DNA of 36,744 bases from Microbacterium sp. CPCC 204701. GTDB lineage: Bacteria; Actinomycetota; Actinomycetes; Actinomycetales; Microbacteriaceae. Positions 1 through 36,744 of this stretch are shown in pieces. Under the pieces are notes generated by a model that was given only the letters and a program-made list of their open reading frames with translations, did not search any database and was not told the DNA's origin. Numbering within the stretch: position 1 is the first letter of the stretch; each line of letters begins with the position of its first letter. Where the stretch lies: assembly GCF_004010105.1 (NCBI RefSeq), contig NZ_RRYE01000007.1, positions 1 to 36,744 on the forward strand, written 5' to 3'. The position numbers and the translations under genes were made by a program.

Positions 1-263
1 CCGCGACGGCGGTGCATGCGCGCGTAGCCGACCGCCTGGTGCACCATTGCTTGCTCGTTGCGCGCCTGGTGATACGGCATCAGGTCCGGCTGCTCGGCGT
101 TGAACTGCTTGAGCGCCTGACCGATGCCGGCCACGTTGCCGTGGCCGAAGATGCCGAACATTCCCGGGACCGTCCGCTCACGGAGGTCGCCGTCCACGGT
201 CCACTGATGCGCCAGGAACTCCACGAGCGCCTGGCTGACCGTCATCCGTCTCGTCGCGCCCAT
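1..263 (-). CDS. iolD: IolD, N-terminal part (cut by window edge)
   Basis: This is the first 87 or so residues of 3D-(3,5/4)-trihydroxycyclohexane-1,2-dione hydrolase, the thiamine-diphosphate enzyme that opens the inositol ring. The visible part contains MFGIFGHGNVAGIGQAL and then YHQARNEQAMVHQAVGYAR, the usual N-terminal ThDP-domain signature of IolD, including the E of the RNEQ segment that would contact the cofactor. The ATG at 263 overlaps the iolB stop by one base (TGATG), and AGGAAGG lies about 9 nt upstream. An alternative start is the ATG at 245 (MTVSQ). The gene runs off the left end, so its length and C-terminus are unknown. It is the last visible gene of the inositol operon. Confidence 0.9.
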   Translation of the reverse strand, partial: MGATRRMTVSQALVEFLAHQWTVDGDLRERTVPGMFGIFGHGNVAGIGQALKQFNAEQPDLMPYHQARNEQAMVHQAVGYARMHRRR

Positions 264-1186
264 CAGCGGTCGCCTTCCTTGTCGTCCGTGTCGTTCGTGT
301 ACGGCAGCCGCTCGTCGAAGCTCTGCCCGGTCCAGGTGTCGCGCACCCACGCGTGCGCGGGATCGTCGCTGATCAGCCACTCCCGCTCGGGATCCGGCCC
401 GGCCATCACGTTCAGGTAGTACAGGTCGTACCCCGGGGCCGCGACCGCGGGGCCGTGGTAGCCGAAGGGAACGAGGGCGATGTCGCCGGTGCGCACCATC
501 GCGTTGATGTCGATCTCGCCCGCCGGCGACGAGTACGTGCTGAACATCCCGAACGAGGCCTCGGCCGCAGCATCCGATCCCGACACCGGCGCCGACTCGA
601 AGTAGTAGATCTCCTCCAGCCGCGACTCGTGGCCGGCCACGTGCTCGTCATGCTTGTGCGGCGGGTACGACGACCAGTTCTCGGCCGGCGTGATCACCTC
701 GCACACGATCAGCCGTGCCGCATCCAGCGCCTGCGGGGTTCCGAAGTTGTGCACCTGGCGGCTCGAACGGCCCGCGCCCCGCAGCTCGACCGGGATGTCG
801 GACGCCGGGATGTACACGGACGGCTTGACCGCATCGGTCGGCGACGTCGCGATCGCGACGCGCCCGACACCGTTCAGCACGGCGCTCGCGGCGGACGAGA
901 GGTAGAGCACGTCCGTCGGGCCGTCGAACACCGAAGCACGCCCCTTCAGACGCGTTGTCGTTGTCTCGGCGCCCTCGAAGCGGGCGACGGTGAACGAGCC
1001 CGACAACGGCACGATGATCCGTTCGACCCCGGTGGGCGCGAGCGTTAGCGAGTCGGTGCCCTTCAGTTCGGCGACCTGGATGCCGGTGTGCGCCCAGCCC
1101 GGAGTGTTCTCGTCGACGACGCTCTCCCAGCCGTCCCGGGCGAGCTCGCCGCGGCGGTGGAACCAACGCTGGTCCGAAGTGCTCAT
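263..1186 (-). CDS. iolB: 5-deoxy-glucuronate isomerase IolB
   Basis: IolB converts 5-deoxy-D-glucuronate, the product of IolD, to 2-deoxy-5-keto-D-gluconate in the cytoplasm. The 307-aa product has the two-cupin layout of the family. The metal-site stretch YPPHKHDE is followed about 15 residues later by LEEIYYFE, and near the C-terminus come GYHGP and a YYLNVMAGP segment typical of IolB. The start at 1186 (MSTSDQRWF) is preferred to an in-frame upstream ATG at 1243, because the extra 19 residues look non-coding and AGGA lies just before 1186. It lies 74 nt downstream of iolA and overlaps iolD by one base. Confidence 0.93.
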   Translation of the reverse strand: MSTSDQRWFHRRGELARDGWESVVDENTPGWAHTGIQVAELKGTDSLTLAPTGVERIIVPLSGSFTVARFEGAETTTTRLKGRASVFDGPTDVLYLSSAASAVLNGVGRVAIATSPTDAVKPSVYIPASDIPVELRGAGRSSRQVHNFGTPQALDAARLIVCEVITPAENWSSYPPHKHDEHVAGHESRLEEIYYFESAPVSGSDAAAEASFGMFSTYSSPAGEIDINAMVRTGDIALVPFGYHGPAVAAPGYDLYYLNVMAGPDPEREWLISDDPAHAWVRDTWTGQSFDERLPYTNDTDDKEGDR

Positions 1187-1260
1187 ATCCTGCTCTCGTC
1201 GTGAGGGAGGGGCGCCGCGGCCAAGATCGGAACTCCGCGGCACCCCGGTCTCTGTGTCAA

Positions 1261-2814
1261 TCAGTTATTCTGCGGGAACCCGAGGTTGATGCCGCCGTGC
1301 GTGGCAGGGTCGAGCCAGCGGCTGGTGATCGCCTTCTCGCGGGTAAAGAAGTCGAACCCGTGCACGCCGTAGGCCTTGGCATCGCCGAACAGCGACTTCT
1401 TCCACCCGCCGAAGGAGTGATAGGCGACGGGCACGGGGATGGGCACGTTGATGCCGATCATGCCGACCTGCACCTCGTTCTGGAACCGGCGGGCCGCTCC
1501 CCCGTCGTTGGTGAAGATCGCCGTGCCGTTGCCGAACTCGCCCGAGTTGATCAGGTCCAGGCCCTCGTCGTAGGAATCCACGCGCACGACCGATAGCACC
1601 GGTCCGAAGATCTCCTCCCGGTACGCGCGGCTGCTCGTGGGGATGTCGTCGATGAGCGTGGGGCCGAAGAAGAAGCCGTCCTCGTGCCCGTCGACCTGGA
1701 AGTTGCGGCCGTCGACGACGATCTTCGCACCGTCCTGCTCGGCGATGTCGACGTACGACGAGACCTTGGCGCGGTGGATGTCGGTGATGAGCGGGCCCAT
1801 GTCGGGCTCGACACCGTCCACTCCGGCGCCGTTGCCGATCTTGAGCTTGCCGATACGGTCCTGGATCTTCGCGATCAGGTCGTCGGCGACGGGCTCGACC
1901 GCGAGCACGACCGAGATGGCCATGCAGCGCTCGCCCGCAGCGCCGTAGCCGGCGTTGACGGCCTGGTCGGCGACGAGGTCGAGGTCCGCGTCGGGGAGGA
2001 CCAGCATGTGGTTCTTGGCGCCGCCGAGCGCCTGGACGCGCTTGCCGTGCTGCGAGGCGGTCTCGTAGATGTACTGCGCGATCGGGGTCGATCCGACGAA
2101 GCTGATGGCCTGAACGACCGGCGAGGTGAGCAGGCCGTCGACGGCGAGCTTGTCGCCCTGCAGCACCGTGAACACGCCGTCCGGCAGGCCTGCTTCCTTC
2201 CAGATCTGGGCGAGCCACAGTGCCGCCGAGGGGTCCTTCTCGGAGGGCTTCAGGACGACCGCGTTGCCGGCCGCGATCGCGATCGGCACGAACCACAGCG
2301 GCACCATCACCGGGAAGTTGAACGGCGAAATGACGCCGACGACGCCAAGGGGCTGCTTGAGTGAATAGACGTCGATGCCGGTCGACGCGTTCTCGCTGAA
2401 CGCGCCCTTGATCAGGTGGGGGAACCCGGTCGCCAACTCGACGACCTCCTGGCCGCGGAGGATTTCGCCCATTGCGTCGGAGAGCACCTTGCCGTGCTCC
2501 GCTGTAACGATCTCGGCGAGCTCCCGCTTGCGGGAGTTCAGCAGCTCGCGGAACGCGAACAGGACGGTCTGCCGCTTGGCGATCGAGTAGCCCTTCCAGG
2601 TCTCGTAGCCCCGCTGAGCTGAGGCGATCGCTTCGTCGATCTCGGCCTGGTCGGCCAGCGCGACTTCTGCCTGCACGGCGCCGGTGGCGGGGTTGTAGAC
2701 GGGAGCGGTGCGGCCCGAGGTGGACGGACGGGGCGCGCCGTCGATCCAGTGCGGAATGGTGCGCATGGCGTCCGCGGTGGCCTCGGTTGCCGAGGCGGTC
2801 TCGATGGTGCTCAT
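1261..2814 (-). CDS. iolA: CoA-acylating methylmalonate-semialdehyde dehydrogenase
   Basis: This 517-aa aldehyde dehydrogenase oxidises malonate or methylmalonate semialdehyde and releases acetyl- or propionyl-CoA; it is IolA in inositol breakdown and MmsA in valine breakdown. The catalytic Cys is about residue 297 in GAAGERCMA. The NAD-binding region contains SPFNFPVMVPLW and FVGSTPIAQYIY. The usual ALDH general-base Glu motif (ELGGK) is replaced by ALGGAKNH, as expected for the CoA-dependent subfamily. The C-terminal EEIFGPVLSVVR motif is present. GGAGG sits 6 nt before the ATG. It is third in the operon, 17 nt after the aldolase-like gene. Confidence 0.95.
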   Translation of the reverse strand: MSTIETASATEATADAMRTIPHWIDGAPRPSTSGRTAPVYNPATGAVQAEVALADQAEIDEAIASAQRGYETWKGYSIAKRQTVLFAFRELLNSRKRELAEIVTAEHGKVLSDAMGEILRGQEVVELATGFPHLIKGAFSENASTGIDVYSLKQPLGVVGVISPFNFPVMVPLWFVPIAIAAGNAVVLKPSEKDPSAALWLAQIWKEAGLPDGVFTVLQGDKLAVDGLLTSPVVQAISFVGSTPIAQYIYETASQHGKRVQALGGAKNHMLVLPDADLDLVADQAVNAGYGAAGERCMAISVVLAVEPVADDLIAKIQDRIGKLKIGNGAGVDGVEPDMGPLITDIHRAKVSSYVDIAEQDGAKIVVDGRNFQVDGHEDGFFFGPTLIDDIPTSSRAYREEIFGPVLSVVRVDSYDEGLDLINSGEFGNGTAIFTNDGGAARRFQNEVQVGMIGINVPIPVPVAYHSFGGWKKSLFGDAKAYGVHGFDFFTREKAITSRWLDPATHGGINLGFPQNN

Positions 2815-2831
2815 GTGTTTCCTCCGTTGGG

Positions 2832-3728
2832 TCAGAGATCGGTGTGGACGAGTCCGGCCGCGATGTCAACGGCGGCTGCGACGTCGTCGTCGGGCGGGTA
2901 GAGCAGCGTGCGGCCGACGGTGAGACCGCGCACGCCGGGTAGGGACAGCGCGTCTTCCCAGGCGGCGAACGTCTCGTCGGGGTCGACGCCGGAGTCCCCA
3001 CCGAGAAGCAGCGTGGGCATCGTGGTCGCGGCCATGACGCGTTCCATATCGTCGACGACCGGCAGCTTCATCCACGTGTTCGCGCTGGATGCGCCCAGGC
3101 CCGAGGCGATCGCGATCGACAAGATCACGGCATCCGTCGATAGGTCGTTGACCACGCGACCGTCAACCCGGTTGCTCAGGAAAGGCTCGAGCATGATGGG
3201 CAGTTTCACAGCCGATGCCTGCGTCACGGCGTCCGCCATCGCTTTGAGCGTCGAGACGGTGCCAGGATCGGCGAGATCGACACGCACCAGAGTTTTGGCG
3301 AAGTCGATCCCTGCGGCGACCATCGTCGGGACATCGTAGGCGGTCATGCGGTCATCCATCTCAAAGCTCGCGCCGCGCAGACCACCGCGGTTCATCGATC
3401 CGACGATGATCTTGTCGTCGAGCAGGCCGAGGGCGGCGAGATCGTCGATGATGTCGGGGGTCCCGAGCACCCCGTCGACTCCTGGACGGCTGAGCGCGGT
3501 CGCGAGCCGGTCGAGCAGCTCATAGCGGTCGGCCATCGCGGTCGGGTTCTTGCCGACCGCGAGTGCGCCGCGGGCGGGGTGATCGGCGGCCACGATGAAG
3601 AGCCGGCCGTCGCCGCGAAGGACCTCGCGGCGACGACGCGCTGTCAAGGCCGTGGTGATCGACTGGGGCCGGGCGGCGCGGATCTCGCGAAGGCTTGCGA
3701 AGTCGTCGGCGGTGAGGAACTGCATCAT
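2832..3728 (-). CDS. Cgl0158-type (beta/alpha)8-barrel aldolase in the iol operon
   Basis: This 298-aa protein resembles the deoxyribose-phosphate-aldolase-like (Cgl0158-type) barrel proteins encoded in actinobacterial inositol operons. Recognisable stretches are FIVAADHPARGALAVG, GVLGTPDIIDDLA, GSMNRGGLRG and TLLLGGDSG near the C-terminus. No classical IolJ is visible here, so it probably supplies the final aldol cleavage of 2-deoxy-5-keto-gluconate 6-phosphate to malonate semialdehyde and dihydroxyacetone phosphate; that is inference from position. The start at 3728 gives an ATGA overlap with iolC; the adjacent ATG at 3725 is equally possible. The in-frame extension to 3878 lies inside iolC and is rejected. 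Confidence 0.8.
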   Translation of the reverse strand: MMQFLTADDFASLREIRAARPQSITTALTARRRREVLRGDGRLFIVAADHPARGALAVGKNPTAMADRYELLDRLATALSRPGVDGVLGTPDIIDDLAALGLLDDKIIVGSMNRGGLRGASFEMDDRMTAYDVPTMVAAGIDFAKTLVRVDLADPGTVSTLKAMADAVTQASAVKLPIMLEPFLSNRVDGRVVNDLSTDAVILSIAIASGLGASSANTWMKLPVVDDMERVMAATTMPTLLLGGDSGVDPDETFAAWEDALSLPGVRGLTVGRTLLYPPDDDVAAAVDIAAGLVHTDL

Positions 3729-4684
3729 CGGGAGGCTCCCGTCTCCAAGATGGATTCGACCTCTTCCGTGGTCGGCATCGCCGTCGAGCACTCCAGCCGC
3801 GACGCGACAAGGGCACCAGCGACATTCGCGAACCTCAGGATGCGCTCGAGACCCCACGCCGAGAGCAGCCCGTGGCACAGAGCGCCGCCGAATGCGTCAC
3901 CGGCGCCCAGGCCGTTGACGACATCGACCCAGTAAGGCGGCACGACGACGGACTCACCCCGAGTCTTGGCGAGAACTCCCTTAGGCCCCTGCTTCACGAT
4001 CGCAAGCTGCACGCCGCGATCGAGCAGCGCGTCGGCGGCACGATCGGGATCAGTCTCGCCGACGGCGACCTCGCACTCCTCGCGATTGCCGACCGCGATG
4101 GTCGCGTACTCGAGAACCCGCGACACTTCGACGCTCGCCTCGGCCGGGTCGGGCCAGAACATCGGCCGGTAGTCGAGGTCGAAGATCGTGTGCCCGCTGT
4201 GGCGCGCCTGCAGCGCGGCGTGGTGTGCGGCCCGACTGGGCTCCTGGCTGAGTCCGGTCGCCGTGAACCAGAAGATGCGGGCGGACCGGATCGCATCCAT
4301 GTCGAGGTCGGTGTGTGCGACGTTGAGATCAGGCGCTTTGGGTTCCCGGTAGAAGTAAAGCGGGAAGTCGTCCGGGGGGAAGATCTCGCAGAACGTGACC
4401 GGCGTCCTCAGCGTTTCGTCCACCCGCACGTAGCGGTTGTCGACACCGAGGCGATCGAGCTCGGCGAGCAGGTAGCGACCGAAGGGGTCGTCGCCGACGC
4501 CGGCGATGAGGGCCGCCCGGTGACCGTAGCGGGCCGCGGCGACACTGACGTTCGCGGCGCTGCCGCCCAGGAACTTGCCGAACGTCTGCACGTCCTGGAG
4601 CCCGACTCCCGATTGGAGCGGGTAGATATCGACGCCGAGCCGGCCGAAGGCCAGGACGTCGGGGGAAGGAGGGTTCTCGGTCAT
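3725..4684 (-). CDS. iolC: 5-dehydro-2-deoxygluconokinase IolC
   Basis: PfkB/ribokinase-family sugar kinase of 319 aa that phosphorylates 2-deoxy-5-keto-D-gluconate at C6. The N-terminal GGSAANVSVAAARYG (about residues 40-54) and the C-terminal NGLGAGDAFGG motif, with Asp263 as the expected catalytic base, are both intact. It is the first gene of the minus-strand inositol operon and overlaps the next gene by four bases. A divergent promoter region with two operator-like elements lies directly upstream, so repression by the neighbouring GntR protein is likely. Confidence 0.93.
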   Translation of the reverse strand: MTENPPSPDVLAFGRLGVDIYPLQSGVGLQDVQTFGKFLGGSAANVSVAAARYGHRAALIAGVGDDPFGRYLLAELDRLGVDNRYVRVDETLRTPVTFCEIFPPDDFPLYFYREPKAPDLNVAHTDLDMDAIRSARIFWFTATGLSQEPSRAAHHAALQARHSGHTIFDLDYRPMFWPDPAEASVEVSRVLEYATIAVGNREECEVAVGETDPDRAADALLDRGVQLAIVKQGPKGVLAKTRGESVVVPPYWVDVVNGLGAGDAFGGALCHGLLSAWGLERILRFANVAGALVASRLECSTAMPTTEEVESILETGASR

Positions 4685-4824
4685 ACTCCGCTGTACAACT
4701 CTCTCATCTTAGTTACACCGAATGTCCTAACAATAGCACAAGCGTCTGGGAACAGGCACATCCGGGAGATTGTTGACAAAGCCCTCTTCCAAGTAATATT
4801 GTCGATACATTCGGAGGAGTTGAC
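4685..4824. promoter_or_regulatory. Divergent iolC / iolR-like promoter and operator region
   Basis: The 140-bp gap between divergent genes holds a plus-strand promoter candidate: TTGACA at 4773-4778 with TATTGT at 4797-4802 (18-bp spacer) or TAATAT at 4794-4799. GGAGG at 4813-4817 serves the GTG at 4825. Two copies of an 18-bp element face each other: CCGAATGTCCTAACAATA at 4718-4735, and its partner at 4797-4814, which as reverse complement is CCGAATGTATCGACAATA (14 of 18 identical). The first contains TGTCCTAACA, which fits the consensus I recall for Corynebacterium glutamicum IolR (KGWCHTRACA). The second overlaps the regulator's own -10, suggesting autoregulation. Confidence 0.65.
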
Positions 4825-5595
4825 GTGGAGACATTGACGGAGACGACGGGCGTCTGGCCGGAGGAGTTGTTCCACGACCTGGACAGGACGGGGCCGATTC
4901 CGCTGTACTTCCAGATCTCCAGTCGGCTCATCGAGGCCATTCACTCCGGGGCGATCCCCGCCGGCGCGCGCCTTGAGAACGAGATCGCGATCAGCCAGCG
5001 GCTGGGGCTCTCCCGGCCGACCGTGCGCCGTGCCATCCAGGAACTCGTTGACCGTGGCTTGCTGGTGCGCCGCCGCGGCATCGGCACGCAGGTCGTGCAG
5101 GGTCAGGTGACCCGGCCGGTGGAGCTGACAAGCCTCTTCGAAGATCTGCAGAGCTCGAAGCATGCCCCCGGCACGACGGTGCTGACTCACGAGGTGATTC
5201 CGGCGACGGACACGGCGGCAGCTCGACTGGGCGTTCCCGCTGGCGCCGACGTTCTCCACATCCGGCGCCGGCGCACCTCCGACGGGACTCCGATGGCCAT
5301 CTTGGAGAACTACCTGCCTGCCGACCTCGCGGACATCACTCGGGAGCAGTTGGAGGAGCGCGGCCTGTATCAGCTGCTGCGCAGCCGAGGCACGACGATT
5401 CGGGTTGCCAATCAGAAGATCGGCGCACGGCGCGCGCATGACGACGAGGGGCGGCTCCTCGACATCGACCGCAACGGTCCGGTGCTGCAGATGGAGCGAG
5501 TCGCGTTCGACAACTCCGGACGGGCGATCGAGTACGGGGTGCACATCTACCGGCCCGACCTGTACAGCTTCGAGACGACCCTGGTCGCGCGTTGA
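4825..5595 (+). CDS. GntR/HutC-family regulator (IolR-like)
   Basis: This 256-aa regulator has an N-terminal GntR winged helix (about residues 25-95, containing LENEIAISQRLGLSRPTVRRA and RRRGIGTQVVQ) and a C-terminal UTRA effector domain (about 105-250, ending VHIYRPDLYSFE). UTRA domains bind small sugar-like ligands. It starts at GTG 4825 with GGAGG seven bases upstream. Divergence from iolC and the paired operator-like elements between them make it the probable repressor of the inositol operon, with an inositol-pathway intermediate as inducer (inference). The name iolR is avoided only because the assignment rests on context. Confidence 0.9.
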   Translation: METLTETTGVWPEELFHDLDRTGPIPLYFQISSRLIEAIHSGAIPAGARLENEIAISQRLGLSRPTVRRAIQELVDRGLLVRRRGIGTQVVQGQVTRPVELTSLFEDLQSSKHAPGTTVLTHEVIPATDTAAARLGVPAGADVLHIRRRRTSDGTPMAILENYLPADLADITREQLEERGLYQLLRSRGTTIRVANQKIGARRAHDDEGRLLDIDRNGPVLQMERVAFDNSGRAIEYGVHIYRPDLYSFETTLVAR

Positions 5596-5722
5596 CGAGA
5601 CCGCGCTGCCCGCGCGGGCGGTGTGCATCCGGTCGAGAAAACGACCAGCCGCGTACCCGATGCACTTCCCGCGGGCAAGGCTGTTCGCGGGCGCGCGGAG
5701 CGCCGGCCGGTGGAGGCCCGTC

Positions 5723-6691
5723 TTAGTCCGCACGGCTAGCCCGGAACTGGTCGACGCGGCCGCCGATCAGCCACTCAGTGACCACGAGGCGCTGGGAGTC
5801 CCCCGCAAGACCGTGCGGGCTGTGCAGGGCGCCGTCCAGCCGAGGCCGCTTCATGCCGCCTCGCTCGTCCCGATCGTTGGGCCATGCATCCCGAGTGGGG
5901 CTCTGCCGTGAGCGTGCGTAGTGCCCGACGTACCGGTCGCCCTCGAAGATCGCGAGACCGCCGAACAGTTCCGTGACAAGCAACCAATCACCTAGGACCA
6001 GCAGGCTCGACGGGCTCGTGAGCGGGGCATCCAAAACCGCGGAGGCGACACCGTCCTCGAGCACCACGATGCGCCGATTGGTGCGGTCGGCGACCAGCAC
6101 CTGGTCATTGCGCGCGGCCAGACCATGAGGGGTGTCGAAGCGGGTGCCGGTCTCGCTGCCGTCGACGGTGCGCCGGTAGGTGCCGTCGACATACTGGTGC
6201 ACAAGGCTGGTCTCGTAGCCGTCTGCGACCCACAGCGACCCTTCGGCTGCCCGGCAGATGGACGTCGGCTGCCAATGCGTCGATGCGTATGCGGCGATGT
6301 CGGGGCAGGACAGTTCTTGCACCACCTGCCCGTCGAGATCGACCCGTACCACGGATCCTCGTTCGCGGTGGTGGGCGTAGTCGGGGTGGTCCGGTTCGAA
6401 ACGGTGACCGTTGTTCACCAGCCAGAGCGTCTCGCCGTCAGCACCGTCCTCCCGGACGATGGTGTGCATCTCCAGCACCGGAACGTCGATCGTTCTCACG
6501 GTTCCGCGAGAGTCGAAGAACAGCAGACGCCGGCCCTGCGGGTGCGCGACGACGACCGTGTCGTCTTCCAGCAGAGCGCATCCGGAGTGCATCCACCCGT
6601 CCGTGGCGGGAAACGGACCCGGCGGATCGGCGGGGACGTACTCGACGCCGGCGATCTCCAGCCGGTCAAGGTCCACGATCGGCGTCGTCAT
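5723..6691 (-). CDS. NHL/SMP-30-like beta-propeller protein
   Basis: A 322-aa protein with no signal peptide, built of repeated propeller blades. Typical strand motifs recur: ETLWLVNNGHRF, GSLWVADGYE, TPHGLAARNDQVLVADRTNRRIVVLE and HSPHGLAGDSQRLVVTEW, each a variant of the NHL pattern PxGhxh...hhhaD..N.rh. Such propellers act as lactonases, lyases or scaffolds, so the reaction cannot be stated. It overlaps the upstream IolE-like gene by four bases (ATGA) and is the last gene of the ABC/MDR operon, which suggests it handles a lactone or other intermediate of that pathway. Confidence 0.75.
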   Translation of the reverse strand: MTTPIVDLDRLEIAGVEYVPADPPGPFPATDGWMHSGCALLEDDTVVVAHPQGRRLLFFDSRGTVRTIDVPVLEMHTIVREDGADGETLWLVNNGHRFEPDHPDYAHHRERGSVVRVDLDGQVVQELSCPDIAAYASTHWQPTSICRAAEGSLWVADGYETSLVHQYVDGTYRRTVDGSETGTRFDTPHGLAARNDQVLVADRTNRRIVVLEDGVASAVLDAPLTSPSSLLVLGDWLLVTELFGGLAIFEGDRYVGHYARSRQSPTRDAWPNDRDERGGMKRPRLDGALHSPHGLAGDSQRLVVTEWLIGGRVDQFRASRAD

Positions 6692-7551
6692 TGCGCTTCC
6701 AGGAAGGCGATGCTGGTGGACATGTTCTCGAAGGGGTCCTGTCGCGGTCCCGTCCCCTCCTCGAGGAGACGGATGTCCTGCTCGATGACCACGGTGCCGT
6801 CGTACGACCGGTACGCGGCAAGGATCGCGGTCAGGTCGAGGTCGCCGCGGCCCAGGGGCGTGAACACGCCTTCACCGACTGCCTCGGCCCATCCGATGGT
6901 CCCGTCGATGAGTCGCTCGGCGACCCGGTAGTCGATGTCCTTCAGGTGCACGTGCACGGTCCGGTCGGCGATAAGCCGGGCGACATGCACGGGGTCGGCA
7001 CCGGCGGCGGCGATATGCCCGGCGTCGTAGCAGAACCCGACCGTGGTGTTGGCCAGCACGCGCTGGATGTCCTGCTCGTTCTCGACAGCGGTGCCGACGT
7101 GCGGGTGCAGGGCCACTGTCACCCCGGCTTCACCGGCGATGTCGGTGATCTCGTCGAGCCCCGCCTCCAGGTACCCCCATTGCTGCTCCGTGAGTCGCAC
7201 GCCGGACTCGAAGTCGCCCGTCGGCCCGGCTGCCCCGATCGTGCTGATCGGGGCGCCCAGGTCGGCGAGGAACCGCACGGCGTCACGGAAACGAGCGAGC
7301 TCGACGGTGCGATCACGCTGCGCGAGGTTGACGGGCACCCACCCGGCGGCGGGGCGAAGACCCGCCCCCTCGAAGTACGCGCGCGCTGCCGCCGCATCCT
7401 CGGGGAACAGCCCGGGCTGGTACTCCATCGCGGTCAGTCCGAGCTTGCGCACCTCCCGGATGATGCGCCCGGCGTCCAGCATCCGGCCCCACCCAGGAAG
7501 GTAGTTGATCCCCCACGACACAGGCTGTGCTGCGATCCGGTCCCGCTGCAT
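6688..7551 (-). CDS. IolE-like inosose dehydratase / sugar isomerase-epimerase
   Basis: A 287-aa AP-endonuclease-2-type TIM barrel close to inosose dehydratase (IolE). Family-typical stretches in order are SWGINYLPGWG at the N-terminus, MEYQPGLFP, HPHVGTAVENEQDI, CYDAGHIAAAGADP, VHVHLKDID, GVFTPLGRGDLD and VVIEQDI. These hold the Glu, Asp, His and Glu residues expected to bind the divalent metal. IolE dehydrates scyllo-inosose; relatives epimerise keto-sugars. The gene is in a separate LacI-associated ABC operon, not next to iolBCAD, so it may act on another cyclitol or keto-sugar. GGAG lies nine nucleotides before the ATG. Confidence 0.82.
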   Translation of the reverse strand: MQRDRIAAQPVSWGINYLPGWGRMLDAGRIIREVRKLGLTAMEYQPGLFPEDAAAARAYFEGAGLRPAAGWVPVNLAQRDRTVELARFRDAVRFLADLGAPISTIGAAGPTGDFESGVRLTEQQWGYLEAGLDEITDIAGEAGVTVALHPHVGTAVENEQDIQRVLANTTVGFCYDAGHIAAAGADPVHVARLIADRTVHVHLKDIDYRVAERLIDGTIGWAEAVGEGVFTPLGRGDLDLTAILAAYRSYDGTVVIEQDIRLLEEGTGPRQDPFENMSTSIAFLEAQ

Positions 7552-7584
7552 ATTCGCTCTCCTCTGGGACTCGTGCTGGCCGGG

Positions 7585-8595
7585 TCAGATGGTGACGATG
7601 GCCTTGATGACGGTGCCGCCGCGGATCTCGTCGAGCTTTCCGGGCAGGTCCTCGAGGCTGTACACGTGGGAGGCGATCGGCGAGAAGTCGATGATGCCGG
7701 ACTCGATGAGACGGATCGCGTCGGGGAAGCTCTGCTGGCCCACGAAGCTGCCGATCAGTCGAAGCTCCTTCTCGGTGATGAGGTGCTGCTTGATCGGTGC
7801 TTCGGCGTTCGTGTTGATGCCGAACAGGATGATCCGGGCCTGACGTCCTGCGATGTCCAGTGCGACTGGAAGCTGGGATCCGACCGCGTCGACGACGACG
7901 TCTGCGCCACCGGGCAGCAGCGTGGAGATCTCGATGGCCGTGTTCACCTGGGTCGGGTCGATGCGGTGCGTCGCACCCATCTGGACCGCGACGTCGCCGC
8001 GCCACTGCGACGGCTCGACGACGATGACCTGCCCCGCGCCGGCGGCCTTCAGCAGCGCGACGTACAGCAGGCCGATCGCGCCGGCGCCGAGGACGACGAC
8101 GTTTTCGCCCGGAGTGAGGGCGATCTTCTTCACCGCCGCGTACACGCAGGCCAGCGGCTCGGTGAGAGCGGCGATCTCCAGCGGAACATCCTTGCTGATC
8201 GGGATGCAGGCGGTGTCGGGCATGACCGCGACCTCGGCGAGGCCACCGTTGTCGAAGACGCCGTGCACCTTCGAGTTCTGGCAGTGGTTGGGGGCGCCTT
8301 CGAGGCAGTACTTGCATGCGCCACAGGTCACGATCGGGCGGACCGCGACCCGGTCCCCGGGCTTCACATTGGTCACCTGCGACCCGGTCTCGAGCACCTC
8401 GGCGACGAACTCGTGGCCGAGGATCGCGCCGATCGTCGCGGGATGTGTGGGCGGGTCGTGGAGGATGTGCAGGTCGGTGCCGCAGATACCGCACGCGAGC
8501 GGCTTCAGCTTGACGTCGTGGCTGCTCTCGAGCTGGGGCTCGGCGGTGTCGGTGACGGTGAGGACGCCGACGTTCTCGAATACTGCTGCCTTCAT
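7585..8595 (-). CDS. Zinc-dependent MDR dehydrogenase (polyol/cyclitol type)
   Basis: A 336-aa medium-chain dehydrogenase. Catalytic-zinc residues are in CGICGTD and GHEF. The structural-zinc site is CGACKYC followed by seven residues and a Cys (C-x2-C-x2-C-x7-C). The Rossmann motif is VVLGAGAIGLL. It likely oxidises a secondary hydroxyl of the transported sugar or cyclitol with NAD(P), and the IolE-like enzyme encoded next could then act on the ketone. GAAGGA precedes the ATG at 8595. The longer reading frame continuing to 9378 lies inside the permease gene and is discarded. It is separated from the permease by 101 nt holding a short hairpin. Confidence 0.88.
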   Translation of the reverse strand: MKAAVFENVGVLTVTDTAEPQLESSHDVKLKPLACGICGTDLHILHDPPTHPATIGAILGHEFVAEVLETGSQVTNVKPGDRVAVRPIVTCGACKYCLEGAPNHCQNSKVHGVFDNGGLAEVAVMPDTACIPISKDVPLEIAALTEPLACVYAAVKKIALTPGENVVVLGAGAIGLLYVALLKAAGAGQVIVVEPSQWRGDVAVQMGATHRIDPTQVNTAIEISTLLPGGADVVVDAVGSQLPVALDIAGRQARIILFGINTNAEAPIKQHLITEKELRLIGSFVGQQSFPDAIRLIESGIIDFSPIASHVYSLEDLPGKLDEIRGGTVIKAIVTI

Positions 8596-8636
8596 GGGGT
8601 GTTCCTTCGATCTACTGAGGGATGACGCGGCACCCA

Positions 8637-8657
8637 TGGACGCCAGGGAGGCGTCCA
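8637..8657. other. Intercistronic stem-loop, permease / MDR gene
   Basis: TGGACGCC at 8637-8644 pairs perfectly with GGCGTCCA at 8650-8657 across a five-base loop. There is no T-run. It sits in the 101-nt gap between two same-strand genes of one probable operon, so partial termination or an mRNA processing/stability role is more likely than a full stop. Confidence 0.45.
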
Positions 8658-8696
8658 CGGGGCCGTCTGTTCGATGCCGGTTGCTGGTGTGCGGGG

Positions 8697-9734
8697 CTAG
8701 TTCTTCTGCCTGATCAGTCCCGTCTGCACGTTGGTGAGCAGCACCGCGATGACGACGATCGCGCCGCGCACGATGTTCTGGGCCGGAGAGCTCACGCCGT
8801 AGAGGACGAGGGCGTTGCCGAGCACGGTGACGAACAGGACCCCGAGCAGGGTGCCGACGACCGATCCGCGGCCGCCCATCAGGGATGTGCCGCCGATGAT
8901 GACCGCGGCGATCACCTCGAACTCGAGTCCGTTGCCGATGACGGCGGTGGAGCTGGAGATACGGGCGGTGAAGAGGATGCCGACGATCGCGGCCAGGGTG
9001 CCGGTGATGGCGAACACCGCGATCCGCGTGCGGTCCACCTTGAGACCTGCCAGGCGGGCAGCGGACGCATTGCCGCCCACCGCGTAGACAGTGCGCCCGA
9101 ACGAGGTGCGGGTGGTGACGAACCAGGCGGCGAGGAAGGTGATGATCAGCAGCCACGTGGGCAGCGGCAGACCCAGCGGGTTGCTGTTGAGGAAGGTCAT
9201 CAGCGGGTCGCTCACCGGGATGGTGCGCTGCTGACTGATCACCTCCGCCAAACCCCGCAATCCGAGGAAGAGCGCCAGGGTCGCGATGAAAGATGGCAGG
9301 TTCCACTTCGCGCGGAGGAAGCCGGCGAACATGCCGATCGCCAAGCCCATGAGGACGACGAGGATGAGGACCAGCCACATCGGAAGACCGACGTTGGCGT
9401 AGAGCACCCCGAGCACTGCCGAGCTCAGCGCGACGTTGGCGCCGACGGAGATGTCGATCTCCGCGGAGACGATCACAAGGGTCATGCCCATCGCGATGAT
9501 GCCGGCGAACGATGCCTGCCGCAGCACGTTCAGAATGTTCTGTTCGGTGGCGAAGTTCGGTGCGGTCAGGCTGAAGACGATCACCGCGACGATCAGCGCA
9601 ATCAGCAGTCCGCTGTCCTGGATCAGCCGGCGCCGGAGATCACCGCGGTCGAAGCGCCGTGTGGGCGATGTGGGCGGCCCGGATTCGAAGGTGCCCGTCA
9701 TCGGGGTGTTGCTCATGCTGGGTGTGTTGCTCAT
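8697..9734 (-). CDS. Ribose-type (CUT2) ABC permease
   Basis: A 345-aa RbsC-like inner-membrane permease. It has many hydrophobic segments, a conserved SAEIDISVGANVALSS loop and the GGTSLMGGRGSVVGTLLG segment that contacts the ATPase. The ATG at 9734 overlaps the ATPase stop (ATGA). The leader is unusual: an 18-bp near-tandem duplication (GTGTTGCTCATGCTG at 9706-9720 and 9724-9738 on the plus strand) makes the protein begin MSNTPSMSNTPM, giving two equivalent start codons (9734, 9716). It works with the ATPase and binding lipoprotein encoded just upstream. Confidence 0.9.
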   Translation of the reverse strand: MSNTPSMSNTPMTGTFESGPPTSPTRRFDRGDLRRRLIQDSGLLIALIVAVIVFSLTAPNFATEQNILNVLRQASFAGIIAMGMTLVIVSAEIDISVGANVALSSAVLGVLYANVGLPMWLVLILVVLMGLAIGMFAGFLRAKWNLPSFIATLALFLGLRGLAEVISQQRTIPVSDPLMTFLNSNPLGLPLPTWLLIITFLAAWFVTTRTSFGRTVYAVGGNASAARLAGLKVDRTRIAVFAITGTLAAIVGILFTARISSSTAVIGNGLEFEVIAAVIIGGTSLMGGRGSVVGTLLGVLFVTVLGNALVLYGVSSPAQNIVRGAIVVIAVLLTNVQTGLIRQKN

Positions 9735-11260
9735 GCTGTTGGTTCCGTTCTCATCACGCGTGCCATGAGGTCGCTCATCTCGATGGCGCTGGTATCGAAC
9801 TCGTCGGTGATCGCACCGTTGGTCATCACGAGGATGCGGTGGCAGACGAGGAGAAGCTCCTCGTACTCGGAGGAGACCACGACAACCGCGTTGCCCTCGT
9901 GGCTGAGCTGGCGGATCAGGTCGTAGATCTGCGCCTTCGCGTGGACGTCCACGCCGCGTGTGGGCTCGTCCAGCAGCAGCACCCGCGCGCCGGCGCTCAC
10001 ACACCGGCCGAGCACGACCTTCTGCTGGTTGCCGCCGCTGAGCGTCCCAGCCTCGACCTTGAAGTCGTGGACCTTGATGTCCATCGAGCGCTTGGACGCC
10101 TCGGCCATCTCGCTGGCGGCCTTGCGGGATATGACCCCGGTGGGTGCGATCTTCTCGTGGCTGGACATCCACAGGTTCTCGCCGACGGACAGGCCCAGCA
10201 CCAGCCCCTCGGCTTTGCGGTCTTCGGGGACCAGGGTGACACCGCTCTTGATCATTTCGCTGGTCGTGCGCCGTCTGGCGCGCTTGCCGAAGACCTCGAC
10301 CTTGCCGGTGACGCGGTCGCCGGCGCCGGCGATACCGCGCAGGAGCTCTGTGCGACCCGAGCCGAGCAGGCCGGCGATGCCGAGCACCTCGCCTGCCTTC
10401 ACATCGAAGCTGATGCCTTTGAGGAGGTTGCTGTCGGTGATGTCGACGACGCGCAGGGCGACGGGGGCGTCGGGGCCCGGACCGTCAGTCGGCCGGGACT
10501 CCCCGAAGTCGGTGTCCGATCCCACCATCAGCTCGGCCACCTTCCGGACCGGAGCCTGCGCGATCGGAAGGGTGTCGATCACACGGCCGTCGCGCACGAC
10601 AGTCACGGAGTGTGCGACGCGGGCGATTTCATCCATGCGGTGAGAGACGTAGATGACCGACATTCCCTGGGTGGAGAGGCGCCGGACGAGGTCGAGGAGC
10701 TTCTCCACCTCATGGGCCGGGAGAGAGCTGGTCGGCTCGTCGAGGATGAGCACTTTCGGGCGGTGGATGACCGAGCGGGCGATTTCGACCAGCTGCTGGC
10801 GGGCCAGGCTCAGGGATCCCGCGGGGGCGGCGACGTCCATCTTCTCCCCCAGCATCGCCAGCGCCTCGTTGGCGACCTCGCGCTGCTTGCGCCGGTCGAT
10901 CTGCCCACCGGCCCGGGTCGGCCAGTTTCCGAGTGTCACGTTCTCGGCTATCGAGAGCCCGGGAATGATGGTGAGCTCTTGGTGGACCGTGGCAATCCCG
11001 GCGTTCATCGCCGTGGTCGGGGTGTCCAGCTTCATCGTGACCCCGGCAACGGCCACCTCGCCGTCGGTGGGCTGCTGGATGCCGCTGAGGACACGGACCA
11101 TCGTGCTCTTGCCTGCGCCGTTGCGGCCCATCAGTGCCCGCACCTCGCCGGATGCGATCGAGATCGACGCGTTGTCGAGGGCGCGCACTCCTGGGAACTC
11201 GACGGTCACACCGCGGACTTCCACGGCGGGTGGGGACGCTGCTTCTGCTTCGCTGGACAT
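9731..11260 (-). CDS. Ribose-type ABC ATPase, two fused nucleotide-binding domains
   Basis: A 509-aa RbsA/MglA-like ATPase with two domains. NBD1 has Walker A GRNGAGKST, a degenerate signature SLSLARQQ and Walker B VLILDEPTS. NBD2 has the degenerate P-loop GLLGSGRTE usual for this family, signature LSGGNQQK and Walker B LLLDEPTRGVD. The start at 11260 has AAGGAG five bases upstream; the in-frame ATG at 11281 does not. It energises the sugar or cyclitol importer. It lies 69 nt after the binding-protein gene, with a strong hairpin between, and overlaps the permease by four bases. Confidence 0.92.
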   Translation of the reverse strand: MSSEAEAASPPAVEVRGVTVEFPGVRALDNASISIASGEVRALMGRNGAGKSTMVRVLSGIQQPTDGEVAVAGVTMKLDTPTTAMNAGIATVHQELTIIPGLSIAENVTLGNWPTRAGGQIDRRKQREVANEALAMLGEKMDVAAPAGSLSLARQQLVEIARSVIHRPKVLILDEPTSSLPAHEVEKLLDLVRRLSTQGMSVIYVSHRMDEIARVAHSVTVVRDGRVIDTLPIAQAPVRKVAELMVGSDTDFGESRPTDGPGPDAPVALRVVDITDSNLLKGISFDVKAGEVLGIAGLLGSGRTELLRGIAGAGDRVTGKVEVFGKRARRRTTSEMIKSGVTLVPEDRKAEGLVLGLSVGENLWMSSHEKIAPTGVISRKAASEMAEASKRSMDIKVHDFKVEAGTLSGGNQQKVVLGRCVSAGARVLLLDEPTRGVDVHAKAQIYDLIRQLSHEGNAVVVVSSEYEELLLVCHRILVMTNGAITDEFDTSAIEMSDLMARVMRTEPTA

Positions 11261-11277
11261 GATTCTCCTTGCTGATG

Positions 11278-11321
11278 CCACGAGTCGGGGGCCGGGGGCC
11301 TCTCCGGTCCCCGACTCGTGG
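11278..11321. terminator. Strong intercistronic hairpin after binding-protein gene
   Basis: CCACGAGTCGGGG (11278-11290) is perfectly complementary to CCCCGACTCGTGG (11309-11321), a 13-bp stem with an 18-nt G/C-rich loop. It lies just after the binding-protein stop (11330 on the minus strand) and before the ATPase start. It has no T-run. As in many ABC operons it probably attenuates read-through or protects the upstream mRNA, giving more binding protein than ATPase. Confidence 0.6.
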
Positions 11322-11329
11322 TCCTGGCG

Positions 11330-12340
11330 TTACTTGTTGGCGTCCATCCATTCGCGGACCGCGTCGAGGTCCTCGGCGGAGAACAGCACGCCGGGGATGA
11401 ACGCCTCGTACGGGTCGAGCTGCTCGCCGGCGACGGCGTTCTGCGCAGCCTCGACGATCGCCGCGCCCTGGCTCATGCCGTCCTGGCCGGTCGTTGCCTG
11501 CAGGATGCTGCCATCTTCGAGCTCGTCGCCGAGCGCGAGGGACATGTCCGTGGAGAACACGAACACCTTGCCCGTGAGGCCGCCGCCGCTGATGGCGCTG
11601 ATGGCACCGGTGCCGCCGCCATCGGTGGCGCTCCAGAACACGTTGATCTCCGGGTTCGCCGTCAGGATCGCCTCGGCCGTGGCGGTGGTCTTGTCCGCCT
11701 CGTACTCGGTCTGGTCTGCCACGACGTCGTAGTCCACGCCCGCGGCGTCGAGCGCCTCGAGGAAGCCGGCCTTGCGCTGCTTGCAGACCTCGAAGATGTC
11801 ACAGTTCAGGATGCCGATGGTGGCCGTGTTGCCGAGGTTCGTCGAGATGTACTCCGCTGCGAACTCGCCGGTGAAGGTCCCCAGCGACTTGTTGTCGGAC
11901 TGGACGAATGCTGAGACCAGCTCCTCCTGCGCCTCCGGGGTCACGCAGGCGTTGTAGCAGACCACCGGGATGCCGGCCTCGACGGCCGAGCGGATGCCGG
12001 CGACCGTGCCCTCCGAGTCCATCGCCGAGACGGCGATGACGTCCACCTGGCGCGAGATCAGATCCTGGAAGGCCTGCGCCTCCTTGCCGGCGTCGTCGTC
12101 GACGCTCACCGGGATGACCGTTCCGCCGGCCTCCTGGACGGCGGCCTCGACGCCGGTCTGCACGGACGAGAAGTAGCTGTCCAGGTGCATGGCGATGAAC
12201 CCGATGGTCAGGCCGTCGCCGCCATCACCGCCCGTAGCGCCGCCGGTGCCCCCGCCCTGGTTGCCGGAGCATCCGGTCAGGGCGAGCGCCGCGACGGCGA
12301 TCGTGGCCGCAGCGGTCGCGATCGATCGAATCATCTTCAT
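11330..12340 (-). CDS. Sugar-type ABC substrate-binding lipoprotein
   Basis: A 336-aa periplasmic-binding-protein-fold lipoprotein. It has an N-terminal signal (MKMIRSIATAAATIAV...) with lipobox LTGC at about residues 19-22, a Gly-rich linker, then LTIGFIAMHLDSYFSSVQTG, SVDDDAGKEAQAFQDLISRQVDVIAVS, GIPVVCYNAC and NVFWSATDGGG, typical of RbsB-like proteins. Several paired Cys (CYNAC, CDIFEVC) are unusual for the family. GGAGG precedes the ATG at 12340; the upstream in-frame ATG at 12376 is rejected. The ligand is unknown. Confidence 0.92.
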   Translation of the reverse strand: MKMIRSIATAAATIAVAALALTGCSGNQGGGTGGATGGDGGDGLTIGFIAMHLDSYFSSVQTGVEAAVQEAGGTVIPVSVDDDAGKEAQAFQDLISRQVDVIAVSAMDSEGTVAGIRSAVEAGIPVVCYNACVTPEAQEELVSAFVQSDNKSLGTFTGEFAAEYISTNLGNTATIGILNCDIFEVCKQRKAGFLEALDAAGVDYDVVADQTEYEADKTTATAEAILTANPEINVFWSATDGGGTGAISAISGGGLTGKVFVFSTDMSLALGDELEDGSILQATTGQDGMSQGAAIVEAAQNAVAGEQLDPYEAFIPGVLFSAEDLDAVREWMDANK

Positions 12341-12489
12341 TGGTGCCTCCGATGTGTATGCCGTCGACTGGTGCATCCCTGCATCCGTTCCGCGGCGATT
12401 TTCTCGTGTTCTCTTGTGTACGTCGCCATGGCTTCGCGTGGCTTCGCGGTGTTGGGAGCGCGGCCTGACGCCCTTGTGGGGGTCGGTCC

Positions 12490-13287
12490 TTACTCGGTTC
12501 GGGTACTGAAGGTGAACGTCTCTCGGAACTGTTGCAGTGCCGCGCCAGAGTCACCGGACGCCCAGGCCTCGAGCGCGACGACCCCGGTGTACCCGGCGTC
12601 GTCGAGGGCGCGAGCGATGTTGGTGTAGTTGATCTCCCCGGTGCCCGGCTCAAACCGTCCAGGGACGTCGGCGACCTGGATCTCGCCGACCCACGGCAAT
12701 ACGGTACGGGTGCGCTCGATAAGGTTTCCCTCGTCGATCTGCGCGTGGTACAGGTCGAAGTTCAGTCGCAACCCAGGGCTATCTACGGCCTGCACGAGCC
12801 GCACGGTGTCCTCCGAACGCGCGAACGGGGTGCCGGGGTGATCGACGCGCGTATTCAGGTTCTCGATCGTGAACACACGTCCAGCTTCTTCACCGAGTGC
12901 CGCCAGCCGGCGCAGCGTGTCGACCGCGTGCAGCCAGTCGGCGCCCGAGGTGATCCAGCGTGGCGAGACGGGGAGCCCCTTGTCATCCAGGCCGGTGCCG
13001 TGAATGTTCAACCGCGGGCAGTCGAGCTCAGCGGCAACCTGTAGCGACCGGCCCGCGGATTCGATCAGGGCGTCGGCGCCGTCGGGATCGACCAAATCAC
13101 CGGTGATGTAGCCGGTCATCGACGAGAACGTCGCGCCGCTCCCCGCCAGGGCGCTGATGTCCTTGGTCGTCCAATCCCAGATCTCGACCTGGAATCCGGC
13201 CTCCTTGATCTGTGCCACGCGCTCCACGAAGGGAAGGTCGCGGAACAGCATCTCCGCGTTGGCGGCCAGGGTGAACGGACTTCCCAT
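12490..13287 (-). CDS. Hydroxypyruvate-isomerase-like TIM-barrel enzyme
   Basis: A 265-aa AP-endonuclease-2-like barrel with the Hyi-family signature IQVADVPGRFEPGTGEINY, plus TIENLN, NFDLYHAQ and VALEAWAS, which carry the metal and catalytic residues. Hyi interconverts hydroxypyruvate and tartronate semialdehyde; paralogues in sugar clusters isomerise 2-oxo-tetronates or other keto-sugars. It is the first gene after the LacI regulator and lies 149 nt before the binding-protein gene, so it probably heads the operon. Start ATG 13287 has GAGGAG upstream. Confidence 0.82.
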   Translation of the reverse strand: MGSPFTLAANAEMLFRDLPFVERVAQIKEAGFQVEIWDWTTKDISALAGSGATFSSMTGYITGDLVDPDGADALIESAGRSLQVAAELDCPRLNIHGTGLDDKGLPVSPRWITSGADWLHAVDTLRRLAALGEEAGRVFTIENLNTRVDHPGTPFARSEDTVRLVQAVDSPGLRLNFDLYHAQIDEGNLIERTRTVLPWVGEIQVADVPGRFEPGTGEINYTNIARALDDAGYTGVVALEAWASGDSGAALQQFRETFTFSTRTE

Positions 13288-13480
13288 TCACTGCTCCTCG
13301 GTGTCGGACACATCGTGCCGAACCGATGACTGGAGTCGTCGTTGACACGTGCGTTGAGGCTGCGTTCCGCCAGCATCCACTGGCAGGACTTTCTCGTTAT
13401 GTCCAGACATTAGCAGAAGGAGCTAGCACGTGCCAGTATTCAGTACACCGATGCAGATTCGTGACCGAACCCAGCCACGT
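13288..13480. promoter_or_regulatory. Upstream region of ABC operon with LacI-operator-like palindrome
   Basis: This 193-nt stretch separates the lacI stop from the Hyi-like gene and must carry the operon promoter if lacI is transcribed apart. On the minus strand TAATGTCTGGACATAA (13397-13412) is a near-perfect 16-bp palindrome. A related 16-mer, TAATGACAAATCATGA, lies at 14546-14561 in front of lacI. GCACGTGC (13426-13433) is a second small palindrome. No clear -35/-10 pair was identified. Confidence 0.4.
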
Positions 13481-14518
13481 CTACCTGGGCGGGGCGGCGG
13501 TGCTGCCGCGAACGACCAATGAGGACGGAACCTTCCGCTGCACGAGTTCACGCTGCGGATCGGCGAGACGCCTATGCACAGCTTCGATCGCGAGCTCGGC
13601 CATCGCCTCGGGATCCGGCTTCACCGTCGTCAGATCGAAAAAGGGCAGCTTCGCCAGCGTGCTGTCGTCGAACCCGACGATCGACATGTCATGGGGAATT
13701 CGGACGCCCTCGCGGAGGAGGGTCTCCATGACACCGAAGGCGCAGCGGTCATTCACGCACACGAGCGCCGTGGGCTGCGAGGGTCGTCGGAGGATCGACT
13801 GCGCGGCAGCGTATCCGCCCTCTTCGCTGTAGTCGCTCGAGACGACGTCGGTGAACTCCGCGAGCGTGAGCCGACGCATCGCGTCCCCGTATCCGTTCTT
13901 CCGCTCAGCCGCGTTCGGGCCCTCGGACGGACCGATGTACGAGATGCGGTGGTGACCGAGGCCCGCGAGGTGCTTGACGGCCTGAGCGATCCCCTCTTCG
14001 TTCTCCACGAGAATCCGATCATGATCGCCAGCCGCCCGCGGGCCACCGAGCAATACCGCCGGGATATCAGCGGGAAGCGTAGACAACCTCCCGTCCGCCT
14101 CCTCCAAAGTGAGCACGATCAGCGCTTCGATCCGCTGACGCATGAGTTCATCCAGCGCCGTCTCCTGGGAACGCCCCAAGCCGACTGTGCTCAGAACCAG
14201 CCGGTATCCGAGTCTCCCGGACGCCCGGTACAGCGCATCGACGAGGTCGACCTCGAAAGGCTGGCGCATCGTGAACAGCACACCCAACTGGCCGCTCCGC
14301 CGGCGACGCAACAGGCGCGCGGAGTCGTCCGGGTAGTAGCCCATCTCCCGAGCTGTCGCGAGAACGCGTTGGCGAGATTCCTCGCTGGCACCCTCGACGT
14401 CTCTCAGCACGATGGAGACCAACTGCCGGGACATGCCGAGGCGGTCGGCGATGTCCTGCATCGTCGGCCGACGACGACCATCCGCCGCGCTGCTCCTCGC
14501 ACGTCCGGCCACTGTCAC
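13481..14518 (-). CDS. LacI-family transcriptional regulator
   Basis: A LacI-family repressor of about 345 aa. The helix-turn-helix and hinge lie near the N-terminus (MQDIADRLGMSRQLVSIVLR, then YYPDDSARLL), followed by a periplasmic-binding-protein-like effector domain (GQLGVLFTM, ISYIGPSEGPNAAERKNGY, ALVCVNDRCAFGVME, SIVGFDDSTLAKL). Starts are ambiguous: GTG at 14533, 14518 and 14512 are in frame. 14518 is chosen because GGAGG lies at suitable distance. It is divergent from an MDR dehydrogenase and upstream of the ABC operon, so it likely controls both, with the transported sugar as effector (inference). Confidence 0.9.
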   Translation of the reverse strand: MTVAGRARSSAADGRRRPTMQDIADRLGMSRQLVSIVLRDVEGASEESRQRVLATAREMGYYPDDSARLLRRRRSGQLGVLFTMRQPFEVDLVDALYRASGRLGYRLVLSTVGLGRSQETALDELMRQRIEALIVLTLEEADGRLSTLPADIPAVLLGGPRAAGDHDRILVENEEGIAQAVKHLAGLGHHRISYIGPSEGPNAAERKNGYGDAMRRLTLAEFTDVVSSDYSEEGGYAAAQSILRRPSQPTALVCVNDRCAFGVMETLLREGVRIPHDMSIVGFDDSTLAKLPFFDLTTVKPDPEAMAELAIEAVHRRLADPQRELVQRKVPSSLVVRGSTAAPPR

Positions 14519-14536
14519 ATCCTCCGCCTCCACGTC

Positions 14537-14562
14537 GTAATGTTCTCATGATTTGTCATTAC
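14537..14562. promoter_or_regulatory. Operator-like inverted repeat between lacI and MDR gene
   Basis: GTAATG (14537-14542) and CATTAC (14557-14562) are perfect inverted arms around a 14-nt centre, inside a short AT-rich patch in otherwise GC-rich DNA. Within it the 16-mer at 14546-14561 resembles the palindrome at 13397-13412. Position between divergent lacI and a dehydrogenase gene suits a LacI-type operator. Confidence 0.45.
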
Positions 14563-14649
14563 AATCGCCGCGTTGGCTGAGCGGATACTAGAGTGCCCGG
14601 TCTGCCAACAGCCCGGCTCAGCGACGTCGGCAAGGGAGAGGCGATCGGG

Positions 14650-15678
14650 ATGAAGGCATTCGTCATCAACGGTCCAGGAGACGCGGCGATCGCCGATGTC
14701 GAGCCGCCAGAGGCACGGCCCGACGAGGTGGTCGTTCGTGTTGCCCGCGTCGGCATCTGCGGAACAGACGCTGAGTTCTTGCGTGGAACACAGCCATATC
14801 TAGCGAGCGGGGGTGCCAGCTACCCCTTGCGGATCGGCCACGAATGGTGCGGAACCGTTGCCCGGATCGGGGCCGACGTCGACCCGTCGTGGATCGGCCG
14901 AAGAGTCACTGGCGACACCATGCTGGGCTGCCGCGAATGTGGTACGTGCAAGCAGGGCAGGCAGCACCTGTGCCCGCGCCGCACCGAAATTGGCGTCCTT
15001 GGCGGGCGCCCGGGCGCCCTCGCCGAAGAACTCGCCGTCCCGGTGACGGCACTGCACTCCCTTCCCGGAAGGTTGAGCGACACGCTCGGCGCACTCGTCG
15101 AGCCCGCATCCCTCGCCCTCCGGGCGGTGAACGCGCTCCCGGCCGTGCCCGGTGACAGGCTCCTCGTTTGGGGAACAGGCGCCCTCGGGTTGAGCGCGGT
15201 ACTGTTCGCGGCGGTCAAGGGGCTGGAGGTAACCGCGGCCGCCAGGTCGCCTCGAGCCTTCGAGTTGGCACGCAAGTTGGGTGCCACACATACATGCACA
15301 GAGGAAGAACTGCCGAACTCCGATAGCTTTGACAGCGCGATCGCAGCCTCTCCCGACGCGTCGGTCCCCGAACGGGCTGCACGCAAGCTGCGCGACGGCG
15401 GAACCCTCGCCCTGCTGGGCATTTCCGGCGAGACCAGCAATCTCGATGTTCGGGACATCGTCACCCGAGATCTGCACGTCGTCGGGCTCCTCAGCGGCTC
15501 GCCTTGCTTCCGCGAGACCATCCAACTTCTCTCCCAAGAGAACTGTCGCCGACTCGAGCTGATCGTGGGGACCGAGGTCGACCTTGACGAGGCGACATCC
15601 GCGTTCGACGCGGCAGCAAAGCAAGGCCCGCAGCGCGGACCCAAGACCCACATCCTGATCACCACCCACCACCACTAA
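14650..15678 (+). CDS. Zinc-dependent MDR dehydrogenase, divergent from lacI
   Basis: A 342-aa medium-chain dehydrogenase. It has CGICGTDTAEF-like catalytic zinc residues (GICGTDAEF, GHEWCG), a structural-zinc quartet in CRECGTC followed by seven residues and Cys, and a Rossmann motif LVWGTGALGLS. It resembles glucose/threonine/polyol dehydrogenases. It ends in a His-rich tail (TTHHH). The start at 14650 has GGGAGAGG upstream; the in-frame ATG at 14593 lacks a ribosome site. It differs clearly from the MDR enzyme at 7585-8595, so the locus has two distinct dehydrogenases under one probable LacI regulator. Confidence 0.87.
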   Translation: MKAFVINGPGDAAIADVEPPEARPDEVVVRVARVGICGTDAEFLRGTQPYLASGGASYPLRIGHEWCGTVARIGADVDPSWIGRRVTGDTMLGCRECGTCKQGRQHLCPRRTEIGVLGGRPGALAEELAVPVTALHSLPGRLSDTLGALVEPASLALRAVNALPAVPGDRLLVWGTGALGLSAVLFAAVKGLEVTAAARSPRAFELARKLGATHTCTEEELPNSDSFDSAIAASPDASVPERAARKLRDGGTLALLGISGETSNLDVRDIVTRDLHVVGLLSGSPCFRETIQLLSQENCRRLELIVGTEVDLDEATSAFDAAAKQGPQRGPKTHILITTHHH

Positions 15679-16397
15679 CGCTGAAGCGCGGCGGGGTCGT
15701 CGCCTGCCTTCGACTCACTGCCGTGCAAGGTGCCGACGTCGTGTGAGCTTCGGCCCAGGTCTCGCATCACATGAGTGACCTGCCGGGCAGGTGCGTGCGG
15801 ATCCAGCAGTGCGAGGGCTGCCGAGTGGGTGAGCCTCGTGCCCGTGAACACCACCGCCGCAGCCATCGCCGACGCCGCCACCTCGTTCCCGCCCCGGAGC
15901 GGCGCGTACCGGGGTGATCCACTCGCCTCAGCGAGCACCTCGAGGAACATCGAGCGGGAACGACAGCGGGAACATCGTGAAGTACGGGCAGGCCGTATTC
16001 AGTCACTGTTGCACAAGCGACAGCTCGCGCACCGCCGCTTGCTCCACGCCCTCATAATACGGAGAACCCGCAGCGCTGACCGCACATCTGCGGGCAGCGC
16101 GCCCACGGCATCTGCTCCGAAGTTGCCGCGCGGAGTGGGTGCGTAGCCCCGCGATCGTTCCACGCGACGTGTCGGATCCGACAAGCCGACATCTCGATCT
16201 GGAATCCGACACTTTCACGTGGAACCTACACCTCATGTAGGGACCGCTCAGAGTTGTCCGCATCGCAACGGTGAGGAGGGCGAACTCAACGATGAAATGT
16301 CCACGGCGACCACCGCTCAGCGCAGCTCGATATGTCTAATTGGCGCGTATACCACGGCGCCCAATACGTAGGGCACCTAGTGGAATAAGGTGTCGCC
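15679..16397. other. Gene-poor stretch, probable mobile-element remnant
   Basis: About 720 bp with no convincing gene. A 91-codon minus-strand frame (15675-15950) lacks a ribosome site and matches no family I recognise; it could be decayed coding sequence. The right part holds the IS-end-like module at 16170-16235. ATTGGCGC/GCGCCCAAT around 16340-16366 is an imperfect inverted repeat with GTATAC at its centre. TAAGG/CCTTA overlaps the stop of the next gene. Confidence 0.5.
16170..16235 (-). repeat. IS-end-like module, copy 1
   Basis: On the plus strand the order is TGTCGGATCCGACA (perfect palindrome, 16170-16183), CCGACA (16186-16191), 14 nt, CCGACA (16206-16211), 9 nt, then GGAACCTACACCTCA (16221-16235). 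The last 15 bases and the internal spacings recur at 30982-31050, where the hexamer is TGGACA instead. Repeated short boxes ending in an outer TGT (read from the minus strand, TGTAGGTTCC) resemble transposase-binding ends of IS21-like elements. That family assignment is inference. Confidence 0.55.
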
Positions 16398-17552
16398 TTA
16401 GAGACCCCAGAGCTCGAGGAATCCGCCCTGATAATCCGCGTCGCCGAACCAGCTGCCGGAGGCCTCCCCCTCGACCGTCAGGTCGAGGTCGCCCACATTC
16501 TCGGTCGTGAAAAGACGGCGGAAGGGGAAGTCGAGGTCTTGTACGGCCGGCTGTCCCGTCGCCATCCGCAGCGACGCATCCGCGATGTACCAGGCGAGAG
16601 CGCCGTAGTTGGCCGACGCATCCGCCGTGACGTTTCGGCCCGCTTCGATGTCCTGCAGGGTGGAGAGGTAGCCGTCGCCGCTGACGACCTTGATGTCGTC
16701 TCGACCGGACGCCTGGATCCCCTGGGCAACCGAGGGCAGACCGGAGTCGAACTGCATGTGCACGTAGGCGATGCTCGGGTTCGCGGTGAGAGCGGAGCTC
16801 ACGAGACTCGGCAGTCGGTCGTACTGACCGGTGTTGATCTCGATCGTCTCGACCGTGCAGTCGGGGCACTTCTCCGCGTAGGTGCCGAGCATGCCGGCAT
16901 CCGCCCAGCCGATCGTCGCCGGCGTGTCCGTGACCTTGATGGCGAGGACGTTCGCGCTCGCGTTCGAGTCGGCGATAACCCAGTTCGCCGCCCAGGAGAG
17001 CAGATCCACGCTGCCAGGGGAGACGTAGGCCACCTGGAGCGGGTCGCCGTCACCGGATGCCGTCGTCAGCGCGTAGACGAGCGGGATGCCCGCGGACTCG
17101 AGCGAGTCGTACGCCGCCGGGGCGAACTCGTAGGGCATGCCGACCGTGATGACTCCCGTGGCATCCGCGGCGATCGCCTGGGCGATGCAGCTGCCGGCGT
17201 CCGCCGGGTTGGCCTTGGCATCGCACACCTGGACCTTCACGTCCGCCGCTTCCAGCGCCGCCGTGACCGAGTCGCCGAGTGCGCTGAGGACGGGCACTTG
17301 CAGGGTGGCCGGGATGTAGTAAACGGTGCCGCCCGCCGCGGCGGCGGCGTCGAACGCGGGGCCGGGCGCCGTGAACTCGTTGACGGGTTCGCTGACCGTC
17401 GCGACGATGTCGGCTGCGGCCTGTGCCTGCGGGTTGAGTTCCTGCACGGCGCCGTCGCCGCTGTCCGTGCCTGCGTCACCGGTGCAGCCGGCGAGGGCGA
17501 GCGCGCCGGCGACGGCCGTGGCGATGAGGACGGTTCGTCCTGTTCTTTTCAT
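16398..17552 (-). CDS. ABC substrate-binding lipoprotein of the catabolic operon
   Basis: A 384-aa lipoprotein with signal peptide and lipobox LAGC at about residues 20-23. The mature part has the periplasmic-binding fold of sugar-type importers (GGTVYYIPATLQVPVLSALG, SCIAQAIAADATGVITVGMP, IPLVYALTTASGDGDPLQVAYVS) and a C-terminal WFGDADYQGGFLELWGL. It is last in the PadR-facing operon, after permease and ATPase, so its ligand is probably the aromatic substrate or a glycoside of it, not a simple sugar (inference). CGGAGG lies eight bases before the ATG. Confidence 0.88.
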   Translation of the reverse strand: MKRTGRTVLIATAVAGALALAGCTGDAGTDSGDGAVQELNPQAQAAADIVATVSEPVNEFTAPGPAFDAAAAAGGTVYYIPATLQVPVLSALGDSVTAALEAADVKVQVCDAKANPADAGSCIAQAIAADATGVITVGMPYEFAPAAYDSLESAGIPLVYALTTASGDGDPLQVAYVSPGSVDLLSWAANWVIADSNASANVLAIKVTDTPATIGWADAGMLGTYAEKCPDCTVETIEINTGQYDRLPSLVSSALTANPSIAYVHMQFDSGLPSVAQGIQASGRDDIKVVSGDGYLSTLQDIEAGRNVTADASANYGALAWYIADASLRMATGQPAVQDLDFPFRRLFTTENVGDLDLTVEGEASGSWFGDADYQGGFLELWGL

Positions 17553-17606
17553 GGTGTGCCTCCGTGAGTGTGTTGTGTTTCGGGCCGAGCCGGGGATCCG
17601 GCGGTG

Positions 17607-18611
17607 CTAGGTGCGTACGCGTCGTTGCACGAGGTGGGAGATCGTGACGGCGAGGATCAGAGCCGTGCCGTAGAACACCTCGGTGACCCAGCCGGTGAGA
17701 CCGAGGAGCTGGAGGCCGAAGACTCCGCTGATGAGGAAGTAGGCGGCGATCATCATGCCGACCGGGTTGAACCGCCCCGGCACGACCGCCACGGTCCCGA
17801 GGAACACGGCTGCGAAGGTGGGCATCAGGTACGCGGTGGCGGATCCGGGGTTGAATCCGCCGTTGCCGATGGCGATCAGGACGCCGGCGAGACCCGACAG
17901 CAGCGCGCTCACGAGGTAGGCGCCGATGCGGATGCGGCTGACCGCGACGCCAGCGAGCGCCGCAACCTGCCGGTTGGAGCCGACGAACACCATGTGTCGC
18001 CCGACGGGCGTCGCGGCCATCACGTAGGTCACGATCGCGACGAGCACGAGCCCGTACCAGAACAGCAGCGGCAGCCCGAGCAACCTGCCATTAGATATGG
18101 CGGCGAGGGAGAGGTCAAGTCCGCTCACCGTTGTCTCGTTCGAGATCAGGAAGGCGAGACCTCCCGCAATACTGGACACGCCGAGGGTGACCACGACCGA
18201 GTTGATCCCGACGACCACCACCAGGATCGCGTTGATGAGGCCGAGCAGCAGCGCGATGGCAATCGATCCGAGCGCCGCCGCCCACACCGGCCATCCGTAC
18301 AGCACGGCCAGGGACGGCAGTGCGATTGCGGAGATGCCGAAGATGCCCGCGAAGGAGAGGTCGAACTCGCCAACCGCCATCGCGATGACGACGCCGAGGC
18401 CCAGCAGGATGACGGGGGTGATCTGGCTGAGTACGGTTCGCAGGATCGAGACGGGGGCGATCTCGGGCGCCATCGCGGTGATCGCGAGAAGCATTAGGAC
18501 CCAGAGGATGACCAGGCTGTAGCGAGACAGGAGCTGCACGAGGAACCGCCGCGCGGGCGAGGCCTGTGGAGCGACCGGGGTGGTCTGGGTGCGAGGGGCG
18601 GTCGCGGTCAT
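17607..18611 (-). CDS. CUT2-type ABC permease of the catabolic operon
   Basis: A 334-aa polytopic permease related to RbsC. Landmarks are AVGEFDLSFAGIFG (equivalent of the conserved GEIDLSVG loop), VGRHMVFVGSNRQVAALAGV and multiple hydrophobic helices. Its ATG at 18611 overlaps the ATPase stop by four bases. It forms one transporter with the ATPase (18608-20173) and the lipoprotein (16398-17552). Confidence 0.9.
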   Translation of the reverse strand: MTATAPRTQTTPVAPQASPARRFLVQLLSRYSLVILWVLMLLAITAMAPEIAPVSILRTVLSQITPVILLGLGVVIAMAVGEFDLSFAGIFGISAIALPSLAVLYGWPVWAAALGSIAIALLLGLINAILVVVVGINSVVVTLGVSSIAGGLAFLISNETTVSGLDLSLAAISNGRLLGLPLLFWYGLVLVAIVTYVMAATPVGRHMVFVGSNRQVAALAGVAVSRIRIGAYLVSALLSGLAGVLIAIGNGGFNPGSATAYLMPTFAAVFLGTVAVVPGRFNPVGMMIAAYFLISGVFGLQLLGLTGWVTEVFYGTALILAVTISHLVQRRVRT

Positions 18612-20173
18612 GAGAGGGCTCTTTCACTGTCGGGGAAGATCTCGGCGAAGACGGTGTCGGCGGTGAAGGGTCTCGTCAGTTCCCGCACGACCACCCCGCG
18701 GTCGAGGATGAGGACGCGGTCGCACACGGCGGCGAGGTCGTCCACCTCGTGGCTGCACAAGAGGACTGCGCTGCCGTCGACGGCGGCTTGGCGCGCGGCG
18801 CGCAGGACGGCGATCCTCGCGCCGACATCCACCGCCTGCGTGGGGTCGTCGAGGACCAGGACGGCCGGCGGATCGAGCAGCCATTTTCCCATGAGCAGCT
18901 TCTGCTGGTTACCGCCTGAGAACGTCGCGACGGGAGCGTTGCGGTCTGCCGGGTGTACAGCGAACCGCGCCATCACACCGTCGGTCTCGGACTTCTGCCA
19001 TCCTGTTCCGATCCACCAGCGCTTCCCGCGGCGGGCGAGGTGGGGCAGCGTCACATTCTCCTGGGCGGTCAGTGCGGTAGCCAAACCTTCGCCGTGGCGA
19101 TCCTGCGGGATGTAGCTGAGTCCGGCCGCGAGCGCGGCGAGCAGGTTCCAATTGCTCATGTCCGATCTGCGATCGTCGATCGCGAGCGATCCCCGCCCAC
19201 CGGCGCGGCCGGCTAGCAGCGGCGCCAGAGCGGCGAGGCCCGAGTCGACGGAGCCCGTGACTCCCACCACCTCCCCGCGGCGCACGTCGAGCGAGACGTC
19301 GCGGACGCGGCCGCCGGAGAGGTTCTCGACGCGCAGCCCGCCGGGGCTCGCTGCGCTTGGCATCTGTGCGACGAGGTCGTCGAGATCGCCGTCTCGGCCG
19401 AGGACGAGGCGTGTGAGCCCGGACTCGTCGAGATCTGCCACCGGCACCCCCGTCTCTACGATCCGGCCGTTGCGCAGCGCGGTCACCCGGTCGGCGATGT
19501 GCAGCACTTCGCGCAGGTTGTGGCTTACGAGGATCACCGCCGTGCCCTGTGCAGACAGAAGCCGAATGAGACCGTAGAAGTCGGCGAGGGATTCCTGAGG
19601 GATGCCACGGGATGACTCATCGAACACCACGACGCCGGCGCCCGGGCGCCGGCCCTGCAGTGCCCGCGCGACCGCGACGCCCACACGGTCGCTGGGCCGG
19701 AGCGTCCCGACCTTCGCCTCTGGCGAGATGTGTCCGAGTCCGAGGAACTCGAGCGACTCGCGGACGGCTGCCGCGTCGCGTCCGCGATCGATCCACCGCG
19801 TGTAGCGGTTGACCGCGTGACGCCCCACCCGGACGTTTTCCCGGACCGTGAGGTCGAGCACGAGCCCCAGGTCCTGGTGCACGAACGCCAGACCCTCATC
19901 GTGCAGCCGACCCGTGCGCACCGGGGTCCCGATGCGCGTGCCGTCGACGTAGACGTCGCCGCCGGGGTCGGCCGAGTACACGCCGCTGATCAGCTTGATC
20001 AGCGTCGACTTGCCCGAACCGTTCTGCCCGACGAGCGCGTGCACCTCGCCGGGCTGCACCCGCAGCCGCGCGTCGTGCAGCACTGTCACCCCAGCGAAAG
20101 TCTTGGACAGCCCGGTGACTTGCAGCCGGGGAGTGCCGGCTGCCGCCTCGGGGCTTTCGCTGTCTTTGCTCAT
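18608..20173 (-). CDS. ABC ATPase with non-canonical signature and Walker motifs
   Basis: A 521-aa two-domain ATPase of the RbsA type. NBD1 has a good Walker A (GQNGSGKST), but its signature is LRPSDRVGVA instead of LSxGxxQ and its Walker B is VVVFDESSRGI. NBD2 has a degenerate P-loop (GSVDSGLAAL), a normal FSGGNQQK signature, and Walker B VLVLDDPTQAVD, where the usual catalytic Glu is Asp. So the two composite ATP sites differ from the textbook arrangement. GAGGAAG lies before the ATG at 20173. It follows the FAD hydroxylase gene by 36 nt, consistent with one transcript. Confidence 0.9.
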   Translation of the reverse strand: MSKDSESPEAAAGTPRLQVTGLSKTFAGVTVLHDARLRVQPGEVHALVGQNGSGKSTLIKLISGVYSADPGGDVYVDGTRIGTPVRTGRLHDEGLAFVHQDLGLVLDLTVRENVRVGRHAVNRYTRWIDRGRDAAAVRESLEFLGLGHISPEAKVGTLRPSDRVGVAVARALQGRRPGAGVVVFDESSRGIPQESLADFYGLIRLLSAQGTAVILVSHNLREVLHIADRVTALRNGRIVETGVPVADLDESGLTRLVLGRDGDLDDLVAQMPSAASPGGLRVENLSGGRVRDVSLDVRRGEVVGVTGSVDSGLAALAPLLAGRAGGRGSLAIDDRRSDMSNWNLLAALAAGLSYIPQDRHGEGLATALTAQENVTLPHLARRGKRWWIGTGWQKSETDGVMARFAVHPADRNAPVATFSGGNQQKLLMGKWLLDPPAVLVLDDPTQAVDVGARIAVLRAARQAAVDGSAVLLCSHEVDDLAAVCDRVLILDRGVVVRELTRPFTADTVFAEIFPDSERALS

Positions 20174-20209
20174 CACACTTCCTCGTGTCATTGGGCAGGG
20201 ACCGGGGTG

Positions 20210-21772
20210 TTAGCCGGCGATCTCCGCAGGGTCTCGTCGGCGGGTCGCCGCAGCGGCGGCGAGTAGCGCGTCGGCGCCGTCCTTGTCCGAGGTTCCGAAC
20301 ACGTAGCGATCGGGACGCAGGAGCGCGGTGTCGCACCCGAAAGTCGCGAACCATTCGCCCAGGACGCCGTCGCGGTCCTCGATGTCCCGGCCCACGATCA
20401 GCACCGATGCCCCCGCCGGGTCAGCGGGAGCGGACGCCGCAGGGCTGCCGATCAGCGTCCAGTCACGGCCGAGCACCTCGTCGAGGCGCACGCGGGCACC
20501 GTCGCTCGTGTTGACCCATGGCTGCGGGAAGAGCAGACCGCTCGCCGCGGAGCGGTCGGGCTCGAGAACCCCCGCGACGAGACCGGGGATCGTGTCGCGG
20601 AAGGTTCGGACCTGCTGAGGCTGAGGCTGCGGCTCCGCCATCCGCGCCCGCATCTCTTCGTCGCGCACCCGCGCGAGCTCCGGATCCAGCACGCAGATGT
20701 ACCGTCCGTTCGCGACGGACTGGTCGATGATCGCCCGGACGTGCGGTTCCCGTTCGCTCTGATAGGTGTCCAGAAGACCCTCCGGCTCGCCCTCGCGGAG
20801 CACCGCGGCGAGCTTCCAAAGCAGGTTGCGCACGTCACGGATGCCGTGGCACATGCCCTGGCCGTAGAACGGCGGTGTCTGATGCGCCGCGTCTCCCGCG
20901 AGGAAGACGCATCCCTCCCTCCACCGCTCGGCGACGAGCGCGTGGAACTCGTAGATGGCGACGCGCTCGATATCGATTTCGTCTCGTCGCAGCCACGGGG
21001 TGACGCCGCTAATGATCGACCAGGCACCCTCGGCGGTGGTGTATTGCTGGCCGTTCTCGCCGGGCAGCAGCATGAACTCCCACCGGCGGTGCCGCCGCGG
21101 CCCGGGCACGTACGTGCCGGGGCGGGCGGGATCGCAGTACATGATCGAGTAGTCGGGGCCCTGGTCCTCGTCCTGAACGGCACCGTCGATGATGAACCAC
21201 GGCTCCTCGAATCCGTAGTCGGTGAGGGCGATGCCCAGCTGCTTGCGGATGCCGCTGGACGCACCGTCCGCCGCGATGACGTACCGACCCTGCTCGCGCA
21301 GCGTCGCCCCGTCCTGCCCGCGCAGTTCGACCGTGGCAACGTCTCCGTCCTGCGTCACCGACTCGCACCGCCAGCCCAGCAACGCGCTCACGTGCGGCGC
21401 TTCGGCCGCCCGCCGCCGTAGGAGCGCGTCGACCTCGGGCTGGTAGAACATGTAGTGCGGCTTCCAACCAAGGTCGCCGTCCACTGCCGTGACACGGAAG
21501 TCGCGGATCGGTTCTCCGTCGGCGCCGAGGTGCAGCCCGCCCGAGGTTGCGCGCGCGAGCGGTTCGATCTCATCGGAGAGCCCGGCGAACTGGAAGATGC
21601 GCATGATGTCCGCGTCGAAGTGGATCGCGCGCGGAAGCGGATACACCTCAGTCGAGGCGTCGACGAGGAGCGTCCGCAAACCCTGCCGGTCGGCGATGAC
21701 GGCAGCAGCGCTGCCGACCGGTCCTGCGCCGATGATGATGACGTCGTACACCGGGCCGGAGATATCGCTCAC
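20210..21772 (-). CDS. FAD-dependent aromatic hydroxylase (MhpA/PheA type)
   Basis: A 520-aa class A flavoprotein monooxygenase. It has the N-terminal FAD motif VIIIGAGPVGSAAA (G15, G17, G20), the DG motif AADGASSGIRKQLG, the GD motif FLAGDAAHQTPPFYGQGM and a C-terminal thioredoxin-like extension (GRDWTLIG...ADPAGASVLIVGRD...LRPDRYVFGT). Relatives ortho-hydroxylate phenolic rings with NAD(P)H and O2, preparing them for extradiol cleavage. Start is GTG 21772 in a four-base GTGA overlap with the dioxygenase gene; longer in-frame readings to 22003 lie inside that gene. Confidence 0.92.
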   Translation of the reverse strand: MSDISGPVYDVIIIGAGPVGSAAAVIADRQGLRTLLVDASTEVYPLPRAIHFDADIMRIFQFAGLSDEIEPLARATSGGLHLGADGEPIRDFRVTAVDGDLGWKPHYMFYQPEVDALLRRRAAEAPHVSALLGWRCESVTQDGDVATVELRGQDGATLREQGRYVIAADGASSGIRKQLGIALTDYGFEEPWFIIDGAVQDEDQGPDYSIMYCDPARPGTYVPGPRRHRRWEFMLLPGENGQQYTTAEGAWSIISGVTPWLRRDEIDIERVAIYEFHALVAERWREGCVFLAGDAAHQTPPFYGQGMCHGIRDVRNLLWKLAAVLREGEPEGLLDTYQSEREPHVRAIIDQSVANGRYICVLDPELARVRDEEMRARMAEPQPQPQQVRTFRDTIPGLVAGVLEPDRSAASGLLFPQPWVNTSDGARVRLDEVLGRDWTLIGSPAASAPADPAGASVLIVGRDIEDRDGVLGEWFATFGCDTALLRPDRYVFGTSDKDGADALLAAAAATRRRDPAEIAG

Positions 21773-22647
21773 CGCGCGATCTCGCTCTCCTGTAGCGGCG
21801 GGATGAACACCTCGCGGAACCCCGTGGGGGGAAGCGGTCCCCACAGGACGGCGGACTTCAGTCCGTTTGTCCAGACCTCCGCCTCCCATTCCTCCTCTTC
21901 GCCGATCTGCAGCATGTTGGAGCAGACCTCGAGGATCGAGCCGGCCGGATCGAGGTGGTAGGTGAAGATGTTCATCCCGAGCGCGTGCCGGCCCGGACCC
22001 CACATGAAATTCTGGCCGCGAGCGGCAAGAAGGTCGCCGAGCGCACCGAGACCGTTGATGTCGGAGGTCTCGAACGCGTAGTGATGCAGCCCGTCCTCGC
22101 CGTTGAAAACGGCGACAGTGTGGTGGTTCTCATTGCAGCGCAGCCAGTGGCGCTCGCCCAGGACGCTGTCGGTCAATCGAAAGTCGAGGACGTCGATGAA
22201 GAAGTTCTTGAACGCCTCCTGGTCGCGAGCAGCGAAGCTCAGGTGGTCAAGGGCTCCAATGACGGGTCCACCCTCGCGCGGCGACTCGTTGCGGACGTGC
22301 GGATCGCCGACGCCCACCTCTACGGCCACGCCGTTCGGAGCGTGGAAGCGGATCGTCGGTACCTCGAGCTCGAACCCGTCGCTGTAGGCCACGCCATAGG
22401 CGTCGAGGCGGCGACGAATCTCCGCGAGGTTGCCCGCGGTGGTGTGCAGCGCCATGAAGTCGAAGGACGCCGAACCGTGCGTGCGCAGGATGAGGCAGGG
22501 CTCCTGACCGGGCAGAGCGAGGCGGACCTGATCGGCGGTCTGCTCCCGCACGTCGAGGCCGAGCAGTTCGCTCGCGTGGGCGACGGATGCCGCAAGGTCG
22601 GGCACGCGGAATCCGGCGCGGACGAGGTGGTGGGTCATTGTGGTCAT
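21769..22647 (-). CDS. Type I (VOC) extradiol ring-cleavage dioxygenase
   Basis: A 292-aa two-module vicinal-oxygen-chelate dioxygenase. Predicted Fe(II) ligands in the C-terminal module are H135 (GALDHLSF), H188 or H189 (GLHHYAFE) and E240 (SILEVCSN). The acid catalyst is in CNENHHTVAVF (H175/H176) and the conserved Tyr is in FTYHLDPAG. It should meta-cleave the catechol made by the FAD hydroxylase. The acidic C-terminal tail (IGEEEEWEAEVW) is family-typical. AGGAG precedes the ATG at 22647; the overlap downstream implies coupled translation. Confidence 0.92.
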   Translation of the reverse strand: MTTMTHHLVRAGFRVPDLAASVAHASELLGLDVREQTADQVRLALPGQEPCLILRTHGSASFDFMALHTTAGNLAEIRRRLDAYGVAYSDGFELEVPTIRFHAPNGVAVEVGVGDPHVRNESPREGGPVIGALDHLSFAARDQEAFKNFFIDVLDFRLTDSVLGERHWLRCNENHHTVAVFNGEDGLHHYAFETSDINGLGALGDLLAARGQNFMWGPGRHALGMNIFTYHLDPAGSILEVCSNMLQIGEEEEWEAEVWTNGLKSAVLWGPLPPTGFREVFIPPLQESEIAR

Positions 22648-22685
22648 CGGTGTGCTCCTGACAGACGAGAAGGGGAGAACGGGAT

Positions 22686-23498
22686 TTATCGGTCCAGACG
22701 GAGCGCCGTGCGCGCGTCGTCGACGGTGGCGATGGAGAGGTCGAGCGACCTGGCTAGTGCGACAGTCCGCTCTACGAGGGGCAGATTCCCCGGTGCCAAC
22801 TCGCCCTTGCGCAGGTAGAGGGTGTCCTCCATCCCCGTGCGGGCGTTCCCACCGAGGGCGAGCCCCACCGCTGTCAGCGACAGGTTGGTGCGACCGATCG
22901 CGATCACCTGCCAGATGGCGCCCTCGGGAAGGCGGCGCACCATCGTGAAGAGGTTCTCCGCGGTGGCCGCCATCCCGCCCTGCACGCCGAGCACGATGCT
23001 GAACTGCAGGTCGCCGTCCAGGAGGCCCTCGTCCCTCAGGCGCAGGCACTCGTCGAGGTGTCCGGAGTCGTAGATCTCGAGCTCGGGCTTGATCCCGAGG
23101 TCCTTCATCTTCGCCGCGAGGCGTCGCACGTCTCGCGGCGGGTTGCGGAACTCGCCGCGGCCGAAGCTCATCGAGCACGGGTTCAGCGTCGCCATCGTCG
23201 GGCGCAGGTCGACGAGTCGCTCGCGCTCTTCGAAGGGGACCTCGAGGCCCACCCCGGTGGAGAGTTGGATGAGGATGGGGCAGCGGTCTTGGATGAGGTC
23301 CATCACCTTGCGCGCGATGCCGAGGTCGGCGGTGGGTCGCTGCTGCTCGTCCCGGACGTGGATGTGCGCGACGGCGGCCCCTGCGTCGTACGCGGCGCCG
23401 ACGGCGTCGGCGATCTCCTCCGGGGTGGTCGGCAGCGCGGGGTTGTCCGCTTTGCTCGCGATGGGACCGGTGGTCGCTACGGTGATGACGGCGCTCAT
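22686..23498 (-). CDS. Beta-keto acid cleavage enzyme (BKACE, DUF849)
   Basis: A 270-aa zinc-dependent TIM barrel of the family of 3-keto-5-aminohexanoate cleavage enzyme. Zinc ligands are seen in AHIHVRD (H45, H47) and GMED (E225). STGVGLEVPFEER and LNPCSMSFG are other conserved segments. Family members react a beta-keto acid with acetyl-CoA to give acetoacetate and a new CoA thioester. In this operon the beta-keto acid is probably produced from the ring-cleavage product (inference). GAGGAG lies before the ATG; only 8 nt separate it from the FAH gene. Confidence 0.9.
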   Translation of the reverse strand: MSAVITVATTGPIASKADNPALPTTPEEIADAVGAAYDAGAAVAHIHVRDEQQRPTADLGIARKVMDLIQDRCPILIQLSTGVGLEVPFEERERLVDLRPTMATLNPCSMSFGRGEFRNPPRDVRRLAAKMKDLGIKPELEIYDSGHLDECLRLRDEGLLDGDLQFSIVLGVQGGMAATAENLFTMVRRLPEGAIWQVIAIGRTNLSLTAVGLALGGNARTGMEDTLYLRKGELAPGNLPLVERTVALARSLDLSIATVDDARTALRLDR

Positions 23499-23506
23499 GG
23501 GGCTCC

Positions 23507-24409
23507 TCAGGCGGATCGGGGGACGGGTCGACGGGCGTGCGGAGCCTCTTCGGCGGCGACGGGGTTGCGGAGCGTTCCGATACCGTCGATCTCTACCTCG
23601 ACGACATCGCCTGGCCGAAGGAACACGACCGGGTCGCGGCGGATGCCGACGCCGCCGCTGGTGCCGGTGACAATGACGTCGCCGGGCTCCAGGCGGTGGA
23701 TGGTGGAGAGGTAGCTGACCATGTCCTCGATGCGGAACAGCAGCTCCGAGATCCGCGCGGACTGCATCACCTCGCCGTTGAGCCGCGTGATCATGGTGTG
23801 CTCGTAGGGGTCGCCGAACTCGTCGGCGGTCACGAGCCAGGGGCCGAATGCACCGGAGTCGGCGAAGTTCTTCCCGGGCGTGATCTGGCTCGTGTGCCGC
23901 TGCCAGTCGCGCACGGATCCCTCGTTGTAGCAGGCGTATCCGGCGATGTGCTGTCGTGCGTCCTCGGGGGCGATGTGGCGACCGCCGCGGCCGATGATGA
24001 CGGCCAGCTCTCCCTCGTAGTCGAGTTGCTCGGAGACGGCGGGGACCAGCATCCGCTGACCGTGGCCGACCTGGCTGTCGGGCAAGCGCAGGAAGAAGAC
24101 TGGGAAGTCGGGGACGGGTCGGTCGCCGCCCTCCTGGACGTGGCTCAGGTAGCTCAGCGCGGCGCACCAGATGGCATGCGGGTCGGGCACCACCGGGAGC
24201 AGGGTGACCTCGGCGAGTGGGGCCGACGTGTCAACGTCCACCTGCGTCGCCGCCTGCTCGAGGCCTTGCAGGCGCTCGGTAGGCCAGGCGACGAGTTCGC
24301 GCATCACCGAGGGGGCGCTCGCGTCGAGGGATCGGACGTCGATGATCCGGTCGCCAAGGACAATGCCGACGCTGCGCCGGTCGCCGAGTTCGTAGCTGGC
24401 GAGCTTCAT
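23507..24409 (-). CDS. Fumarylacetoacetate-hydrolase-family protein
   Basis: A 300-aa FAH-fold hydrolase, first gene of the PadR-facing operon. Metal ligands E132 and E134 are in DYEGELAVIIGRGG. The third position, normally Asp in the NDxSxRD motif, is Glu163 here (YNEGSVRDWQ). The C-terminal core GDVIVTGTSGGVG and FLRPGDVVEVEIDGIG are normal. Family members hydrolyse C-C bonds of acylpyruvate-like ring-cleavage products, or act as hydratases or decarboxylases. The start at 24409 with GGGAG is preferred to the ATG at 24472, which lies in the promoter. Confidence 0.9.
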   Translation of the reverse strand: MKLASYELGDRRSVGIVLGDRIIDVRSLDASAPSVMRELVAWPTERLQGLEQAATQVDVDTSAPLAEVTLLPVVPDPHAIWCAALSYLSHVQEGGDRPVPDFPVFFLRLPDSQVGHGQRMLVPAVSEQLDYEGELAVIIGRGGRHIAPEDARQHIAGYACYNEGSVRDWQRHTSQITPGKNFADSGAFGPWLVTADEFGDPYEHTMITRLNGEVMQSARISELLFRIEDMVSYLSTIHRLEPGDVIVTGTSGGVGIRRDPVVFLRPGDVVEVEIDGIGTLRNPVAAEEAPHARRPVPRSA

Positions 24410-24557
24410 GGCTGTCTCCCGGTCTTCTTCGACGATGTATGCCTGGACACCGTATGATGTTAAATAGAACATGTCAACTTTTACATGTCCGGTGCAACAC
24501 GTAGTTCAGATTGATGGGACACCTTTGACATGTCAGGTTTGCGATTAGGGTGAACCC
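24410..24557. promoter_or_regulatory. Divergent promoter with phased PadR-type operators
   Basis: On the plus strand ATGT (24457-24460), ACATGT (24469-24474) and ACATGT (24483-24488) form two consecutive ATGT-N8-ACAT sites on a 14-bp period. They overlap a minus-strand promoter candidate: TTGACA at 24477-24472 and TACGGT at 24454-24449, 17-bp spacer. A perfect palindrome TGACATGTCA (24526-24535) overlaps TTGACA (24525-24530) of the padR promoter, whose -10 may be TAGGGT at 24546-24551. That would place the transcript start at or near the ATG 24558, a possibly leaderless mRNA. ATGT-N8-ACAT is the arrangement I recall for PadR operators. Confidence 0.75.
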
Positions 24558-25133
24558 ATGGCGCTCAGGTACGCGATACTCGGTTATCTCAGCTCCGGAC
24601 CCGGGTCGGGTTACGACCTCGTCCAGCAGATGGACGGCGACCTCGGTTGGTTCTGGGCTGCATCGCACAGCCAGATCTATCCCGAACTGCGCAACCTCGA
24701 AACGGCCGGCCTCATCGAGGGAACGGCGACGACCGTCGGCGAACGCCTCGAGAAGCGCGTCTACTCGCTGACCGAAGAGGGCGCCCGGCAGTTACAGGCA
24801 TGGACCGAGAAGACGCCGCAGTATCGACCGAACCGCGACGCGGAGCGCCTGCAGCTGATCTTCGCCGACGGCAACGGCGTCGAGTCGATCCGCGCGCATC
24901 TCGAGACGCATCTCGACCACTTCACCCGCCGTCGGGCGCAGCTCATCGGCATGCGCGACCGCATCCTCAACCGCGAGCATCCGCGCGTCGAGCAGCGTCT
25001 GGCGTTGAAGGACGCGCAGGGCCGGGAGCTCAGCCTGTTCCTGCGGGACATCGCCTACGGGGGCGACCTGCGCCGCGCCGAAGGGGAGATCGCGTGGGCG
25101 AAGGAGAGCCTCGCCCGCCTCGACGAGCTCTGA
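24558..25133 (+). CDS. PadR-family transcriptional regulator
   Basis: A 191-aa PadR-type repressor. It has an N-terminal winged helix (ALRYAILGYLSSGPGSGYDL, SHSQIYPELRNLETAGLI, KRVYSLTEEGARQL) and a C-terminal helical dimerisation domain (about residues 95-191, Vir_act_alpha_C type). PadR proteins typically respond to phenolic acids or other aromatic ligands. It is divergent from the ring-cleavage operon and shares its regulatory region, so it likely represses that operon and itself. A perfect 15-bp stem follows the stop. Confidence 0.93.
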   Translation: MALRYAILGYLSSGPGSGYDLVQQMDGDLGWFWAASHSQIYPELRNLETAGLIEGTATTVGERLEKRVYSLTEEGARQLQAWTEKTPQYRPNRDAERLQLIFADGNGVESIRAHLETHLDHFTRRRAQLIGMRDRILNREHPRVEQRLALKDAQGRELSLFLRDIAYGGDLRRAEGEIAWAKESLARLDEL

Positions 25134-25141
25134 CACGCGAA

Positions 25142-25175
25142 GGAGGTGCGCCGACCGGGGGGTCGGCGCACCTCC
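25142..25175. terminator. Bidirectional hairpin between padR and amidohydrolase gene
   Basis: GGAGGTGCGCCGACC (25142-25156) pairs perfectly with GGTCGGCGCACCTCC (25161-25175) around a GGGG loop. It sits between two convergent genes, so it can stop transcription from both sides. It has no T-run, as usual in high-GC actinobacteria. Confidence 0.85.
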
Positions 25176-25198
25176 GCGAGTGCGAAGGGGAGGGGCGA

Positions 25199-26623
25199 TC
25201 AGGAGAGGCTCGTGAGCCGCTCTGACCATTCCTCCGCCTCGTGGGTCAGGTTCGCTGCGTCGTCCATCTCACCTGCGACGGACAGCAGGTAGTCGCGGGA
25301 GTCGTCGAGCCGTCCGAGCAGGTCGCCGATCTGGGTGTCGGTGAGCTTGCCGGCGCGCTTTCGCACCTTGCCGTTCACGATCACAGTGTCGACATTGCCG
25401 GCGTGCGCGTGTAGCACGAGATCCGCCACCGGGTCGAGCACGGGCGCGAGGTTGAGCGACCGTGCGTTGACGAGAACGATGTCGGCGAGTTTGCCCGGCG
25501 CGAGTGTGCCGATCTCGCTCTCCAGGCCGATCGCGCGTGCGCCCTCGAGCGTCGCCCAACGGAACACGTCGCGCGTGCTCACTGGCTGATCGACGATCGT
25601 CTCGTAGTTGCTCCCCGGGCCGTCATTGATCTGGTGACGCGAGAACGTCAGCGCCATCCTCATGTTGGCGTACATGTCGCCGGACATGCAGGTAACGCAG
25701 TCCGTACCGAGCGAGGGCTGCACCCCCGCGAGGAGGGCGTCGCGGTACGGCGTGGGCTGGGCGATGCCAAGAGCGATCTCGGAGTCGGGCGAGCTGGCGA
25801 AGTGGGCACCCAGGTCGCGCACGACGTCGAAATCATCGACGCGGAACTCGTTGCAATGCGACAGCACCGCGCGGTGGTCCACGAGACCCTTGCCGACGAG
25901 CGTGTGGAAGCCGCGTGTGATGGGCGCGTTCCCCGGACCACAGTGCGTGTGCGAGGTCCACACGGCATCCATGTCCAGCGCCGACTGCACCTCATTGACC
26001 GTAAGGTCCAGCGGCAGCAAATTTTGCTCCGTGATTGCGACGCCCATGCGAAGCAGACTCGAGTCCGACGAGTTGAAGTAGCGCTCCTTGATCCGGAACG
26101 CGTCCTTGACCCGATCGGCGTGAGACGCGAACGCCTGCAGGCCCTCCACCTCGACCGGGCAGTAGCCGTACGCCCAGACGCCGCGGATGCCGGAGTTCAG
26201 CTCTGCCTCCACGAGAGCGACCGAGTGATCGGGCGTCACCACGCCGTGGCTGTGATCCAGCACGGAGGTCGTCCCACCGTCGATGAGCTCCAAGGCGCCG
26301 ACGAGCGTGCCCAGGTACACGTCCTCCGGCCGATAGCGGCTGAGGTAGTCGCGGCGGACGTCACTGAAGTAGCCGACGAGGGTGCGGTCCGCGACGACCC
26401 CGCGCAACGCCGTCTGCCAGAGGTGCTTGTGCGTGTCCACGAATCCGGGATGCACGATCATCCCCTCCGCGTCGATGACCTCGCATCCCTCCGGCGCGTC
26501 GATCGACGCCGCGATCTGGACGATGCGCTCACCTTCGATGAGCAGTGATCCGCGCCGCAGGTCGCCGATGGTCGGGTCCATCGAGACGATCCAGCCATTC
26601 TTGATGAGCGTGCGCTCCGTCAT
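25199..26623 (-). CDS. TRZ/ATZ-type metal-dependent amidohydrolase
   Basis: A 474-aa amidohydrolase-superfamily enzyme. The metal-binding residues are in order: DTHKHLWQ (H65, H67), SHTHCG (H225/H227), LSHCNE (H256) and GTDCVTC (D308). The N-terminal LIKNGWIVSMD and C-terminal LAPGKLADIVLVNA beta-sandwich segments are typical of the chlorohydrolase/deaminase (TrzN, AtzA, guanine deaminase) group, which removes amino, chloro or alkoxy groups. It is the last gene of the P450 operon, ending at a strong terminator. AAGGAG precedes the ATG 26623. The substrate is unknown. Confidence 0.87.
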   Translation of the reverse strand: MTERTLIKNGWIVSMDPTIGDLRRGSLLIEGERIVQIAASIDAPEGCEVIDAEGMIVHPGFVDTHKHLWQTALRGVVADRTLVGYFSDVRRDYLSRYRPEDVYLGTLVGALELIDGGTTSVLDHSHGVVTPDHSVALVEAELNSGIRGVWAYGYCPVEVEGLQAFASHADRVKDAFRIKERYFNSSDSSLLRMGVAITEQNLLPLDLTVNEVQSALDMDAVWTSHTHCGPGNAPITRGFHTLVGKGLVDHRAVLSHCNEFRVDDFDVVRDLGAHFASSPDSEIALGIAQPTPYRDALLAGVQPSLGTDCVTCMSGDMYANMRMALTFSRHQINDGPGSNYETIVDQPVSTRDVFRWATLEGARAIGLESEIGTLAPGKLADIVLVNARSLNLAPVLDPVADLVLHAHAGNVDTVIVNGKVRKRAGKLTDTQIGDLLGRLDDSRDYLLSVAGEMDDAANLTHEAEEWSERLTSLS

Positions 26624-26684
26624 GGTGTGTGACTCCTTACCCGGCAGCCCGCCGGATTCGTGGTGTGAAGTGATGTGGGGGTCG

Positions 26685-27875
26685 TCAGTCGACGATGGTG
26701 ACGACCTCGACCGGAACACTGTCGAGTCCGCGGATCGCACTGTTGATGCGTCGCTCGACCGGTCCGGTCAGATGGAACGATTCGACGCGGTCTGCGAGCA
26801 CCTCGAAGACGGAATGCGCCTCCATCCGCGCGAGGCCCTGCCCTACGCAGCCGTGCATCCCGTATCCGAACGCCAGGTGGTCGGACGCGTCACGCGTGAT
26901 GTCGAACTCCGCGGCGTTCTCGCCCCAGTGGCGCTCGTCGCGGTTCGCTGACGCGAACACGACCATCAGCCGGTCGCCGGCCGAGACCGGGGTCCCGAGC
27001 AGATCGACGTCGGTCGTGGCGACGCGCGTGAAGAACTGCAGCGGCGACTCCAGGCGGAGCACCTCGTTGAACGCGGAGGGAATAAGCGAGCGATCTGCGC
27101 GCAGCTCGTCCCACTGCTCCGGGTGCTCGGCGAAGAGGAGGATCGCCGAACTCAGCACATTGATCGTCGTGTCCATCGCCGCGCTCGTGTACGCCGACAG
27201 CAGGGTCGGTGCCTGATCCGGGCGGATGCGGCCGTCTTCGGCGGCCTGATAGATCGCCCGCCCCCAGCTACCTTCGGCAAGGTCGCGGGTCCCCACAGTC
27301 GCGAGCCACGCGTACTGTTCGCCCACCAGATCAGCCGTCGCGTAGGTGCGGGCCTTGTCGGGCGGTCCCATCATGTTGAAGATCGCGTCTGCCCACGGTA
27401 TGAGACGCGACCGGACGGCGTCGGGGATGCCGACGAGATCGGCCACGATCGTCGGCGGGAACACGCGCGCGAGATCGGTCACGGCATCAAACCGGCGGCG
27501 GTCGATGAGTGGCTCGATGAGCTCGAGGGCGCGCTGCTTTATGTCCATGCTCATCGTGCGCAGTCCGCGCGGCGAGAGAGGCTCAGCGAGGATACCGCGT
27601 AGCTGGTCGTGCAGCGGCGGGCTGGAGGCGAGGAGCGTTCCCTGAATGGCGTTGTTCACGTCGTCGTTGAGTCCGACGCCCTTATCGGATGTAAAGGTCT
27701 CCCAGTCCTCGAGTATGGCGCGCACGCCGTCGTAGCGGGCGACGGCCCAGCAACCGAGGACATCAAGCCACACGACGGGACCCTCGTCACGGATGCGCTT
27801 GTACGCCGGGTAGGGATCGAGCAGGGTCTCGTCGGCGAAGAGATCCACCGGCAGATTCGGGGTGGTCGTGGTCAT
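26685..27875 (-). CDS. Cytochrome P450, bacterial class I
   Basis: A 396-aa soluble P450 without a membrane anchor. The ExxR motif is E271-VL-R274, the I-helix oxygen motif is AAMDTT (about 232-237, normally AGxDTT), and the heme loop is FGYGMHGCVGQGLAR with C343 as thiolate ligand. It likely hydroxylates or O-dealkylates an aromatic compound using the ferredoxin and reductase encoded directly upstream. AAGGAGG lies before the ATG; 12 nt separate it from the reductase gene. Confidence 0.93.
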   Translation of the reverse strand: MTTTTPNLPVDLFADETLLDPYPAYKRIRDEGPVVWLDVLGCWAVARYDGVRAILEDWETFTSDKGVGLNDDVNNAIQGTLLASSPPLHDQLRGILAEPLSPRGLRTMSMDIKQRALELIEPLIDRRRFDAVTDLARVFPPTIVADLVGIPDAVRSRLIPWADAIFNMMGPPDKARTYATADLVGEQYAWLATVGTRDLAEGSWGRAIYQAAEDGRIRPDQAPTLLSAYTSAAMDTTINVLSSAILLFAEHPEQWDELRADRSLIPSAFNEVLRLESPLQFFTRVATTDVDLLGTPVSAGDRLMVVFASANRDERHWGENAAEFDITRDASDHLAFGYGMHGCVGQGLARMEAHSVFEVLADRVESFHLTGPVERRINSAIRGLDSVPVEVVTIVD

Positions 27876-27887
27876 TCTTCCTCCTTG

Positions 27888-29030
27888 TCAGGCCTGTCCC
27901 GCGTGCGCGTGCAGGCGCGAGATCGGAATGTGTCGGTTCAGCGCGACTGCCGCGACAGGGCTGCCGTCGGTCGACCAGCGCCACAGCGCGGTCAGGTCCG
28001 CGAGGTCGCCGTCGAGGAGTTCGGGCTCGTGATCGGGAATTCCCTCACCGGCGACCTTCAGGGACAGGTCGAACTGGTGGGTCCAGAAGTAGGGGCGTGC
28101 CACGTACGGCTCGGCCTCGTCGCCGCGGAGAAGCGCGGCCGCCGCCGACCGTCCCTGACCGAGCGCGCTGGACCAGTGCGGGGTGCGCGCCCGGCCCTGG
28201 AGAGAGACGACGTCGCCGGCAGCGACGATATCGGATGCTACGCGGCACCGCTCGTCGACAATCAGCCCGGGAGACACGGAGAGCCCGGAGTCCCGGAGCC
28301 ACGCGACGTTCGGAACGCAACCGACGGCGGTGACGACCGCATCCGACTCGATGGTCTCGCCACCCGCACGTACGCGCGTGCGCCCGCCTGCGGCTTCGAG
28401 CACCGCACCCTTGGAAGCCACGCTGTAGATCACACCCGCGTCGAGCGCGCGGTCGAGGATGAGCTGCGACACATAAGGACCAAGGGCGGAGAGCATGGGG
28501 GCGGTCGTTCCGATCACGGTGACGTCCATGCCGGCGCTCGCTGCGGTGGAGGCGATTTCCATTCCTAGTACTCCGCCGCCGACGACCGTCAGGCGATGAC
28601 CGTCGACCAAGAGGGCCCGGAGGGCACGCGCGTCGTCCGCGGTGCGCAGAACAGTTTCATCGAGACCGTCGGGATTGCCGCCCCAGTCGCGCAGGGTTGC
28701 CGCGCGCGCACCCGTCGCGATGACGAGGCCGTCGTAGGGAACCTCGTCGCCGTCGAGCAGTACGCGCCTGCGGTCGCGGTCGAGACCGTGCGCGGCCACG
28801 CCGGCGATGAGGTCGATGTCGAGGTGATCGAGATCCGGGAGGCGGATGTCATCGTCGGTCTCCGAACCCGCGAGGAACGCCTTCGAGAGAGGGGGCTTGC
28901 TGTACGGCTGCTCGGTCTCGTCGCCGATGAGCGTGATCGTGCCGTCGAAACCGTCCGCGCGCAGCTCCTCCGCAGCCGTGATGCCGGCGATGGAAGTGCC
29001 GACGATCACGATGCGGCGCGGCGCGGTCAT
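27888..29030 (-). CDS. NAD(P)H-dependent ferredoxin reductase (FAD)
   Basis: A 380-aa putidaredoxin/rubredoxin-reductase-like flavoprotein. It has an FAD motif VIVGTSIAGITAAEEL at the N-terminus, PYSKPPLSKAFLAG (flavin-contacting loop), an NAD(P)-binding VVGGGVLGMEIA, and SDIVAAGDVV near the C-terminal part. It should pass electrons from NAD(P)H to the ferredoxin for the P450. The start overlaps the ferredoxin stop by four bases (ATGA), showing a tightly coupled electron-transfer operon. Confidence 0.93.
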   Translation of the reverse strand: MTAPRRIVIVGTSIAGITAAEELRADGFDGTITLIGDETEQPYSKPPLSKAFLAGSETDDDIRLPDLDHLDIDLIAGVAAHGLDRDRRRVLLDGDEVPYDGLVIATGARAATLRDWGGNPDGLDETVLRTADDARALRALLVDGHRLTVVGGGVLGMEIASTAASAGMDVTVIGTTAPMLSALGPYVSQLILDRALDAGVIYSVASKGAVLEAAGGRTRVRAGGETIESDAVVTAVGCVPNVAWLRDSGLSVSPGLIVDERCRVASDIVAAGDVVSLQGRARTPHWSSALGQGRSAAAALLRGDEAEPYVARPYFWTHQFDLSLKVAGEGIPDHEPELLDGDLADLTALWRWSTDGSPVAAVALNRHIPISRLHAHAGQA

Positions 29031-29254
29031 GCTCCGGCGGATTCGAGGCGCAGGGCGGCGACCGGGCAGCTGCGAACCGCCTTCTGCGCCATATCCAACT
29101 GCTCGGGGGTGACGTGGTCGACGAGCATGTGGAGGTTTCCCTCGTCGTCGAGCCGCACCAGTTCGGCCGCACGCTCCTCACAGAAGCCGTACCCCTCGCA
29201 ACGCGACTCGTTCAGATGAAGCACGGTGGTGCCCGACTGCGTCTGCTCCGGCAT
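29027..29254 (-). CDS. [3Fe-4S]-type ferredoxin for P450
   Basis: A 75-aa ferredoxin with ligands C19, C25 and C63 in CEGYGFC and SCPVAAL. The position that is Cys in [4Fe-4S] proteins is Tyr22 here, fitting a three-Cys [3Fe-4S] cluster as in several actinobacterial P450 partners. Start ATG 29254 has GGAGG nine bases upstream; the longer GTG frame at 29275 would swallow that site. It is first in the operon, with a good promoter upstream. Confidence 0.9.
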   Translation of the reverse strand: MPEQTQSGTTVLHLNESRCEGYGFCEERAAELVRLDDEGNLHMLVDHVTPEQLDMAQKAVRSCPVAALRLESAGA

Positions 29255-29372
29255 AGCCGATGACCTCCTCGTCACTGCGATGTGGCTTCACAGTAGGTGA
29301 GCAAATTCGCTTGTGTCAATCCTGACCTGTAACTTCTTGCATGATTGGTCGATTCCAGTTTAGGTTCAGTGC
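29255..29372. promoter_or_regulatory. Divergent promoters, ferredoxin operon and HtaA gene
   Basis: Minus strand: TTGACA (29319-29314) and TACTGT (29295-29290), 18-bp spacer, drive the ferredoxin-P450 operon. Plus strand: TTGCAT (29337-29342) and TTAGGT (29360-29365), 17-bp spacer, would start transcription almost at the ATG 29373, and no ribosome site is visible there, so that mRNA may be leaderless. GCATGATTGG (29339-29348) and GCATGATCGG (29371-29380) form a 32-nt spaced direct repeat. No ATGT-N8-ACAT site was found. Confidence 0.6.
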
Positions 29373-29870
29373 ATGATCGGAGAACTGCTGTGGGCCGTGA
29401 AGACGTCCCTCTTGGGCTACGTCGCCGCGCAGGCCGACGGGACGATCGAGGTGACGGGCGGCGCGGAGCGTTCGGATGACCGTCGTTTCCGGTTCCCGCT
29501 CGTGCCCCAGCCGGGCGAGCCGACGGGCACGCTGATGTTCCGGGGCGGCATCCGTCTCCACGCCCACGGCGGCCTGATGGACGTCACGCTGGAGGATCCG
29601 TGGATCTCGACGGGCGCCGAGTCGACCGTGTCTGTACTTGCGACGACGGGCGGTGAGGATCCCGAGCGCATCGTCCTGGCGCGGTTCGCCCTCCTTCCCG
29701 ACGGCGAGCACGCCTGGCGCGGCGAGCGCGTGCGGCTTACATCCGACGGCGCGTTCGCGCTCGGCGGTCTGCAGTACCACGAGCACCAGCAAGTCGACGA
29801 TCTCGCGTTCTCCGCACCCGCGGGCGACGCCCCCGATACCACCCACCTGACAGAGAAGAGCTCGCGATGA
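29373..29870 (+). CDS. Single HtaA-domain protein, cytoplasmic
   Basis: A 165-aa protein that is nearly all one HtaA-like domain. It shows the conserved LLWAVKTSLLGYV start, FRFPL, GTLMFRGGIRLHAHGGLMDVTLEDPWIS, and later Leu/Ala-rich strands. HtaA domains in Corynebacterium bind heme on the cell surface, but this protein has no signal peptide, no membrane segment and only one domain. Its role next to a P450 operon is unknown; heme handling or a hydrophobic-ligand role are both open. It overlaps the cupin gene by four bases. Confidence 0.75.
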   Translation: MIGELLWAVKTSLLGYVAAQADGTIEVTGGAERSDDRRFRFPLVPQPGEPTGTLMFRGGIRLHAHGGLMDVTLEDPWISTGAESTVSVLATTGGEDPERIVLARFALLPDGEHAWRGERVRLTSDGAFALGGLQYHEHQQVDDLAFSAPAGDAPDTTHLTEKSSR

Positions 29871-30325
29871 CCGATAGGCTGCGACGGATCGTGACCGCCG
29901 ACGACAGCGACGGCCGCGCCGTCTTCGTGGCGGACGGCCCGAACCCGCACGTATGGGAGGCACCCGACGGCGGCCCGGTCTTCGAGCTGTGGGCGGATGA
30001 CGGCGCGTCAGACAGCGGTGTCGGCTTCGACGATCCGGTCCTGCGCGGGTCTGCGCTCGCACCGCCCGAGCGCGGCTCGGTGTTCCGCATCGTCGACTTC
30101 GCCCCGCGCGCACCCGGCGAGCAGGTACACATGCACCGCACGCCCTCCCTCGACTACTGCTACGTGATCGAAGGCGACATCGTCGCGGTGCTCGACGACG
30201 AGGAGCGGCGAATGTCCACGGGCGACGTGCTCGTCCAGCGCGGCACCAACCATGGATGGCGCAACGAGTCAAGCAAGATGTGCCGCATGCTCTTCGTCCT
30301 CATCGGCGCGCCGTCCCTGGGTTGA
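29867..30325 (+). CDS. Cupin-domain protein
   Basis: A 152-aa single cupin. Motif 1 is in PGEQVHMHRTPSLDYCYVIEG (His pair and later residues) and motif 2 in STGDVLVQRGTNHGWRN. Small cupins of this kind occur in aromatic catabolic clusters as isomerases, dioxygenase-like proteins or sensors; function here cannot be set. It is translated with the HtaA-domain gene (ATGA overlap) and is the last gene before the gene-poor stretch next to dnaB. Confidence 0.85.
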   Translation: MTDRLRRIVTADDSDGRAVFVADGPNPHVWEAPDGGPVFELWADDGASDSGVGFDDPVLRGSALAPPERGSVFRIVDFAPRAPGEQVHMHRTPSLDYCYVIEGDIVAVLDDEERRMSTGDVLVQRGTNHGWRNESSKMCRMLFVLIGAPSLG

Positions 30326-31047
30326 ACTCGGGGAAGGGTCATCTCGCGCGGGGTGCCGCTGAGGTTGGCGGGACTTTCGCGGCGAAGGTCGCTCAGCTGC
30401 ACTCGGAGGACCCCCCAGTCGAAAGAGCAATGTGCGCGCCGAGCGCACGCTAGGCAAGCAACCCCGACCCGAGAGGACCCTAGGAGTCCTCTCCGAGAAG
30501 CGGCAGCGACCGCAGCGCCGCCCTGACGGGGTCGATCATCTGGTCAAGCTGCCAGGAGATCTCATATCAGCAGTAACCGCATTGCCGGGTGCCGACAGGT
30601 GCCGTGCCTTTCGCCGCATACGCCGCAGCGCCGAGAACATGAGCTCCCATGTGAGCCACCCCGCGGCCTGGTCGGCAGCCCACGCAGCGGTCTGTGCAGC
30701 CGAACGATACCGCCTGAGACGCGCGGACTGCCACGAGGCGATGCGTGTCTCACCAGCGGCATCGAGCGTGCCCGCCGCAACGCTCGAGCTCGGGTGAAGC
30801 CGTCCGGCGTCGGCCGTCGTCAGGTGCCTGGGACTCCAACAGGAAGGGCACTCTCTCGACTCAGTCCGCGGCCATAGTTGCAGCGAGTCGGCGGTCGGCA
30901 CCGCTGAGCGATTGCGGAGAAGTCACACGAGCACCTTCGCACGATTCGGCGCCGAGCGGAGCATTAGCACCGGGGCCGAAATGTCCATTTGGACACGCGG
31001 TGGACATCTCACCCGCGAAACGGACGACTCCAACCGGAACCTACACC
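30326..31047. other. Gene-poor stretch 3' of dnaB, probable remnant DNA
   Basis: About 720 bp with several overlapping short frames, none with a ribosome site or a recognisable domain. A 121-codon minus-strand frame (30536-30901) is rich in Arg and Ala and looks non-coding or decayed. The right end carries the second IS-end-like module, which runs into the dnaB stop codon. No clear dnaB terminator was seen. Confidence 0.5.
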
Positions 31048-31050
31048 TCA
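30982..31050 (-). repeat. IS-end-like module, copy 2, touching dnaB stop
   Basis: Plus-strand order: TGTCCA-TT-TGGACA inverted pair (30982-30995), TGGACA (31001-31006), 14 nt, CGGACG (31021-31026), 9 nt, GGAACCTACACCTCA (31036-31050). GACATCTC, a 25-nt gap and the final 15-mer are shared exactly with 16188-16235. The last three bases are the complement of the dnaB TGA. The box sequence differs from copy 1 (TGGACA versus CCGACA) while the spacing is the same, apart from a 3-nt longer gap after the palindrome. Confidence 0.55.
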
Positions 31051-32421
31051 CCCGAAGTCGCCCGGCGCCATGTCGGTGAAGCGCGAGAAGTGGCCCTGGA
31101 AGGCGACTGTGATCGTGTCGGTAGGGCCGTTGCGGTGCTTGGCCACGATGAGGTCGGCCTCACCGGCGCGCGGGGAGTCCTTCTCGTAGGCCGCCTCGCG
31201 GTGCAGCAGCACGACCATGTCGGCGTCCTGCTCGATCGAGCCCGACTCGCGGAGATCGGAGAGGGCGGGCTTCTTGTCGGCGCGCTGCTCGGGACCACGG
31301 TTCAGCTGCGACAGCGCGATCACCGGACACTGCAGCTCTTTGGCGAGGAGCTTGAGGGCACGCGAGAACTCCGAGACCTCCTGCTGTCGCGACTCCACGC
31401 GCTTGCCCGAGGTCATGAGCTGCAGATAGTCGATGACGACCATCTTCAATCCGGCCCGCTGCTTGAGCCTGCGGCACTTCGCCCTGATCTCGACGAGCGT
31501 CATGTTCGGGCTGTCGTCGATGTAGAGCGGTGCGTCATTGATGCGACCCCGCGTCGCGGCGATCGTCGTCCAGTCGCGTGAATCGAGCGTGCCCTTGCGC
31601 ATCGACTGCAGCGGCACCGCGCCCTCGGCGCTCATGAGACGCATCGCGATCTCGCTGCGCCCCATCTCGAGCGAGAAGAAGATCGTCGGCATGTCGTGCT
31701 TGATCGCGGCGGCCCGCGCAAAATCCAGAGCCAGGGTGCTCTTGCCCATCGCAGGTCGTGCGGCGATGATGATCATCTGCCCCGGGTGCAGCCCGTTGGT
31801 CAGCTGGTCGAGACCCGCGAAGCCGGTCGGGATGCCGGTCATCTGGCCGTCACGACCCCGCGCCGCCTCGATCTCTTCGACCGCGGCATCCACCGCGATC
31901 GTGAGCGGCACGTAGTCCTCGGCTGCCTCCGCACCGGTCACCGAATAGATCTCGGCCTGGGCGTTGTTGACCAGGTCGAGCGCCTCGCCCTGCCCCGAGT
32001 ACCCCATCTGCACGATGCGCGTGCCGGCCTCGACCAGGCGCCGCAGCAGCGCGCGCTCCGACACGATCGACGCGTAGTAGCCGGCGTTGGCGGCGGTCGG
32101 CACGATCGAGGTGAGCGTGTGCAGGTAGTCGGCGCCGCCGGCGCGCTGCAGCTCTCCGGTCTTGATGAGCTCGTCGGTGACCGCGACGACGTCGGTCGGC
32201 TCTCCGTGCGAGTAGAGCGTGAGGATGGCCTCGAAGATCAGCTCGTGCTTGGGGATGTAGAAGTCGGTGCCCCGAAGCGTCTCGATGACGTCGGCGACGG
32301 CATCCTTCGACAGCAGCATTCCGCCGAGGGCGCTCTGCTCGGCGAGCAGGTCGTGCGGGGGAGTGCGCTCGTACTCACGGGGACCCCCCATGCGCTCCTC
32401 GGAGATGTCGGCGATCGACAT
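31048..32421 (-). CDS. dnaB: Replicative DNA helicase DnaB
   Basis: A 457-aa hexameric helicase. The N-terminal domain begins PPHDLLAEQSALGGMLL. The RecA-like core has Walker A ARPAMGKST (K227), FFSLEMGRSEIAMRLMS, Walker B VVIDYLQLM, and the C-terminal ALSQLNRGPEQR and SGSIEQDADMVVLLHR motifs. No intein interrupts the motifs. ATG 32421 follows a GGAGG; the in-frame ATG at 32496 adds a non-conserved leader. It lies in the ssb-rpsR-rplI neighbourhood usual for actinobacteria, but two secreted-protein genes intervene. Confidence 0.97.
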   Translation of the reverse strand: MSIADISEERMGGPREYERTPPHDLLAEQSALGGMLLSKDAVADVIETLRGTDFYIPKHELIFEAILTLYSHGEPTDVVAVTDELIKTGELQRAGGADYLHTLTSIVPTAANAGYYASIVSERALLRRLVEAGTRIVQMGYSGQGEALDLVNNAQAEIYSVTGAEAAEDYVPLTIAVDAAVEEIEAARGRDGQMTGIPTGFAGLDQLTNGLHPGQMIIIAARPAMGKSTLALDFARAAAIKHDMPTIFFSLEMGRSEIAMRLMSAEGAVPLQSMRKGTLDSRDWTTIAATRGRINDAPLYIDDSPNMTLVEIRAKCRRLKQRAGLKMVVIDYLQLMTSGKRVESRQQEVSEFSRALKLLAKELQCPVIALSQLNRGPEQRADKKPALSDLRESGSIEQDADMVVLLHREAAYEKDSPRAGEADLIVAKHRNGPTDTITVAFQGHFSRFTDMAPGDFG

Positions 32422-33032
32422 AGGCTGCGCGTCCTCCAGATCGTTCGTTCCATCGTCCGAGCTCGGGGCGACGTGCGCCGGACGGCACGGCGGCATGCGA
32501 GCGCACTCGACCGACAGGGTGCTTGGGCACCCTGCTCGTCGACTCGCTCACATGCGCGATCCGGTAATTGCCGCACTGCTGCAGCACGCCCCCCGATTGG
32601 GCCGAACCCCACGCTAAGGACGCCCTCCGACACTCGCAACATGCCCTGTGGATAACTGTGTGGAAAGACTGCGAGAAACGCCGATGCCCCTGTGAACAAC
32701 GGCTGTGGACAACTCCCGGGTTCTCGTGCTCCCCCGCTTCGAAAACCGCGCCTGATCAGGGGCTGCGCATTTCACAGGCTGTGGAGGAGGATGTGGTTGA
32801 AGTCCCTCTTTAAGGTTTTGCACCGAGGGGGCACCTGTGCACAATTCCGGGGACGGGCGCCGCTGCGCGCGCACATGAGCATGCTCCGCGCGCGCGGAGG
32901 CTCGGCAGTGCGCCGATCTCGGCCCGCGAGTTCCTGGACACACCGGTCGGCACACGCTAACGTCTCAAGTCCAGGCACTCTCACGCACGTCCGTTCTGGA
33001 GCGTGTGGCGCTGTTCGTCGTGGGAGGTGAAC
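32422..33032. promoter_or_regulatory. dnaB upstream region with DnaA-box-like cluster
   Basis: The 611-bp gap contains seven same-orientation 9-mers resembling DnaA boxes (reverse complement of TTATCCACA): TGTGGATAA 32647 (perfect), TGTGGAAAG 32659, TGTGAACAA 32691, TGTGGACAA 32704 (actinobacterial form), TGTGGAGGA 32780, TGTGGTTGA 32792 and TGTGCACAA 32836. Close pairs are 12-13 bp apart. A short AT-rich patch follows at 32807-32820. The cluster begins about 225 bp upstream of the dnaB start. The rest of the gap contains no gene I can support. Confidence 0.6.
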
Positions 33033-34052
33033 GTGAAGATCGCAACCTCGCAACTGCCGAGGCTCGTGCGGCTGGCCCTGATCGGGGCCGCGACCGCGTT
33101 CGCCTGGATCGTGCTCTCGCTCGCGCTGGGCCTCGGCGCCTCGCACGCGAATGCCGACGACTCCGACCGCAACGGACTGCTCGAGGGTGCGCTCGGCGCC
33201 GTGACGTCGCTCGTCGACAGCACGGCCTCCACCGTCACCGACACCGTCTCGACGGTCACGACCGGCGTCACGAAGACCGTCGACACGGTCGTCGGTGTGG
33301 CGCCGGCTCCGGTTCAGCAGCCCGTGCGCCAGGTCGCGCAGACTGTCGGTTCGGTGGTCGGCACCGTCACCCAGCCTGTGACCGAGATCGTCTCGGGCGG
33401 CGTCGTCTCGGGAATCACCGCCCCGGTCGTCGACCTCGTCACCGAGGTTCCCGTCGTCGGCGGCATCGTCTCGGGCATCGGTCTCGACGACGCGGTGACC
33501 GACCTCGGGCAGACCGTCGACGACACGCTCAACGGCGTCGTCGGCGCGGTGGATGACACGGGCTCGACCATCGGCCAGCCGCCGGTCGACGGCTCCACCC
33601 CCGGCGGGCCCGGGCTTCCCGGCAGCCCCGGCCTTCCCGGTGTCGTCGATGGGCCTCAGGCGCCCGGCGGCACCGACGGCACCCCGGGCGACGTCGCTTC
33701 CGCCGCGCCCTCGATCGCGGCACTGGCGGATGACTCGACCGCAGCGTTCTCCCCCGCAGCTGCGCTGCGCGCCGCATGGGAATCGGCATCCGTCATCGTC
33801 TCGTCGGCCGACAACGGCTCGATCGTCTCCGCCTCCGCCCCTGCGGGCCACGGCGGAGTCCCTGGTGCTGCGGGTGGGCTCTGCCCGCTCGCCTCTTCTT
33901 CCGCGGGATCCGGTGGTGCGGGTCCCGGCGCCTGGGCAGTGGCTGCCCTCCTTCCGCTCGCCGCACACCGTGCCTGGGTGCGCCGTGCCGGAGCCGAGGA
34001 CGACCGTGTCCCGCCGGCGCCCGCCGGATCCACCGACGTCTCCCCTGACTGA
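33033..34052 (+). CDS. Secreted Val/Thr/Asp-rich protein, function unknown
   Basis: A 339-aa protein starting at GTG 33033 with GGAGGTG five bases upstream. It has a basic N-terminus, a hydrophobic signal segment (about residues 12-36) and a likely cleavage near SHANA. The mature part is low-complexity: a long stretch of alternating V/T/D residues (VTDTVSTVTTGVTKTVDTVV), then Gly/Pro-rich linker (PGGPGLPGSPGLPG). Near the C-terminus GAWAVAALLPLAAHRAWVRR resembles a weak membrane segment with a positive tail. It is next to a chaplin-like gene, so a cell-surface or coat role is plausible. I recognise no family. Confidence 0.75.
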   Translation: MKIATSQLPRLVRLALIGAATAFAWIVLSLALGLGASHANADDSDRNGLLEGALGAVTSLVDSTASTVTDTVSTVTTGVTKTVDTVVGVAPAPVQQPVRQVAQTVGSVVGTVTQPVTEIVSGGVVSGITAPVVDLVTEVPVVGGIVSGIGLDDAVTDLGQTVDDTLNGVVGAVDDTGSTIGQPPVDGSTPGGPGLPGSPGLPGVVDGPQAPGGTDGTPGDVASAAPSIAALADDSTAAFSPAAALRAAWESASVIVSSADNGSIVSASAPAGHGGVPGAAGGLCPLASSSAGSGGAGPGAWAVAALLPLAAHRAWVRRAGAEDDRVPPAPAGSTDVSPD

Positions 34053-34168
34053 TCGGCTCGCCGCCGCGTTCTTCATCGCGGCATACGGCAAGCAGCGCGT
34101 CGTCACGCGCTAGCCGTGCGCCCTCACGCACTGCGAAAACCGATCGATCACACACAAGGGGAACAACC

Positions 34169-35497
34169 ATGCGTACTTTCTGCAAGCGCGCCCTATGGGG
34201 CACGCTTCTGGCCGGCGGCATCACGCTGCTCGGCGCGACGGTCGCGCACGCGGCCGAGACCACCGGTGAGGAAGGGCTGCTCTCGGGAACGCAGGCCATC
34301 ATCGACATCAACCTCCCGATCAGCATCAGCGGAACCTCGCTGTCGGTGATCGCAGACTCCTCCAGCCAGCAGGCGGCCGCACCGGCGCTTGCTCCGGCCC
34401 CGGCTCCGACTGCTGTCGCGAGCGGTGAGAGCGGCACCGGGTCCGGCACTCAGGCCCTCGTGTCGGTGAACGTGCCGCTCACGGTCGTCGGCAACGCCAT
34501 CTCGGTCGTCGGCGACAGCACGTCGACGGATGCCTCGACGCCCGCCCCCGCGCCTGCCGGCGCACCCGCGGGAAGTGCCGAGACGACAGGTGCCGGCGGG
34601 CTGCTCTCGGGCACTCAGGGTCTGGTGTCGCTCAGCGCCCCCATCACGGTCGTCGGCAACGCCATCTCGCTCATCGGCGACAGCACCAGCATCGACGCAG
34701 CCACCGCAACCACCGGCGGCTCGAACACCACCACCACCGACGGCGCGGACTCGATCCTCGGCGGCACCCAGGTGCTCGCCCCGATCACAGCCCCCATCAC
34801 GGCCGTCGGCAACGCCATCTCACTCATCGGCGACAGCACCAGCACCGACGCAGCCACCACGCCCGGCACCGCAACCACCGGCGGCTCGAACACCACCACC
34901 ACCGACGGCGCGGACTCGATCCTCGGCGGCACCCAGGTGCTCGCCCCGATCACAGCCCCCATCACGGCCGTCGGCAACGCCATCTCACTCATCGGCGACA
35001 GCACGTCGAGCGGGGTTTCCGCGGCCCCGGCCACGGCAAGCGGTCCGGGTACGACGGCGGCGACCGGCGGCCTCGGCTCGATCCTCGGCGGCACGCAGAT
35101 CCTGGCGCCGATGTCGCTGCCGATCACCATGGGCCTCAACGCGATCTCGATCGTCGGCGACAGCACCACCGAAGGGCCGGGCGGGCGGACCGACCCGGTC
35201 GATCCCACGGATCCCACGGATCCCACGGACCCGACCGATCCCACCGATCCCACGGACCCGACCGATCCCACCGATCCCACGGACCCGACCGATCCCACCG
35301 ATCCCGCTGACCCCACCAACCCCGGTGACGGCACGACGAGTGGCGGCTCGAACAGCGTCACGGGCTCTGCGGCAGGATCGGCGGGCACAGAACTCGCCAC
35401 GACGGGAGGACCGGGTGCGCTCCCCGCGCTGCTGATGGGGCTTCTGCTCCTGGTGGCCGGTGTGATCGCGCGCGTGTCGCGGCGACGCTCGGCATAG
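34169..35497 (+). CDS. Chaplin-like repeat surface protein with LATTG sorting signal
   Basis: A 442-aa secreted protein. Signal peptide residues 1-28 (cleavage after AHA). Six repeats of about 25 residues of the form GTQxxxxxxxPIxxxGNAISxIGDS are centred at 39-64, 92-116, 147-171, 198-222, 253-277 and 308-331. They recall the chaplin pattern PVxxxGNxxxxxG but lack its cysteines. Linkers are Ala/Pro/Thr-rich, followed by about twelve DPT units, and the C-terminus is LATTG, a hydrophobic helix and RVSRRRSA. LAxTG is the class E sortase signal of high-GC actinobacteria. AAGGGG lies before the ATG. Confidence 0.85.
   Translation: MRTFCKRALWGTLLAGGITLLGATVAHAAETTGEEGLLSGTQAIIDINLPISISGTSLSVIADSSSQQAAAPALAPAPAPTAVASGESGTGSGTQALVSVNVPLTVVGNAISVVGDSTSTDASTPAPAPAGAPAGSAETTGAGGLLSGTQGLVSLSAPITVVGNAISLIGDSTSIDAATATTGGSNTTTTDGADSILGGTQVLAPITAPITAVGNAISLIGDSTSTDAATTPGTATTGGSNTTTTDGADSILGGTQVLAPITAPITAVGNAISLIGDSTSSGVSAAPATASGPGTTAATGGLGSILGGTQILAPMSLPITMGLNAISIVGDSTTEGPGGRTDPVDPTDPTDPTDPTDPTDPTDPTDPTDPTDPTDPTDPADPTNPGDGTTSGGSNSVTGSAAGSAGTELATTGGPGALPALLMGLLLLVAGVIARVSRRRSA
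34702..35004 (+). repeat. 138-bp perfect direct repeat inside the chaplin-like gene
   Basis: Bases 34702-34839 and 34867-35004 are identical, a 165-nt offset in frame, each encoding the linker GGSNTTTTDGADSILGG and one full repeat. Perfect identity, including synonymous positions, while other repeats of the same gene differ, indicates a recent duplication or gene conversion. Confidence 0.9.
35199..35312 (+). repeat. DPT-coding tandem repeat
   Basis: About twelve GAYCCSACS nine-mers encode (Asp-Pro-Thr)n. A 27-bp higher-order unit (GACCCGACC plus two GATCCCAC variants) is repeated three times, so copy number is likely to vary between strains. It forms an extended spacer between the repeat domain and the wall anchor. 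Confidence 0.85.
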
Positions 35498-35553
35498 GTC
35501 GAGTCGGGGCACTCGCGCCCCAGACGAAGCCCTCGCTTCGACCTGTGCGAGCG

Positions 35554-35590
35554 GGCGGGAGGGTCGTCACCCCAGGACGACCCTCCCGCC
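35554..35590. terminator. Hairpin terminator after the chaplin-like gene
   Basis: GGCGGGAGGGTCGTC (35554-35568) and GACGACCCTCCCGCC (35576-35590) form a perfect 15-bp stem with a seven-base loop, 57 nt after the stop codon. It has no T-run. Confidence 0.85.
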
Positions 35591-35664
35591 ACCCAAGCCG
35601 CCTTCGACCGCCGTGGTCCGGCATTGCCTGGATCGGACGGCGGTGGTCGGGGGCCTCGAATCGG

Positions 35665-35698
35665 CGGGTGCCGCGACCCGGGGGGCTCGCGGCACCCG
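35665..35698. terminator. Second hairpin between convergent genes
   Basis: CGGGTGCCGCGA (35665-35676) pairs perfectly with TCGCGGCACCCG (35687-35698) over a ten-base G/C loop. It lies between the other two hairpins and may back up termination in either direction. Confidence 0.65.
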
Positions 35699-35753
35699 TC
35701 GGTGCCAGGCGTCTGCGCGGTTCTCCACGAGACCGCGTGGGCACCGAACCAGA

Positions 35754-35798
35754 AAGCGCGGATGCCGCGGATCCGTGGGACCCGCGGCATCCGCGCTT
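35754..35798. terminator. Hairpin terminator of the ribosomal operon
   Basis: AAGCGCGGATGCCGCGG (35754-35770) and CCGCGGCATCCGCGCTT (35782-35798) form a perfect 17-bp stem with an 11-base loop, starting 14 nt after the rplI stop on the minus strand. Confidence 0.88.
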
Positions 35799-35812
35799 CG
35801 CTGTGCGACGCC

Positions 35813-36265
35813 CTACTTGGCAGCGACCACCTGGAGGGTGATCACGGCGGTGAGGTCGTCGCGAAGACGGATCGTCGCCTCGTGCTCGCCCACCGACTTG
35901 ATCGGCGAGGTGATGTGGATCTTGCGCTTGTCGAGGTCGCCGAGGCCCGCGGCCTTGACCGCGTCGGCGACGTCGGAGGTCTTCACCGCACCGAAGAGAC
36001 GGCCCTCGGCGCCGGCCTTGACCGACAGCTTGACCTTGTTGCCCTCGAGGGCGTCCTTGAGGGCCACGGCCTCTTCGTGGTCGTGGATCGCGCGCGCCTC
36101 ACGGGCGGCGCGGATCGACGCCACCTGCTTCTCGCCACCGCGGGTCCACGCGACCGCGAAGCCCTGGGGGATGAGGTAGTTGCGGGCGTACCCGTTCTTG
36201 ACCTCGACCACGTCTCCGGCGCTTCCGAGCCCGGCGACCTCGTTCGTGAGAATGAGCTTTGCCAT
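35813..36265 (-). CDS. rplI: 50S ribosomal protein L9
   Basis: A 150-aa L9 with the conserved N-terminal RNA-binding domain ([31 protein letters not shown], split here at its usual points: [17 protein letters not shown]), a long connecting helix and a C-terminal domain ending ITLQVVAAK. It binds 23S rRNA domain V. It lies 11 nt after rpsR and is the last gene of the ssb-rpsR-rplI group, followed by a 17-bp stem terminator. Confidence 0.97.
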
Positions 36266-36276
36266 GTCGGTACTCC

Positions 36277-36531
36277 TTAGCGGCCAGCGCCGGCGTAGGG
36301 CAGGAGCGCCATCTCGCGCGCGTTCTTGATCGCCTTCGCGATCAGACGCTGCTCCTGCACCGACACACCGGTGATACGACGGGCGCGGATCTTGCCGCGC
36401 TCCGAGATGAACTTGCGGAGGGTGGCGACGTCCTTGTAGTCGATGACGCCGACACGGATCGCCTTCGCGGGGGCGGCGTTCTTCGCGCCCTTCCGCGGCT
36501 TCCGGCGGTCGCCGGTTGCCTTTCCAGCCAT
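36277..36531 (-). CDS. rpsR: 30S ribosomal protein S18
   Basis: An 84-aa S18 with the core [19 protein letters not shown] and [19 protein letters not shown]. It has no Cys, so it is the zinc-independent form. A basic, Ala/Lys-rich N-terminal extension is typical of actinobacterial S18. It is downstream of ssb by an 83-nt gap. Confidence 0.97.
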
Positions 36532-36614
36532 GGTGTTTCCTTACTGAGATTTCGAGAGTTGGATGCCTCGCGCGACGTCAGCGCCGGGATCCGGTCGCTG
36601 AGCCCGGCGAAGCG

Positions 36615-36744
36615 TCAGAACGGGGTGTCGTCGCCGTAGGCGCCGGGAGCGGCCCACGCGTCGCCGCCGGCCGCGCCGCCGGCGTTCGCCGAACCGGGGG
36701 TCGACCAGGGCTCGTCGGCGACCTGCGCCGGACGCGACTGACCG
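36615..36744 (-). CDS. ssb: Single-stranded DNA-binding protein, C-terminal end (cut by window edge)
   Basis: The last 42 codons of SSB: a Gly/Ala/Pro-rich disordered tail and the acidic tip DDTPF that docks SSB-partner proteins (canonical DDxPF). Stop at 36615-36617 on the minus strand. The OB-fold lies outside the window. Position before rpsR-rplI is the conserved actinobacterial order. Confidence 0.93.
   Translation of the reverse strand, partial: GQSRPAQVADEPWSTPGSANAGGAAGGDAWAAPGAYGDDTPF

Follow-up and report, generated by a model that had tools for sequence, protein, structure and literature searches.

In Microbacterium sp. CPCC 204701, a gene for a PadR-family regulator stands back to back with putative aromatic-degradation genes, and the intergenic region between them (positions 24410 to 24557) carries repeated ATGT and ACAT half-sites. 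This raises the question of which protein the repeats serve and how they would act on the adjoining promoters. The stretch analyzed, referred to as the window, comprises the 36,744 nucleotides of contig NZ_RRYE01000007.1 (positions 1 to 36,744).

The padR gene (24558-25133, plus strand) encodes a protein of 191 amino acids. Divergent from it, on the minus strand, are genes for a fumarylacetoacetate-hydrolase (FAH) family protein (23507-24409; PF01557), which is the first gene behind the repeats, a member of the beta-keto acid cleavage enzyme (BKACE) family (22686-23498; PF05853), an extradiol-dioxygenase-like protein of the VOC fold (21769-22647), identified by a Pfam glyoxalase match and scoring 93.6 bits against a catechol 2,3-dioxygenase model, below the cut-off of 320, and an FAD aromatic hydroxylase of an MhpA-like subfamily (20210-21772; NF004829, 485 bits, over the cut-off). 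Beyond padR, also on the minus strand, lie genes for an amidohydrolase (25199-26623; PF01979), a cytochrome P450 (26685-27875; PF00067), a ferredoxin reductase (27888-29030; identified by profile matches, with counterparts in relatives) and a small ferredoxin-like protein (29030-29254). The last is an open frame named by eye, with approximately 44% identical counterparts in locus L034 of Candidatus Leucobacter sulfamidivorax and locus L047 of genome G518. These are followed on the plus strand by an HtaA-domain gene (29373-29870; PF04213) and a cupin gene (29867-30325; PF07883). Operons were predicted from gene direction and spacing. A small HtaA-family protein with a single domain is a recurrent member of padR/P450 clusters, being encoded beside padR in L034 (6588-7028) and L047 (7704-8123); HtaA domains are otherwise associated with haem uptake. 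The catabolic cluster ends near genes for a DnaB-like helicase (31048-32496) and an L9-like ribosomal protein (35813-36265), both named by eye, which gives it the look of an accessory island adjoining core genes.

Overlapping ATGT-N8-ACAT units upstream of the FAH gene

Exact matches to ATGT-N8-ACAT occur twice in the window, at 24457-24472 (ATGTTAAATAGAACAT) and 24471-24486 (ATGTCAACTTTTACAT), where 0.16 would be expected; two matches were reached by 2 of 100 shuffled windows. The two sites share 2 bp (24471-24472) within a common ACATGT and keep a 14-bp register, which is continued by a third unit at 24485-24500 with one mismatch (it ends in ACAC), the outer half of which is weak when scored alone (0.1 bits). 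The hexamer ACATGT is present at 24469, 24483 and 24528, the last within the ten-base palindrome TGACATGTCA (24526-24535). The elements named in an earlier sequence-only reading, namely ATGT at 24457, ACATGT at 24469 and 24483 and the palindrome, were all found in place, as was the strict 14-bp period of the two sites; the description of these sites as abutting was incorrect, as they overlap by 2 bp.

The exact double form, ATGT-N8-ACATGT-N8-ACAT, has an estimated expectation of 1.5e-5 in the window and is present as a single copy in the 3.6-Mb genome. When the intergenic region was shuffled 20,000 times, it did not arise with either mononucleotide or dinucleotide composition preserved, and at least two ATGT-N8-ACAT sites arose in none of the mononucleotide and one of the dinucleotide shuffles. 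Lone exact sites are not rare (12 in the genome, including the two of the array, with 10 outside the window); thus, it is the double form that carries the evidential weight.

A symmetric matrix was built from all nine exact sites of five relative loci (L034 and L047 to L050), including one at 1192 of L048 that no clear gene start follows; because possession of the exact core was the selection criterion, the matrix leans toward ATGT-N8-ACAT. Its five best matches in the window begin at 24471 (30.5 bits), 29327 (15.1 bits), 24457 (13.9 bits), 29313 (12.7 bits) and 30981 (11.3 bits), followed by 24485 and 24530 (9.4 bits each), 24435 (4.7 bits) and 24516 (4.5 bits). The best score in 60 random Markov-1 sequences of window length was 15.7 bits. 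Nine matches above 4 bits in the window compare with a mean of 2.8 (maximum of 7) in the random sequences, 2 of which contained a 14-bp pair, and a control set of 29 paralog loci gave four such matches in 101,914 bases.

The matches ranked fourth and second form a possible second, degenerate double operator (29313-29342; units 29313-29328 and 29327-29342), located between the ferredoxin/P450 and HtaA/cupin genes. It has three mismatches to the double motif, equaled at eight other places in the genome, a reversed control pattern has seven genome matches at up to three mismatches, and both single scores lie under the best of the random sequences. The site is thus weak, and the candidate rests on its spacing and place rather than its score. 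No adjoining target gene start was seen at the fifth-ranked match, 30981-30996 (ATGTCCATTTGGACAC; 11.1 to 11.3 bits), which is unexplained or due to chance.

Phasing was examined by scoring the outer half-site only, at offsets of 5 to 45 to the left and right of 14 primary sites, which avoids counting the shared half twice. At offset 14, 6 of the 28 sides exceeded 4 bits, and this offset ranked first in seven (0.7 expected), with a mean score of -5.6 versus -11.7 (standard deviation, 1.9) at other offsets. Offset 6 nearly equals it (mean, -6.2), and at seven other offsets printed at most 2 of 28 sides exceeded 4 bits. The 14-bp register is therefore enriched, yet most sides do not show it. No partner half accompanies the padR sites of the window and L047; by score, the L034 padR site does have one (6.2 bits).

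The PadR protein and its relatives

The padR product matches the N-terminal PadR winged helix (PF03551; 56.4 bits, cut-off of 27) and the C-terminal domain of the Vir_act_alpha_C type (PF10400; 25.1 bits, cut-off of 22.4), and by both domains it belongs to the AphA-like long form (subfamily 1). Its best full-length matches among solved structures are 5z7b and 6lg2, and its recognition segment and wing resemble those of Bacillus subtilis PadR (BsPadR; 5x11). In BsPadR, the H38A and S39A substitutions reduce binding, and H38D in the B. amyloliquefaciens protein (BaPadR) abolishes regulation (PMC10443031); these residues align with His37 and Ser38 of the window PadR. An Asp preceding SQIYPEL, as in VanR, was used as our own marker for VanR-like PadR proteins. 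It was found in 32 of the 41 relatives examined, and the window PadR has His37 at this position. Within 200 bases upstream (149 bases for one Asp-type relative), exact ATGT-N8-ACAT sites were found for none of the 32 Asp-type versus four of the nine His-type relatives, a comparison in which the Asp-type relatives are not independent, as 31 of them are from the genus of the window. A further His-type relative has a site with one mismatch, and the best sites of the other four have two or three mismatches, which was counted against the assignment of these sites to PadR. Upstream of padR, seven Asp-type paralogs (L007, L012, L021, L024, L026, L033 and L041) carry a near-palindrome resembling CTATC...GATAG, which may be an operator class of their own.

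The genomes searched for padR were sampled from larger groups, with only some candidates per genome scored. Among 295 genomes of the genus, 102 match padR at an E value of 1e-20; own gene aside, the matches listed are 31 to 41% identical, and as the best reach only 40 to 41% the gene looks accessory. The 29 paralogs used as controls are those returned as loci from the 101 listed. Closer orthologs were identified in Candidatus Leucobacter sulfamidivorax (Microbacteriaceae; L034, 70% identical) and, within the window's own family, in G518 (loci L035 and L047; 70%) and G601 (loci L036 and L048; 56%), the latter two being the sole matches besides the window's genome among 398 family genomes at 1e-36. 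The class sample (394 genomes, 1e-38) gave nine further matches, two of them in the same genus, and no match beyond the genome itself was found in the order and phylum samples (396 genomes each, 1e-45). Among five genomes of the G518 genus, G518 alone had a match. Four relatives with less than 60% identity were found in plasmids and two in phages, and none in the viral contigs searched.

The gene set around these orthologs is partly shared. G518 has FAH and cupin genes 60% and 68% identical to those of the window and P450, reductase, ferredoxin and HtaA genes at 40 to 47%; the last four are 38 to 50% identical in L034, the cupin gene of G601 is 43% identical, and no FAH gene was found in the L034 and L048 sequences examined. 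L047 has exact units at 10231, in the gap separating FAH from a divergent FAD monooxygenase gene, and at 14108, before the P450 gene. In L034 a unit at 5860 precedes an FAD monooxygenase gene, and in L048 a unit at 15509 precedes a PepX-type hydrolase gene, with the unit at 1192 having no clear target. Upstream of padR, exact sites were found at -68 in L038 and at -71 in L044, and a site with one mismatch at -16 in L036. The expectation that the array would be conserved where the padR-FAH pair is kept holds in G518, the one close relative found with the pair, where the double motif is present with one mismatch at the FAH promoter and with two at the P450 promoter; in the distant L049 (FAH gene, 34% identical) only a single unit was found. 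In G518, C1 contains further exact ATGT-N8-ACAT sites at 2922869, 2924572 and 3137170, of which two, separated by 1.7 kb, mirror each other and one forms the double motif at one mismatch; these possibly mark more regulon members or another PadR.

Proposed promoters at the putative operator units

A promoter for FAH is proposed by eye on the minus strand at 24449-24477, consisting of TTGACA (24477-24472), a 17-bp spacer and TACGGT (24454-24449). The unit at 24471-24486 holds most of this -35 hexamer, and the unit at 24457-24472 lies between the -35 and -10. Similar arrangements were read by eye upstream of the FAD monooxygenase genes of L034 and L047 (TTGACA-17-GATACT), the window ferredoxin gene (TTGACA-18-TACTGT) and the HtaA gene (TTGCAT-18-TAGGTT, six bases before the ATG), and in each of these, as at FAH, the -35 hexamer falls inside an operator half. 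Mechanical promoter scans listed none of the window promoters, which are therefore given as proposals; TACGGT has three of six matches to the -10 consensus, under the scanner limit of four, and the scanner named another promoter instead (24429-24458, plus strand). The suggestion that the array covers the -35 region of the ring-cleavage operon thus fits by eye and was not reproduced by the mechanical scan.

On the padR side, a site at 24516-24545 is built around the ACATGT (24528-24533) of TGACATGTCA, flanked on either side by degenerate partners; its inward-facing units at 24516 and 24530 score 4.5 and 9.4 bits, versus 30.5 bits for 24471, with the relatives-only matrix. The ACATGT at -30 from the padR start is common to the window, L034 and L035. 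The latter two carry ACATGT-N8-ACATGT at exactly -44 and -30 (an ATGT-N8-ACAT site at -42), and the window keeps the -30 element only. As the -30 ACATGT is half of an intact unit in L034 and L035, an inward-facing unit is preferred and an operator centered on TGACATGTCA was rejected. The earlier proposal that one PadR dimer binds at its own promoter was thus not upheld in that form, as TGACATGTCA is not ATGT-N8-ACAT and its inward-facing partners are degenerate. A -10 hexamer for padR, TAGGGT (24546-24551, plus strand), is proposed by eye six bases before the ATG, and the arrangement ACATGT-N12-TANNNT-N6-start is found in the window, L034 and L035. TANNNT six bases before ATG is seen by eye at both padR (24546-24557) and the HtaA gene (29361-29372), which suggests that both transcripts are leaderless.

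Proposed regulation by PadR and its alternatives

Taken together, it is very probable that the array serves the adjacent PadR as its operator and that this protein acts as a local, autoregulated repressor of the accessory aromatic-degradation cluster; the earlier assignment of the sites as PadR operators on a promoter is backed by the comparison with relatives. The operator unit would have a consensus resembling ATGTCAAnnTTGACAT, with two good units and a weaker third overlapping at the FAH promoter in a 14-bp register and sharing ACATGT. As one operator half would double as the -35 hexamer, bound PadR would block access of the sigma factor, and it would leave the DNA once a pathway compound binds. 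Gene content suggests an aromatic ligand, and binding of the dimers may be cooperative. That two dimers could occupy the array side by side, as had been proposed, agrees with the dIR1-2bis/IR1-2 layout of B. subtilis padC, to which two PadR dimers bind (PMC10295242) and in which the second dyad overlaps the first, as in the window, although the sites do so instead of abutting as had been described.

Within this explanation it is possible, if not probable, that the overlapping units give a single dimer a choice of registers instead of seating two cooperating neighbors, or that the outer units (24457 and 24485) are occupied together and alternate with 24471. Geometry suggests that with a shared ACATGT a pair of recognition helices would come together in the same stretch of the groove. 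In favor of such a variant, one box sufficed for repression in B. amyloliquefaciens (PMC10443031), and LmrR gives both 1:1 and 2:1 complexes, in contrast to QacR, which is strongly cooperative (PMC5428041). Activation by PadR at some of these promoters is unlikely: AphA is called a gene activator and the PadR-like PrhP is reported as a positive regulator (PMC6804342), but the units overlie the proposed -35 or are located downstream of it rather than upstream, and the closest known layout belongs to a repressor. Recognition by a different transcription factor is very unlikely. PadR binding at the array is itself a prediction, and 10 further exact sites occur elsewhere in the genome; however, three other genomes have the units next to padR orthologs, two of them at padR's own promoter. 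Chance repeats in a region of lower G+C content (47%, versus 68% for the window) were rejected on the basis of the shuffles and conservation, and their probability is negligible.

A broader reading of PadR repression, which we regard as doubtful, is that the 14-bp register sharing ACATGT is a design rule of His-type PadR proteins from Bacillota to Actinomycetota, with double or triple units at catabolic promoters for tight repression, often single or degraded ones at padR promoters for leaky autoregulation, and the His or Asp of the recognition helix marking the users of the code. Counter to this are the 14-bp partner of the L034 padR site and a pair upstream of padR in L048.

The proposed PadR operator most closely resembles those of padC in B. 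subtilis and B. amyloliquefaciens and of padR-padC in Lactobacillus plantarum, which share ATGT-N8-ACAT overlapping a second dyad and a similar recognition segment. In L. plantarum the overlapping pair is found solely upstream of padR and padC (PMC10295242). The B. amyloliquefaciens promoter has two overlapping 18-bp boxes in 32 bp, which implies the same 14-bp register, and a promoter with box 1 alone is still repressed (PMC10443031). The window differs from the padC systems in its host, in a third unit and in having FAH, dioxygenase and P450 genes as targets instead of a decarboxylase gene. VanR of Corynebacterium glutamicum (5z7b), a full-length structural match, is a PadR-like repressor of an aromatic operon, but it has Asp for His in the recognition segment, and its operator, compared by position alone, lies downstream of the -10 (PMC8358305). 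LmrR of Lactococcus lactis likewise uses an ATGT/ACAT inverted repeat and places two dimers on each lmrCD operator, but the lmrCD half-sites are 10 bp apart (PMC5428041), and LmrR is of the short PadR subfamily 2 (PMC3506622).

Among titles and abstract openings of the open-licence literature, no description of this overlapping operator in actinobacteria was found, and the main text of the Leucobacter paper does not mention PadR, P450, fumarylacetoacetate, extradiol or transcriptional regulator. With the layout already known from padC, the array is most likely a well-supported and fairly ordinary further example. New are the third unit, a candidate for another double operator at 29313-29342, the fusion of operator and promoter proposed by eye, and the finding that clusters of four genomes share the arrangement. 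For a PadR beside an uncharacterised P450/FAH/dioxygenase cluster, an operator, a regulon and a promoter geometry are now proposed, which would allow a search for its ligand by a simple reporter. The padC-type overlapping double operator appears to recur at several promoters in related clusters, which makes it possible to test why neighboring units overlap by one half-site.
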